Assembly (NCBI GenBank): GCA_028554795.2
Contig: CM068839.1
Span: forward strand, 90,740,182 to 90,804,181
DNA: 64,000 bases
Reading direction: 5' to 3'
Source: Sinohyriopsis cumingii
Lineage: Eukaryota > Mollusca > Bivalvia > Unionida > Unionidae
The notes under the pieces were generated by a model. It was not told the origin of the DNA. It ran no database searches and was given only the letters and a program-made list of their open reading frames with translations. The translations under genes were made by a program, and so were the position numbers. This document shows positions 1 through 64,000 of this stretch, in pieces (position 1 is the stretch's first letter; the number at the start of each line of letters is the position of its first letter).

Positions 1-1
1 A

Positions 2-187
2 GTATCTGTCCTATCAACAACAATCCACTTGGACCGGACATACATGAGCATGTCCGTCCTAAACATCATTGAAGACACAAGGGTGGATGATTCAACTGTG
101 GTCCACATCTTGAAGCGACGAGAACAGGTGAATCAATGCAGTGAACTGCGATTATTTATAGGTAGAGGAAGGATTCAAACGGATTGA
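2..187 (+). CDS. 3' end of an unrecognised reading frame, cut by the window start
   Basis: A frame is open from base 2 to a TGA at 185-187, about 61 codons, with no start in the window. I do not recognise the product; it has a charged middle and a basic end. It lies upstream of a clear promoter for the next gene, so it could be the C-terminus of another Polinton gene, or a chance open stretch. The left end of the outer Polinton is not in the window, which makes a Polinton gene possible but unproven. Confidence 0.25.
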   Translation, partial: VSVLSTTIHLDRTYMSMSVLNIIEDTRVDDSTVVHILKRREQVNQCSELRLFIGRGRIQTD

Positions 188-258
188 GTTCATTCACCAA
201 TCCTAACACGCGTTACAAAATTCAGTCAGCCCGCATCCAATCCGAAGAGAGCAGTTTG

Positions 259-280
259 TGACGTCACGTGGTCTATATAG
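259..280 (+). promoter_or_regulatory. CRE, E-box and TATA promoter of the Gln-rich gene
   Basis: TGACGTCA (259-266), an exact ATF/CREB palindrome, overlaps a CACGTG E-box (265-270). TATATAG follows at 274-280, 54 bp before the ATG at 328. The same TATA-to-ATG spacing recurs at several other genes of these elements. The CRE octamer also occurs near both termini of the nested element. Confidence 0.6.
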
Positions 281-327
281 ATTCGCTAGCGCCTGTGTGC
301 AGTCAATCTATGCGACAGTGAATCAAC

Positions 328-903
328 ATGACGGAAACTCAGAAAACGATCCAATGGGGTGCACCAGCAGGGGAGACCGCCCAAGGGAACCCGGACCTAC
401 TTTCAGAAGAGGTAAATTGGGATTTTGTGGATTTTCTTACCTCGCAAGAATTTGTTCCGGAACCTTCGTTACCTTCTTCATTACCGCAAGTGGAGAATTT
501 TAGACAGAGACAGAAAGAAGAATTGGAGAAATTTATACAACGACAAAAGGAAGCGGAACAAGCTTTTCTCCTACAGCAACAGCAGCAAGAAGAAGAGGTA
601 AGAAAAAAACAACAACAAGAAGAAGTAGCAGCAGCAGCAAAGAAACAAGAGGGTGAAAATCAAACGGTCACAGTACTGTTGGACATTTCAGCGGAGTTAA
701 GAAGTCTGAAACAAATGTATCAGACTTCTTTATTACGACCGAAGAGAATACGACCTTCCCGAGCTAAACACGTCAACCCTGTGACTAAGCCTACCGTACC
801 ACCCTTAGTGATTTCAACCCAATCATCATCATCAACATTACGCAGTCCAGAAGTAGGCCTTGGCCGTGGCAAAGGCTTAAGACAGTTAAAGTTGATTGCT
901 TAA
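328..903 (+). CDS. Gln/Glu-rich coiled-coil protein with a histone-type mRNA 3' end
   Basis: A 191-residue intact frame. The N-terminal 50 residues are acidic with an aromatic patch (NWDFVDFL, about 33-40), the kind of segment seen in activation domains. Residues about 60-110 are a Gln/Glu/Lys-rich helix, probably coiled coil. The C-terminal third is basic and Ser/Pro/Thr-rich and ends in a short GRGKG-containing stretch. The start at 328 is supported by the TATA box at 274-280. I do not recognise a family. It is one of the few intact genes of the outer element. Directly after the stop comes a canonical histone mRNA stem-loop, so its transcript may be processed like a replication-dependent histone mRNA. 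A regulatory or DNA-binding role is inference only. Confidence 0.65.
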   Translation: MTETQKTIQWGAPAGETAQGNPDLLSEEVNWDFVDFLTSQEFVPEPSLPSSLPQVENFRQRQKEELEKFIQRQKEAEQAFLLQQQQQEEEVRKKQQQEEVAAAAKKQEGENQTVTVLLDISAELRSLKQMYQTSLLRPKRIRPSRAKHVNPVTKPTVPPLVISTQSSSSTLRSPEVGLGRGKGLRQLKLIA

Positions 904-926
904 ACTCACCCCTACACCAAAGAAAA

Positions 927-967
927 GGCCCTTTTCAGGGCCACCCACATTTCTCGGAAAGAGATAG
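927..967 (+). promoter_or_regulatory. Histone-type 3' end: stem-loop plus purine-rich downstream element
   Basis: Bases 927-942 read GGCCCTTTTCAGGGCC, a 6-bp stem with a TTTC loop that fits the metazoan histone stem-loop consensus at every position. It is followed by the usual ACCCA (943-947) and preceded by an A-rich flank. A purine-rich GGAAAGAGATAG lies at 956-967, where the U7 snRNA-binding histone downstream element is expected. It starts 24 bp after the stop of the Gln-rich gene. Confidence 0.75.
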
Positions 968-1191
968 CCTTTCAATTTGCCAATAACTCAACAAAAAAAA
1001 AAACAACCCATTTTACCCCTATAGTACGTGTCTTTGTATCAGTACGTGAGTGTACGTTCTTATTTTAAAATCAAAACTCAAAGACACTTACCTTATATAA
1101 TTAATTTATTCTTTTATCCATTGTTACAATCCAATTCACAATTCACAGCAGAACACTTTAAAAAGTTCATTGACTTCTTCTGTCTCATTGT
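968..1191. other. Spacer between convergent genes
   Basis: A/T-rich sequence with an A10 run near 993 and no supported gene. It separates the histone-type 3' end from the 3' end of the zinc-knuckle gene on the opposite strand. Confidence 0.5.
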
Positions 1192-1676
1192 TTACTCTCT
1201 CTGTTTTTTAAATTTCTTCACCGTCTTTTCCTCTTCTTCCTCCTCACTTTCTTCCCTTCTTCTTTTCTTCTCCTGTTTCTTTTTCTTTGCCTCTTGTAAA
1301 TAGAATTGTCTTCTTTCTTCCTCTTCTTCCTCTGAAGAATCCCTCTCTTCCTCTGAAGAATCCCTCTCTTCTTCTAAAGAATCCCTCTTTTCTTCTGACT
1401 CCTGTTGTTTCTTTTTTGGGCAATCTGGAGACCAATGTCCTTTTTCTTGACAATAATAACAGGTATCTTGACTTTTGTCTTTTCTATCCGCTTTTTTTCT
1501 TTTTGACGGTCTGGACACTCTGAAGACCAATGCCCTTTCTTCTGGCAGATATAGCAAGTATCTTGACTTTTATCTCGAAAGGAAGGAGAGTAGTCCGTCG
1601 GCTGGTCTGAAGAGAATTTTCTAATGACCCCTCGCAAAGCTCTGATGAAACGTTCGATTTGGCTCGTCTCTTCCAT
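1192..1676 (-). pseudogene. Two-zinc-knuckle protein with Glu/Ser/Lys tail, frameshifted
   Basis: The minus strand encodes two CCHC zinc knuckles of the CxxCxxxGHWxxxC type (CYICQKKGHWSSEC and CYYCQEKGHWSPDC), then a tail made of Ser-Glu-Glu and Lys/Arg repeats. The knuckles lie in different frames; the shift falls at an A-run near 1490-1500, so one base has been gained or lost. I take the ATG at 1674-1676 as the start, because upstream codons lie too close to the minus-strand TATA box (about 1731-1737) to be transcribed. Zinc knuckles of this type bind single-stranded nucleic acid in retroviral Gag and in cellular RNA-binding proteins. A role in genome binding is inference. If the homopolymer length is a sequencing error, the gene may be intact. 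Confidence 0.6.
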
Positions 1677-1730
1677 CGTTGTGCTCGGTTTGAGAGTGAA
1701 ATGAATAGTGAAAGGGCAAGACACACACCC

Positions 1731-1763
1731 TTTTATATGCGCTGGTCTGCCATGACTATAAAT
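1731..1763. promoter_or_regulatory. Divergent promoter of zinc-knuckle gene and DNA polymerase
   Basis: Two TATA boxes lie about 20 bp apart in opposite directions: CATATAAAAGG on the minus strand (about 1730-1739), 55 bp before the zinc-knuckle ATG, and TATAAAT on the plus strand (1757-1763), 48-54 bp before the polymerase ATG at 1811. Confidence 0.55.
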
Positions 1764-1810
1764 TAGTCTATGGTGTTTAAACTTGAGTCATTTGACGTTT
1801 TGCTATCAAG

Positions 1811-4800
1811 ATGAAACGATCCTATTCATTCGAGAAGAAAGAAGAAGAAAGTAAGAGGCAGAAACGTGATCTATCGCCTCGTACCAGGGCTGAAATCTTG
1901 GCACAAATTCATGCCAGTGATTTTGAAGAGGACATGAGTGAACCAGAATCCGAACCCTCTAAACCAAGTTCGTCACCCTTAGTCAACCCTGAAAAATACT
2001 ATTCCATTCGAGAGACGGAAAAGCGCTCCTCTAGAAAATTTAGAACCACGGCTTACAAATACACGGTGAAGTTTAAAGATTTCAAGGCTGAAGTGCCGTT
2101 AGAGAAAGCAGAAGTATTCATCACTGGGGTGTGGGATTCTTTGCTCACCGCACTCAAGCGACAATGTCAACCCAAAGAAGACGATCGCTTGAGACTTTCC
2201 ATACAACATGACGGTTTGAAATCCCCTGTCTGGATCGAGTTTAGCACCCCTGCAGAATTGACCGCTTCCAAAGTCATGGACAAGATTCAACACGTGCAAC
2301 AATCTAATGACCAGCTTCACATCACCGATGGAAAACCCACATTGGACATGACCCACGTCTCTCCTCCTCAAGGGACCGGACGCAAAAAGATGTTATTGGT
2401 GAACGAGCTTCGCAGCATTAAGCGTAGCCTCGTCCAAATTCACAACCGTCAAGAACAGATGTGTTTAGCTCGAGCCATCGTGGTGCGACGAACCTATGCC
2501 AACAAGAACGACACGACAGAATGGAAAAGAGCCTGGAAAACTATTCGACAATCGGACCGAGCCAAACAACGAAACGAAGCAGAACTCCTGTTGCAACAAA
2601 CTGACCTATCCAAAGACACATCCTGTGGCATTCCTGAGATGCAAAAATTGCAAGATGCCCTAGCTCCACGATACACCTTGAAAGTGCACTCTCAAGAAGT
2701 GCGCGGACCTCTGTTGTTTCGAGGCCAAGACTTCAAGGACGGAAAATACATTCATGTCTATTCTCACGATGACCATTTCGATACCCTTACCAGTATCACC
2801 GGATTCCTGGGATACGGTTATTACTGTGAGAAATGTGACCATGGTTATAATAATCGAGAGCAACACAAACATTGCGGATCGAAATGCTCAGGATGTTTGG
2901 TCTCTCCACCCTGTCTGAGCGAAGGACCAGTGCCTTGTTCAACTTGTCTGCGCACGTTTGTCAGCCCTACCTGTTACCAGCAACATCTGAAGACGCAAGG
3001 TTCACAGCAGAAATGTGCTTGTCAACTGCTGAGATTGTGCTCTACGTGTAGACAAGGCATACGTACCAATAGTACCAAGGCACACGTATGTTCAGGAAAA
3101 AGAATGTCACATTTGTCATCACATCGTGGACTTGAAACACCAATGCTACGTGCAAAAATACCAACCTCCACCAGAGAAAGAGGACGGTCACAAGAAGAAA
3201 GGCAATTTCATCTTTTTCGATTTCGAATGCATGCAAGAGACCGGCATTCACATTCCTAATTTCTGCGTGGCTCATCGAGCGTGCGAAAAGTGCATTCAAG
3301 AACCTATCTTCAGTCATTGCCCTCACTGCAGCAAGATTCCTGGAGGGCGTGAAAAAATCTTTCGGGGACCGAACACGTTAGCCGATTTTGCCCAATGGGT
3401 CTTAGACCCCATCGACAAGACGTGGAGCCAAGAAGACATCGAACGTTACGGAGATTGTCATCGTCATGCCACGGTGATGGCTCACAATTTCTCCGGATAC
3501 GATGGACAGTTTCTTCTCAGATACTATACGGAACATGGCACCGAGCGTCCTAAAGTGACTTTGAACGGAGCCAAAATCATTTTCATGCAAGTGGGACAAG
3601 TACAGTTTAAAGATTCGATGAGTTACTTTGCCATGCCTTTGAGTCGAATGCTTAAAACAAACGTTTGGAATGACAGAAATGGCTAAAGGGTACTTTCCTC
3701 ACTTTTTCAATATGGAAGCCAATCAACATGCCGTTCTACCCCATTTACCTGAGGCTCACTATTACGACCCCGACAACATGCGTACCGAACAACGAGAAGC
3801 TTTCTACGCTTGGTACCAAGCTCACGCCTCGGACCCTTTCGACTTTCAGGAAGAAATGCTAAAGTATTGTCGTTCCGACGTGGACATTTTATGGCGTTGC
3901 TGTGGAAAATTTCGAGAACTGTTCATGGAACACGGAGGGGTCGATCCTTTGAAAGAAGCTTGCACCATTGCCAAAGCGTGTTCCTTGGTGTATCGACAAC
4001 GATTCATGCCTGAAAACACCGTAGCTGTCATCTGCCCTCAAACGACCAACTATGTCAAACGTCAATACTCGGTCAAAGCCCTACGTTGGTTACATTACTT
4101 GTGCGACAAGGAAGACAAGTGGATTCAGCATGCCCGCAACGGAGGGGGTGAAAAGACCATCGGAACATATTCGGTCGATGGCTGGGACTTAGAAAACCCC
4201 AAGATCGTGTACGAGTTTAACGGTTGCTTATTTCACGGATGTCCCGTCTGTTACCCTGGCCGTGGCACTAAAAATCAGTTTTTACAACGAACCATGGAAG
4301 ACTTGTACCAGGACACTTGTCAGCGACGCCTAAAGTTATAACAGCAAGGATACCAAGTGGTGGAAATGTGGGAACACGAATACGATCACCGTATGAAAAC
4401 CGATCCCGAGTTTAAACGCCTCGTGGAAAGTTACCAGTTCATGGACCCACTGAACCCGACGGATAGTTTGTACGGAGGAAGGACCAATGCCACCTGTTTG
4501 CTGTACCAAGTTTACGAAGAGAAAGGAGAAGAAATGAAATACTTGGACGTGTGTTCGCTGTATCCCTACGTGTGCAAATATTGTCGCTTTCCTGTAGGGC
4601 ACCCGCAATTGTTCACGGAACACATCGACCTGAAAAACATTCGACAATACGAAGGTCTGATCAAGTGTAAAGTTTTGCCTCCCACGGACTTGTACCATCC
4701 CGTGTTACCTCACCATTGCCAAGGCAAACTGATGTTTCCATTGTGCCGTACTTGTGCCGAAACGTGCAACCAAGACCACCCTTGTCAGCACACCCAGGAA

Positions 4801-5855
4801 GAACGGGCCTTGACGGGAACCTGGATCAGCGTAGAATTGTTCAAAACTCTGGACATGGGATACCAATTTGCCACTTTCCCAAGACACAACAATACCACAA
4901 CGGTGATCCCAGTCAGAAAGGCATTTTCGCCGACTACGTGGATGCCTTTTTGAAACTGAAGCAAGAAGCCAACGGCTATCCGTCCTGGTGTCACACTCCC
5001 GAAGACCAAATACAATTCAAAGAGAAATACTATGAACAAGAAGGCATCACTTTAGACCACATCGAGAAAAACGAAGGCAGGCGATTGTTTGCCAAAGTGA
5101 TGTTAAATTGCTTGTGGGGTAAAATGGCACAACGACCGTGTTTACCCAAGACGGAATATTTGACAGAACCTTCCCGCTACTTTCAGATGATTCACGACAG
5201 AACCAAATACATGAAACATGTGGACGTCGTTCGCGAGGATTTGATCTTGGTCAATTGCAAAGAAGATCTGGACTTTGTACAAGACGACCCTTTTGGAAAT
5301 GTCATCATTGCGGCTTACGTGACAGCTCATGCTCGCTTAAAATTGTACGAAGCTTTAGAACTGTTAGGGGAACGCGTCCTGTACTTTGACACGGACAGTT
5401 GCATTTACATCCATCACCCGAGTCAACAGCACCCTGACATCGAAGGAGACCGTTTAGCAGCCTGGACAGACGAGCATCCCGACGACAAGATTCTAAGTTT
5501 CGTCAGTGGCGGTCCCAAAAAGTACGGCTACGAATACCGGGACAAACAAGGAGAAGTGCACACGACGTGCAAAGTGAAAGGACTGACTCTGAATTATCGT
5601 ACCAGTCGTGTGGTCAACTTTGGGGTATTGAAAGAAGCCTTGCAATCGGGAGAGGATGCAAACTTTAAAGTGACCACCTATCAACCGAACAAAATTGTAC
5701 GTTTACCCACTCACCACATCGTCAGTCGGCCCTTGGAAAAAGTCTATCAAATCGTGTACCAGAAGCGAGTTCGACTTCCCAATCATTTCACCTTACCGTA
5801 TGGACAAGTTGGTATTGGTCTGTATATAAAAAGGAACCCTAGGCAAGATCGATAG
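1811..5855 (+). pseudogene. polB: Protein-primed family B DNA polymerase of the outer Polinton, broken
   Basis: This is the element's replicative polymerase (DNA_pol_B_2 type, with 3'-5' exonuclease). In order it has a charged N-terminal domain, a Cys/His-rich zinc region (about 2820-3110), Exo I with DFE (3219-3227), Exo II HNFSGYD (about 3483-3503), Exo III YCRSDVD (from 3865), motif A DVCSLYP (about 4546-4566), motif B KVMLNCLWG (about 5095-5121) and motif C YFDTDS (5382-5399). It has four breaks: a frameshift near 3110-3125, a 4-bp insertion near 3655 and a 19-bp deletion near 4868 (both judged against the nested copy), and an in-frame TAA at 4339-4341. All catalytic motifs survive, so inactivation looks recent. 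The last codons contain the promoter of the BIR gene. Confidence 0.93.
5823..5834 (+). promoter_or_regulatory. TATA box of BIR gene inside the polymerase 3' end
   Basis: TATATAAAAAGG lies 54-65 bp before the BIR ATG and inside the last codons of polB. Confidence 0.6.
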
Positions 5856-5887
5856 TTCATTGTGACTACCAAGACCGAGCGAACAAG

Positions 5888-6526
5888 ATGAATACTTTCA
5901 GAGAAACACATAACAAGTTGTTTAGAAAGGCACAATTCAAGTGTGGGACTTCTGAAGTGGAATGTGATTATGAGCCTTGCGATGGGTACGATGCTGTACG
6001 TTGTGACCTTAGCGATGCCGTAAAGCATCATGGGAACTTTAGTGTCACTACCCCTATTATGGAAAGTGATGCTGTGCGTGTCAAACCTGAGGGATGCGAA
6101 AGTGATGGCGCTCGTCCTCTTGGACATTTTACTGGGTTTCGTTTTAAAGGGGAATGTTCACCTTCACGTCTACCCCCCTACGGATGTCATCCAGCCCTGA
6201 GCAAACTCCTGTTCATGTCACCCAACCCTCATCGAAACGAACCCGTGAAAGACGAATATTCGTTTCCTGTGCGTTTGTCGGAATACTGCGACTTTGAAAA
6301 TCGTCTTCAATCGTTCAAAGGAAAATGGCCTAAGTATCTGGGAGGACCGACCCCCGAAGAATTAGCCAGAGCCGGATTTTTCTACTTGGGCGAAGGAGAT
6401 AAAGTCAAGTGCTTCAGTTGCGGTGTGTCACTTCACCACTGGGAACCGCAAGATTCGGCCTACGTAGATCATGCTCGATGGTCACCGAATTGTCATTACT
6501 TACCCTTAGTGGGACCGAGACATTGA
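5888..6526 (+). CDS. Single-BIR inhibitor-of-apoptosis-like protein
   Basis: A 212-residue intact frame. Residues about 135-205 form a BIR domain, the zinc fold of IAP proteins: an early Arg/Phe region, WP, then GFFYLGEGDKVKCFSC, then DHARWSPNC, giving the C-x2-C...H-x6-C zinc ligands. There is no RING or CARD, and the first 130 residues (Cys/Asp-rich) match nothing I know. BIR proteins bind caspases or IAP antagonists; many large DNA viruses of insects encode them to delay host cell death. Such a role here is inference. The start at 5888 fits the TATA box at 5823. Three F-box-like genes follow directly. No stop or frameshift is seen, unlike the neighbouring polymerase. Confidence 0.85.
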   Translation: MNTFRETHNKLFRKAQFKCGTSEVECDYEPCDGYDAVRCDLSDAVKHHGNFSVTTPIMESDAVRVKPEGCESDGARPLGHFTGFRFKGECSPSRLPPYGCHPALSKLLFMSPNPHRNEPVKDEYSFPVRLSEYCDFENRLQSFKGKWPKYLGGPTPEELARAGFFYLGEGDKVKCFSCGVSLHHWEPQDSAYVDHARWSPNCHYLPLVGPRH

Positions 6527-6548
6527 AGTAACTTACCATCATCTGTTC

Positions 6549-7004
6549 ATGAATACTTTACACGAGAACATTCGTGCTTTGCCTGTGGAGTTGAGAGAAC
6601 GCATTTACCGAGAGCTGGTCAAAATACAAGTGAAACGTAAAGAACAATTGCATCCGTTACGTCACCGGTGTTTGAACCACTGGTACCTGAATGCTATACA
6701 AGGACTGTTTCAGTTGAAAGTGTTCCATTGGACAGACATTGATCAACGATCCCCTAGTTTTAAAAAGGATTGGTTTGCTCTGAATGATTCTATCTTCTAC
6801 ATTGTAAACTTACTGCATCGAATTCCAGAGGAAGAGTTAACGAATTACCAACATCTTGTTCACAATGTCAACTTAGTGAAAGAGGAAACTTCTGAACGAA
6901 TTGTAATGTGTAAATTAGTAACTAAACGATTTAAATTCGACACTGAAGTAAAACCATGTCTGTGCAAACAATACATTTCGTGTGTCAGACCAAAGAGGAT
7001 TTAG
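6549..7004 (+). CDS. F-box-like protein, copy 1 of 3
   Basis: A 151-residue frame starting 22 bp after the BIR stop. Residues 1-25 carry ENIRALPVELRERIYRELVK, matching the LPxELRxxIYxxL pattern of F-box-like motifs, which recruit SKP1 in ubiquitin ligases. The rest is basic and aromatic with no known domain. The N-terminal half is repeated in the next two genes, so this is a local tandem duplication. No TATA box is obvious upstream, so it may share the BIR transcript. The F-box assignment rests on the motif only. Confidence 0.5.
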   Translation: MNTLHENIRALPVELRERIYRELVKIQVKRKEQLHPLRHRCLNHWYLNAIQGLFQLKVFHWTDIDQRSPSFKKDWFALNDSIFYIVNLLHRIPEEELTNYQHLVHNVNLVKEETSERIVMCKLVTKRFKFDTEVKPCLCKQYISCVRPKRI

Positions 7005-7016
7005 TATGACCTATTC

Positions 7017-7289
7017 ATGGATACTTTGCTAGAGAACATTCGTGCTTTGCCTGTGGAGTTGAGAGAACGCATTTACCGAGAACTGATCAAAATACAAGTG
7101 AAATGCAAACGCAAAGTTATTCAACCGTTTTTAAATTATGCTTTGTTCCAAAGTACAAGAAGACTGATTATGAGTGGATATTACATTAGGCACAAAGTTA
7201 AACGAGGCTATTGGCCACCACCCAACGATTCCAAAAACAGTGTATATACTTATGGATACTTTACAAGAGAACATTTTGGGCTTGCCTGA
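7017..7289 (+). CDS. F-box-like protein, copy 2 of 3, short
   Basis: A 90-residue frame. The first 30 residues are almost the same as in copy 1 (LPVELRERIYREL), then the sequence diverges and becomes basic and Tyr-rich. It runs into the start of copy 3 in another frame and probably lost its own C-terminal half. It is either a decayed copy or a minimal motif-only protein. Confidence 0.4.
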   Translation: MDTLLENIRALPVELRERIYRELIKIQVKCKRKVIQPFLNYALFQSTRRLIMSGYYIRHKVKRGYWPPPNDSKNSVYTYGYFTREHFGLA

Positions 7290-7617
7290 CGAGTTGAGAG
7301 AAAGGATTTACCGAGAGCTGGTGAAAATACAAGTCAAACGTAAAGAACAATTGCATCCGTTACGTCACCAGATCTTTAACCACTGGTACCTGAATGGTAT
7401 AAGAGGACTGATTCGTCAGAAATTCTTTCAGTGGTTAGACCTTGTTGAACACTTTCAGTTTGTGAATGATGAACTAGACGTTCGTAATTTTGGTTACTTC
7501 GAGATTCACCTACTGCAACGTATTGAGGAAGACGAGTTAAAGGATTGCCAACATTTGTTACATGGAATCTGCTTAGCGGAAGACGAGACATCTAGACGTT
7601 TCGGTTACAGTATTTAA
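7252..7617 (+). CDS. F-box-like protein, copy 3 of 3
   Basis: I choose the ATG at 7252 because the first residues from there (MDTLQENILGLPDELRERIY) align with the starts of copies 1 and 2. The frame is open further upstream to 7174, but that part has no counterpart. About 121 residues; the central part (KRKEQLHPLRH, then NHWYLN) matches copy 1 closely. Function unknown; a substrate adaptor role for host ubiquitin ligases is inference. Confidence 0.5.
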   Translation: MDTLQENILGLPDELRERIYRELVKIQVKRKEQLHPLRHQIFNHWYLNGIRGLIRQKFFQWLDLVEHFQFVNDELDVRNFGYFEIHLLQRIEEDELKDCQHLLHGICLAEDETSRRFGYSI

Positions 7618-7690
7618 CATTTAAATTCCCTACTGGAGAACGAATATGTCTAGTTAGAAATTACCTTTATTGCTTCCGAAACAAAGAGAC

Positions 7691-7698
7691 TATAAAAT
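7691..7698 (+). promoter_or_regulatory. TATA box before the tail-anchored protein gene
   Basis: TATAAAAT lies 22-29 bp before the ATG at 7720, closer than at the other genes, so the leader would be very short. Confidence 0.45.
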
Positions 7699-7719
7699 CA
7701 GGCTGCCAGGCCACGGATT

Positions 7720-8431
7720 ATGTCACATATTATTGAACAGATTCCGTGGAAGGAACTCAATGACCATATTCAAACCGTGGATCATTACCATCGATTATTA
7801 CAAGAACTGTATCCATTCAATTTGGGTCGACAAGTGGTGTGTGTCTTAGTGACTTGTTTTCTAGGATTTCGTTTACCAGCCGATTCTTTGTGGACTCTTT
7901 ACGAACAGTACTTACCATACCCCATTTCCTTAAATGGTCACGAAAAACTCCTTTTGCTCAAAGCCTTGCGTTTTCATCTGGGTACTTCTCGACCTCAACA
8001 GGAAAAAAAGATTCGTCAACTTTTAGCTACCCAAGACGTGTATGACGATGTGTGTGTAGCTTGTGACTTACATCTCCATTGGACAGATGTCCGTGCCTGG
8101 AAAGAATGGAATTTTGAGGCTTGGACCCAAGAAGTGGCCCAGTATGCACGAGAGTTATTCAAGGAAAAAAGTTACTTTTCAACCCGTGTTAGTGACGGTG
8201 CCAGAAGAACCCGTCACCCAGGACGGGACTGTCGTGGACAGGCCTGAAAGACCCTTTCGGGAGGACACTTGTGTGACCTTAGCCCCTACTATAGAACTGG
8301 TTAGAACATTACCCAAAACATGTTGTACAGACACTTGTGTTTATTCCACGTTAATGGTTATCATGTGCCTTTTATCCTTGTACTTAAGCCTATGGCTTTT
8401 ATGTATTTTTGTCTTTCGTATTCATGTTTGA
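7720..8431 (+). pseudogene. Unrecognised helical protein with C-terminal membrane anchor, frameshifted
   Basis: The first frame (7720-8247) encodes a mostly helical, Trp/Leu-rich domain of about 150 residues. A second, overlapping frame (to 8431) supplies a Pro/Glu/Thr linker, a Cys pair and a hydrophobic segment of about 25 residues at the very C-terminus. The switch falls at an A6 run near 8166-8172. Read as one gene, the product would be about 235 residues, cytosolic and tail-anchored. That layout, beside a BIR gene, recalls tail-anchored apoptosis regulators, but I see no diagnostic BH or CARD motif and do not claim the family. Alternatives are two separate overlapping genes, or a sequencing error in the A-run. 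An AATAAA signal follows at 8439. Confidence 0.45.
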
Positions 8432-8438
8432 AACATTC

Positions 8439-8468
8439 AATAAACGTGTTCTGAAAAAAGTATATAAA
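8439..8468 (+). promoter_or_regulatory. Poly(A) signal and TATA box between two genes
   Basis: AATAAA at 8439-8444 serves the tail-anchored gene. TATATAAA at 8461-8468 lies 47-54 bp before the ATPase ATG at 8515. Confidence 0.55.
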
Positions 8469-8514
8469 CTCTTGTCTTGTTTGTTTTCGTGTCACAAGTG
8501 ACATTCCTGACACT

Positions 8515-9234
8515 ATGGTTACCTCTGCTCCCTATTCCTCTACTGTCAAAGTCATCGACGAACACTTAGATCGTGCCAGTTGGGAGGCTTTGTATCTTCG
8601 CCATCCCTTTAACATGCTCATTGCTGGACCTAGCGGTTCAGTCAAAACCGAATTCGTCAAACGTTTGATCGAACATAAACATCATTTGATCGATCGGCCA
8701 CCTCAGCGGATCGTGTGGTGTTACAAAGAGTGGCAATCGGCGTACAGCCTCTTGCGCGAAAGTCAAGGCGATTCCATCGTGTTTGTGGAAGGCATTCCTA
8801 AAGAAGACGACGGCATCGTCTCTGACTCCTGTCAAATCCATTTGGTCATTTTCGACGACATGTTAGGAGAAGACGAAGAAGAAATTAAACTGTGGTTCAC
8901 GCGCAAAGGGCATCACCGTAATGCCAGTGTTGTTTACATCACCCAAAATTTGTTTCAACAAAGTAAAGCCCATCGCACCATCAGTCTTAATGCGCATTAC
9001 GTGGTCTTGTTTAAAAGCTCTCGAGATAAATCGCAAGTGCAAGTCTTAGCCAAACAATTAGGAACACCTTGGCTGACTCAGGCGTACGACGATGCCACTC
9101 AAACGCCACACGCCTATTTACTCGTCGATTTGAAACCTACGACCCCCGAGGATTTGCGATTTCGTACCCACTTGTTTCACCACTGGTGCCAAGACGGAGG
9201 GCCTGTCCTGTGCACGTCTCCGTCCTCGACTTAA
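8515..9234 (+). CDS. FtsK/HerA-type genome-packaging ATPase with altered Walker A
   Basis: A 239-residue frame, normal in length for the Polinton packaging ATPase, which would pump DNA into the capsid. The P-loop is GPSGSVKTEF (about residues 38-47), Walker B is LVIFDDM (about 106-112), and ITQNLF (about 142-147) fits the following sensor strand. The P-loop is abnormal: the Gly before Lys-Thr is Val (GTC, one base from GGC), which should impair nucleotide binding. The frame has no stop, so the gene looks intact but probably encodes an inactive enzyme. It has its own TATA box at 8461. Confidence 0.85.
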   Translation: MVTSAPYSSTVKVIDEHLDRASWEALYLRHPFNMLIAGPSGSVKTEFVKRLIEHKHHLIDRPPQRIVWCYKEWQSAYSLLRESQGDSIVFVEGIPKEDDGIVSDSCQIHLVIFDDMLGEDEEEIKLWFTRKGHHRNASVVYITQNLFQQSKAHRTISLNAHYVVLFKSSRDKSQVQVLAKQLGTPWLTQAYDDATQTPHAYLLVDLKPTTPEDLRFRTHLFHHWCQDGGPVLCTSPSST

Positions 9235-9254
9235 TTTCACTCCACAAAAAAATC

Positions 9255-9262
9255 TATAAAAA
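9255..9262 (+). promoter_or_regulatory. TATA box of the basic core-like gene
   Basis: TATAAAAA lies 39-46 bp before the ATG at 9301. Confidence 0.5.
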
Positions 9263-9300
9263 CCTCAGACCCTTTTTCGTCTGTCTCACACATTTTGAAC

Positions 9301-10252
9301 ATGACGTCCCTTCAGTCGCATCTTCCCGTCAAATTGATTCGTGCCTTGTATGGCATCAGTCGAGAAAAATCCACAAATACGAGCTCGTGTCTTAGAAGCT
9401 AGTCTCAAAGAAGTCTTACGATGGTTCACGGTGACGGCACGTCAATTACTGTAAGGAATCATTCAGATTCCTCATCAAACCAAACGCTTTTTCGATCGAA
9501 ACAAAGTCGCTTTGGTCCAACTGGCCGATCCCCGCATTGACACTCAAACCAAAAAACAAATCATTTTGAAACCTGGAGGGAGCGGTACTCTAGGAGGGGT
9601 CATCATTCGCTCTCTCTTAAGATGGGATCCTAATGCCCCCAAACTTCTCCCCAAGGAAAAAGTCCAACGAAGCTCCAAGAAGAAGAAAAAGACCAGGTCC
9701 CCAAGAAGGAGAACTTCTCCAGTGGCGGGACCCTCCTCTTACCAGACACCACCCCGGAAAAAGAAAAGAAGCCCCCAGAAAAAGAAACAGAGAAAAAGTC
9801 CCCAGAAAAGGAAAAGCCCACAGAAGAAAACTACTCGCAAGAGAGGCACTTCTTCGGCCAGGACGCAACCTTACACTCGCAAACCACGACCTGCCACGGC
9901 GGTGACTGCGTCTCCGGCAGCCTCAAGTTCATCCACTTCTCCGTTGATGACACCAAGAACTGAAGAGTACTTGGAGACGTTGATCACACCAAGAACATCT
10001 CCGTTGATGACCCCAAAAAGAACTTCCCCAGTGGCAGGACCTTCCAATTTAGTGGCAGTGGCTGCTGCTCACAAAGTACCTTCTCCCAAAATCAAAGTTC
10101 AAGAAAGATCGGGCATGTTACAAAGTTTACTGGATTTGTCCAAGGAAGAACTGGCTCGATTTAGTCCGTTGCGTACCCCTGCACGACGTGTCATGCCTGT
10201 CCTCAAATTGATACGACGTAAAGACAATCAGTGGCGACGCGTTCCAGTATAA
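9301..10252 (+). pseudogene. Lys/Arg/Ser/Pro-rich core-like protein, broken
   Basis: The ATG at 9301 fits the upstream TATA box, but the frame shifts near 9360 and meets a TAA at 9452-9454. The shifted frame then runs open to 10252. The N-terminal part is a compact folded-looking domain; a Gly-rich patch (LKPGGSGTLGG, about 9568-9600) follows, then about 130 residues dominated by SPQKK and RRRTSP-like repeats and two TSPLMTP repeats, and finally a conserved-looking C-terminus. Its charge and its place beside the ATPase suggest a DNA-condensing virion core protein, as adenoviruses have. I do not recognise the family with certainty. The stop codon at 10250-10252 lies within the next gene's TATA box. 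Confidence 0.55.
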
Positions 10253-10258
10253 AAAAGG
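10248..10258 (+). promoter_or_regulatory. TATA box overlapping the core-like gene's stop codon
   Basis: TATAAAAAAGG contains the TAA stop (10250-10252) of the upstream gene and lies 55-65 bp before the ATG at 10313. Confidence 0.55.
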
Positions 10259-10312
10259 CCTGTGACCAAGTCGGGGGTATCAGTGTTTTTTGGTGCTCCT
10301 GAAGACTCAAAG

Positions 10313-10529
10313 ATGTCACCCTCCAGAAAACCCCAAGGAAAGAAAAGGAAAGGATTACCACCACGTTTAGTCAAACATGGGGACATGTTATCTGTCCTGT
10401 CCAAAGCTTCTCCACCTCTACGAAAAAGACTCATTCCATCGGCCTCCAAAGAGGTTATCGATACCGTGTGCGAATGCTGTTTGAACGTCTTGAAAGGCAC
10501 GATCCCTTTGTCCAAACACCAGAAACAAT
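10313..10529 (+). pseudogene. 5' half of a small Polinton protein split by the nested element
   Basis: The ATG at 10313 opens a frame for a Lys-rich N-terminus and a helical segment, EVIDTVCECCLNVLKGTIPL, of a type that recurs in Polinton/adintovirus small proteins. The nested element enters after base 10529, so the frame now ends in the insert at a TAG (10529-10531). The 3' half resumes at 27132. The two halves add up to 387 bp, a whole number of codons (128 residues and a stop), and the phase is kept when the insert and one target copy are left out. The gene was therefore intact when it was hit. Confidence 0.75.
10524..10529. repeat. Target-site duplication, left copy (AACAAT)
   Basis: AACAAT directly precedes the AGTAGT terminus and is repeated at 27126-27131. 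Six base pairs is the standard Polinton duplication length. Confidence 0.9.
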
Positions 10530-10870
10530 AGTAGTATATGGGGTCACCCTAGCGTCAAGTGGACTTACCATGCAAAAACAGTCGATTCACTCTGGCGTCA
10601 AGGGGAATTTAACATGGGAAATTTTAACATGGATGGAACTGTAGAGCGTCAAGGGGAATTGAACATGGAAATTGAACAGGACCGGTACTTTAACGTCAAT
10701 GGGACTTTAACGTTAAAATATGGGGTTTGCACTTTGTCGTAAATGGAAATTGAACATGGGAATGTCACCTGGATGTCAATGGGAATTGAACTTTGGGTGA
10801 CGTCATGAGGTTTATAGGGTCAAAACATTTTATAGGGATTTTAATGTATTTGTAAGGACAAAGGGTAGAT
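10530..10870. repeat. Left terminus with iterated subterminal motif
   Basis: After the AGTAGT end, a degenerate motif close to GTCAANGGGAATTNAACATGG recurs about six times between 10580 and 10800. No gene is present. It is mirrored at 26785-27125. A related motif occurs in the right end of the outer Polinton, so it is probably a family-specific replication or integrase-binding region. Confidence 0.6.
10798..10805. promoter_or_regulatory. CRE palindrome in left terminus
   Basis: TGACGTCA, the same octamer as at 259-266, mirrored at 26850-26857. Confidence 0.45.
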
Positions 10871-11349
10871 AGGGACAAACATACAAATACACATTTAAAC
10901 ACACAGAAAAGACGACAGAAATGTTCTAAAACAAACCTCACAGAGAGAATAGAGGCTCGAAAAAGAAAAGTCTATTGTATGGATTCAAAACATTTATTCA
11001 AGTATATACATGGGCTCTCTGGCCTGTGCTTTGGTCTAAGCACTATCCATTTAATACATAAACATTTCTACATCAAACAAACCTATTTACTAGTTATTTA
11101 GTTCTTGGCTCTAGTAAACCTGTTTACATTTAATGTTCATTTATAAGAAAAAGCTAACACAAAACAAGTAACATGCAATCAAATAGGACAAAGTTCATGT
11201 TTCTCTCTCTCTATTCGTCTCACACGTTGTTAAAAATCTGGTCAGCTAGCACTTGTGTCCCAGCGTAGATATTTCCCATCACTTAATCCGTTTCATTCAT
11301 AAATCGGCTGTTATATCCATCGTGCTAGGTACACTTATCAGTAAGCAGA
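10871..11349 (-). other. 3' noncoding stretch with poly(A) signal, left arm
   Basis: No gene. AATAAA on the minus strand at 10993-10998 probably ends transcripts of the gene at 11350-11868. Confidence 0.5.
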
Positions 11350-11868
11350 TCAAGTGCAGTCATCGTCTTCTTCCCATGGAGGTACAATGTATACCATATG
11401 AATGGTTACTTTTCCTTCGTTGATGTCAAATTTTCCTCTCATCGACTGCACGTCTTCAATAGCCCTAAAAAGTTTGGACGAAGTTATTTCTGCAGGTGTG
11501 CTAAATCCGAGACATACAGGTGAGTTCAAACTGTCGCGATACATAGATAGGCTCAAACGACCTCGATCTTTGACTTGGCAATGACATTTGAGTTCCTCTA
11601 ACAGTGAGTCAAGTAGGTCCGTAATGAAACCTGCTACTTCCTCGGCTGAAATGTCAGACGCGAAGTCTCTAAATTTCACCGTGTAGGTATAAGTTGTCGT
11701 TCTAAATTTTCTTGAGGTCGCTGTCTGAGTCATTTGGATGCTAAAATACTCCTGTAGGTCTACTGAATCCTTTCCCTTCTTGGACGCACTTTGCTGCGAC
11801 GGTATGGTAGTGAAAGAGGTCAGTGATGTTTGTTCCTTCTCTTTTTTCATCTGCGTAGAGTGATTCAT
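11350..11868 (-). CDS. Stand-alone copy of the polymerase N-terminal domain, left arm
   Basis: Mirror of 25787-26305, with the same 172-residue protein. It aligns with about residues 50-190 of the element's PolB, sharing SRKFRTT, YTYTVKF, the SLLEELK/SLLTTLK helix and the FSTPAE/FSRPAE motif. It ends in an acidic tail, EEDDDCT. The frame is intact although the polymerase beside it is broken. See the right-arm copy. Confidence 0.7.
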   Translation of the reverse strand: MNHSTQMKKEKEQTSLTSFTTIPSQQSASKKGKDSVDLQEYFSIQMTQTATSRKFRTTTYTYTVKFRDFASDISAEEVAGFITDLLDSLLEELKCHCQVKDRGRLSLSMYRDSLNSPVCLGFSTPAEITSSKLFRAIEDVQSMRGKFDINEGKVTIHMVYIVPPWEEDDDCT

Positions 11869-12065
11869 CTTTCTCGTTGCTTGTCCTCGCAATGAAGTGT
11901 CGTTCTTGGAAGTCGTCCCTTTTTATACTGGGTGATATCAGTATGTCCATAAGGTAAAGTTTTGTGGTCTGGAAGTTTCACTAGCTGCACGTAGTTTGTC
12001 ATGGCGTTAGTACATAAATAACTAAGATGTGTTACTGCATTGGTGATGTGATAGTGAGGCAAAGA
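11869..12065 (-). pseudogene. Polymerase C-terminal fragment carrying a promoter, left arm
   Basis: Mirror of 25590-25786. It encodes a diverged copy of the PolB C-terminus (KLPDHKTLPYGH against RLPNHFTLPYGH) and holds the TATA box (minus strand, about 11918-11927) of the stand-alone domain gene. Confidence 0.6.
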
Positions 12066-12137
12066 ATCACACCCGAGTTTCTCGTTGGACTTGAGTCTTA
12101 CGCTCTATACTTGCTGTTTGAAGGGATTCATTTTTTC

Positions 12138-15100
12138 TCAATTGGTCTTAGTAGTGACAATGAACTGTTGGTCTTGGACGTTGTCCTTTTTTATATGCTG
12201 ACCAATATTGATGTGACCGTACGGCAAAGTAAAGTGGTTGGGAAGTCGCACTCGCTTCTGGTACACGATTTGATAGACTTTTTCCAAGGGTCGACTGACG
12301 ATGTGGTGAGTGGGTAAACGTACAATCTTGTTCGGCTGGTAGGTGGTCACTTTAAGGTTTGCATCCTCTCCAGACTGCAAGGCTTCTTTCAATACGCCAA
12401 AGTTGACCACACGACTGGTACGATAATTCAGAGTCAATCCTTTCACTTTACACTCTGTGTGCACTTCTCCTTGTGGGTCCCGGTATTCGTAGCCGTAATT
12501 TTTAGGACCGCCACTCGCGAAACTTAGAATCTTGTCGTCAGGATGTTCGTCTGTCCAGGCTCCTAAACGGTCTCCTTCGATGTTAGGGTGTTGCTGACCC
12601 GGTCGATCGATGTAGATGCAACTGTCCGTGTCAAAGTACAGGACGCGATCCCCTAACAGTTCTAAAGATTCGTACAATTTTAAGCGAGCATGAGCTGTCA
12701 CGTAAGCCGCAATGATGACATTTCCAAAAGGGTCGTCTTGTACAAAGTCCAGATCTTCTTCGTAATTGACCAAGATTAAATTCTCTCGAACGACGTCCAC
12801 GTGTTTCATGTATTTGGTTTTGTCGTGAATCATCTGGAAGTAGCGGGAAGGTTCTGTCAAATATTCCGTCTTGGGTAAACACGGTCGTTGTGCCATTTTA
12901 CCCCACAAGCAATTTAACATCACTTTGGCAAACGATCGCCTGCCTTCGTTTTTCTCGATGTGGTCTAAAGTGATGCCTTCTTGTTCCCGGTATTTCTCTT
13001 TGAATTTTATTTGGTCTTCGGGAGTGTGACACCAGGAAGGATAGCCGCTGGCTTCTTGCTTCAGTTTCAAAAAGGCATCCACGTAGTCTGCGAAAATGCC
13101 TTTCTGAGTAGGGTCACCCTTGTGGTATTGTTGTGTCTTGGGAAAGTGGCAAATTTCGTACACTTCTAACAGTTGGTATCCCATGTCCATAGCTTTGAAC
13201 AATTATACGCTGACCCAGGTTCCCGTCAAGGCCCGTTCTTCCTGGGTGTGCTGACAAGGCTGATCTTGGTTGCACGTTTCGGCACAAGTACGGCACAAGG
13301 GAAACATCAGTTTGCCTTGACAATGGTGAGGTAAGACGGGATGGTATAGGTTCGTGGGAGGCAAAACTTTGCACTTGATCAAGCCTTCGTATTGTCGAAT
13401 GTTGACCAGGTCGATGTGTTCCGTCAGCAATCACGGGTGCCCTGTAGGAAAGTGACAATATTTGCACACGTAGGGATACAGCGAACACACATCCAAGTAT
13501 TTGATTTCTTCTCCTTTCTCTTCGTCGGCTTGGTACAGCAAACAGGTGGCATTGGTCCTTCCTCCGTACAAACTATCCCTCGGGTTCAGGGGGTCCATCA
13601 GCTTGTAACTTTCCACGACACGTTTAAACTCGGGATCGATTTTCAAACGGTGATCGTATTCGTGTTCCCACATTTCCACCACTTGGTATCCTTGCTGTTC
13701 TAACTTCAAGCGTCGCTGACAAGTGTCCTGGTACAGGTCTTCCATGGTCCGTTGTAAAAACTGATTTTTAGTGTCACGGTCAGGGTAGCAGACGGGACAT
13801 CCGTGAAATAAGCAACCGTTAAACTCATACACGATCTTGGGGTTTTTTAAGTCCCAGCCATCGACCGAATACGTTCCGATGGTCCTTTCGCCTCCTCCGT
13901 TGCGGGCATGCTGAATCCATTTGCCTTCCTTGTCGCACAAGTAATGTAACCAGCGTAGGGCTTTGACCGAGTATTGACGCTTGACATAGTTGGTCGTTTG
14001 AGGACTGATGACAGCCACGGTCTTTTGAGGCATGAATCGTTGGCGGTACACTAAGGAACACGCTTTGGCAATGGTGCAAGCTTCTTTCAAAGGATCGACC
14101 CCTCCGTGTTCCATGAACAGTTCTCGAAATTTTCCACAGCAACGTCGTAAAATGTCCACGTCGGAACGACAATACTTTAACATTCCTTCCTGAAAGTCGA
14201 AGGGGTCAGAGGCATGAGCCTGGTACCAAGCGTAGAAATCTTCTCTTTGTTCGGTACGCATGTTGTCGGGGTCGTAATAGTGAGCCTCAGGCAAATGGGG
14301 TAGAACGGCATGTTGATTGGCTTCCGTATTGAAAAAGTGTGGAAAGTACCCTTTAGCCATTTCTGTCATTCCAAACGTTTTAGGCATTCGACTCAAAGGT
14401 ATGGCCAAGTAACTCATCGAATCTTTAAGCTGCACTTGTCCCACTCGCATGAAAATGATTTTGGCTCCGTTCAAAGTGACTTTAGGACGTTCGGTGCCAT
14501 GTTCCGTATAGTACCTCAAAAGAAACTGTCCATCGTATCCGGAGAAATTGTGAGCCATCACTGTGGCATGGCGATGACAATCTCGGTAACGTTCGATGTC
14601 CTCTTTGCTCCATGTCTTGTCGATGGGGTCTAAGACCCATTTGGCAAAATCTTCTAGCGTCTTTGGTCCTCGAAAGATTTTTCACGCCCTCCAGGAATTT
14701 TGCTGCAGTGAGGGCAACAACTGAAGATAGGTTCTTGAATACACTTCTCGCACGCTCGATGAGCCACGCAGAAATTAGGAATGTGAATGCCAGTCTCTTG
14801 CATGCATTCGAAATCGAAAAAGATGAAATTGCCTTTCTTCTTGTGACCGTCCTCTTTCTCTGGTGGGGGTTGGTATTTTTGCACGTAACATTCGTGTTCC
14901 AAGTCCACGATGTGGTGACAAATGTGACATTTTTTCTTTCTGAACATATGTGTGCCTTGACACTATTGGTACGTATGCCTTGTCCACACGCGGGGCACAA
15001 TCTCAGCAGTTGACAAGCGCATTTCTTCTGTGAACCTTGCGTCTTCAAGTGTTGTTGGTAACAGGTAGGGCTAACAAACGTGCGCAGACAAGTTGAACAA

Positions 15101-16233
15101 GGCACTGGTTCTTCGCTCAGACAGGGTTGAGAGGCCAAACATCCTGAGCATTTCCATCCACAATGTTTGTGTTGCTCTCGATTATTATAACCATAGTCAC
15201 ATTTCTCACAATAATAAACATATCCCAGGAATCCAGTGATACTGGTAATGGTATCGAAATGTTGATCGTGATGATAAAGGTGAATGTATTTTCCGTCCTT
15301 AAAATCTTGGCCTCGAAACAACAGAGGCCCGCACATTTCTTGAGGGTGCACTTTCAAGGTGTAGCGTGGAGCTAGGGCATCTTTCAATTTTTGCATCTCA
15401 GGAATGCCACAGGGTGTGTCTTTGGACAGTCCGGCTTGTTGTAACAGGAGTTCTACTTCATTTCGTTGTTTGGCTCGGTCGGATTGTTGAATAGTTTTCC
15501 AGGTTCTTTTCCATTCTACCGTGTCGTTCTTGTTGGCATAGGTTCGTCCCACCACGATGGCACGGGCTAAACACATCTGGTCATGAGGGTTGTTAATTCG
15601 GACGAGACTTGTTTTGGTGTTGCGAAGGTCGTCCACCAATAAGACCTTTTTGCGTCCTATTTCTTGAGGAAGAGAGACCTGAGCCATTTTCAGTGTGGTT
15701 TTACCATCGCTGATGTCAAACTTGTCATTGGATTGTTGCACCTGTTGTATCTTGTCCATGACTTTGGAAGGGGTCAGTTCTGCGGGTCTGCTAAACTCGA
15801 TCCAAACAGGGGATTTCAAGCTGTCGTGTTGTATGGATAGTGTCAAGCGATCGTCTTCTTTGGGTTGACATTGTCGCTTGAGTGTGGTGAGCAAAGAATC
15901 CCACATCTCGGTGATGAACTCTTCTGCTTTCTCCAACGGTACGTCGGACTTGAAACCTTTAAACTTCACCGTGTAGGTGTAAGCCGTGGTTCTAAATTTT
16001 CTAGAGGAGCGCTTTTCCGTCTCTCGAATGTGATAGTACTTTTCAGGGTTGACTGGTGAACTTTGGTTTGGAGTAGACTCTCTCTGTCTCGTCGCAGACG
16101 TGGAAGGTGTTGGTTCAGGTTCGCTCATGTCTTCTATTTGAGCGAACACTTCTTTTCGTGTGTGAGGCGATACGTCACTTCGCTGCCTCTTACGTTCTTC
16201 TTCTCTCTCACTGAAATCGTGCGATCGTTTCAT
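12138..16233 (-). pseudogene. polB: Family B DNA polymerase of the nested element, left arm, broken
   Basis: Mirror of the copy at 21422-25517, with the same zinc region, exonuclease motifs I-III and polymerase motifs A-C. It carries the same three lesions (two frameshifts in the zinc/exonuclease part and a TGA between motif A and the palm) plus a private one: a TAA at 13203-13205 where the right arm has GAA. The shared lesions predate formation of the palindrome, or were copied across by gene conversion; the private one came later. The ATG at 16231-16233 is preceded by a TATA box at about 16279-16285. Confidence 0.92.
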
Positions 16234-16546
16234 CTCGATTGCTGATTCAGAAATGATTTAACCAAGTTCATTCTTTCCATATATACCCTCTCTACCTCTC
16301 GTTGTGACAATGACTTGGTATATTTCACAAGGCAAGTAAAAGCCAAGCATATAGGAACCCAACGACAGCGTTGCGTCTTAAACACCTCATGCATCTTGAC
16401 GACCCTTCGATTCAAACCCTACCACGAAAGAAAATAGTTGCAAGAAAAATAAAACAGACAGTTGGTGTCTTCAAGAGAGCTAGAGACGGCACTGTGTCGC
16501 TGGGACACGTACGTACGTACTCCAGAAAACTACGCTACTCGACAAC
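16234..16546 (-). promoter_or_regulatory. Polymerase promoter region, left arm
   Basis: It holds a TATATAT box (about 16279-16285, minus strand) 46-52 bp before the polymerase ATG. The rest has no supported gene and includes a short (ACGT)n stretch near 16508. Confidence 0.5.
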
Positions 16547-17930
16547 GTGAGTGTGCTTGTCAAAATGTTTGAATAAGGTTAAAAATGTTTGTCAGTTTCA
16601 AAACGCGAACCAGTACTGTGTCCGTTTAATATTTGATGTGGCAAGAAGAAATGGTACAATACGCAACAAAGGGTTTGTACGTTTACACTCCAATCTGTCT
16701 GTACTGCAATGGTAACAGCGCTCTTGCGTTGGCATTATTTTGCCACACTAATTTTTAAATAAAACAATGCATCACTCATCATAAACGATTTCATTGGCTA
16801 TACTTATTTTCTTACCGCTTTCGCTTCGAATTGACTTCAATACCTTTTCGCACAGCGACAAGATCGGACGTGTTTTTTTATTCTGCGTCTGGTCGCTACA
16901 CTACTTGCCCTGAATTTACAACCAAACAATGTGTTACACATTGTAATTGACTTCATTGGCTAACCGATATTTTACACTTCTGTCTCTGTTGATGTGAGTG
17001 TGCTTGTCAAAATGTTTGAGTAAGATTAAAAATGTTTGTTAGTTTCAAAACGCGAACCAGTACTGTGGCCGTTTAATATTTGATGTGGCAAGAAGAAATG
17101 GTACAATACGCAACAAAGGGTTTGTATGTTTACACTCCAATCTGTCTGTACTGCAATGGTAACAGCGCTCTTGCGTTGGCATTATTTTGCCACACTACCT
17201 TAAAAAAAACCCCCAATGCATCACTCATCATAAACGATTTCATTGGCTAAACTTATTTTCTTACCGCTTTCGCTTCGAATTGACTTCAGTACCTTTTTGC
17301 ACAGCGACAAGATCGAACGTGTTTTTTTTAATTCTGCGGCTGGTCGCTACACTACTGTCAACAAGCCCTGAATTTACAACCAAACAATGTGTTACACATT
17401 GTAAGTGACTCCATTGGCTAACCGATATTTTACAATTCTGTCTCTATTGATGTGAGTGTGCTTGTCAAAATGTTTGAGTAAGATTAAAAATGTTTGTCAG
17501 TTTCAAAACGCGAACCAGTACTGTGGCAGTTTAATATTTGACGTGGCAAGAAGAAATGGTACAATACGCAACAAAGGGTTTGTACGTTTACACTCCAATC
17601 TGTCTGCACTGCAATGGTAATAGCACACTTGCGTTGGTATTATTTTGCCACACTACCTTTAATAAAACCCCAATGCATCACTCATCATAAACGATTTCAT
17701 TGGCTATACTTATTTTCTTACCGCTTTCGCTTCGAATTGACTTCAGTACCTTTTCGCACAGCGACAAGATCGGACGTGTTTTTTTTATTCTGCGTCTGGT
17801 CGCTACTCTACTTGCCCTGAATTTACAACCAAACAATGTGTTACACATTGTAAGTGACTTCATTGGTCAGTCGATATTTTCCATCGCCTTAGCTTCAAAT
17901 TGGTTTCACTTGTTATTCGCACCGTGAGAT
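16547..17930. repeat. Three tandem units of about 450 bp, left arm
   Basis: Units start at 16547, 16994 and 17452 with GTGAGTGTGCTTGTC, giving periods of 447 and 458 bp, followed by a partial fourth. Within each unit a CATTGGCT-led subunit with a Ser/Tyr-free, stop-rich sequence is itself partly duplicated. The units have no convincing coding content; short open frames in them are by-products of repetition. The array is mirrored at about 19725-21108. Homopolymer lengths differ between arms. Confidence 0.8.
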
Positions 17931-18814
17931 GATCAGACACGTTTTTCTGTACCTGACCATTAGTCACTTCACAAACAATAAAACTAAAACACAAATGATC
18001 ACGCCATGAGCGGCTCATGGAAATTATGTTAGTCATGTTACGAAATATAGCACGACTTGTTTGGATGTACTTTTCTGTGGTCACTCTTTAATTACATGCG
18101 TCTTCAGTTCACTCTTGTGATATTTTTTGTAAAGGGTGTATTTTTTCTATGGATGTGATTGTGTTATGTTCTATATGTTCTTTTATGTTTTCAGTGATTT
18201 TACTTTATATCTATATTTTAATTTAGATGTATAGACTATGTAGTCTGAAATAAAGAATTCTTATCTTATGTAAATGGAATGAGTGTTTCTTTGAAACTTT
18301 CATAAGGAAAATGTGCCATAAAAACAAACGTACGTGTCGTCATATTTTTAAAGTAGGAATACATGATCTCTCTCTCTCTCTCTCTCTCTCTCATTGTAGT
18401 TTTGATTTATACCCTAATGGAATATGTTCCCGTTTGAAGATACCTCTCCAAAATTGTGATCAGTAGTCACCATAATTACGTGAACTGTTCGTCATGTCAT
18501 TTTTTTCAAAAGTTTACACTCTAAAAAATTGTAGAACGATTTTTTTTCTTCCATCAGTAAATCTTTGTATGAAATAAAAGCTTGAGTTTGCACAATTCTG
18601 GTATCTTAACTTTATTCGGTTTTGAACTGCAATATGTCACGCAATTTTTTTCTTTTAACGTTAGATTTACAGTTTTTCAGAAAAAAAGACAATCACACGG
18701 CTTTTTTAAGAATGAAACAAATGACATTGCACTGTATAACCCTGCCTATGGTTAACTCTGAATTCTAAAGTCAAAACATGGGTTCAGGAAAAAATGTAAC
18801 AATGTTCGTCCTAT
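17931..18814. other. Inner noncoding segment of left arm
   Basis: No gene. It contains AATAAAGAATTCTTATCTTAT (near 18248), which resembles the 3' end of a non-LTR retrotransposon or SINE, and a (CT)n tract at about 18367-18392. The origin of this DNA, element or captured host, is unclear. Confidence 0.5.
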
Positions 18815-18836
18815 ATTCTCTCAGTTTACACTGAGG
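18815..18836. other. Axis of the 16.6-kb palindrome
   Basis: A 22-bp unpaired centre contains a small stem, CTCAG-TTTACA-CTGAG, itself a hairpin. On either side the arms match, so the full single strand could fold into one hairpin. Confidence 0.85.
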
Positions 18837-19724
18837 ATAGGACGAACATTGTTACATTTTTTCCTGAACCCATGTTTTGACTTTAGAATTCAGAGTTAAC
18901 CATAGGCAGGATTATACAGTGCAATGTCATTTGTTTCATTCTTAAAAAAGCCGTGTGATTGTCTTTTTTTCTGAAAAACTGTAAATCTAACGTTAAAAGA
19001 AAAAAATTGCGTGACATATTGCAGTTCCAAAACCGAATAAAGTTAAGATACCAGAATTGTGCAAACTCAAGCTTTTATTTCATACAAAGATTTACTGATG
19101 GAAGAAAAAAATCGTTCTACAATTTTTTAGAGTGTAAACTTTTGAAAAAAATGACATGACGAACAGTTCACGTAATTATGGTGACTACTGATCACAATTT
19201 TGGAGAGGTATCTTCAAACGGGAACATATTCCATTAGGGTATAAATCAAAACTACAATGAGAGAGAGAGAGAGAGAGAGATCATGTATTCCTACTTTAAA
19301 AATATGACGACACGTACGTTTGTTTTTATGGCACATTTTCCTCATGAAAGTTTCAAAGAAACACTCATTCCATTTACATAAGATAAGATAAGAATTCTTT
19401 ATTTCAGACTACATAGTCTATACATCTAAATTAAAATATAGATATAAAGTAAAATCACTGAAAACATAAAAGAACATATAGAACATAACACAATCACATC
19501 CATAGAAAAAATACACCCTTTACAAAAAATATCACAAGAGTGAACTGAAGACGCATGTAATTAAAGAGTGACCACAGAAAAGTACATCCAAACAAGTCGT
19601 GCTATATTTCGTAACATGACTAACATAATTTCCATGAGCCGCTCATGGCGTGATCATTTGTGTTTTAGTTTTATTGTTTGTGAAGTGACTAATGGTCAGG
19701 TACAGAAAAACGTGTCTGATCATC
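18837..19724. other. Inner noncoding segment of right arm
   Basis: Mirror of 17931-18814. No gene. (AG)n at about 19259-19280. Confidence 0.5.
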
Positions 19725-21108
19725 TCACGGTGCGAATAACAAGTGAAACCAATTTGAAGCTAAGGCGGTGGAAAATATCGACTGACCAATGAAGTCACTT
19801 ACAATGTGTAACACATTGTTTGGTTGTAAATTCAGGGCAAGTAGAGTAGCGACCAGACGCAGAATAAAAAAACACGTCCGATCTTGTCGCTGTGCGAAAA
19901 GGCACTGAAGTCAATTCGAAGCGAAAGCGGTAAGAAAATAAGTATAGCCAATGAAATCGTTTATGATGAGTGATGCATTGGGGTTTTATTAAAGGTAGTG
20001 TGGCAAAATAATACCAACGCAAGTGTGCTATTACCATTGCAGTGCAGACAGATTGGAGTGTAAACGTACAAACCCTTTGTTGCGTATTGTACCATTTCTT
20101 CTTGCCACGTCAAATATTAAACGGCCACAGTACTGGTTCGCGTTTTGAAACTGACAAACATTTTTAATCTTACTCAAACATTTTGACAAGCACACTCACA
20201 TCAATAGAGACAGAATTGTAAAATATCGGTTAGCCAATGGAGTCACTTACAATGTGTAACACACATTGTTTGGTTGTAAATTCAGGGCTTGTTGACAGTA
20301 GTGTAGCGACCAGCCGCAGAATAAAAAAAAAAACACGTCCGATCTTGTCGCTGTGCAAAAAGGTACTGAAGTCAATTCGAAGCGAAAGCGGTAAGAAAAT
20401 AAGTTTAGCCAATGAAATCGTTTATGATGAGTGATGCATTGGGGGTTTTTTTTAAGGTAGTGTGGCAAAATAATGCCAACGCAAGAGCGCTGTTACCATT
20501 GCAGTACAGACAGATTGGAGTGTAAACATACAAACCCTTTGTTGCGTATTGTACCATTTCTTCTTGCCACATCAAATATTAAACGGCCACAGTACTGGTT
20601 CGCGTTTTGAAACTAACAAACATTTTTAATCTTACTCAAACATTTTGACAAGCACACTCACATCAACAGAGACAGAAGTGTAAAATATCGGTTAGCCAAT
20701 GAAGTCAATTACAATGTGTAACACATTGTTTGGTTGTAAATTCAGGGCAAGTAGTGTAGCGACCAGACGCAGAATAAAAAAACACGTCCGATCTTGTCGC
20801 TGTGCGAAAAGGTATTGAAGTCAATTCGAAGCGAAAGCGGTAAGAAAATAAGTATAGCCAATGAAATCGTTTATGATGAGTGATGCATTGTTTTATTTAA
20901 AAATTAGTGTGGCAAAATAATGCCAACGCAAGAGCGCTGTTACCATTGCAGTACAGACAGATTGGAGTGTAAACGTACAAACCCTTTGTTGCGTATTGTA
21001 CCATTTCTTCTTGCCACATCAAATATTAAACGGACACAGTACTGGTTCGCGTTTTGAAACTGACAAACATTTTTAACCTTATTCAAACATTTTGACAAGC
21101 ACACTCAC
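19725..21108. repeat. Three tandem units of about 450 bp, right arm
   Basis: Mirror image of the array at 16547-17930, with a few indels and substitutions. Confidence 0.8.
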
Positions 21109-21369
21109 GTTGTCGAGTAGCGTAGTTTTCTGGAGTACGTACGTACGTGTCCCAGCGACACAGTGCCGTCTCTAGCTCTCTTGAAGACACCAACTGTCTG
21201 TTTTATTTTTCTTGCAACTATTTTCTTTCGTGGTAGGGTTTGAATCGAAGGGTCGTCAAGATGCATGAGGTGTTTAAGACGCAACGCTGTCGTTGGGTTC
21301 CTATATGCTTGGCTTTTACTTGCCTTGTGAAATATACCAAGTCATTGTCACAACGAGAGGTAGAGAGGG

Positions 21370-21376
21370 TATATAT
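21370..21376 (+). promoter_or_regulatory. TATA box of the nested polymerase, right arm
   Basis: TATATAT lies 46-52 bp before the ATG at 21422. Confidence 0.55.
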
Positions 21377-21421
21377 GGAAAGAATGAACTTGGTTAAATC
21401 ATTTCTGAATCAGCAATCGAG

Positions 21422-24400
21422 ATGAAACGATCGCACGATTTCAGTGAGAGAGAAGAAGAACGTAAGAGGCAGCGAAGTGACGTATCGCCTCACACACGAA
21501 AAGAAGTGTTCGCTCAAATAGAAGACATGAGCGAACCTGAACCAACACCTTCCACGTCTGCGACGAGACAGAGAGAGTCTACTCCAAACCAAAGTTCACC
21601 AGTCAACCCTGAAAAGTACTATCACATTCGAGAGACGGAAAAGCGCTCCTCTAGAAAATTTAGAACCACGGCTTACACCTACACGGTGAAGTTTAAAGGT
21701 TTCAAGTCCGACGTACCGTTGGAGAAAGCAGAAGAGTTCATCACCGAGATGTGGGATTCTTTGCTCACCACACTCAAGCGACAATGTCAACCCAAAGAAG
21801 ACGATCGCTTGACACTATCCATACAACACGACAGCTTGAAATCCCCTGTTTGGATCGAGTTTAGCAGACCCGCAGAACTGACCCCTTCCAAAGTCATGGA
21901 CAAGATACAACAGGTGCAACAATCCAATGACAAGTTTGACATCAGCGATGGTAAAACCACACTGAAAATGGCTCAGGTCTCTCTTCCTCAAGAAATAGGA
22001 CGCAAAAAGGTCTTATTGGTGGACGACCTTCGCAACACCAAAACAAGTCTCGTCCGAATTAACAACCCTCATGACCAGATGTGTTTAGCCCGTGCCATCG
22101 TGGTGGGACGAACCTATGCCAACAAGAACGACACGGTAGAATGGAAAAGAACCTGGAAAACTATTCAACAATCCGACCGAGCCAAACAACGAAATGAAGT
22201 AGAACTCCTGTTACAACAAGCCGGACTGTCCAAAGACACACCCTGTGGCATTCCTGAGATGCAAAAATTGAAAGATGCCCTAGCTCCACGCTACACCTTG
22301 AAAGTGCACCCTCAAGAAATGTGCGGGCCTCTGTTGTTTCGAGGCCAAGATTTTAAGGACGGAAAATACATTCACCTTTATCATCACGATCAACATTTCG
22401 ATACCATTACCAGTATCACTGGATTCCTGGGATATGTTTATTATTGTGAGAAATGTGACTATGGTTATAATAATCGAGAGCAACACAAACATTGTGGATG
22501 GAAATGCTCAGGATGTTTGGCCTCTCAACCCTGTCTGAGCGAAGAACCAGTGCCTTGTTCAACTTGTCTGCGCACGTTTGTTAGCCCTACCTGTTACCAA
22601 CAACACTTGAAGACGCAAGGTTCACAGAAGAAATGCGCTTGTCAACTGCTGAGATTGTGCCCCGCGTGTGGACAAGGCATACGTACCAATAGTGTCAAGG
22701 CACACATATGTTCAGAAAGAAAAAATGTCACATTTGTCACCACATCGTGGACTTGGAACACGAATGTTACGTGCAAAAATACCAACCCCCACCAGAGAAA
22801 GAGGACGGTCACAAGAAGAAAGGCAATTTCATCTTTTTCGATTTCGAATGCATGCAAGAGACTGGCATTCACATTCCTAATTTCTGCGTGGCTCATCGAG
22901 CGTGCGAGAAGTGTATTCAAGAACCTATCTTCAGTTGTTGCCCTCACTGCAGCAAAATTCCTGGAGGGCGTGAAAAATCTTTCGAGGACCAAAGACGCTA
23001 GAAGATTTTGCCAAATGGGTCTTAGACCCCATCGACAAGACATGGAGCAAAGAGGACATCGAACGTTACCGAGATTGTCATCGCCATGCCACAGTGATGG
23101 CTCACAATTTCTCCGGATACGATGGACAGTTTCTTTTGAGGTACTATACGGAACATGGCACCGAACGTCCTAAAGTCACTTTGAACGGAGCCAAAATCAT
23201 TTTCATGCGAGTGGGACAAGTGCAGCTTAAAGATTCGATGAGTTACTTGGCCATACCTTTGAGTCGAATGCCTAAAACGTTTGGAATGACAGAAATGGCT
23301 AAAGGGTACTTTCCACACTTTTTCAATACGGAAGCCAATCAACATGCCGTTCTACCCCATTTGCCTGAGGCTCACTATTACGACCCCGACAACATGCGTA
23401 CCGAACAAAGAGAAGATTTCTACGCTTGGTACCAGGCTCATGCCTCTGACCCCTTCGACTTTCAGGAAGGAATGTTAAAGTATTGTCGTTCCGACGTGGA
23501 CATTTTACGACGTTGCTGTGGAAAATTTCGAGAACTGTTCATGGAACACGGAGGGGTCGATCCTTTGAAAGAAGCTTGCACCATTGCCAAAGCGTGTTCC
23601 TTAGTGTACCGCCAACGATTCATGCCTCAAAAGACCGTGGCTGTCATCAGTCCTCAAACGACCAACTATGTCAAGCGTCAATACTCGGTCAAAGCCCTAC
23701 GCTGGTTACATTACTTGTGCGACAAGGAAGGCAAATGGATTCAGCATGCCCGCAACGGAGGAGGCGAAAGGACCATCGGAACGTATTCGGTCGATGGCTG
23801 GGACTTAAAAAACCCCAAGATCGTGTATGAGTTTAACGGTTGCTTATTTCACGGATGTCCCGTCTGCTACCCTGACCGTGACACTAAAAATCAGTTTTTA
23901 CAACGGACCATGGAAGACCTGTACCAGGACACTTGTCAGCGACGCTTGAAGTTAGAACAGCAAGGATACCAAGTGGTGGAAATGTGGGAACACGAATACG
24001 ATCACCGTTTGAAAATCGATCCCGAGTTTAAACGTGTCGTGGAAAGTTACAAGCTGATGGACCCCCTGAACCCGAGGGATAGTTTGTACGGAGGAAGGAC
24101 CAATGCCACCTGTTTGCTGTACCAAGCCGACGAAGAGAAAGGAGAAGAAATCAAATACTTGGATGTGTGTTCGCTGTATCCCTACGTGTGCAAATATTGT
24201 CACTTTCCTACAGGGCACCCGTGATTGCTGACGGAACACATCGACCTGGTCAACATTCGACAATACGAAGGCTTGATCAAGTGCAAAGTTTTGCCTCCCA
24301 CGAACCTATACCATCCCGTCTTACCTCACCATTGTCAAGGCAAACTGATGTTTCCCTTGTGCCGTACTTGTGCCGAAACGTGCAACCAAGATCAGCCTTG

Positions 24401-25517
24401 TCAGCACACCCAGGAAGAACGGGCCTTGACGGGAACCTGGGTCAGCGTAGAATTGTTCAAAGCTATGGACATGGGATACCAACTGTTAGAAGTGTACGAA
24501 ATTTGCCACTTTCCCAAGACACAACAATACCACAAGGGTGACCCTACTCAGAAAGGCATTTTCGCAGACTACGTGGATGCCTTTTTGAAACTGAAGCAAG
24601 AAGCCAGCGGCTATCCTTCCTGGTGTCACACTCCCGAAGACCAAATAAAATTCAAAGAGAAATACCGGGAACAAGAAGGCATCACTTTAGACCACATCGA
24701 GAAAAACGAAGGCAGGCGATCGTTTGCCAAAGTGATGTTAAATTGCTTGTGGGGTAAAATGGCACAACGACCGTGTTTACCCAAGACGGAATATTTGACA
24801 GAACCTTCCCGCTACTTCCAGATGATTCACGACAAAACCAAATACATGAAACACGTGGACGTCGTTCGAGAGAATTTAATCTTGGTCAATTACGAAGAAG
24901 ATCTGGACTTTGTACAAGACGACCCTTTTGGAAATGTCATCATTGCGGCTTACGTGACAGCTCATGCTCGCTTAAAATTGTACGAATCTTTAGAACTGTT
25001 AGGGGATCGCGTCCTGTACTTTGACACGGACAGTTGCATCTACATCGATCGACCGGGTCAGCAACACCCTAACATCGAAGGAGACCGTTTAGGAGCCTGG
25101 ACAGACGAACATCCTGACGACAAGATTCTAAGTTTCGCGAGTGGCGGTCCTAAAAATTACGGCTACGAATACCGGGACCCACAAGGAGAAGTGCACACAG
25201 AGTGTAAAGTGAAAGGATTGACTCTGAATTATCGTACCAGTCGTGTGGTCAACTTTGGCGTATTGAAAGAAGCCTTGCAGTCTGGAGAGGATGCAAACCT
25301 TAAAGTGACCACCTACCAGCCGAACAAGATTGTACGTTTACCCACTCACCACATCGTCAGTCGACCCTTGGAAAAAGTCTATCAAATCGTGTACCAGAAG
25401 CGAGTGCGACTTCCCAACCACTTTACTTTGCCGTACGGTCACATCAATATTGGTCAGCATATAAAAAAGGACAACGTCCAAGACCAACAGTTCATTGTCA
25501 CTACTAAGACCAATTGA
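21422..25517 (+). pseudogene. polB: Family B DNA polymerase of the nested element, right arm, broken
   Basis: This protein-primed replicative polymerase is close in sequence to the outer copy. The N-terminal domain (about residues 1-200) and a Cys/His-rich zinc region are in the first frame. An A-run frameshift near 22715-22725 leads to the Exo I frame (DFE at 22840-22848). A second shift at an A5 run near 22975 leads to Exo II (about 23103-23123), Exo III (YCRSDVD, from 23481) and motif A (DVCSLYP, about 24162-24184). A TGA at 24222-24224 interrupts the frame before motif B (KVMLNCLWG, about 24729-24755) and motif C (YFDTDS, 25017-25034). All catalytic residues remain. The outer copy has A6 at the second site, so the shift there is a one-base loss. 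The 3' end contains a TATAAAAAAGG sequence. Confidence 0.93.
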
Positions 25518-25523
25518 GAAAAA

Positions 25524-25550
25524 ATGAATCCCTTCAAACAGCAAGTATAG
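25524..25550 (+). pseudogene. Possible remnant start of a deleted gene after polB
   Basis: A nine-codon frame beginning MNPFKQ sits exactly where the outer element has the BIR gene start (MNTFRE), with a similar leader. It suggests that the nested element once had a gene here and lost it. Very short, so weak. The left-arm mirror lies at 12105-12131. Confidence 0.3.
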
Positions 25551-25589
25551 AGCGTAAGACTCAAGTCCAACGAGAAACTCGGGTGTGAT

Positions 25590-25786
25590 TCTTTGCCTCA
25601 CTATCACATCACCAATGCAGTAACACATCTTAGTTATTTATGTACTAACGCCATGACAAACTACGTGCAGCTAGTGAAACTTCCAGACCACAAAACTTTA
25701 CCTTATGGACATACTGATATCACCCAGTATAAAAAGGGACGACTTCCAAGAACGACACTTCATTGCGAGGACAAGCAACGAGAAAG
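25590..25786 (+). pseudogene. Polymerase C-terminal fragment carrying a promoter, right arm
   Basis: The translation shows LPHYHIT and KLPDHKTLPYGH, paralogous to LPTHHIV and RLPNHFTLPYGH at the PolB C-terminus. It holds TATAAAAAGG at 25728-25737, 50-59 bp before the next ATG. A piece of polymerase coding DNA was thus duplicated and now serves as the promoter of the following gene. Confidence 0.65.
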
Positions 25787-26305
25787 ATGAATCACTCTAC
25801 GCAGATGAAAAAAGAGAAGGAACAAACATCACTGACCTCTTTCACTACCATACCGTCGCAGCAAAGTGCGTCCAAGAAGGGAAAGGATTCAGTAGACCTA
25901 CAGGAGTATTTTAGCATCCAAATGACTCAGACAGCGACCTCAAGAAAATTTAGAACGACAACTTATACCTACACGGTGAAATTTAGAGACTTCGCGTCTG
26001 ACATTTCAGCCGAGGAAGTAGCAGGTTTCATTACGGACCTACTTGACTCACTGTTAGAGGAACTCAAATGTCATTGCCAAGTCAAAGATCGAGGTCGTTT
26101 GAGCCTATCTATGTATCGCGACAGTTTGAACTCACCTGTATGTCTCGGATTTAGCACACCTGCAGAAATAACTTCGTCCAAACTTTTTAGGGCTATTGAA
26201 GACGTGCAGTCGATGAGAGGAAAATTTGACATCAACGAAGGAAAAGTAACCATTCATATGGTATACATTGTACCTCCATGGGAAGAAGACGATGACTGCA
26301 CTTGA
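25787..26305 (+). CDS. Stand-alone copy of the polymerase N-terminal domain, right arm
   Basis: A 172-residue intact frame; the ATG at 25787 fits the TATA box at 25728. Residues about 45-155 align with the PolB N-terminal domain (SRKFRTT, YTYTVKF, CQVKDRGRLSLSMYRDSLNSP against CQPKEDDRLTLSIQ), and the acidic end EEDDDCT is its own. It lacks exonuclease and polymerase motifs. The N-terminal region of protein-primed polymerases is where a terminal-protein or regulatory function could lie, so a separate terminal-protein-like role is conceivable but unproven. Alternatively it is the surviving start of a deleted second polymerase. Integrity of the frame in both arms argues for some retention. Confidence 0.7.
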   Translation: MNHSTQMKKEKEQTSLTSFTTIPSQQSASKKGKDSVDLQEYFSIQMTQTATSRKFRTTTYTYTVKFRDFASDISAEEVAGFITDLLDSLLEELKCHCQVKDRGRLSLSMYRDSLNSPVCLGFSTPAEITSSKLFRAIEDVQSMRGKFDINEGKVTIHMVYIVPPWEEDDDCT

Positions 26306-26784
26306 TCTGCTTACTGATAAGTGTACCTAGCACGATGGATATAACAGCCGATTTATGAATGAAACGGATTAAGTGATGGGAAATATCTACGCTGGGACAC
26401 AAGTGCTAGCTGACCAGATTTTTAACAACGTGTGAGACGAATAGAGAGAGAGAAACATGAACTTTGTCCTATTTGATTGCATGTTACTTGTTTTGTGTTA
26501 GCTTTTTCTTATAAATGAACATTAAATGTAAACAGGTTTACTAGAGCCAAGAACTAAATAACTAGTAAATAGGTTTGTTTGATGTAGAAATGTTTATGTA
26601 TTAAATGGATAGTGCTTAGACCAAAGCACAGGCCAGAGAGCCCATGTATATACTTGAATAAATGTTTTGAATCCATACAATAGACTTTTCTTTTTCGAGC
26701 CTCTATTCTCTCTGTGAGGTTTGTTTTAGAACATTTCTGTCGTCTTTTCTGTGTGTTTAAATGTGTATTTGTATGTTTGTCCCT
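26306..26784 (+). other. 3' noncoding stretch with poly(A) signal, right arm
   Basis: No gene. AATAAA at 26657-26662. Confidence 0.5.
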
Positions 26785-27125
26785 ATCTACCCTTTGTCCT
26801 TACAAATACATTAAAATCCCTATAAAATGTTTTGACCCTATAAACCTCATGACGTCACCCAAAGTTCAATTCCCATTGACATCCAGGTGACATTCCCATG
26901 TTCAATTTCCATTTACGACAAAGTGCAAACCCCATATTTTAACGTTAAAGTCCCATTGACGTTAAAGTACCGGTCCTGTTCAATTTCCATGTTCAATTCC
27001 CCTTGACGCTCTACAGTTCCATCCATGTTAAAATTTCCCATGTTAAATTCCCCTTGACGCCAGAGTGAATCGACTGTTTTTGCATGGTAAGTCCACTTGA
27101 CGCTAGGGTGACCCCATATACTACT
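26785..27125. repeat. Right terminus with iterated subterminal motif
   Basis: Mirror of 10530-10870. It ends in CCCATATACTACT before the target duplication. Confidence 0.6.
26850..26857. promoter_or_regulatory. CRE palindrome in right terminus
   Basis: TGACGTCA, mirror of 10798-10805. Confidence 0.45.
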
Positions 27126-27131
27126 AACAAT
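27126..27131. repeat. Target-site duplication, right copy (AACAAT)
   Basis: Identical to 10524-10529. Confidence 0.9.
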
Positions 27132-27301
27132 GCTTAAGCAAACATCGTCACGTTATTCGCCAAATGGTTCGAGAGAAAATTCCGATTTGTCAAAAAAAGA
27201 AGATGTTGGTCCAACGTGGAGGCATTTTACCCCTCTTGTTAGGTCCCATACTGAAAGGAGTCTTGGGAACCATGTTGGGAGGACTGGTGGGAGCAAGATA
27301 A
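27132..27301 (+). pseudogene. 3' half of the split small Polinton protein
   Basis: Continuing the phase of the 5' half, this part reads a basic stretch, then LVQRGGILPLLLGPIL and a Gly/Leu-rich hydrophobic tail ending in LGGLVGAR. The basic region followed by a Gly-rich amphipathic or membrane-active helix is typical of small Polinton/adintovirus virion proteins often compared with adenovirus pVI or pX. The stop TAA (27299-27301) lies in the next promoter. A different frame (27130-27369) is open here but is only a shadow. Confidence 0.65.
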
Positions 27302-27306
27302 AAAGG
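27297..27306 (+). promoter_or_regulatory. TATA-like box overlapping a stop codon
   Basis: GATAAAAAGG contains the TAA stop of the small protein and lies 45-54 bp before the ATG at 27351. Confidence 0.45.
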
Positions 27307-27350
27307 CCCTCGGAAGTCCCAAGATCTCAGAATCGACCCCTGACAACCCC

Positions 27351-27986
27351 ATGGAAGGACGAAAACTAGCTTTAGTGCCTTACAAACGATGGATGGAATA
27401 CCATCGGTGGCAAGAACAACGCACCCCGCATTTGCCTCCCAATCCCAATTTGAGCGAGATGTCCCAGTTACAACATGAATTGCAGTCCTTGATGGATCGC
27501 CAAGATTTGTCCGAAACAGAAAAATCGCAAAAGTACGGTCAACTCTTGCAACGACTGCAACTCTTTCACCAGAAAGCTTTAGACGAAACAGCTCTACCCA
27601 CTCTGAAAGATTTTAAGACCTTGATGAAAAGTCCAGCACCATCACCAGTACCAGTACCAGTACCAGTACCAGTGACCAAGACAGAAAAAGGAGAAGAAGA
27701 AGAAGAAGGGTTTCAAACTCCACCAGAGAAAGTACGCAAGTTAACAACACCACCTACCTCCAGAATTGGATGGATTAAAAAGATGATGGTCACCCCTTCT
27801 TCATCACAAGAGAAAAAGAAAGTGAAGACAGAAGTGAAGACAGAAGTGAAACAAGAACCGATATCCCCCGCTCAGACATCCTCCTCTTCGACACCTATTG
27901 CCGGTCGCACACGCAAAGCATTGCAATCCAAGAAAGTACCCCAAGAGAAAAAGAGTAGCATCCTCCAAGAGTGGGTGTCTTATTAA
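27351..27986 (+). CDS. Pre-integrase Polinton protein with Pro-Val repeat
   Basis: A 211-residue intact frame. It starts MEGRKLALVPYKRW, followed by a helical region (about residues 40-85) rich in Gln/Leu, of the kind found in the hypothetical protein next to the integrase in many Polintons. A PVPVPVPV run from a (CCAGTA)n repeat (about 27642-27673) follows, then Glu-rich and Lys/Ser/Thr-rich disordered sequence with KTEVKTEVK repeats. It is probably a virion or core-associated protein, but the function is unknown. It ends 21 bp before the integrase start. Confidence 0.6.
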   Translation: MEGRKLALVPYKRWMEYHRWQEQRTPHLPPNPNLSEMSQLQHELQSLMDRQDLSETEKSQKYGQLLQRLQLFHQKALDETALPTLKDFKTLMKSPAPSPVPVPVPVPVTKTEKGEEEEEGFQTPPEKVRKLTTPPTSRIGWIKKMMVTPSSSQEKKKVKTEVKTEVKQEPISPAQTSSSSTPIAGRTRKALQSKKVPQEKKSSILQEWVSY

Positions 27987-28007
27987 CACACCAACCAACA
28001 GAAAAAA

Positions 28008-29116
28008 ATGGGAAAAGTCTTAGCCAGCATTTACTACGATCCCTCCCATCCTGCAGGTTACGCAGGAGTTCAAAAATTGTATCTTGCTGCCAAAACTCGA
28101 CTGAAAAGTCTCCGTTTACCTCAAGTGTAACGATGGTTACAAGAACAAGCTACCTACACTTTACACAAACCCATTCGACGCAAGTTTGCCAGAAGTCGCA
28201 CCCGAGTGGAAGGCATCGATCATCAATGGCAAGCCGATTTAGCCGATGTCTCTCATTTGGCCAGCTACAATCGTGGCTACAAATATTTGTTTTGTGTCAT
28301 CGACGTCTTTTCCAAATTTGCCTGGGTCGTGCCCTTGACTTCCAAATCGAGCAGCGAGTTAGTGCGAGCCCTGCAACGGGTGTTGAAACAAAGCGGTCGT
28401 CACCCTCTTCGATGGCAAACGGACAAAGGCACCGAATTTCTAAACCAAGCTTTCCAAAAAGAATTAAAGAAACGTGACATTCATTTTTTTACCACCGAGA
28501 ATCCCGAAACCAAAGCCAGCATCGTGGGACGTTTTCAACGCACTTTGAAAGAACGCATGTGGAAATATTTTACGCATCACCACACTCTGAAGTACATCGA
28601 CATCTTACCGCACCTGGTGCAAGCGTACAACCAATCTTACCATCGAAGCATCGGACGTGCCCCGCAAGAAGTGACTCCCGACAACGAAGTGTTGGTGTTT
28701 GAGCGTCTGTTTGGTACGTCCCCGACGAGGGCTGTCCCCAAGAAAAGTGGAGAGTTGGCCGTAGGATATTGGGTGCGCATTGGCAAAACCAAACGCACTT
28801 TCGACAAAGGTTACTTACCTAACTGGACGACCGAATTGTTTCGCGTCACTGGACGAGTGCATGGCCGTCATCCTGCCGTCTATAAATTGGAAGACATGAA
28901 CGGAGAAGTGCTCAAAGGAACGTTTTATTTGCCCGAGTTACAACGTGTCACCAAAAAAGAAGACGACGTGTACGACATCGAAAGCATTCTCGAACGCAGA
29001 ACCCGTAAAGTGGGCAAACGACGTGTCAAACAAGTGAAAGTACGTTGGAAAGGATATCCACTCAGTTTTGATTCTGGATCGACGCTTCGCAAGTCATCGA
29101 CTATAAAAAGAAGTGA
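28008..29116 (+). pseudogene. Polinton DDE integrase with chromodomain, inactivated
   Basis: A retroviral-type integrase that would join element ends to host DNA with a 6-bp stagger. The ATG at 28008 starts a frame interrupted by TAA at 28128-28130 and open again to 29168. The RNase H-fold core has the two Asp (WQADLAD near 28229 and WQTDKGTEF near 28413), but the site of the catalytic Glu reads SIVGRFQRTLK instead of the usual IVERF, one base from Glu. A chromodomain follows (VYDIESIL... VRWKGYP, about 28968-29065), which in other integrases reads histone marks. A one-base loss near 29075 throws the last residues out of frame. Three separate lesions make this a dead gene. There is no obvious TATA box upstream. 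Confidence 0.92.
29102..29110 (+). promoter_or_regulatory. TATA box within the integrase 3' end
   Basis: TATAAAAAG overlaps the last codons of the integrase in its shifted frame. The next ATG (29122) is only 12-20 bp away, so transcription may start very close to it or the spacing has been shortened. Confidence 0.45.
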
Positions 29117-29121
29117 CCATC

Positions 29122-29535
29122 ATGCCCTTTCACACAGACGCAGCTACGTCGACCACTCCTTCACCTAGTTCTTCTGTGCAAAATTTACAAAAACCCTTGT
29201 GGGTGTGGTGTGGAGAACGTGTGCCTAAAACGCAAATCGTCTTTTTCTGCCAAATCTTCGTGGTGTATTGTGTCATCGGGGCAGCCATCGCCAATTTGAG
29301 TTTGCAACAAGGAGACAAACAATTGTGGACCATTTTATTGAGCAGTTGCATCGGTTACCTGCTTCCCAATCCCTCCCTGAAATTCTCCTCGAACGGAAAC
29401 CACGGGAACCTTGTGTCCAGTGCCAGTGCCAGTCACCACTCCAACAACAACCACAACCAGAATCCCATTTTGGGCGGAGGCACGCCTCTGACGTCCAGTA
29501 ACCCCTCGGAGAGCCACAGAACTCTGGAATTATGA
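29122..29535 (+). CDS. Two-TM Polinton membrane protein
   Basis: A 137-residue frame from the ATG at 29122. A Thr/Ser-rich N-terminus is followed by two hydrophobic segments (about residues 38-59, IVFFCQIFVVYCVIGAAIA, and about 71-85, ending in SCIGYLLPNPSL), then a disordered Asn/Ser/His-rich tail. The second segment with GYLLPNP is typical of a small membrane protein encoded between integrase and penton in Polintons. The same pair of motifs recurs in the relic at 53059-53310. The stop overlaps the penton start (ATGA), so the two may be translated from one transcript. Confidence 0.65.
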   Translation: MPFHTDAATSTTPSPSSSVQNLQKPLWVWCGERVPKTQIVFFCQIFVVYCVIGAAIANLSLQQGDKQLWTILLSSCIGYLLPNPSLKFSSNGNHGNLVSSASASHHSNNNHNQNPILGGGTPLTSSNPSESHRTLEL

Positions 29536-30050
29536 GTCACGAAAACCAATTTTACTTAACCTTACCCAGTGACAGTTCCATAGAGGTGTTTCCCAACAAC
29601 ACGTTGTGCTGTTACACGGCCAAATTACCTCAGGCCATCCCATTAGATCACGAAGCCCATTGGGAAGTGGCTTTGGTAGAAATGATTCACTCTACACAAA
29701 TCCAAAACATCACTGAAAAGCAAAACACTTTTGAGATCGATATCCTGAAGCAACAATTGCAAGAAGCCATTAATGACATCGGGTTTTCAGGGGACACAAG
29801 ACCATCCAACAATTCACCCTTCAATATCTACACCTTGAAAATTCCGGCAGGGTTTTATTTTAGTGGCCAACATTTGGTGGACACTATTGCTTCCAGGTTC
29901 GAGTTAGCCTTTGGCAAAGCCCTGAACAAAGTCAAAAAAGTGTCACCTGGAGTACCATAAAGTGGCTCGTCGCTTACTGATGAAATTTCAGGATACCCAA
30001 ACGTTGTCCATCAGTTTTAATCGTGACTTGTTTGATATTTTAGGTGTTTA
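29532..30050 (+). pseudogene. Penton-type minor capsid protein, frameshifted and truncated
   Basis: The ATG at 29532 overlaps the previous stop. The start matches the Polinton penton protein (single jelly-roll, capsid vertex): FYLTLPSDSS, EVFPNNTLCCYTAKL, HWEVALVEM. A frameshift near 29940-29953 puts the next 30 or so residues (to DILGVYV, about 30043) in another frame. The protein then stops matching and terminal-repeat sequence begins at about 30056, so the C-terminal half is deleted. No major capsid gene follows. Confidence 0.85.
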
Positions 30051-30055
30051 TGTTC

Positions 30056-30163
30056 CCACGATTTTTCTCCATGTTAAATTTCCATTGAGGCTATATGTTC
30101 CCGGGGGGGGGGGGGTCTGTAATGCTAATTCCCATTGAGGCTCTAGTATCCCCATTCACTACT
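30056..30163. repeat. Right terminus of the outer Polinton
   Basis: CATGTTAAATTTCCATTGAGG and a second CCCATTGAGG copy match the subterminal motif of the nested element. The end, CTAGTATCCCCATTCACTACT, resembles the nested end CTAGGGTGACCCCATATACTACT. It ends at 30163 with the expected ACTACT. A G13 run sits inside (about 30103-30115). GACGTG (30164-30169) should be the target duplication. Confidence 0.65.
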
Positions 30164-30169
30164 GACGTG

Positions 30170-31239
30170 GTATTGACCTCTATGAAAGGTCACTATTTTT
30201 TTTTTTTGTCTAAAGACAAGGGTGACCATTCCCTAAAGTGGTCTGATCGCCCCCTCTGCTGCTTTATCCAAACTGTCTTACTCTAGATACGTTCATGTTT
30301 AAATTATTATCAAGGAATAAAGTTTACGCTTACTTCAGCAGTGATGTAAAACCAATCCTAAATATTGTAGGTTCATTTGGTATGTGGAAAACCTGCACAT
30401 ATGTCTAGCCCACATCAAAAAGGTACCTACCCAAATCCCCTATATCAACCCTCTGATCTATTTCTACATTCATATGAACAATTCCTCGCATCAGATATCT
30501 CGTCTTTTTCTAATACAAAAGTACATACTGATGTGCGTGATTATTCTATAACTTAAGTTGATCCCCTGGGGAAGCGATCTTTTGTTCTTTTTATAATGGA
30601 ATAGAGTTGTCTAATGGCCAACTACATGGGAACGTTTTTGTTATGATATGGTACCTATTTCTATATCGCATTGTCTCAGCAATGGTTGGATCGTGAGCGT
30701 AAGATGAGACCTGTACTAAATCTTGCAGACACTGTATTCAGTAGCTATTTTATCAACGTTCGCAAATCTCGTCGTGTGGGTTAAACACACATTATTGAAA
30801 ACTATACTAGGTAGAACCTTGATTGCGAGAAACATGAACCTGAATTACGTGATAATCAATAAAATGAGCAATTAGGAATGTACAAGTCATTCCTCTTAAT
30901 TAGAAACTTTGTTCTGCATTTTATTGGTTCATATGGAATAACTCAGTATGCATGATATAAACAGTCGGTATGATCTAATTGTCTCAATAAGGATGAATTT
31001 GTTTTTCTATAGCTATATTGTCAAATAAAGGACAAATTGTGAACATCTTCCATTATTCTCATCAAAATATGTACTCGAATCTTACCACATTCACTAAATC
31101 TTGATATTGTCGCAATGCCTTACACCGTGTGTGTTTATATTTGTATTTTTTTGAAGAAAAAGTAACGCCTACGCTTTTTTGAAATTGGAAGCAATTTGAT
31201 AATTTAAGTGAAACTTTTTACAACTGTCATCAGGCAAAA
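30170..31239. other. Host-like DNA without genes
   Basis: AT-rich with no supported gene. Part of it (about 30490-30580) is related to 31915-32010, sharing ATATCTYGTCTTKTT and the CATGATTATTC / CGTGATTATTC and CCTGGGG motifs. Confidence 0.5.
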
Positions 31240-31870
31240 TATTGAATCATTTGACCATTTATCTTTGTACGTATGGAACCGTCAAAGCTCAGATTGTTGA
31301 GCGTCTCACTCATAATCCAGTGGTCACAGGTTTGACACTGTTCCAGGACAGCCATGACTACTGTATTGGCGTATCCTTGGAAAATGTATTTGTCTGCCAT
31401 GTCATCAGCAAAATATAGCTAATAATATGTTCAATGTGCTGCTAAAGTCAATAAATTATAAAACACATATAGACAGATATCAATGCATAGATCCGTAGAC
31501 ACTAATACAGTTTTTTTTTTTTTTTTTGTAGCTAAAGGAAATTAAGGGTTAATTTGTTTGGCATTTTCAAATAAGAATTATAAGTGGTGTGTGGAGTTCC
31601 CTAATCTTCATAAGCATCGGAATTCTCAACGTCCATGGGACATAAATACCCTGATTAATCTATCTGACAGGCACGGGACTATGCATTAACCGTTTGCTTT
31701 ATTTGTACCTTAAACTTTTATACACGAAATTCTAACTTATATTATCTCATATCTTGCCACGTTCTACAACAAAGAGCACGTAATGAAGTGCGTGACCGTC
31801 TATGACTTAGATCACCATACTAGATACTGCTGCATTCTTCTTTGCATAATAAAAGACCCAATATGTCTGC
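31240..31870. repeat. Diverged dispersed repeat, copy 1
   Basis: Shares TGACCATTTATCTTTGTACGTA at its start and, further on, ATACCCTGATTAA, AATGAAGTGCGT and AAAAGACCCAA with 37078-37415, in the same order and orientation. Family unknown. Confidence 0.55.
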
Positions 31871-31914
31871 CTTTGTCTTTCTCTTCATTAATGTTCAATA
31901 TAGATAGTACAATC

Positions 31915-32010
31915 CCTTTATATCAAATATCTTGTCTTGTTGAATACAACAATACACGATGAAGTCCATGATTATTCAACAATTTATGTTCACACCCTGG
32001 GGGACCGACG
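31915..32010. repeat. Diverged short repeat related to 30490-30580
   Basis: Same order of short matches as the earlier copy; no coding content. Confidence 0.4.
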
Positions 32011-32422
32011 ACTTGCTTTTTTATACTGAAAAAGCAGGCTATATAATAAACACGTGCTAACATGTTTGCCTTTACAGGCAGGGCGTTATATTCTATTCTT
32101 TCCAAGTAATACATTGTTTCTGTTTGATTGTATTCTTTAATGTATATTGCAGTCTGCCTAAGCGGAAACATCCATACAGTGAATACACGTTTATAACAGA
32201 GAGTTAAAGAATTTCCAATGAAGACCTTTCATAATGTCCTTATATAACGGACACTATCTAACACTGACAGCTGTTTCTTTGTTAGGCTGTTTTCTGGTTT
32301 TGGAATATGAAAAAAAAAATTTGGAGGGGTAGGCAGAACAATGCTACTTATTTTGACATCGTGACCGAACTCAAGGGCTCATTTACCTCCCTTGCATAAT
32401 ATCACAGGCGCGATATAGTATG

Positions 32423-32457
<35 letters not shown>

Positions 32458-34264
32458 TTTTTACGGTACCTGAGCATTCTACTTTCTACATGGTGCCAAC
32501 TAAATGAAAGGATTGAAAAGTGTACAATTGACAAATGACACAAAACTTCAGAAAGATATACCTTCCAAATAATCTGATAATTTTAAGTATCAATTACAAT
32601 ACAAAATAAAATATAGTTATTTGTCAAGTCCATATTGTTTTGACACTTAAATACTCAGTAGACAATGCAACAGTAAGTTTCCATACATCATACGTTTCTT
32701 TATCACAGCTGTGATAACGACTGTCCATTATATAGTTGGGCTATGTAGATGGAAAAATGTCACTTTGATGCAAACATCCCATATCAGACAAGCTTGCACG
32801 AGACTTGACGGATGCTGAACCAGGATTTGCCTTGATTATAGTGAGAAATATTATATTTCTTCTTTTTGATATAACTACTTTTTTAATGCCAGAATCAATG
32901 GAACAAAGAAGAAAGGAAAATAGAAACACAGACATAAATATAGAAAACACTACTAATACATACATACATACATACTTGCAGTTACATCAGTTGATAAATA
33001 TTGGAAAGAGTTCCATTGGTAAGAACATAACCATATGATCAGACCCAATTGCCTTTTTTTTCTGTATAAACTGTAAGGAGAACTACTTAAGTACTTCTAT
33101 AAATAGAGTCACGTGCAAAGTAAGTAATGTAAACTCTGGATCGTAAGGCATACACCTATGAACCGAAATAAAAATGGTGGGTTTATATTCTATTAAGAAC
33201 ATTTTAAACATGGATTTGACAGAATCAAAAGACATATCTTTATAACTTTTCAGAAGATAAATAATTATTTATTTGATTAAGTATGAAGTATAAATGCTGG
33301 GAAACTGAAAATCTAACACGAAGAATTTTGGAGCTATGTTGTACAGCACTTTCACTGCGGCTCGTTACAAATCAATTTAAAACTATAGGTAAAAGGATAT
33401 AGGGAATGTGAGAAGGTTTTTTTTTAAAGAATATCATTATAACAATTGAATTTACAGTCATACAATATAAGACACCGACCTAGTTAATACGTGGAGGTTG
33501 GGGGAGAGAAATCCCGCAACTCCCCCATCGTAGCTGTCATAGTCAATGTCTTGCATTGTTTAACTATTTGACCCCATCACTAGAACCATTTAACGATAGA
33601 CTTAATTTCATTTGTAAGTAGCCCCTGTAGGTAGCCTAAACTGTTAATTAACAGGAAAATAGATTTAAAAAACGAAAACTGGTTACTGACGTGTCTAGAC
33701 AATAGCGATTTTATCCGTCGCAATGAATTCATGAGAGCATCAAATCCAAGAGTCAGTCTTATGTCAAAGAAATTAACACATCCTTTGCTTTGAATATTGA
33801 ACTTCTACTCAGACCAGAAATGACAATTTAGGTAAAAGGTTAAGACCATTGTAAGAATGGTTTTTATCGTTGTTTTTTTTTTTTTTTGGGGGGGGGGGCG
33901 CGGGTGTTTTGTTTTTTAGTGTTGACATAGCTATTAAGTTGCAGATGGAGAAATCCCTGTTCTATAAATAGTTACGTAGCAAACGCCATCAACAATAATT
34001 CATACGTTAAAATAAAGCTATAAAACTGATAGGAAATATCTTTAAGAAAATAAAATAACAATAGGAAATTAAGTACAAGTATAAAAATTGCAATTATAAA
34101 AGTGTTATGTTTTTTTCTGAGTTTGTCGTTGAATGAACTGTCAGTTGCCGACTCACGGAGCTTAAACGTAGCCTTTCGGCGTTATCTGCCGTGAAAATCG
34201 GCAACATACAGATTGTACCACGATATACGCAGACTAAACAACAATAAACTCTTATAACCATACG
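32011..34264. other. Host-like DNA without genes
   Basis: No supported gene. (TATG)n at about 32417-32455, a short (ATAC)n near 32955, and a T17-G11 tract at about 33871-33898. Confidence 0.5.
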
Positions 34265-34545
34265 TAGTATGACAGGGTTCAAACCCAGGCCACGTCCTTC
34301 CGAAGGCTTATAGCAATGGTAATAGGAGCTGCCTCGCTTGGCGCCCAGCATTAAGAGCTTAGTGTTAAGACTCGACGGCATGGTGTCAGGATAATGTGAT
34401 TCGATGGGATATGATGATACATGTCCACGGAATGATGTGTCAATGCTAGACATCACTATAAACTGCCATACTGCAAACATCGTAGCGATATGACTAAAAC
34501 TCATAAAGCTAAGTGAAAAATCCAAAGCACAAACACAAAGTAATT
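34265..34545 (+). mobile_element. SINE-1, old diverged copy
   Basis: The body (AGCTGCCTCGCTTGGCG, GTGTCAGGATAATGTGA, CATCGTAGCGATATGACT) matches the other SINE-1 copies; the tRNA-like head is decayed. Confidence 0.65.
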
Positions 34546-34920
34546 GGAAGAACGTGGTTCATTATGCTAGCTGTCCAAGTGTGCAAGAGTACATTAATTG
34601 TGTTGCCTTTCGGCAGCACGATTCTTCCTTGAGAGGTATCATCGTTGCAACTCTGCATCATTTGTCTTCCATTAAGTCAGGTTCATTTGACTGTCCGGTG
34701 CATCTCGTTGGCGGTGACAACGCTGGCTCAGTTGTTGTCTTCAATGACGTTTTTAAATTCAATGAAGTTGTCGATTTTAACGTAGTTTTTAAGTTTTGCA
34801 AATTTGCGATATTGATATTACTTACATACTCTTTTATCCATTCTGTATTTTCTTGTCGTCTTACAAAACAAAGTGATAATTTACTGTATTTACATCGCAA
34901 AATCTTACCATTTCGTGTAA

Positions 34921-35245
34921 ACCGCTCCGGTGGCCTAGTGGTTAGAGCGTCCGCCTCGGATGCGAGAGGTCGTGGGTTCGATCCCCGGCCGAGTCATACC
35001 CGAGACTTAAAAATGGTACTAACAGCTGCCTCGCTTAGCGTTAAGCATTAAGAGGTTAGTGTTAGGACTGGTCGGCCTTTTGTCAGGATAATGTGACTGG
35101 GTGGGACATCATGCTACATATCTGCGGCATGATGCCCCAGTGCTAGACATGACTATAAACTGCCACATTGCAGACATCGTAGCGATATGACTGAAAAATT
35201 GTTAAAGCTACGTTAAAAATCAAAATCACACACACACACATATGC
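34921..35245 (+). mobile_element. SINE-1, full copy with tRNA-like head
   Basis: The head has a pol III box A (TGGCCTAGTGGTTAGAGC) and box B (GGTTCGATCCC). The body has the family-specific TCAGGATAATGTGAC and TAGCGATATGACTGAAAAA, and it ends in a (CA)n tail. Other copies lie at 34265, 41701 and 43722 (minus), with a fragment at 42633. Confidence 0.8.
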
Positions 35246-37077
35246 ACAAACATACCGTTTCGTGTGCGATAACTTGTTTTAACTAGTCACATAAGAAATT
35301 AATGTAATGGGACCACTGACATAAACATTTATAGGGAGTATAAAGTTGTCAGGAATAAGATTTTTTCTTTATAAGATCGCGAGGAAAACTAATTCTGGTT
35401 GAACTCTAATTTGTCAAAATTGGCCACTATTTTAAAGTGACCAATATAACATTCAAGTATTTGATAATCAACACGTTGCTGCCTATAATGTCATGACTGC
35501 TACAGATTCGTTCATTTGTTTTTGGTCAAAAACAAAGAAATCTTTGTTGTTGGGTATGTCACTATAATAAAAAATTTCCAGTTTTTTTTCTGTATAGCTA
35601 ATTGACCTATCGCAACTTGTCACCCACGCTGTTCAATTGATCAATCGGCAAGTGTAAATTAGATACTCCTAAAGGTATCGTTTACGTCACCATTTTCCTC
35701 CGACCAGGTGAGGATTGCGGTAATAAATTTTCCGATCGATAATGGTGAAAAGTAATCAATGGGGGCCTTTGTAATTCTAACAGTCGGTATACAGATTGTA
35801 TCGTTTGAGAAGTTAGATTTATTTATTTCCCGAAAGTTACACGAAGCGTGTGGTCGCCCTCACGATCAACTGAACAAGGACACAATTGCTTATAATTACC
35901 ACTTGGATTTTAGAGAAACAAAAAACAAGTATTAAAATAGAAATTGACAAAATTATTTAAAAATGAACGTTTCTAGAATACGAGTCGAGAACCCCTTAAC
36001 TTCGTGCTCTGTTATGTGTATTTGTAATTCCTTAGGAAGTACTGAACCACGGATATTGCATTATTTCAAAGGCTTAGAAAATCTACTTTTTTATTGATTT
36101 GTCCAAAAAATATGGCTTCATCGTCTGAAACACTTTGTGACTCTTTGCTTCAGTCATTGGCCTAGATGGGGGACGAAAATTGTAATTAATAATAAAACAA
36201 TAAAACAATGGCGTCAGATATTTATTTTCTTATACATTTGTACATTAACCATAAACTCTACATGACTACATCAACATACATCACTATAACAATTCCGTTT
36301 TATGAGAAGAATGGAACTTAAAAATTATTGTGTACATCTAAACAGTAACTGTTTAAAATTTTATTCACATATTTGTAATTCATTTTTCTGAAAGACATAA
36401 TACACACAAATCATTTAAAATTAATATGATAAGACCATATTTAATGCATTAAAACTGTCCTGAGTTTATTGCGGTTTACAACAATATGTTCTCAAGTTGC
36501 TTTAAACTTGATTTTCACGATTTACTGAAATAAACGTAGTTAGAATTATACGAACTTGTCAAACAACTATAACTATTTTGTAGTGTAATATACGTTATGA
36601 AGCCTGGTAATTTCATATTTATACAATTAATTTCAAATATCATTTTTAATAAACATATCACTGGAATTGAAACATAATTCTTTGCAAAGCACTGCATATT
36701 TGTTAGAGGTTAACATGCCGACTTGTCACTTGCGGATTGGCGGTGCGATCTGTGACCTTGCTTAAGGTCAATTCCTTTTTGTTTGATTTTGGTCATACCA
36801 TATATGGTTTCTAGTAACTATTGACATTTATTCGATTTTCAAGGAACACAGAGATCTTCTCTTGAGCACAAAACTGATTCCGTCTGCACGTTATTCTTGA
36901 ATAAACCGTCGTGGAAGGAAGTATCGTTTATTCAGCATTCCACATCTTTTTTTGTGGAGTTTATGGTCTCTGAAATATGTATCCAACATATAACTGATGT
37001 AACAACATTAATTTCAACTACAACTAACGCAAAAAGACGCAGTGCAAAATTGCGCTGCATACGTAAAATATAAAAAA
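35246..37077. other. Host-like DNA without genes
   Basis: AT-rich, no supported gene or repeat beyond short homopolymers. Confidence 0.5.
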
Positions 37078-37415
37078 TCTTGACCATTTATCTTTGTACG
37101 TAGGGAGCTTTCGAAGCTTAGTTTGGTTGGGGTGAAGTCAATGATTTTTGTTCGCTTTGTAATTCCCAACGTCTCTGAGACTCAAATACCCTGATTAACA
37201 TATTTGTCATATACAAACCTACACATCAACCGTTCGCTTTTTTTCTAACTTAATCTTTAGATACGTGTAATATTATCTTCTCTTCTCGCATATTTTATTA
37301 TATTCTACAGAAAGATCACGCAATGAAGTGCGTCATCGTCTATAATTTAGATCACACTTTAGATATCATTGCATTGTTCTTTGCATTTTAAAAGACCCAA
37401 AACGTCTGCCTATAT
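37078..37415. repeat. Diverged dispersed repeat, copy 2
   Basis: Related to 31240-31870; see there. This copy is shorter. Confidence 0.55.
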
Positions 37416-40400
37416 GCCGCTATCCGCTATAATCTTTCTGTCCCTATAAGATGATACTTGTCATCGACTATTTCTAAAACAGAATTGTTTCTGATTTACA
37501 ATTAGCATGGGAACAAAGTATTCCAGGCTCACAGCGACATATATATACCTATTCAACCACTCCAGTGGATGAGATAACTAATATTGTACTTAATGCTGGA
37601 TCCCTTTAGTTAAGAAAAGCATGCATATTTTGTTAATTTTTTTTTGGGGGGGGGGCGGGGGGGGGGGCTTTCTTGATTTTGAATTCTTTAGAAAGAGACA
37701 AAAGAGAAGAAAAAGAAAGCATCAGGGACAACCACAGAGAATTATGCACGCATAATACATAACTATAGGCATGCATGCATTTATATGCACAGGGGTAGAA
37801 TCCTTTCCAAAAGCATACCTGGCCAAGAGATAGAAATACTGAAAAAATATGGTTGCCCAGCCAAGTCATCTGGTTGTATGATTACTCATATGCACGGCCA
37901 CTCCAAAAGTCAAACTGATTAATCAAATCATGCTAAATTTTAACCTTGGATTTATTGCAGATTATGTCACATACATAACTACATATCCATCTACCTATCT
38001 ACCTACCCACCTAACTACCTGCCTACCTATCCACACACATACATACCTACCTACCCACACACATACATAATTTACAGGGGTAGACAAATTTTCAAAAAAC
38101 ATAGTCGCCTGTGGAACCATCAGACTAATAATGTATGTTACCCTGCAAAGACACCGGGCTGTCCGATTAACAAAGGCAATAGTCATTCCGACTGAAAGAA
38201 TGATTAATCTATATTTCAATGATATCTTATCGGATTTCTTGAAAATTAGGTTAAGATCCTTTCAAAAACCATGTCATTTATATCCCCAAGTTTGAAAGAC
38301 ACATATATATTATTTTAATTGTTAAGCGCAGTGCAGCAATTTTGAATGTCCTCATTACCGATCTGATTTGTTTCCATAGTGAATACAGTTTTCAATATAT
38401 ATATAACTTAATAGCTTTGTCAGTATCAGTGCAAAGTTTGAGAGATGAATTATAATGAAAGCAAAAGAAAAAAAAAGAATTTGGATAAACTTTTTATATT
38501 TATTTTTTACTTTCCGTCCTTACCAAAGTAGTATATAAATTTGAACCCTTTAATGATTTCTGTCACTGTCACAATCATTCATCTAAGTATATGTTCTAAC
38601 AGTCATTTTTGAATTGAGCAAGATGTACCGTTACTTTGATTTAAATGTGAATACATCGAATAAAACCAAATATTATCGTATGCGAATTTCTTACACGTGG
38701 CGTGTTTACCATGAAACAATACAATAGCATCTTCGTCATAAGCATTTATATTAGCAAAGCTAAATGTCATCTAGCATTGATACAATCATTAAGGTTAAGA
38801 TGGCTATCAGTGCAGATTTGCTTTCTCTTCAGAAATACGTATACACCAATTTACGCATGAGAAATTTTCTGAAAAGCCATTACAATTTACTTGACACATA
38901 ATCGAAGACAAAATACATTGTTCTAAAATTAGGGGAGTATTTTAAATCGTAATTGTAAATCTGACATTTATGAGCTCAACCTACAAAGAAAAGAACCTCA
39001 GGTTCACCGCTGACATGAAGCAAAATCAGAGTATTCCGTTTGCCAAGTTTTCTTTTGGTTAAAATCGTGTTAAGCTATACAGAGAACAAAGGACCGCGTT
39101 TAAAAGACACGAAAATGTCATATAATAGTCGAGTGGTACTATGGGAAAAGGAATTTCTAAAGAGAGGAGGTCTTTCTTGTTATAAACAATTCGTCCCTTT
39201 TGATAACCTTTAGTTTATTGGGTCACTAGAATCCCTTGGCTTACTATTATTAATATGTTGAATCTGTTGTGTATTGTATTTTGCCCACTTCAAAAATGTC
39301 ATGCTATATCTGTCGAGATAAATGGCCAAAACAAAGTCCGTTTTTTCAAGACTTGTGTCCAAGCATATAGAGCTCGATAGCGCGAGCAATTTTGTACCGC
39401 TGTATTTCGAACATACGGTGATGCATACTGTAATTCTATTAGAGACCAACAATTTAATATTCTGAGGTGGGGACGTTTGGTAATAGTTGAAAAAATATCT
39501 TATACTGTCGTTCATATCAAACAAACACCATATTATATACATTATTTGATTTGAAAAAAACATTAAATTATCTTGAAATAAAACCACTGAAATTTGAAAG
39601 TAATAACATCTGTTTTTCTGGAGTAAAGGGAAAATGTGATTTAATAAGTGTCTAGATATATCACACTGAGTCCAGTTCACATTGATGCTGGCATCTTTAT
39701 TGATACCAAGATCCGTAGATGGTAGATTTTTAGATCAACACACCACTGTACAATGTCACAGCTGATATAAGTCTCTGACTTCGTTTTCTCATTTGTTATC
39801 ATCCGCTTTTCCCCTGTCTCTGCTTCACGCGTCGTGCTTTCCTCCATAATAACCATCTATATTTCTTAAACTTTCTTTCTTCTGCTTTTTTTGTCTCCTC
39901 CCATTCTTCCTTTTCAGCCATATTGTGACTTTTTTCTCTCTATTTCCATCATTCTTTTAATAATTTTTCAGCGAATTATGCGTTGCCACCAAGTGCAAGT
40001 TTAGACTTCATAGCCCGGTTATAACATATTAAGCTACATGTTGTTCTCCGTTCATGTAATCAAGTTCAGACATTGAATAAAATTTTCGATGTCGGACGCG
40101 GATGTCTTTGGACATCTATACATAATAAATGAACGAAAGAAAGGACGATCAATGGCATATATCAGCTGTGGTACATTATCGCCTTAATGATGTATATCTA
40201 ATCGGGTTCCTGGTGCACAGTAATTGTATTCATCAATATGCGATATCACCACTTGTTTTTATTTTATAAATTATTTTTGTGTTTTTTTTTTACCGGCGCA
40301 CTAAAACCGTTGGCGAGCCGGAGTTGAGTGCTAGCACTCTGCACACTCGGTTCCCTAGCGCATCAATAAACTGCTTCAAATGAGTATGCTGATATTCCAC

Positions 40401-40970
40401 AACGTGCACATATACCTTTTGATGGAAAATTATTATTATTGTGGACATGACAGGTATTACGTTTTTGGTTCGCGTTCGAGCATGACATTGCACACACCAT
40501 GAACACCGATATTGTTATGCCCAATGTCATCATCAATTCAACCAGCAAATTATATAATGAACTAAATAGATGACACACTGCTCAAACCGTGAAATAATTT
40601 TCAGCACGTGCAACGACATCACAAAGAAAGCGTCACGCTGTGTTTCTGAATTCCTTACAAGCGATTATTATTGCTCCGTCTGGGTCAGCAAAGACTCATT
40701 TGTTCTTGAATATTATCATGCGCTAACTCACTTGTGATAAATTATATTCTGACGTCATCAAACACACACGTGATTTATGTGACTCAGTGTCAAATATATG
40801 CTTTATGCGAGATAAATCGCACGAAAAGTTTTGAAAGAAGAATTCGAAGAAACTTTCGTGAATTGATCACATCAACATTCCGAATCAAAACAATCCGAAT
40901 ACAAACACTGCTGATATACTAATAATAGCTCTGCAGGACTGCGTATCTAACCTCAGTCAACCTATACGTC
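37416..40970. other. Host-like DNA without genes
   Basis: No supported gene. Holds a T9-G15 tract (about 37639-37668) and a (CTAC)/(CATA)-rich tract (about 37980-38070). Confidence 0.5.
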
Positions 40971-40973
40971 TAA

Positions 40974-41004
<31 letters not shown>

Positions 41005-41065
41005 TGTATGTATGTATGTATGTATGTATGTATTGTATTGTATGTATGTATGTATGCATGTATGT
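40971..41065. repeat. (GTAT)n microsatellite
   Basis: Long GTAT run, ending at the GACTGACTGACTGACT that starts a 3'-tail-like repeat. Confidence 0.9.
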
Positions 41066-41600
41066 ATGACTGACTGACTGACTTTATTTCCTCTTCAACA
41101 GAGATTACATCAGATTAAACAAATTCAGGATAATACAAGATCATAAAATAGAACAGAAAAGTGACAAAAAGGCAATAGTAATACTGTGTCAGCTACCGTA
41201 TTGACAAAAAGAAATATCTCTATACCTGCAATTATGCAAATCTGCAATCATTTGGCTGAGCGTGGCACTGATCTTTTAACAGATGCTTGATGATGATAAT
41301 ATTTCGAAAAGTTAATACGTCTATATTGTTATGTGCTTAACATTAAATTCAAGATAGCAACGAAAAGGAGTGTAATTATATATGTAGTTTTTTTTCATAT
41401 GACACATGTAATTATATACGTGTTTTCTATATCTATGACTGACTGTCTAAATGACTTAATTACCTATTCAACAAAGAGTATATCAAGTTGCTAAGATACA
41501 TATTATACATATCATAGGATTATGAGACACATAGACGAGAACGCAAGCATGATATATACATCGTCAACTAATGCATTTACAAAATGAGATATATAAATAC
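41066..41600. repeat. Two diverged copies of a TGACTGACT-led repeat
   Basis: TATGACTGACTGACTGACTTTATT...CTTCAACAGAGA (from 41066) recurs as TATGACTGACTGTCTAAATGAC...ATTCAACAAAGAG (from 41428), both followed by a similar A-rich stretch. They resemble 3' tails of a retroposon. Confidence 0.45.
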
Positions 41601-41664
41601 AGAAAACCATATAGAAATCTCTAGGAAATATACATAAACAAATACATAAACATACACATACACA

Positions 41665-41985
41665 CATATATACATATGTATGTATGTATGTATGTATGTA
41701 TTGCGGGAGGTCGTGGGTTCGATCCCCGACCGAGTCATACCAAAGACTTACAAAAATGGTACTAACAGCTGCCTCGCTTGGCGCTCAGCATTAAGAGGTT
41801 AGTGTTAGGACTGGTCGGCCCGGTGTCAGGATAATGTGACAGGGTGGGACATCATGCTATGTGTCTGCGGCATGATGCCCCAGTGCTAGACATCACTATA
41901 AACTGCCACATTGCAGACATCGTAGCGATATGACTGAAAAATTGTTAAAGCTACGTTAAAAATCCAAATCACATCACATCACATG
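41665..41985 (+). mobile_element. SINE-1, 5'-truncated copy after (TATG)n
   Basis: (TATG)n runs into GCGGGAGGTCGTGGGTTCGA, the box B region of SINE-1, and the full body follows to an ATCACATCACATCAC tail. Confidence 0.75.
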
Positions 41986-42225
41986 ACACTTGTATGTATG
42001 TATGTTTTGTATGTATGTATGTATGTATGTATGTCTCTCTGTCTGTCTGTCTATATGTATGTATGTCTGTTTGTCTGTCTGTCTGTCTGTATGTGTGTAT
42101 GTATGTATGTATGTATGTTTTGTATGCATGTATGTATGTATGTTTGTCTGTCTCTCTGTCTGTCTGTCTATATGTCTGTCTGTCTGTCTGTCTGTCTGTA
42201 TGTATGTATGTATGTATGTATTATT
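41986..42225. repeat. (TGTA)/(TGTC) compound microsatellite
   Basis: Alternating TGTATG and TGTCTG blocks are open in several frames as Met-Tyr-Val-Cys repeats, which are not genes. Confidence 0.9.
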
Positions 42226-43721
42226 TGCAATTGTCTATGTATATGTGCTTATGTACATGCTTTTGGATGGATATGTGTTTGTGTTAGTACATATGCATGT
42301 TGGTATCTATGTACTTATGCATGCACGCATCTAATTTTTCTTTGCCCCTCTGAATTTCTGCTTAACACTTAATATATCCGGCTAGCTAGCCATTTATTGA
42401 ACTGCAGCTGGTCAATGCATTTTTGAACTGTTGAATACCTTGCCAAGTTTCAAGACGCAGAACGGTAGCTAACTTTTGTAGATAATACTTCCACTAAAAT
42501 ATCCATCCTCTTGTGTATTCGAAAACAACGAAATCCAGAATTGACAACACTGTCCGCTAAGAATGCTCTATCAGGACCCTATTCTTTGATTGCAGTGACT
42601 TATTCCATTGACGAAGCTATCATTCCTAACTATCATCAAAGGCGGACGCTCTAACCAATAGGTCACCTAAATTTTGGGGGGTCAGTCATCTTAAGGAGTT
42701 TATGAGGTCAGTCATCTTAGATGATTTGTCTCCTTCAAAATTAATACATACTCAATAGATATCGTTATAAATATTTGATAAAAACAAATTTAAAAAATGT
42801 TTTCGTATATTGGTTTTACTATAACTGCATTATTAATAGCAACATTATATAGAGATTTCGTCAAAATAATAGAAATTTGCTAACAATCTATAATTATAAA
42901 GGATGTAGAGAGCACATTAATAGAGAATTGATGAAGTACAGCAGGCAGCTTGGTTTCACTTCACTGGCTTCGTGAATTATCTTTAACGGTGCAAGATCAT
43001 TTACCAGTACATTATATACTGGCAGTACTGAAGTGAATAACAATAGAGATTAGGTTAATTGTACCCATTTGCAGATGCCACAGTCCTGGAATTTGTACGA
43101 ACAGCCCTTTAGCACAAATAACGATGTGTACGGCTGGCACCATATATTGAATTTAGCCACCAACAGTGGCAGTCTCAACTTCTACAAGCTTGTACGACGA
43201 AGACATTAATGTTGAACACCCTTGTGAGTTCTTGTCAACTAGCATTATAAGGCGTCAACAACGTAGAACATACAAGCAGTTCCACTAACTTATCCATCAG
43301 GCATGGGCGGAATTCGCGAATGGAGGCATCACTGCGAAGAGGAGTTAATCTGAGCGTCTTGATAATAATTACAAAATCTTGGATATACTAGTTTAGAAGA
43401 GACGCTGATGCTTTCAATATTTAAGTACTTTTAATTTTACTGTATAGATATAACTAATAAAATTAATTTAACCTAACATGTTTCTGATAATATAATGTTT
43501 ATACGATTGTTAAATTAAATGAGACTTTATAACTATAACGTTGAAGGTCAGTCTTTTTTTTTTTTTGGGGGGGGGCATTCATCCTCGGTATAGGAGGCCA
43601 GTGGTCCTAAGGGGTTTATTATTTACAGGAGATAAGTCTTCCTTTTTATGTCAGTAGTAACGGGAGGGTTGTAAGTCGTTCGGTTGCTGGTGTTTTTTTT
43701 TTTATATAAAAAAACTTCTAT
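42226..43721. other. Host-like DNA without genes
   Basis: No supported gene. Bases 42633-42672 are a minus-strand fragment of the SINE-1 head. A T11-G10 tract lies at about 43554-43575. Confidence 0.5.
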
Positions 43722-44277
43722 AGTAGCTTTAACAATTTGGTCATATCGCTACGATATCTGCAATGTGGAATTATTGTGATGTAAAACACTGTGGAATAAT
43801 GTCGCAGACATGTGGCATCATGTCCCACCTAGTCACATTATCCTGACACCAGACCGACCAGGGTCCCCGAGTGGCCGAGTGGTCTAAAGCGCTCTCGTTA
43901 CGGATCACTGCCATCTCACCTCTGTCTGCGACGGTTCGAGTCTCCAATTCAGCCAATGTGGGTATGTGAGAAAGCTTGCCAGTAGCTTCTCGTAGATCAG
44001 TGGTTCTTTCTGGGGGTTTTCCGGGTTCTTCCTATACCATTAATACTGGCCGCCATGTATAGCATATCGTGTGCTGAAATATGGCGTTAAACCCAACACC
44101 AACAGCAACAACAACCAGACCGACCAGTCCTAGCACTAACCTCTTAATACTGACAGCCTAGCGAGGCAGCTGTGACTACCATTTTTGTAAGTCTTTGGTA
44201 TGACTCGGCCAAGGTTTGAACCAACAACCTCCCGCATCCGAAGCCGACGGTGGTTAATGAGGCCACCGGAGCGATCT
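43722..44277 (-). mobile_element. SINE-1, minus-strand copy split by SINE-2
   Basis: The head (GCTCCGGTGGCCTCATTAACC on the minus strand) is near 44255-44275. The body continues leftward, is interrupted at 43862-44114, and resumes to about 43722. Confidence 0.75.
43862..44114 (+). mobile_element. SINE-2 inserted in SINE-1
   Basis: A tRNA-like head with box A (TGGCCGAGTGGTCTAAAGC) and box B (GGTTCGAGTC), and a body ending in GGCGTTAAACCCAACACC and a (CAA)n tail. It is flanked by a 13-bp duplication, CCAGACCGACCAG, at 43849-43861 and 44115-44127. The long head suggests a class II tRNA ancestor (Leu or Ser type). Confidence 0.8.
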
Positions 44278-45599
44278 TTAGACTGGTTGATAGCTTTTAG
44301 ATCAAGGCCGAGTCTTTGTAGCACTTCAGCAAAAGCTAACATTATTGAACGTTTGCTGAGACAATAACACATTTTCATGGGTTGAAACTTAATAGATAAA
44401 CTCATATGGATACTCTGATAGTTTCGATAGGTTCGACCAAATGTCTACATATAGAAAGAAACGTTGCATTCATTATTTAGATATCCAAACACTCTTTATA
44501 ACAATTAGCAGTATATACAAGATGCAATATTACGATTTACATTCAAACATTATGTGATCTACACCACTATTACATGAAAAATATATTCTTTAAGGTTGTA
44601 TGAGATCTTTCCGAAGAAAGTTTAATGCCTGATTGAACACTAAACAATTATCATCTCGCTATTTAAGTGCACAAAAACAATGCTGAATTAGAAATTTAAA
44701 CAGATTATGACATGTATCGGATGAGTCAGAATAAAATTCACGGGAATATTACATGCAATATGTTATGACTAACCTGCAAAAGTCTCTAATCACGATAAGG
44801 CTGAATACATTACTTGTGCATATGTTTTACCACTAATAATTTACTGACTTAAGTAAAAGTCAAGATAAATTTACGAATATTTGTTTCAGCCTTCGCGTCT
44901 TCTAACTGTAACAGTGTTAACTATTAAAAAGTGAAACTTATACTGTACTGCAATGCCGTGGAGCTTACAACAAATGGATCACTTGCAAATGTACAACGTA
45001 CAATATATCTGTTGAATAGTAAACGTGTATGCTTCGTTTTATAAAATAATAGAGACAAATATAGGGTTACAATTTTACAGTAAAGGAAAGAGTGTTGGAC
45101 AGTATTAGTACATCAGGCAGGAAGCTAGACAACATGAAGCCTAACTACGTTTACAACCTAATCCTTATTTGGGTATCTGGCACGGTGGAGTGACTGTCTT
45201 TCAAGAAGGAGAAACTTGTTCGAGTCGCAACAAAATACCATTTTTGGTAGTGAATCTTTTTTTAAACAAATACCCTCAGTCTCCAACATTATAGATTTAA
45301 TGTTAGAAACCAAGCTTAATTGATTGCTGTGAGTTCACTGACTGGTTCAATCATATAAAACATTTATTTGAAAATATCAAGAATTACCTGACACAAAATT
45401 TGAATTTATGTGAGTGTAAATTGTACATTGGTTTGCAAATGTTTTGTGCGTCTGACCTGTGTGCACGGTTGAGGATATAATCTGGTGTGTACATGCTCTT
45501 TGTCTTCTTAGTAAACTATCAATAGGTTGTTTACATGGGTCTGAGTTCAATGTTTATTTGTTTTTTTCTTCAGAAAATGACAATTGCGACATAGGTCAA
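44278..45599. other. Host-like DNA without genes
   Basis: No supported gene. Confidence 0.5.
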
Positions 45600-45985
45600 A
45601 TGGTGATGTATATAAGGTTAAGAGCAACAAGATTATTTATTTATATTGGTATTTTCAGGTGTGTTCAGATTAAATTTGAGAGGAATCTTTGATTTAAATT
45701 ATTCATTGGAAATACAAAATGCTTCATGAATTTTAAATCACTATGTTAAGATTATTGTGAATTCATTCAAGGACATTCTGGATTGAATCATTGTGATACA
45801 TTAAGATATTTGCACATTCATTACTATAATTCATTTGGATTACTCTATGGCTTTTGACTTGTACTGTCAATTTGTTGTAAATTTACATTTTGTTTTCAGG
45901 AGAAATACATATTATTTATCGAATTTTCAAAATTTCTTGGGTTTTTTCTTCTGTTATTTAGTTTAAGACCAAGGAGTCGTAACTG
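45600..45985 (+). repeat. LTR-like repeat, copy 1
   Basis: Related to 57661-58026 in the same orientation: GAGGAATYWTTKATTTAAATTA, a CATTCAA block, and the end GTTTAARACCAWRGAGTCGTAAC. The GTCGTAAC-type end followed by TGGG is what an LTR and primer-binding site look like. The 5' edge is not defined. Confidence 0.45.
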
Positions 45986-45989
45986 AAAT

Positions 45990-46007
45990 TGGGCGCTCAT
46001 TTTGGAT
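45990..46007 (+). other. Decayed primer-binding site, tRNA-Pro type
   Basis: TGGGCGCTCATTTTGGAT matches the well-known tRNA-Pro primer site at most positions and lies just after the LTR-like end. Confidence 0.4.
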
Positions 46008-46140
46008 AATAATTTCTTTAAAATATTTCAGAGAAGTTAAAATGAAAATTAAATTCACTTTGTTTCGGAATTCGTTTTGTTCATAGCATTTTAATTTAAA
46101 ATCTTTGGAGCATCTTTAATGAAACCAGGAAGCTTTCACA

Positions 46141-46419
46141 ATGTCATCTAAAGTGGTGACTTTAGTATTAAATCCTACCCTAGAAGAGTTCAAATCATTG
46201 AAAAAGGACAAGTTGCTTGAGTTTGCCAAACATTATATATCTGAATTGAAGGCTTCTTTAACGATGCAAGAGGTAAAAATTATTTTGTTTCAATATTTGG
46301 TGGCAAAGAATGTTTGGAATAAAAGTGCTTTGAATTTGATTAGTTGGTTACCAAAGTCGTTTACGCCGCTAGAGTTACTCAAGAGTGAAATGGTTGGGGA
46401 CTCTCAAGCACGGCTATGA
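46141..46419 (+). pseudogene. SAP-like Gag N-terminus of an LTR retrotransposon relic
   Basis: A 92-residue frame with a helical KSLKKDKLLEFAKHY...EVKIILFQYLV pattern, similar to the SAP-like helix pair at the start of many gypsy-type Gag proteins (a Leu-rich helix, then a basic linker, then a second helix). It lies about 150 bp after the LTR and primer-site-like sequences, as a gag gene should. It stops early and no pol domains follow, so it is a 5' fragment. Confidence 0.4.
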
Positions 46420-47074
46420 TGGAGGACATGTAGCGGTCATGCGTCGAATTGGACATGGAGGTCTTTTGAAATAGTCGGTATGTCTACAAGGTGTCCGCCA
46501 GCTACTTTGGCATCTTCTTGGGCATGGGAGAGTGAGTGTACTCCATACTTTAAACGGTTTGACCATTTGGATTGTTATTAACGGATCACTCACTCATGAC
46601 TTCATGGGATTAGCAAAGCTGCACTCGTGGGTCTTTGTTCCCATCCGCCGTCCATTTATTCCCCATGAGTTTGACGGCACTTTAGCAACCCGAAATAAAA
46701 AGAGCTTCTCGCATTGACGGCGGCTGAAATCTTTTTGTTCTGCTATATATGGTGAAGACCGGCCCTGTTCGAGTCGACAGAGGCCATAATATCCTGCAAT
46801 AAACAGGCCAAAGTACGAGTGTCTGAGGATAAAAAAACTGAAAGAAATTAATCGTATTATCATAGGCAAATTAACAGATAGTAGTGAAGATGCATGCAAG
46901 CGCATGAAGCGTCTTCTTGTACGCGCATATCTCAAAATCGAATCGCTGGATGGTTATGACAAGTCTCCTCTCGTGGATGTCATTTCCTGCTTTGACGGCT
47001 CGCAGACGCAGTACATGCATCTCCGGGCTTCGATACTATTAAGATATTATCTTTATTGACATACAGTACTATAA
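46420..47074. other. Decayed sequence between two relics
   Basis: Less AT-rich than its surroundings with short open frames on both strands, none recognised. It is probably decayed element DNA. Confidence 0.35.
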
Positions 47075-48100
47075 ATGTTTTCTTGTTCACCGAGCATGGC
47101 AGTGCGTGAGGCGATGGATTATATTTACATCAAGCCAAAGTACCTGTCCCATGTTGAGTATATGCAAAGGAAGATCCCATTATCTACAAATGCGTTGCTT
47201 TTGTATGCAAAGTCCATGACAGTATGCATAACAAAGCAACATACTATTTATGTGGGCAGTGGCATTTTAAGGATGAGAAGCACCTGGCCCTCAATGATAC
47301 TCCAACATATATGCCCAACCGAGTATTGTGGATCGTTTTCCGGAGCAAAGCAGTCGGTAAATTGAATAGTCCCATGGACGATGATCCGTTGGCAACCCTC
47401 TGCCGTTCCACATAAACAATGGAGGATGCTCTGGCAAGACGATACACGCAATCGCCATTTTGTGCATGCAACCAGCATGTTTTTATTTCGACCCACAGAG
47501 AGGCAGATAGTAATCGGCGTCAAATCCGCACACTAACTGAGCACAGCTTCCAATTTTGGAATGGCAAGAATAAGTGGACATCAGAACGTATTGGTCAAAA
47601 ATATACCCGGCTGGTTATTTTTTGGGATAAGATCTGCACAGACCCACGTCACGTTATTGAGACCTTTTACGATTGACTAGAGGTGCTAGGAATTCAAATG
47701 ATCTTCTGTCGTGACGAAGGCCAACTACAGCCTATAGCAGGAGAGTTGCCACGTTACTGGTTGATCGAGTACATTAAGCACTACCAAGAGGTTGTGAAAG
47801 ACTATCGAGCCATGTATACTTCTCTTAGAGTCCCAAACAAGAAAAGATGTTTATCTGGCAGGGTAAATTGCCGTGAGACAAGCAAGGCTCCTCACAACTG
47901 TCATGGCTATGGTTCCTTTCTAGAGCACTGGAACGTAGAATACATTTCTTGATTTTCCTCACAGCGAGCCAAGTACCTCTTATTTGAAAGAAACGAAACA
48001 ATACTTTCCAGACAAACCAGTTCTATTAATGCATTACTAACAGGTAAGCAGGAGCTAAATATTCTTGTCCCGGGACAAACGATCAGCGATAACTTGTGTT
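47075..48100 (+). pseudogene. Fossil SF1-helicase-like protein
   Basis: Open stretches broken by stops read, in order, an upstream region, then WTSERIGQKYTRLVIFWDKICTDP (about 47567-47645), then after a stop near 47675 a segment with IFCRDEGQLQPIAGELPRYW (about 47701-47760), then KYLLFERNE. The pattern VIxWDEICT...CGDxGQxxPxxGExP is a helicase Walker B region (D-E) followed by motif III, as I recall from helicases of some mobile elements and large DNA viruses. The DE is changed to DK here. A P-loop was not found. It is inactive and old. Confidence 0.4.
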
Positions 48101-48391
48101 TATCAAGACTGTGAGAGCGAATATATTGACAATGCAATTGCTATGGATATATAACAGGAGGCTTAACATAATATAATCCAGAAAGACATTAACCTTCGGC
48201 GACTATCATATTGTTAAGTCGACGTTGCGCCACAGGTGGAGAAGGTCAATAATGGCGTTTACCGTGCAAGAAAACCGCAAAACTGTAAAGACGAAACTTT
48301 GCACTTTTAAACAGGAAGACAAGGACCGTCATCACTTTGTAATTGGTGTAGACCTGCTCTATGTCGCCTTAAATAACAACAGTACATCCTC

Positions 48392-48613
48392 TGTGGTGCC
48401 TGCAACATTGATATGAACTGCGCATACGAGAAAAAGCACACTCAGCAGTTCAATTTAGATAGCATGGACCTCTCCCGTGAACACTCGAGAGCCAATATGA
48501 GATTAACCTGTCTGAAGTGCGACCACACAATAGAGGGAGCGCCACTTTGTTCCGCGGGCCCACTGGGCAGGCAAGATATTGTTTTTCACCTCAGCAAGGG
48601 GAATCTTGACTGA
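48392..48613 (+). pseudogene. HNH/treble-clef-like fossil fragment
   Basis: The frame from 48392 shows CGACNID, then QFNLDSMDLSREHSRANMRL, then TCLKCD. Two CxxC pairs enclosing a D...H...N core fit HNH-type or related zinc modules attached to helicases. It is part of the same decayed element as the helicase fossil. Confidence 0.4.
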
Positions 48614-49352
48614 GAGCCCGATCTGGCTGCATTTGTGAATAACAGGGCAAAACATGCAGCTCTTAGCGCGCAGATGTGCTTAGGCCCTGTATCATCGGTG
48701 GCCAGCATATACTATTTTGTGGTGAGCCGGTCTTAGTGACCGCACCCTCAAGTCTGTAGACAATACCGACCACAGTAGGTTAGTGTCTCGTTGTTGCCTC
48801 CCTTTAAATTCATCCGGTGCATATAGGTACTGCACTATAGTATTTGAGGGCAGGCGTTGCTATTCCAGACCAACCAACCGCGTTTCTAATGTTGCAGATG
48901 TAGCCAGCACAGCAGTTTATCGAATGTCGTCAATAGGACTCTTGCCTTTAACCCATGTGATATCGCTCTTTAGGGCCGCCACAACGGTTGGCTGCCAACT
49001 AACCCACTCAGTGACACGCGCACATGTTATCGTTTTGATGGCGAGAGCAACATTTCCTGGGCATACTGGAATCCAAAGAGTCGTTCGGCCAGAGTATGTA
49101 CAAGCCACAGATCAATGCTTTGCACGCGATGATGCTGACATAACTCTACGTTACATACAAGTTATGCTTAGCGAAGAGGTGCTCCACAGAATCCATAAAA
49201 TCCTGGTGTTCACCTGTAGCACACTGGGCAAGTTTAGCACTGCCCTCTTGTCGATAGTGGTTGCTATACCACTTGCCCTTTATTCACTCTTACAAACACT
49301 TTTGGGTCAATTAACAGCTATGGTACTTGTGCTCTGTCATTATCAAATATAG
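48614..49352 (+). other. Open stretch, product unrecognised
   Basis: A frame is open from 48783 to 49352 (GTG start only), Cys/Val/Thr-rich, with no family I know. It may be the tail of the same fossil element or chance. Confidence 0.25.
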
Positions 49353-52339
49353 CTGAAGACAATACCTACGCAAGCTTTCGCGTTACTATTTTTACCATCT
49401 CACAGGTATGCAAACAGTGAATGTTGATTAATCCTCTGTTTGGACTGGTAGCTTGAGAATACATGATCATCACTTGCTGCGTTACCCGTATAAAACTCAG
49501 GAAGATTTTGGTCATCCTAGGATGGTAAAACTTTTCAGCTGATAATGGCAACAAACAATTTCTCGATTTGTAACTTCCGGATAATTACCCCGAGGACATT
49601 ACAACATAAATACGATAGGAACGTAATTCAGGTAGCCGTTTCTCGAATGTCTGGCCTATAAAATGGTGACAGTTCGAGCAAACCTTAACTGAAAATGTAT
49701 TCTCAATCTTAAATCGCCAGCATCAATTTTGCACCGAAAGAGATTATTATGACCAAGCATCCACATAGCACCTAATGCCCCAGCGTTTGTCAACATCAGC
49801 TTTATCTCCACCTTAAAAATAGCATAGATGGGAGTATTCTTGATTGGAAAACGGAAAACTGCTATAGGTCGCCTAAGGAAAGCACAGTGACAAAGACTAC
49901 GTGAAGGAAGCTTTCAATACGTAATTTAGATGAAAAGACAACAACGTTTGTTAATATATTGGAGTGCACAACAAGCGTATGGCAACGGCATTGAATACAA
50001 ACCACTGACACTAGACTATATGTGCGTCCTTGGGATTGGCAAACACCGGTTCAGATTAGGGTGGAAAAAAGATGCAAACCACACTGACATCAAATAATGG
50101 AGTCATTCAGAAAATCCTCTAAGCCAACACGCGAGCAGCTAAGATTATTTGCGCTTTCATTGTCTGAATAACAACCGAAATTATTGACCTGGGGAATATT
50201 GATTGCTACTTCAATTATAATGTGGCATTTGTAGAAAAGCCCTGGGTTACAACCTCTCTTGAGGGCTATGTAGGACGCTTTATCACTCATCTCTTCGGCA
50301 GAAAAGCAAATGTGTTCCAAAAAGACGCAATTTACTGTATCAAAGTCATCGGCCAGAAAAGAAAAGGTAAAAACTGTTGGTGAACCTACGAACAAAGGGC
50401 AAGGTATGTTTGGCTCTAAATTAGATTGATGGTGGTTGTGTTGATGACCTTGTTGTTACCAGATCTAATAAACTGACAACGTCTCTGAAATTAGCGGCGT
50501 CGTGCCAGTAAGCAACGGTGAAGGTTATGTGTGTGCCTGATGGACAGTTAACACACAACCCTCCAGATTATTTAAACTTTAATATCATGCTGATTCCACA
50601 GGTATTATAATTTCGATATACCCCAACGTTCCAAGACACAAAGATTTAAAATCATCTACGAGGCTAAGGCCTAGCCACAAGCAGATCCATGACAGCGGCG
50701 TGTTCCATAAAAAGTGCGCAAAATAACGCGGTGAGTGGTGTTTACAACATAATGATATCTGTTTCTCTGAGCACCGGTGTGGTTGGGATTGGACTATTAT
50801 CAACAATCGTTGAAATCATAACTGTGATTGCCCTTAATTTCACTGTTATCTGAATTATTTTGGTCAAAGGTTTATCGACGTGCGTCATGGGTCGAATTTA
50901 TGCTCAACACAATCTAAGGCGCTACACGACAAGGCCACCACCAAAGATTATTGATATTTTCCCGTTCATATAATTTGAGCATAGGCATTCTTATTATTCT
51001 GATTAGCCAACTGATTTTGAAGCCATTATAACACTTTTAGAATTTATTTAATACATTTACTTTTGTGGTCGGTGAACGTTTCTTGCAAATATTGTGAGCA
51101 TAGCTGAATAAAAGCAGAAAATAAAGAGAAAACTTATTCGGTAGGCATGTGTCTACCGATGTTCAGATGACATGGTTAGACTTTCAGACCAATTTGACAA
51201 TGTTTCAAATATTTTTTATCAATTTAAGAGCTCTGTTGAACTCTACATTTTATATTATTGGTACATATAATTTGTCAACGCTAATCTGGTAGAATCTTTG
51301 CAAGAACTTTTGATGACTATTATCTACAGTTGATATTCAGTTGTGGTTAGCGACCTTTGATGAGCTTTGTTTAGCAAATATTTCAATATTCAGTAGTTCT
51401 TTTTGATAAGGCTAATTAAACTCATAATTACTTTTGGTTTCTGCGAATATAACAAGCGTCCCTCGAAAGGAAATGACCGACATGAATTTCTTGAAAATCA
51501 AAGATCAGACCGTTTCTTCATTTCAACTGCTTAGTGTTGCAATCAGCTCTGATATATTTTCTCTATAATGATATTGTACGCAAGATCGGAACCATTTTTA
51601 TCTAGGACCAATTACATATCATTATAAGCGTTTTGGTAAAATCTCATGTATGTTTATATATTCATTCAGAAGGAGTAGTGATAATAATATCTGGCAAGAT
51701 GTTGGATGTATTGAATGTCAGATAGGTATTCTTTTATCTACGATCACTTATGCACCGGAAGACGTCCTCTGGTAAATGGAACTTGTTGATATGAATTCCG
51801 TTTGAGCATTATATTTATTTTCTTTCTTAATATCACATAAAATATAATTGTAACTTTTCTCGTCTGCTTAGTTGTACCGTGTTGAAATACATGAAAAAAA
51901 AAGCTAAATAATTTTTTAATGTAGATATCTTGTTTTTAAAAAGAAATATACATATATGCCATATTAAAGGGACTCTGACTAAATTAAGAATTTTGGCTTT
52001 CAGGTTGTGAACATAAAAGTTTAAAATTTCAATTTCTCTGCAGATATTCTTTTGCTTTTGCTTTGTCTGGCCGGATAAGTGTTGATGTTTCTTTATGCTC
52101 TTGTGGAGTGGAGGAGTAAGCAATGCCATCGTCATGAATATGAAGCAAATTTAGAGTCTGGGCGCTGTAGGAGGTCTATTTTTGTTTGAATTAATAGATT
52201 GTGTTTCTTGGTTTCATCAAGGCTTCTTCGGACTCTCTGTATGAGTACATTTTAGAGAATTATTTTCGAATGACAAGGCGCAATTGTTTGAAGAATGCAA
52301 TCTTCGGTTGACCATCTGTTTAAAGATGGATGTCACATT
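49353..52339. other. Probable decayed element DNA, no gene
   Basis: Short open frames only, on both strands. If the Polinton relic at 52340-53310 was once longer, its capsid gene would have lain here; I could not recognise it. Confidence 0.4.
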
Positions 52340-52990
52340 AAAAAAGGCTGATGTACTTACAGGATAATGAGGATGTACAAAATCTCGGTGTACGCATCCT
52401 CCTTAACGTAAGCAGGTTTGGTAGACTACACTTTGAATGAACAATTCTCAGCGACGTCATACTCGGTGACATCAGAGTACACAAACATAAACTTCCGTTT
52501 TTCGTTTCACTCGATAGGGTTGTGAAAATACTTGTAGCATGGATCGTTGTTTCATATGTATTTTTACTTTGCTATGTTAGTGTTCCCATTCAGAATCTCA
52601 CACAAACTGGGAGAAAATATCACGACATTTTAGCGACGGAAAACTCTTTTTAAAGACGATGATTTGCTAAACTGACCATCAAAAATAACTAAAGCCGTTT
52701 TAATGAGATGTTGAGATTAAAATCAAATCCTCCAGCAATCCTCATAGAATATCTATTCAAATGAGGATTAGCTGAGATGTACATTTGTCCAAACGTTCTT
52801 GATCTTGTTCGTTGAATGCTTCGCCAAAGAAGGTGGTTCGATTTATAGCCACATTCGTGACTTGAGTAGGATAAATGATTTCTGTCAACGTCATTTCCCA
52901 ATGATCTCTCATATCTAATTGTTTAGATTGTAGTGCTTTGGCTGTGAAACAAGATAACGTGATGTTGGGAAACACATCCATAAAACTGTT
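52340..52990 (-). pseudogene. Polinton penton-type capsid protein relic
   Basis: On the minus strand, VFPNITLSCFTAKALQ and DHWEMTLTEIIYPTQVTN (from 52981 down) match the penton at 29532 (VFPNNTLCCYTAKLPQ, HWEVALVEMIHSTQIQN). Later frames give RIAGGFDF, for the IPAGFYF motif, and FVYSDVTEYDVAE (about 52450-52500), the conserved near-C-terminal segment. Several frameshifts and stops make it a fossil, much older than the element at the left of the window. Confidence 0.65.
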
Positions 52991-53058
52991 TAAAAAATTG
53001 ATTATTCATAGTTCGATGGTTCGAGTCTACGTGAATAACTCTGTGCTAGAGGATTATT

Positions 53059-53310
53059 TTACAAAGATGATTCCAGAAGAGGGTAGCTGTCGTGATTAGA
53101 AGTGGCTTGATAACTGTGATTGCTGAAGCAACCGTTACTTTTGATATATTTCAAACAGGGACTGGTTAGATGATAACCAATAAAACAGCTGAGTAGAATA
53201 GCTATATGTGTTGCAAGGTCGGAGTTCCAACATCTGCTCAGTACAGCACACATATTTTGCTGTGAAGACGATTTCATTTTTAGGGACACATTTTGCACAC
53301 AACAAAACAT
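53059..53310 (-). pseudogene. Polinton two-TM membrane protein relic
   Basis: Minus-strand frame of 83 residues. AILLSCFIGYHLTSPCLKYI corresponds to TILLSSCIGYLLPNPSLKFS in the gene at 29122. It lies just upstream of the penton relic in the same orientation, keeping the gene order of the outer Polinton. Confidence 0.6.
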
Positions 53311-54971
53311 TATTAATTTTGTAGTTCCTGAAAAGATGAACTCTGAGAAGTATATTTAGCTATGTTTAAAGGCATATTGGTAACATCTACTTTTTTCATA
53401 GCTGATGTTGTCTTGATGCTGCAATACACGAATCGAAACTTAGTGGATATCCTTTACAAAGAACTTTCACATAATGGAGTCGCTTATATTTAATTTTATG
53501 TGGTATGGGACTGATATCAGCGTTTGATGGTCTTATCGCGCAGATTCTGTATACTCAAGGCAAAACCTGTATATATTTAGAAGCGTGTCTATCTATCTTC
53601 TATCAATTAGCTATTCTTTGTTGCTTCCTATATTCATGGACGTGATGGTTGCTACTGTCAACATATTTAGGAATCCAATGAATAATATTTCCTATGTGGA
53701 AACAAGATTAACACTTCTCAAATCCAACGTAATTTGAGTTTGTCACAAAACAAAAAACAGTTGACACTCACAGAAACAATTTTCACTCACAAAAACAAGC
53801 GACTTCACAATATGCACGCATGTCTCCGTGTTCCAGGGATTATAAAATTCAAATAATTCTTGTAATTCAGTTTTTGAAAAAATTAATTTGGCAGTCAGAT
53901 ATGTATGAAATTTAATATACCCAGGAAGTATAAGAAAGCTTAACAAGTAAAAAACATTGATTTACTTTAAATATTAAATATCGTGGCATGTGTTATTTAG
54001 CCTTCGTATCTACTACTGCTTTAATTTTAATATTAACCAGTCATAGTTCACATTTGGCTCAACTATTTAGTTAGTGACTTTCTTTTTTTCAGTAAACTGT
54101 GCCACAACATTAATTCAACATCAATATTTTATTCCTCTCAACTGCTTTTAATTGAAAACAAACAACATACGACACGTACTACTTTTGATAGGTTCCTTGT
54201 TACTCCACCTCTGCATAATTATTGTTAGGCCATTGCTAGTCGATGTCATGTTGTAGATAATGTTTTTGAGGTTGATTATAGACATTTGTTACAAAACACT
54301 AGTGCAATATGCATTGTTCCCCTGTTAACAAAAACAATGGCTACGTGCTAGCAGTATCAAAATTGGATAAAACTGAAAAAATCATTGTATTTCAGAAAAA
54401 TATATTAAGATCATTACTATCATGTATGTACTGAAAATTCTTATATGCCTTGTTTGCCTGAGTTAGTGATTTTATTTCATAATTGTGCTAATGTTTCACA
54501 ATTAAAAGTCCAAAAGACAGGAACATTTAAAATACGAATGAATAGTGTAAAATTTCTTATCTGGCCACCTACATTCAGAGCAGAACTATTTCGGTCAAAT
54601 TGATCTGTGATAATAGAGTGATAGATAACAAAATCGTACTGTCAAATATGAACAAAACGTTTTGAAAATATATATGGATTGAAATATGCCTTCCAAGTTT
54701 CAGTTGTACTAATTTCTCTAGGTCGCTTCCCTATGTAGTTTATGATGAAGATCTTAACCTTTAGGTACCTTGCATCTGTGATAAGATAAAATCATATCTT
54801 TTTAGGGTCAAAAGGTCAACGTTCAATGTCCCTGACGCCCCTTGTTCATATGCGATGTACAGTAAGTCTTCATAACACTGAGGCGTTCGGTCGGTCTAAA
54901 AGAGCAACACCTGCCTTCAAATACCTAGGTGCGATATCATATCTGCCGGCAGAGATGGAAATAATGCCACT

Positions 54972-54978
<7 letters not shown>
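53311..54978. other. Host-like DNA without genes
   Basis: No supported gene. Confidence 0.5.

Positions 54979-55018
<40 letters not shown>
54979..55018. repeat. (GT)n microsatellite
   Basis: About 20 GT units. Confidence 0.95.
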
Positions 55019-55021
<3 letters not shown>

Positions 55022-55637
55022 CTCTATCAATGATATACCACGAGATGCGAGATGTATACATTTTTTATTAAAATTAAACGAGTCTTGCCCGAGTTTCCTT
55101 TCAGTCAAACATTTATACAACGAGTGGTATGTCATTGATATAGTGCACATATATACATTAATTTTTTTTATATCACATACAAATACACATATTTGCACTT
55201 TGAATGGAGTTACTTTATGCTCCTGATAACAGTGTATTGATCGAGTAATTGAACTCTACACATCCCTGCGACTGTGTCCGCCACAAAATGTAGTTCTACG
55301 ATTATTATTCTTGCTTACAATCACATATGCAAATTAATAATTGTATTGTTTTCTTTTTCCAGTTTATATTGTTATTACCATTTATTAAATCAATATAAGA
55401 CACACTTACGATTTAAACATGAAATATTTTTTTTATGAAGAAAGTAGTGCACTGTAAACAGGGTTAGCTGATTGTACACTGAACCTGTACTGTCAGGCAT
55501 TCACGTACTGGCGTATGGAAATTAGCGTAGAATAGAAACTAAATGAAATGACAAACCAACAAGAGGTAATTAAAATATCTTAATATATTGACAGTTTATC
55601 GAAGTCATTATTCTGCTTTAATTAACATTTCTAAAGA

Positions 55638-55676
<39 letters not shown>

Positions 55677-55805
55677 CTTTGGACGGCTTGACTAACAGTA
55701 CCATCATTCATAGGTCCAGAGACATAAACGTTTGACACAAGCGAAAAACCCAACGCTAGTATTTTCATGGATGTTCGCCTTTATCTAGCTACGATAATCC
55801 AGAGA

Positions 55806-55842
<37 letters not shown>

Positions 55843-55843
55843 T
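55638..55843. repeat. (CT)n and (AG)n microsatellites
   Basis: (CT)n at about 55638-55676 and (AG)n at about 55801-55843 are inverted relative to each other, 125 bp apart, and could pair as a hairpin. A G-rich GGGGGGGCGGGGGCG follows at 55844. Confidence 0.85.
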
Positions 55844-56399
55844 GGGGGGGCGGGGGCGACCATTTGACATTTTAATATTTGATAATTAATAATCGGTTTT
55901 TAGAACATTATAATAGGTTTAAGAAACAACAACAAAGGATTAAAACATTGCATTATGTGTGCCTCGTAACCGACAAATTTAACATATGGGCCTAGTGTCA
56001 CTGGCTATTGCAACTACTTATCATTGATATTATGAATACTGTAGATAGGTTACTTGGTACAAGTTCAGTTAATGTTTTTGTCCAGCGCAATATGTTTATC
56101 TCTATCACTCCAGATTTGTGCTTATTTTGTCATTACGCACGAGAGGGAAAAGGAAAAAATAAAGGATTCCGATGAATTGTGTGCCATTTTAATTTCGTCT
56201 AGAAAACGGGCTATTAATACTTTTTATCATTATTTTCATATGTCATTTATGATTAATGAATGAGTAGAAATTCATCATTGATCTATAGCCCAGCGGTTGA
56301 AAGAATGTCTATATATTCGTATTATTGCGCCATGGGCGGATCACAATTTGATATACCAATAGTATTGGTATATCAATTTGCTTAATACCAATACTTTAA

Positions 56400-56404
<5 letters not shown>
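55844..56404. other. Host-like DNA without genes
   Basis: No supported gene. Confidence 0.5.

Positions 56405-56472
<68 letters not shown>
56405..56472. repeat. (AT)n microsatellite
   Basis: About 33 AT units. Confidence 0.95.
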
Positions 56473-56474
<2 letters not shown>

Positions 56475-56504
56475 GCCTTTGTCATTGCCTTGAAACTATA
56501 TTAT

Positions 56505-56800
56505 TGTGACCCTATGGCCTACATTACCTATAAGATATTGCCATTGCTATGTAACTGTAACGTTACGGGCCTATAGCCTACATAACCAGTAAAATATTGT
56601 CATTGCTATGTAACTGTAGCATTACTGGCCTACATTACCTATAAGCTGTTGCCATAGTTATGGCTATACAACTGTTTTCATTATGGGCCCTTGACCTACA
56701 TTAACAATAAACTATTGTCATTGTTCGTTAGCTGTAGTTATATGGGCCTATGGCCTAACTTAGCTATAGACTATTGTCAATTTCTGAGTTGTAGTACTGA
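56505..56800. repeat. Minisatellite of about 60 bp, five units
   Basis: Units contain GGCCTATGGCCTACATTACCTATAARMTATTG...GCTATGTAACTGTAGC with substitutions. Confidence 0.75.
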
Positions 56801-56926
56801 AAGTAGTTTATATTCCAGCCACATGACACCTGCTTTTAGGGCATTGGCCATTTACCAGTGCATCTAGCAAACATTTATACAGTGCATCTAGCAAACATTT
56901 ATATTACATTGTCATATATTTACCTC

Positions 56927-56930
<4 letters not shown>

Positions 56931-56967
<37 letters not shown>
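56931..56967. repeat. (GT)n microsatellite
   Basis: About 18 GT units. Confidence 0.95.
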
Positions 56968-56970
<3 letters not shown>

Positions 56971-57089
56971 AAACTCAAACAACAATATATTTTTTTACTT
57001 ACTTTCTGATTTTATTTCGAATCAATAAGGACTCTTCAGAAAAATGAATCACTGATCCCTTTAATCAAAGTTTGATCAACAAACGTTTT

Positions 57090-57365
57090 ATTTTTCATTC
57101 CATTTGAATCATCGGGCTCATGCATCTTCGAACTATAGAACCCTTCTTTCGAACCAATAAACCTTGGGACTAATGTACCTCTAGACCACAGAACCATCGG
57201 AACACTGAACCATTCTTTCTGACTAAAGAGCTTTCTGGCCAATGAACATAAGGGCCATTCAAAGTTTATTTTGGACTGATGACCCTTTTATTAAATTAAC
57301 CTTGGAAACAGTGTACCTTTCTTTCTTACCACAGAACCTTCGGACCAATGAACATCCTGACTGTT
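57090..57365. repeat. Degenerate short tandem repeat
   Basis: A motif near CAGAACCTTCGGACCAATGAA, about 17-20 bp long, recurs more than ten times with heavy drift. Confidence 0.55.
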
Positions 57366-57660
57366 GAAAAGTAACCAAGGATATTATTGCCATGTACTTT
57401 TAATTTATATTGTGTACCTGACTTTTGTGCGTGACTGAAGATTACTTTTTGGCTTCCTGGCTTCTGTCATGTTTTAAAGCAATTTACTAAAAGTTTACTT
57501 CAATGCCTAATCTTGTTTACGAACTTAGAATGTATTAGAAGCAAACTTGTTTACAATTAGGGTAATTTGTAAATAAAATATAAATGATTTAGTAAACAAT
57601 TGTTCAGTCCTGTTTAATATCAGTAGTTGGGAATATATTATCAGAGTTTATTTGAGTATT

Positions 57661-58026
57661 TTTTTTCAGAAATAAATAGAGAGGAATTATTTATTTAAAT
57701 TATTTGTTGGAATTACAAAGTGCTCATTGATTTGTGGACTAAAACACTACTTTTGGTTTAATGAGGACTCATTCAAATACATTAAGGAGTATATCATTGC
57801 AATACATCAAGAGATTTAAGGTTATTGGAATTCATTCAGAACATTATATTCTTCTGGACCTGTGACATGACATTTAGGATTATTTTGGATTTAATTCGCA
57901 ATACTGAAAGTTCCTCCTGACTTTTTACTATGTATTCTATGGAAATAGATTATTTCTTGAAAATTTCTTAAATTGATGGTTTCGTTTCTTTTTTATCACA
58001 TGGTTTAAAACCATAGAGTCGTAACA
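57661..58026 (+). repeat. LTR-like repeat, copy 2
   Basis: Related to 45600-45985. It ends GAGTCGTAACA, but no primer site follows, so it may be a solitary LTR. Confidence 0.45.
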
Positions 58027-58114
58027 CTATGGAAATAATATAAAAATTTCCAAGGGTAATTTTAGAAGGAGAAAAGTTACGTTACCGATCTCAGATGGTG
58101 GATTTTGGCAATGT

Positions 58115-58144
58115 CAATTCTCTCTCTCTTTCTGTCTCTGTCTC

Positions 58145-58188
<44 letters not shown>
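58115..58188. repeat. (TC)n microsatellite with (TG) interruptions
   Basis: TCTCTC and TCTGTC blocks. Confidence 0.9.
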
Positions 58189-58189
<1 letters not shown>

Positions 58190-58539
58190 CACACACGAAC
58201 ACACTATAATCCCAGTGTCTTTTCCCATCGTGTTAATTCATTTTTTTGTTTTGTAGCTACCAGTCAGAGCAGCACTCTACTACACGGTCCACCCAGTACC
58301 ACTGACGTCATTCATCAGTATCCCATATGATCACGTCAGCTACTTGTACTCAACAGAATAGCTGTGGGTTCCCAGCATTCAAAACCCGGGTACAATAGAA
58401 GAGAAAGGAGCAATAATATAATAAATATTAAAATATATACTACTATATTTACGCATTAACTCATGCTATTAGTCACGCCCAGGGCCAATGCCGTCTTCGT
58501 TGGAAAATCATCTAGGCTTCAAAATAAATATTCGCGAAG

Positions 58540-58895
58540 TCCAATCCAATTCGAATAAAAAGATGTGAACCTAGATTTGCCGTTCAACGATTCCACTTGT
58601 CACGCGTACTGTCCGTGACTTTGCTGAAATAACAGTCGTCTTTCTTCAACAAAATTGCAATCTAATTCGAAGAAAATGATGTGAAACTAGATTTGCCCTT
58701 CAACGATTCCACTTGGCACACGCACTGTCCATGACTTTGATGTAATAAGAGAAGTCTTTCTTCAACAAACTGCAATCAAATTCGAGGAAAAAGATGTGAA
58801 ACTAAATTTGCACCTCAACAATTCTACTTGACACGTTCACAGTCATTGACTTTTCTGTAACAACAGAAACCGGCCTTCATCGAATTCTAAATTTC
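58540..58895. repeat. Minisatellite of about 115 bp, three units
   Basis: Units start CAATCCAATTCG (58542), CAATCTAATTCG (58658) and CAATCAAATTCG (58773), with TTCAACGATTCCACTTG in the middle. Confidence 0.8.
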
Positions 58896-59528
58896 TTCGG
58901 TGAGAAAGTCACTTTACAAACAAAAAGTATTTGAGACACTTTTTGTTGTTTTTTGTTTTGTAGTTAGTAGTAGTATTAGCAGAAACAACACTTGTTGGTG
59001 ACAATAAAAGTAGTAGTGGTAGTATTAGTAACTGAGTAAAGAGGGAGAAAATTAGTTTAATGTATATGCACGAGTACTAGATACGTATAAGCTACCAAAC
59101 ATGTCTCTTCTTGTTGAAGCTTGAATGGAATCAAATGAAAAGTTCATCAAAACAAATATAAAAAATTGTTCCCAAATTGTCAAATGCAGAAAAGTTTCAG
59201 CCATTTAAATCAATAAAACAGAACCAGCTTTCCCACGCTCCCACCCATCTCCCAAGACACAACTCCACATATACAGACACACATGTATGTGTTTGAAAGA
59301 ATATTAATATGCATATAACAGAAATAATACTTTAACATATACATACTCATAATTAGAGCAAAAATAATCTAAAACCTGAAAATACACAAATGTTTTATTC
59401 TTGTAAGGAGTTAAACCAGTTTTCCAGCGAAAGCACACAACAATGATATTTGTATGCACCGGCAACGATTTAAATGGCCGAATTAAGAGCCATGTAAAGG
59501 AATCGTGATCAATTTCTATGTTTTAGTT
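58896..59528. other. Host-like DNA without genes
   Basis: No supported gene. Confidence 0.5.
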
Positions 59529-59755
59529 ACATACATACAATATTGATGCTGGTGGTAACATTCAGAAGACAACATAGATGCTGGTGGTAATAGTCAAAAG
59601 ACAACATTGATGATGATGGTAATAGTCGCAAGACAGCAATGATGCTGGTAGTCGTAGTCAGAAGAAAAAAAATTGATGATGATGGCAAAAATGCACAATA
59701 CAACATTGATGTTAATGGCAATAGACCGAAGACAAACATTTTGCTGGATAAAATA
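59529..59755. repeat. Minisatellite of about 36 bp, six units
   Basis: Units near TTGATGCTGGTGGTAATAGT followed by CAGAAGACAACA; open on the minus strand only because of the repeat. Confidence 0.75.
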
Positions 59756-62508
59756 GTTACATGAAATGTCTAAATTATTTATCTTTTGACCCTTACATTC
59801 AGTATCAAAAACTCTCTAAGGGTCCGAAGATGTTTGATTTGTGTTTAAAGCGTCCGCTTGTCTTTTACGTAACAATCTAAAGAAAACTAACCACACCCAT
59901 AAACTGTACCACCACACAGTATCTTTACAAGTGCATCCAAGATACCAGGATTAAAAAGATGTTAAAATTTCGCCGCGAGAATGGCTTTAGCGCTAGAATA
60001 AATTGCATTTTTGGCAAGCAACTACCTCTCTCTCTCTCTCTCTAAATATATATAAAACAACAAGTTTTAGCCCATGATTTGTCGAAAGGTCCATGTGAAC
60101 AAACTTGGTTCTTGTTTAGTGGTTTGGAAATGATCTTTCCTTCGAAGAGTGCGACACCACGTCCTCGATTATTCGAGTAACTTTGCTGAACTTGAAGAAA
60201 AGCTGATGCATACAACGGTCCCTAGTGGTTTTATTTTTTCATACATGTGTGTCAGTTGTTGTTGGAAAATCAAGGTACAGTTATGATGTAGATGTGTTAT
60301 ACAAGCAAATAAATCGACGACACGTCATACGATATATGCATATGAAACTGCTTTTGTAAATACGTACAAATTTCTTATTGAGTTGTACCAATATCGCGTA
60401 ATTGTCCTATCTGAGTCCAAGGTCAAAACGCTCTGTTTGCAGTTGCGTTTTATGTATGTAAAGCTATTGAAAAGTAGCCCTTAATATGCAACATTGGTAT
60501 TATTCAATTATCCAATCGTTTTATATCATTAGTGACAAGAATAAGAGCTCTGTTATGCAGAACACCACAGATCATATTATAGTAACATCCAATCTTGACA
60601 AACTTAATTTTTAAGCTTCATGCATATAACTTCAATGGTTAAGTGCTTATGTAAAAGTCAAATATCACTCAGTTGATGATTATGCGATGCTTGCATCTAT
60701 GATTTTTTTGTGTGAAGTCTCGTGAAAACAGTACACAAAATATGAACGTACCAAACATCAATCAGTCTACACGTACCGCGGTGTCAATCATGAATTGTTA
60801 CACTTTCTTTCCTTCCAAATTGCACTAGTTTTTAGTGATTGGCAAACTTCACAGAATGTTCTACGGGACCAGTTTATACACCGCACCTGTATCAACTATT
60901 CCTACTCATGCAGTCTTTATTACTCATGTTTTTCGCAGAATGCGACCTGGAGACTAAACAGACTGTTAAAAATGTCATTACTTTCCTTGTTCAATAGTAA
61001 TCAGCGATACAAAACACCTTCACAAAGTAATTTGAATTGCCAAATGTTTCATTTGATTGACCTGGAAAGTGAGCTGTGAGAGGAGTGTAGCATTAAAGTG
61101 AGCCTTTCTCATTATTAGCATCAAAACAAAACATAAACTGTTTGTATGTACTGGAAAATTACAAGCATTCACCAATTCTATCCATGCATGTAATATGATA
61201 AATCAGTTTGACTCTTGCACTTCACATCTAAAATTACAGAACGTCAAGGTTAATACACAATAGATAGGAACTTCAGTTCGGTTACTTTAGATATGTTGTG
61301 TTTTGCTTTTGTTGGGATTTTATGTTTTAATATATTAGTATTCTTTGTGTTGAGGCTGACTTAAAACACTCTACAAAGTATAATATTACCAATGTTGTAT
61401 GTATCACTGATGCATTCAGATAAAGCTGTTTGAAAAAGACGAAGTCACAACGACTTACGTAGTATGGTAAGCACACAAAAAAACCGCTATTATTTTCAAG
61501 ATTTACAGACGATCAGTGCATTTATTACACAGTAAAGAACTCACTCTTTTTTCGTTAACAAAAATGATCATTAACGATCAGGCTGGTTTCCTACCATACA
61601 CACTCAAATCTAGTTGAATTGTATGATCTCCAGAGTTGAGCACTATTCCAAAACTTATGTCACATTAAAAGTCTAATTGCAGGTCAATCGGTAAGTCAGT
61701 CATTCAAACAATTATTCACATTAAAGCACAGTCAAATAACATCATCGGTAAATAAAGCATGCAATCACAAAAAATAAAATCGCTTCTTAAGTGCACACTA
61801 AAAACTGAGGACAGTTGTAGATAGGATATAGTTTGTTTTGTTTTACTCACAAACGGTTTATAAGGTCTGTATACATTTAAAGGAAATAATTCCCATCACA
61901 GATAATAATCAATATTTTATTCCGATCTCCGAAGAGGTATTGCTTTATTCAGAAATGCGATTGCCTTTATATGTAAAAGGTATTAATTATCATAACCGTG
62001 CAAATATCCTTCCAAAAATCACTACGGTACATATTAAATAAGATACAGTTATATAACTGATATTCAAATTATTTTGTTCCCATGTAAATGCATAAAAATT
62101 ATGTCTATTATCGCTTCAATACCGACCTTGCTTGTATTTTTATATATGCATCCGTTGCCTAAGACAAGGATTGTTGAACGTTTAAAATTATTTTGTTTCC
62201 TGAACGTTAATAACTGTGTATACATAAAATCTGACAGAAATGGTCTGTTATGTTTCCTGTTTCAACTTGTGTTTTCTTTATCTCTACGTTGCTTCTGAAA
62301 CAAGAAAATTAAATTGTCTTTCTTTTCATACCCCTTCTAAATGTTATACTTCACATATCGATCAATTTTCTCACAAGTGAATACCAGTTAATTAGTAATG
62401 TCTGCACTCCTCTCTCAAATCAATGATTATTCGGCAATCAAACCAGTTTGTCACTAATTATAATGTTTTTCATAGCTATTATGAAGATGCAGTATCATCA
62501 TCCTTTTA

Positions 62509-62512
<4 letters not shown>
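59756..62512. other. Host-like DNA without genes
   Basis: No supported gene; a short (CT)n at about 60028-60043. Confidence 0.5.

Positions 62513-62553
<41 letters not shown>
62513..62553. repeat. (CT)n microsatellite
   Basis: About 20 CT units. Confidence 0.95.
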
Positions 62554-62557
<4 letters not shown>

Positions 62558-62639
62558 TTGCAAGCACTGACATTCAGTCATAATGTGCGGAAGGATATTA
62601 TTCCAGTACTAATGGAGAACAGTACTTAGATTAACAGAA

Positions 62640-62812
62640 CACTACTTAGATTAACAGAGTCGAGACGTAAAGGGTGCCTGTTCGAGTCCTACGACCGGAT
62701 AGGCCATGGTGGGCCGCCATGGTGTGTCCTTGGGTAAAGTACTTCACTCCAATTGATTCCTGACTAAATAACGTGCATGCATTACTGTACCGTAAAACAC
62801 CAACCAAATCAA
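62640..62812 (+). mobile_element. SINE-3, tRNA-derived fragment
   Basis: A box B-like TGTTCGAGTCCTACG, then GTGTCCTTGGGTAAAGTACTT and a CGTAAAACACCAACCAAATC tail, a layout common in tRNA-derived SINEs of invertebrates. The box A part is decayed. Confidence 0.55.
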
Positions 62813-63084
62813 TTTAAATCTAAATACTAACGTAGCCGTGTAACAAATTGATAAATTTAAAGCAGATTATACATATAAATAAAACAGCGAAAGAAGGTAT
62901 ATAGACGTTATAATTATTCTTATGCCAGAGATTTTCTTTATTATACCAAGAGTTGAAGTCCTCGTGGTACAAAATTACAACAAAAACAAAGATGACGGAG
63001 GCAGCGTCACACAAAAGTCACACATCGTAGTATTAAGATCGTACCACTGTTTGGTGTTTTGATTGGTTTGGTTTTGTGGTCTTA

Positions 63085-63305
63085 TCGATATTTCTCAGCA
63101 CACGGTAGGCCTTGCATGGCTGACTGTATTAAGAGGAAAAAGAGCCTAGAAAACCCCCGGAAAGAACATCGACCTACGGTAAGTTCCTGTCAAGTTTTCT
63201 CACATACTCACTTTGCTCGGGCCGAGATTCGAACTCACGCGAACAGAGGCGAATTGTCAGCGATCTGTGTGGGCGAGAGTCTTAGACCACTCATCAACCC
63301 AATAA
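63085..63305 (-). mobile_element. SINE-2, minus-strand copy
   Basis: The reverse complement shares TATGTGAGAAARCTTGMCAG, CCGGGGGTTTTC-type and CGTGTGCTGA blocks with 43862-44114, and a box B-like GAGTTCGAATC. Confidence 0.65.
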
Positions 63306-63894
63306 CGCATCCATGTTTCTATGACCGTAGGTAAAGAAAAAACAGAGATAGAGTCTCATTTAGTGTGCCCATGACTGAATTGTCGTGCTCAACGTAGCAT
63401 AAATCAAAATTTCAGGTTCGTTACATAAACAAAGAGCAACACACACACACACACATTACACACACACGCACTTACATATGCACACGGAGTACTAACACAA
63501 GTTAAATGAAACAAATATAAGAAAGGATAAAAACCTTATAAAAATCATTACTTAAACCTCAGGCAAGTACAAATGTATTTGTAACAATTATTAGTCTCAC
63601 ATTCTATCAGACAATAAAAGAAATGAAGCTTTAAAGAACTTGCCTCTTTGATACGAATGGTAGGCTACGAGTTAGAAAATAGCCAATGGATTTTTTAAAA
63701 TATTTGTTTACCATAAAATCAGGTTCTGTCGAATTTCTGCTTTCCAAAAGTTACTATTTCTTTCACTGTAGTATCAATGACTGACAAACTGGACTATCCA
63801 TCAAAAAATGTATTATTTATAGATATCACAACAGTTCCGAATCTTTATCTCAATACATAGCAAACGTTGTCAGGTATACAAGGTATACAAGGTC

Positions 63895-63927
<33 letters not shown>

Positions 63928-64000
63928 TGTCACACATCAGGTATATCCGGTATTTATATATACATGTGTATAGTGTCACGCATCAGGTATACACGGTATT
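63306..64000. other. Host-like DNA without genes
   Basis: No supported gene. (CA)n at about 63438-63456, (GT)n at about 63896-63925, and a 60-bp direct repeat (AGTGTCACRCATCAGGTATA) at 63928 and 63971. Confidence 0.5.

Follow-up and report, generated by a model that had tools for sequence, protein, structure and literature searches.

The window, a stretch of 64,000 nucleotides of Sinohyriopsis cumingii DNA (C16:90740182-90804181 of a 2.90-Gb assembly), contains a palindromic element inserted within a second, decayed Polinton, which the first-pass annotation had overlooked. The left part of this outer Polinton occupies positions 1..10523 on the plus strand, its left end lying beyond the window edge; its right part runs on the same strand from 27132 to 30163, where the element ends in ...CCCCATTCACTACT. 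To the left of the palindrome, the outer element retains PolB remnants within 1796-5876, a BIR ORF (5843-6526), and a gene for a Pox_A32-type ATPase (8455-9234; Pox_A32, 3.1e-6). To the right, an ORF at 28131-29168 encodes an integrase with an rve core and a chromodomain.

The palindrome consists of a left arm (10530..18825) and a right arm (18830..27125), each of about 8.3 kb. The inverted arms match at about 100% over 6801 nt (10529-17329 and 20326-27126), then piecewise as far as the center, and a whole-arm alignment gives 99.71% identity over 8296 aligned columns, with 8 mismatches and 16 gap positions. The first-pass annotation had described the insert as two inverted 8.3-kb arms with proper ends and a target duplication, and all of this was confirmed. 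The termini are AGTAGT at 10530 and ACTACT at 27125, and the duplication AACAAT is present on the plus strand on both sides (10524..10529 and 27126..27131). The window has two occurrences of the 19-nt terminal motif, whereas shuffled sequences contain 0.01 on average. The annotation had also placed the arms around a 22-bp axis. A central axis does exist, but the actual hairpin is smaller, CTCAGT-TTAC-ACTGAG at 18820..18835, with a 6-bp stem, a 4-nt loop, and a 5-nt/1-nt asymmetry in its flanks. Each arm includes about 2.6 kb without any ORF of at least 100 codons. This region contains an array of three tandem units of about 458 bp, located in the inner left arm at 16547..17880 and mirrored in the right arm at 19768-21108. 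Of the 15 events that distinguish the arms of this copy, 14 lie in the inner 1.5 kb, partly within tandem and simple repeats; a similar excess is seen in copy C11 and is absent from copies C7 and C1.

Each arm carries a broken PolB gene, on the minus strand in the left arm (12138..16257) and on the plus strand in the right arm (21398..25517). Two frame breaks and one in-frame stop are common to both arms, and the left-arm gene has one additional stop of its own. In the right arm, two pieces of PolB match Pfam PF03175 (9.8e-23 and 1.6e-12), so that the palindrome possesses the protein-primed-type family B DNA polymerase of Polintons/Mavericks; in some other copies of the palindrome the PolB frame is open over its full length. 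We found 521 homologs of one of the PolB pieces. Among the best 120 of these 521, the named ones come from bivalves, spiders, and other invertebrates, and the closest, at 89%, comes from a metagenome. A second ORF of 190 codons, measured from stop to stop, lies at 11350..11922 (minus strand) and 25733..26305 (plus strand). It has three homologous proteins, the named one being from Potamilus streckersoni (Unionidae; 70%), and holds a stretch resembling the N-terminal region of PolB; the right-arm ORF is 67.8% identical in DNA to the outer PolB over 245 nt. Clear likeness between the palindrome and the outer Polinton is limited to PolB, namely a region of 91% identity over 3965 columns, a 79-nt piece at the gene start, and the stretch in the 190-codon ORF.

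Pfam searches gave no match to a retroviral-type DDE integrase in five right-arm ORFs, nor to a packaging ATPase, an adenovirus-like protease, or capsid proteins in five arm ORFs. No ORF of at least 120 codons is present between 16257 and 21398 in the window. When the outer 6.3 kb of both arms of six copies was read on the PolB-coding strand, the ORFs of at least 120 codons were PolB, frames overlapping it, and the 190-codon ORF. The arms carry the polymerase side of a Polinton and show no integrase side, as had been annotated at first. A search of viral contigs with a PolB piece, an alignment, and the terminal motif found no relative.

The palindrome of the window has many counterparts. The search for other AGTAGT-ended palindromes in the genome, proposed with the first annotation, revealed a multicopy family. 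A query with the terminal 1 kb gave at least 40 matches at 99-100% identity, two of them the window's own, when the best 40 of 3392 first-look candidates were scored. The matches outside the window include 11 inverted pairs spaced 10.7-33 kb apart. All ten pairs whose two halves were compared (10.7-18.7 kb) are built from inverted arms; for the eleventh, pieces of sequence were compared. The axis, including its 5/1-nt asymmetry, is unchanged in 7 of the 10 other copies, in either orientation: five of these are full-length and two have lost parts. Several copies show deletions or rearrangements at the center. For a query across the axis, the best 40 of 1439 first-look candidates were scored; they gave 80 matches, and at each of these 40 sites matches in both orientations overlap, as expected of a palindrome. 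The 32-nt axis core, searched with up to three mismatches, has 108 hits in the genome and none for a reversed control. As the cores occur in runs of two to four at some sites, these 108 hits are not a count of copies.

Both ends were located for 31 copies. The 6-bp duplication is perfect in 27, has one mismatch in 3, and is lacking in 1, a copy of 16.6 kb; terminal inverted repeats with a 6-bp target duplication, as in Polintons/Mavericks, are therefore found in 30 of 31 copies. All 30 duplications differ from each other. In the short stretches examined for three sets of copies, an end was not found at its expected place in 4 of 9, 5 of 7, and 17 of 30 copies; among these 17, one end was located in 5. 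For one further copy beside the nine, the contig stops before the expected end. Truncation, rearrangement, or a length beyond the examined stretches may explain the unlocated ends. We conclude that the element in the window is one copy of a nonautonomous Polinton family in which the unit is a 16.6-kb palindrome with two PolB genes. The 40 palindromic axis sites and the 30 distinct duplications indicate repeated movement of a single founder palindrome as a whole, and the occurrence of a single axis in all copies that keep it likewise points to one founder. Integration of a palindromic molecule as a unit had been proposed from the window and agrees with these counts; the idea of a single fossil of a defective-interfering Polinton, in contrast, had to be abandoned in view of the family and its 108 axis-core hits.

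These counts also bear on two ways in which the palindrome might not have moved as such. It could have been made in place, by break-induced copying from one terminal inverted repeat (TIR) to the other after the insertion of an ordinary Polinton, a reading with which the PolB lesions common to both arms in the window agree. An identical axis at all 40 scored sites is, however, not expected from separate local events and contradicts this origin, which we regard as extremely improbable. Alternatively, as palindromes are difficult to assemble, the structure could stem from a missed adapter or the likeness of its arms from collapse or polishing. Such an artifact is very unlikely given that 30 copies have unique, unmirrored flanks, each copy with its own 6-bp duplication on either side, and that arm-specific differences of 0 to 0.29% have been retained. 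The missed adapter was rejected as a source of the palindrome: it would have mirrored the flanks as well, and the same structure is present at numerous sites with unique flanks.

A candidate for the source of the integrase was identified at C4:6426097-6459180. At this locus, a copy of the palindrome that has lost part of its center hosts in its right arm a Polinton of the outer type with both ends. This 20.2-kb element has the ends AGTAGTGAATGGGG and its own duplication, GATATC; its TIRs are 99.5% alike over 182 bp and are accompanied by further subterminal repeats. According to the part of its sequence from which the gene content is known, it encodes an integrase (rve, 1.8e-14; chromodomain, 8.7e-8), a long open PolB frame of 1350 codons, and BIR proteins, and shows a weak match to Peptidase_C5 (0.03, below the cut-off). 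The ends in cis are AGTAGTATATGGGG for the palindrome and AGTAGTGAATGGGG for the integrase-bearing Polinton, with short subterminal motifs in common. The palindrome thus has ends matching those of an integrase-bearing element of the same genome, as a nonautonomous Polinton derivative should. The terminal motif AGTAGTNNATGGGG is common to the two types, and each type inserts into the other. Because of this reciprocal insertion and of the shared AGTAGTNNATGGGG, we infer that the palindromes were likely integrated by an integrase supplied in trans. Judging from these sequence features, the integrase-bearing Polinton of C4 is the likely helper.

Within each copy the two arms are similar. We compared them in 11 copies over the outer 5.9 kb, or less for two rearranged copies. 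Divergence within copies is 0-0.29% (mean 0.11%), whereas it reaches 0.03-1.15% (mean 0.83%) between copies. In the arm tree, left and right arms are sisters in 10 of the 11 copies, nine of them with supports of 0.994-1.000 and one with 0.905; this last copy and the one with nonsister arms are two nearly identical copies. Over 7.4 kb, sister arms are recovered in six of six copies with a support of 1.000. In six copies the arms differ by 50 substitutions, and for 49 of these one arm carries a new state. The first 11 copies had been picked by the similarity of their terminal 1 kb, which lowered divergence there. For the terminal 195 bp, 13 other copies picked by the axis give 0.40% within copies versus 0.99% between them, and for 17 of 26 arms no arm is closer than the partner. 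One copy contains in both arms, at an identical position, a 2.4-kb transposon with ends CACTGG/CCAGTG, and the 1796 bp that remain of its shorter version are 99.94% identical to the other version.

Two processes could account for this similarity. In the first, the arms would become identical whenever the element transposes. A strand that has been displaced or left incomplete would run through the axis, fold back on itself, and copy one arm as far as its own end, which would give the two arms of a new copy a common ancestor in a single arm, in a manner comparable to LTRs. The sister arms, the substitutions new in one arm, and the transposon at the matching site of both arms all speak for it, as do the serial axis cores, which suggest repeated template switching. 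In the second, arm-to-arm gene conversion in the chromosome would keep the arms alike after insertion. The PolB changes and the target duplications help to choose between them.

Changes in PolB that are private to one copy and present in both of its arms amount to 93 nonsynonymous, 36 synonymous, and 2 stops, that is, 1.00 of the neutral expectation (single changes facing no letter in the other arm were dropped from all PolB counts). Arm-private changes are also neutral (35 nonsynonymous, 14 synonymous, 2 stops), and those common to at least two copies (20 nonsynonymous, 10 synonymous, and 1 stop; ratio 0.80) are not distinguishable from neutrality, their small number neither demonstrating nor excluding selection on PolB within the palindromic lineage. 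Stops or frame-changing indels affecting both arms occur in 6 of 11 copies. In contrast, dN/dS between the palindrome and outer PolB types is 0.20, which, together with the neutral private changes, indicates that PolB was earlier under selection. The neutral copy-private changes look like decay that mostly followed insertion and reached both arms. As for the target duplications, 3 of 180 positions are mismatched, and everything deduced from them rests on these three mismatches. Were arm divergence a measure of age, 0.2 mismatches would be expected (P = 0.001), and 0.7 at the level of terminal divergence (P = 0.036); the private-branch or between-copy level predicts 1.4-1.8 (P = 0.18-0.26).

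Neutral changes in both arms and duplications more diverged than the arms lead us to favor gene conversion between the arms of integrated copies. The alternative, in which one arm is copied whenever the element replicates, fits poorly with these two observations and with the weaker likeness of the arms at their extreme ends; it would require a dispensable PolB, and we view it as doubtful though serious. Conversion after insertion is thus favored from the sequence comparisons, if unproven, and part of its signal could be mimicked if the arms had been collapsed or polished during assembly.

The axis suggests how the founder may have arisen. A strand produced by protein-primed replication would have folded back at a small hairpin and been copied to its own end, yielding a molecule whose two ends carry the same TIR and PolB. 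Such a fold-back of the growing strand is expected to leave a short hairpin with very few loop nucleotides, as at this axis, which makes this origin plausible, although unproven; the reiteration of the axis at several sites also fits template switching there. The same end product would be expected if the TIRs had grown inward by end-to-end conversion and the unique middle had later been deleted, and central deletions and rearrangements do occur in several copies. TIR expansion nevertheless seems unlikely to us: the axis forms a short hairpin, perfect up to its 4-nt loop, as at a fold-back point, and among the best 40 of 1439 candidate axis sites, which were the ones scored, no arm enters a unique middle. 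The full-length or nonpalindromic parent with this TIR that the first-pass annotation had led us to look for was not found among the best 40 candidates of each search, and may have been missed since only these were scored. Twenty further axis sites were compared, and the eight without a second arm after the axis were taken as possible parents. In six, sequence from another part of the element lies beyond the axis, which marks them as deletions within the element, and the other two show sequence lacking useful matches among the loci compared.

Taken together, we consider as probable, though well short of certain, a scenario in which a nonautonomous palindromic Polinton family descends from a fold-back founder, is mobilized by an integrase in trans, and undergoes arm conversion after insertion. 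The integrase of the other Polinton type would recognize the ends and integrate the palindrome; PolB would then decay neutrally while arm-to-arm gene conversion kept the arms of each copy alike, the center being prone to deletions. One-ended palindromic replication products are usually regarded as by-products. The spread of the palindrome to many genomic places implies that mirror-image molecules can multiply and are not one-off wreckage, and suggests that a successful transposon family can start in an animal genome from the one-ended palindromes formed by protein-primed replication. With dozens of palindromes dispersed in the genome and inserted at different times, the family offers natural replicates for studying arm conversion and palindrome instability outside sex chromosomes, and the satellite/helper relation of two Polinton types in one genome is testable. 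If copying of one arm at each replication were the true process, the family would be a self-correcting PolB-bearing Polinton satellite living on a Polinton integrase, with arms identical at birth. No family of this kind appears in the titles or abstract openings listed for open-licence papers on palindromic or nonautonomous Polintons.

Polintons/Mavericks generate 6-bp target duplications and have AG ends. Of the features given for them in PMC6431247, the palindrome has the protein-primed-type PolB (PF03175) and the terminal inverted repeats, and the coresident outer type has an integrase, an ATPase-like gene, and PolB; the palindrome also shares their 6-bp duplication. Unlike them, the palindrome shows no integrase, protease, ATPase, or capsid match, and is wholly an inverted repeat with PolB present twice. 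Palindromic defective genomes occur in adenoviruses and protein-primed linear plasmids. Like these, the mussel element is a one-ended palindrome with two copies of the TIR and neighboring genes and a plausible fold-back origin, but it is chromosomal, multicopy, and flanked by target duplications. Foldback transposons, such as Tetris, have long TIRs made largely of short tandem units. Long inverted repeats likewise make up most of the palindrome; its arms are, however, mostly coding, the array at 16547-17880 and its mirror being the sole long one, and it differs further by its PolB genes, Polinton termini, 6-bp duplication, and 4-nt axis loop. Finally, sex-chromosome palindromes undergo arm-to-arm gene conversion, and the mussel arms likewise resemble each other much more closely than would separate lineages. 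Unlike sex-chromosome palindromes, the mussel copies are mobile, have 8.3-kb arms, and are dispersed over many contigs.

The outer-type Polinton, the integrase-bearing element that hosts the window palindrome, carries stem-loops of the histone 3' UTR type (RF00032), scoring 35.6-41.2 bits. There is one in the window (922-967). The C4 copy, a 20.2-kb element with both ends present on another contig, has three within the pieces that were scanned (L063:471-515, L066:1355-1400, and L068:2171-2216). Two of these three lie close to the element ends, in mutually opposite orientation. In all three cases checked, the stem-loop follows the end of an ORF by about 20 nt. This arrangement in the sequence suggests that the outer-type Polinton produces mRNAs with histone-type 3' ends. 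A full-text literature search combining Polinton with "histone stem-loop" found no paper. The element also encodes BIR (inhibitor-of-apoptosis) domains: one lies in the window (5843-6526), and the C4 copy has two ORFs with such domains (L063:5391-5861 and L063:5819-6658).

Copies of the 16.6-kb palindrome family vary in structure. At the axis sites L129-L137, some have two to four axis cores (the 32-nt central sequence), spaced about 40-160 bp apart. In one copy, a transposon with CACTGG/CCAGTG ends is found at arm position 6208 in both arms (L023:6912-8733 and L024:1000-3399). The 16.6-kb copy at C18:75382000-75399200 (L046, L047) has both ends without a matching target duplication and is perhaps a recombinant.

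The 190-codon ORF (window 25733-26305) is matched by a metagenomic relative, P0124, which has an additional N-terminal part. By eye, this part resembles the end of PolB, a likeness hinting that the ORF may derive from a tandem PolB.
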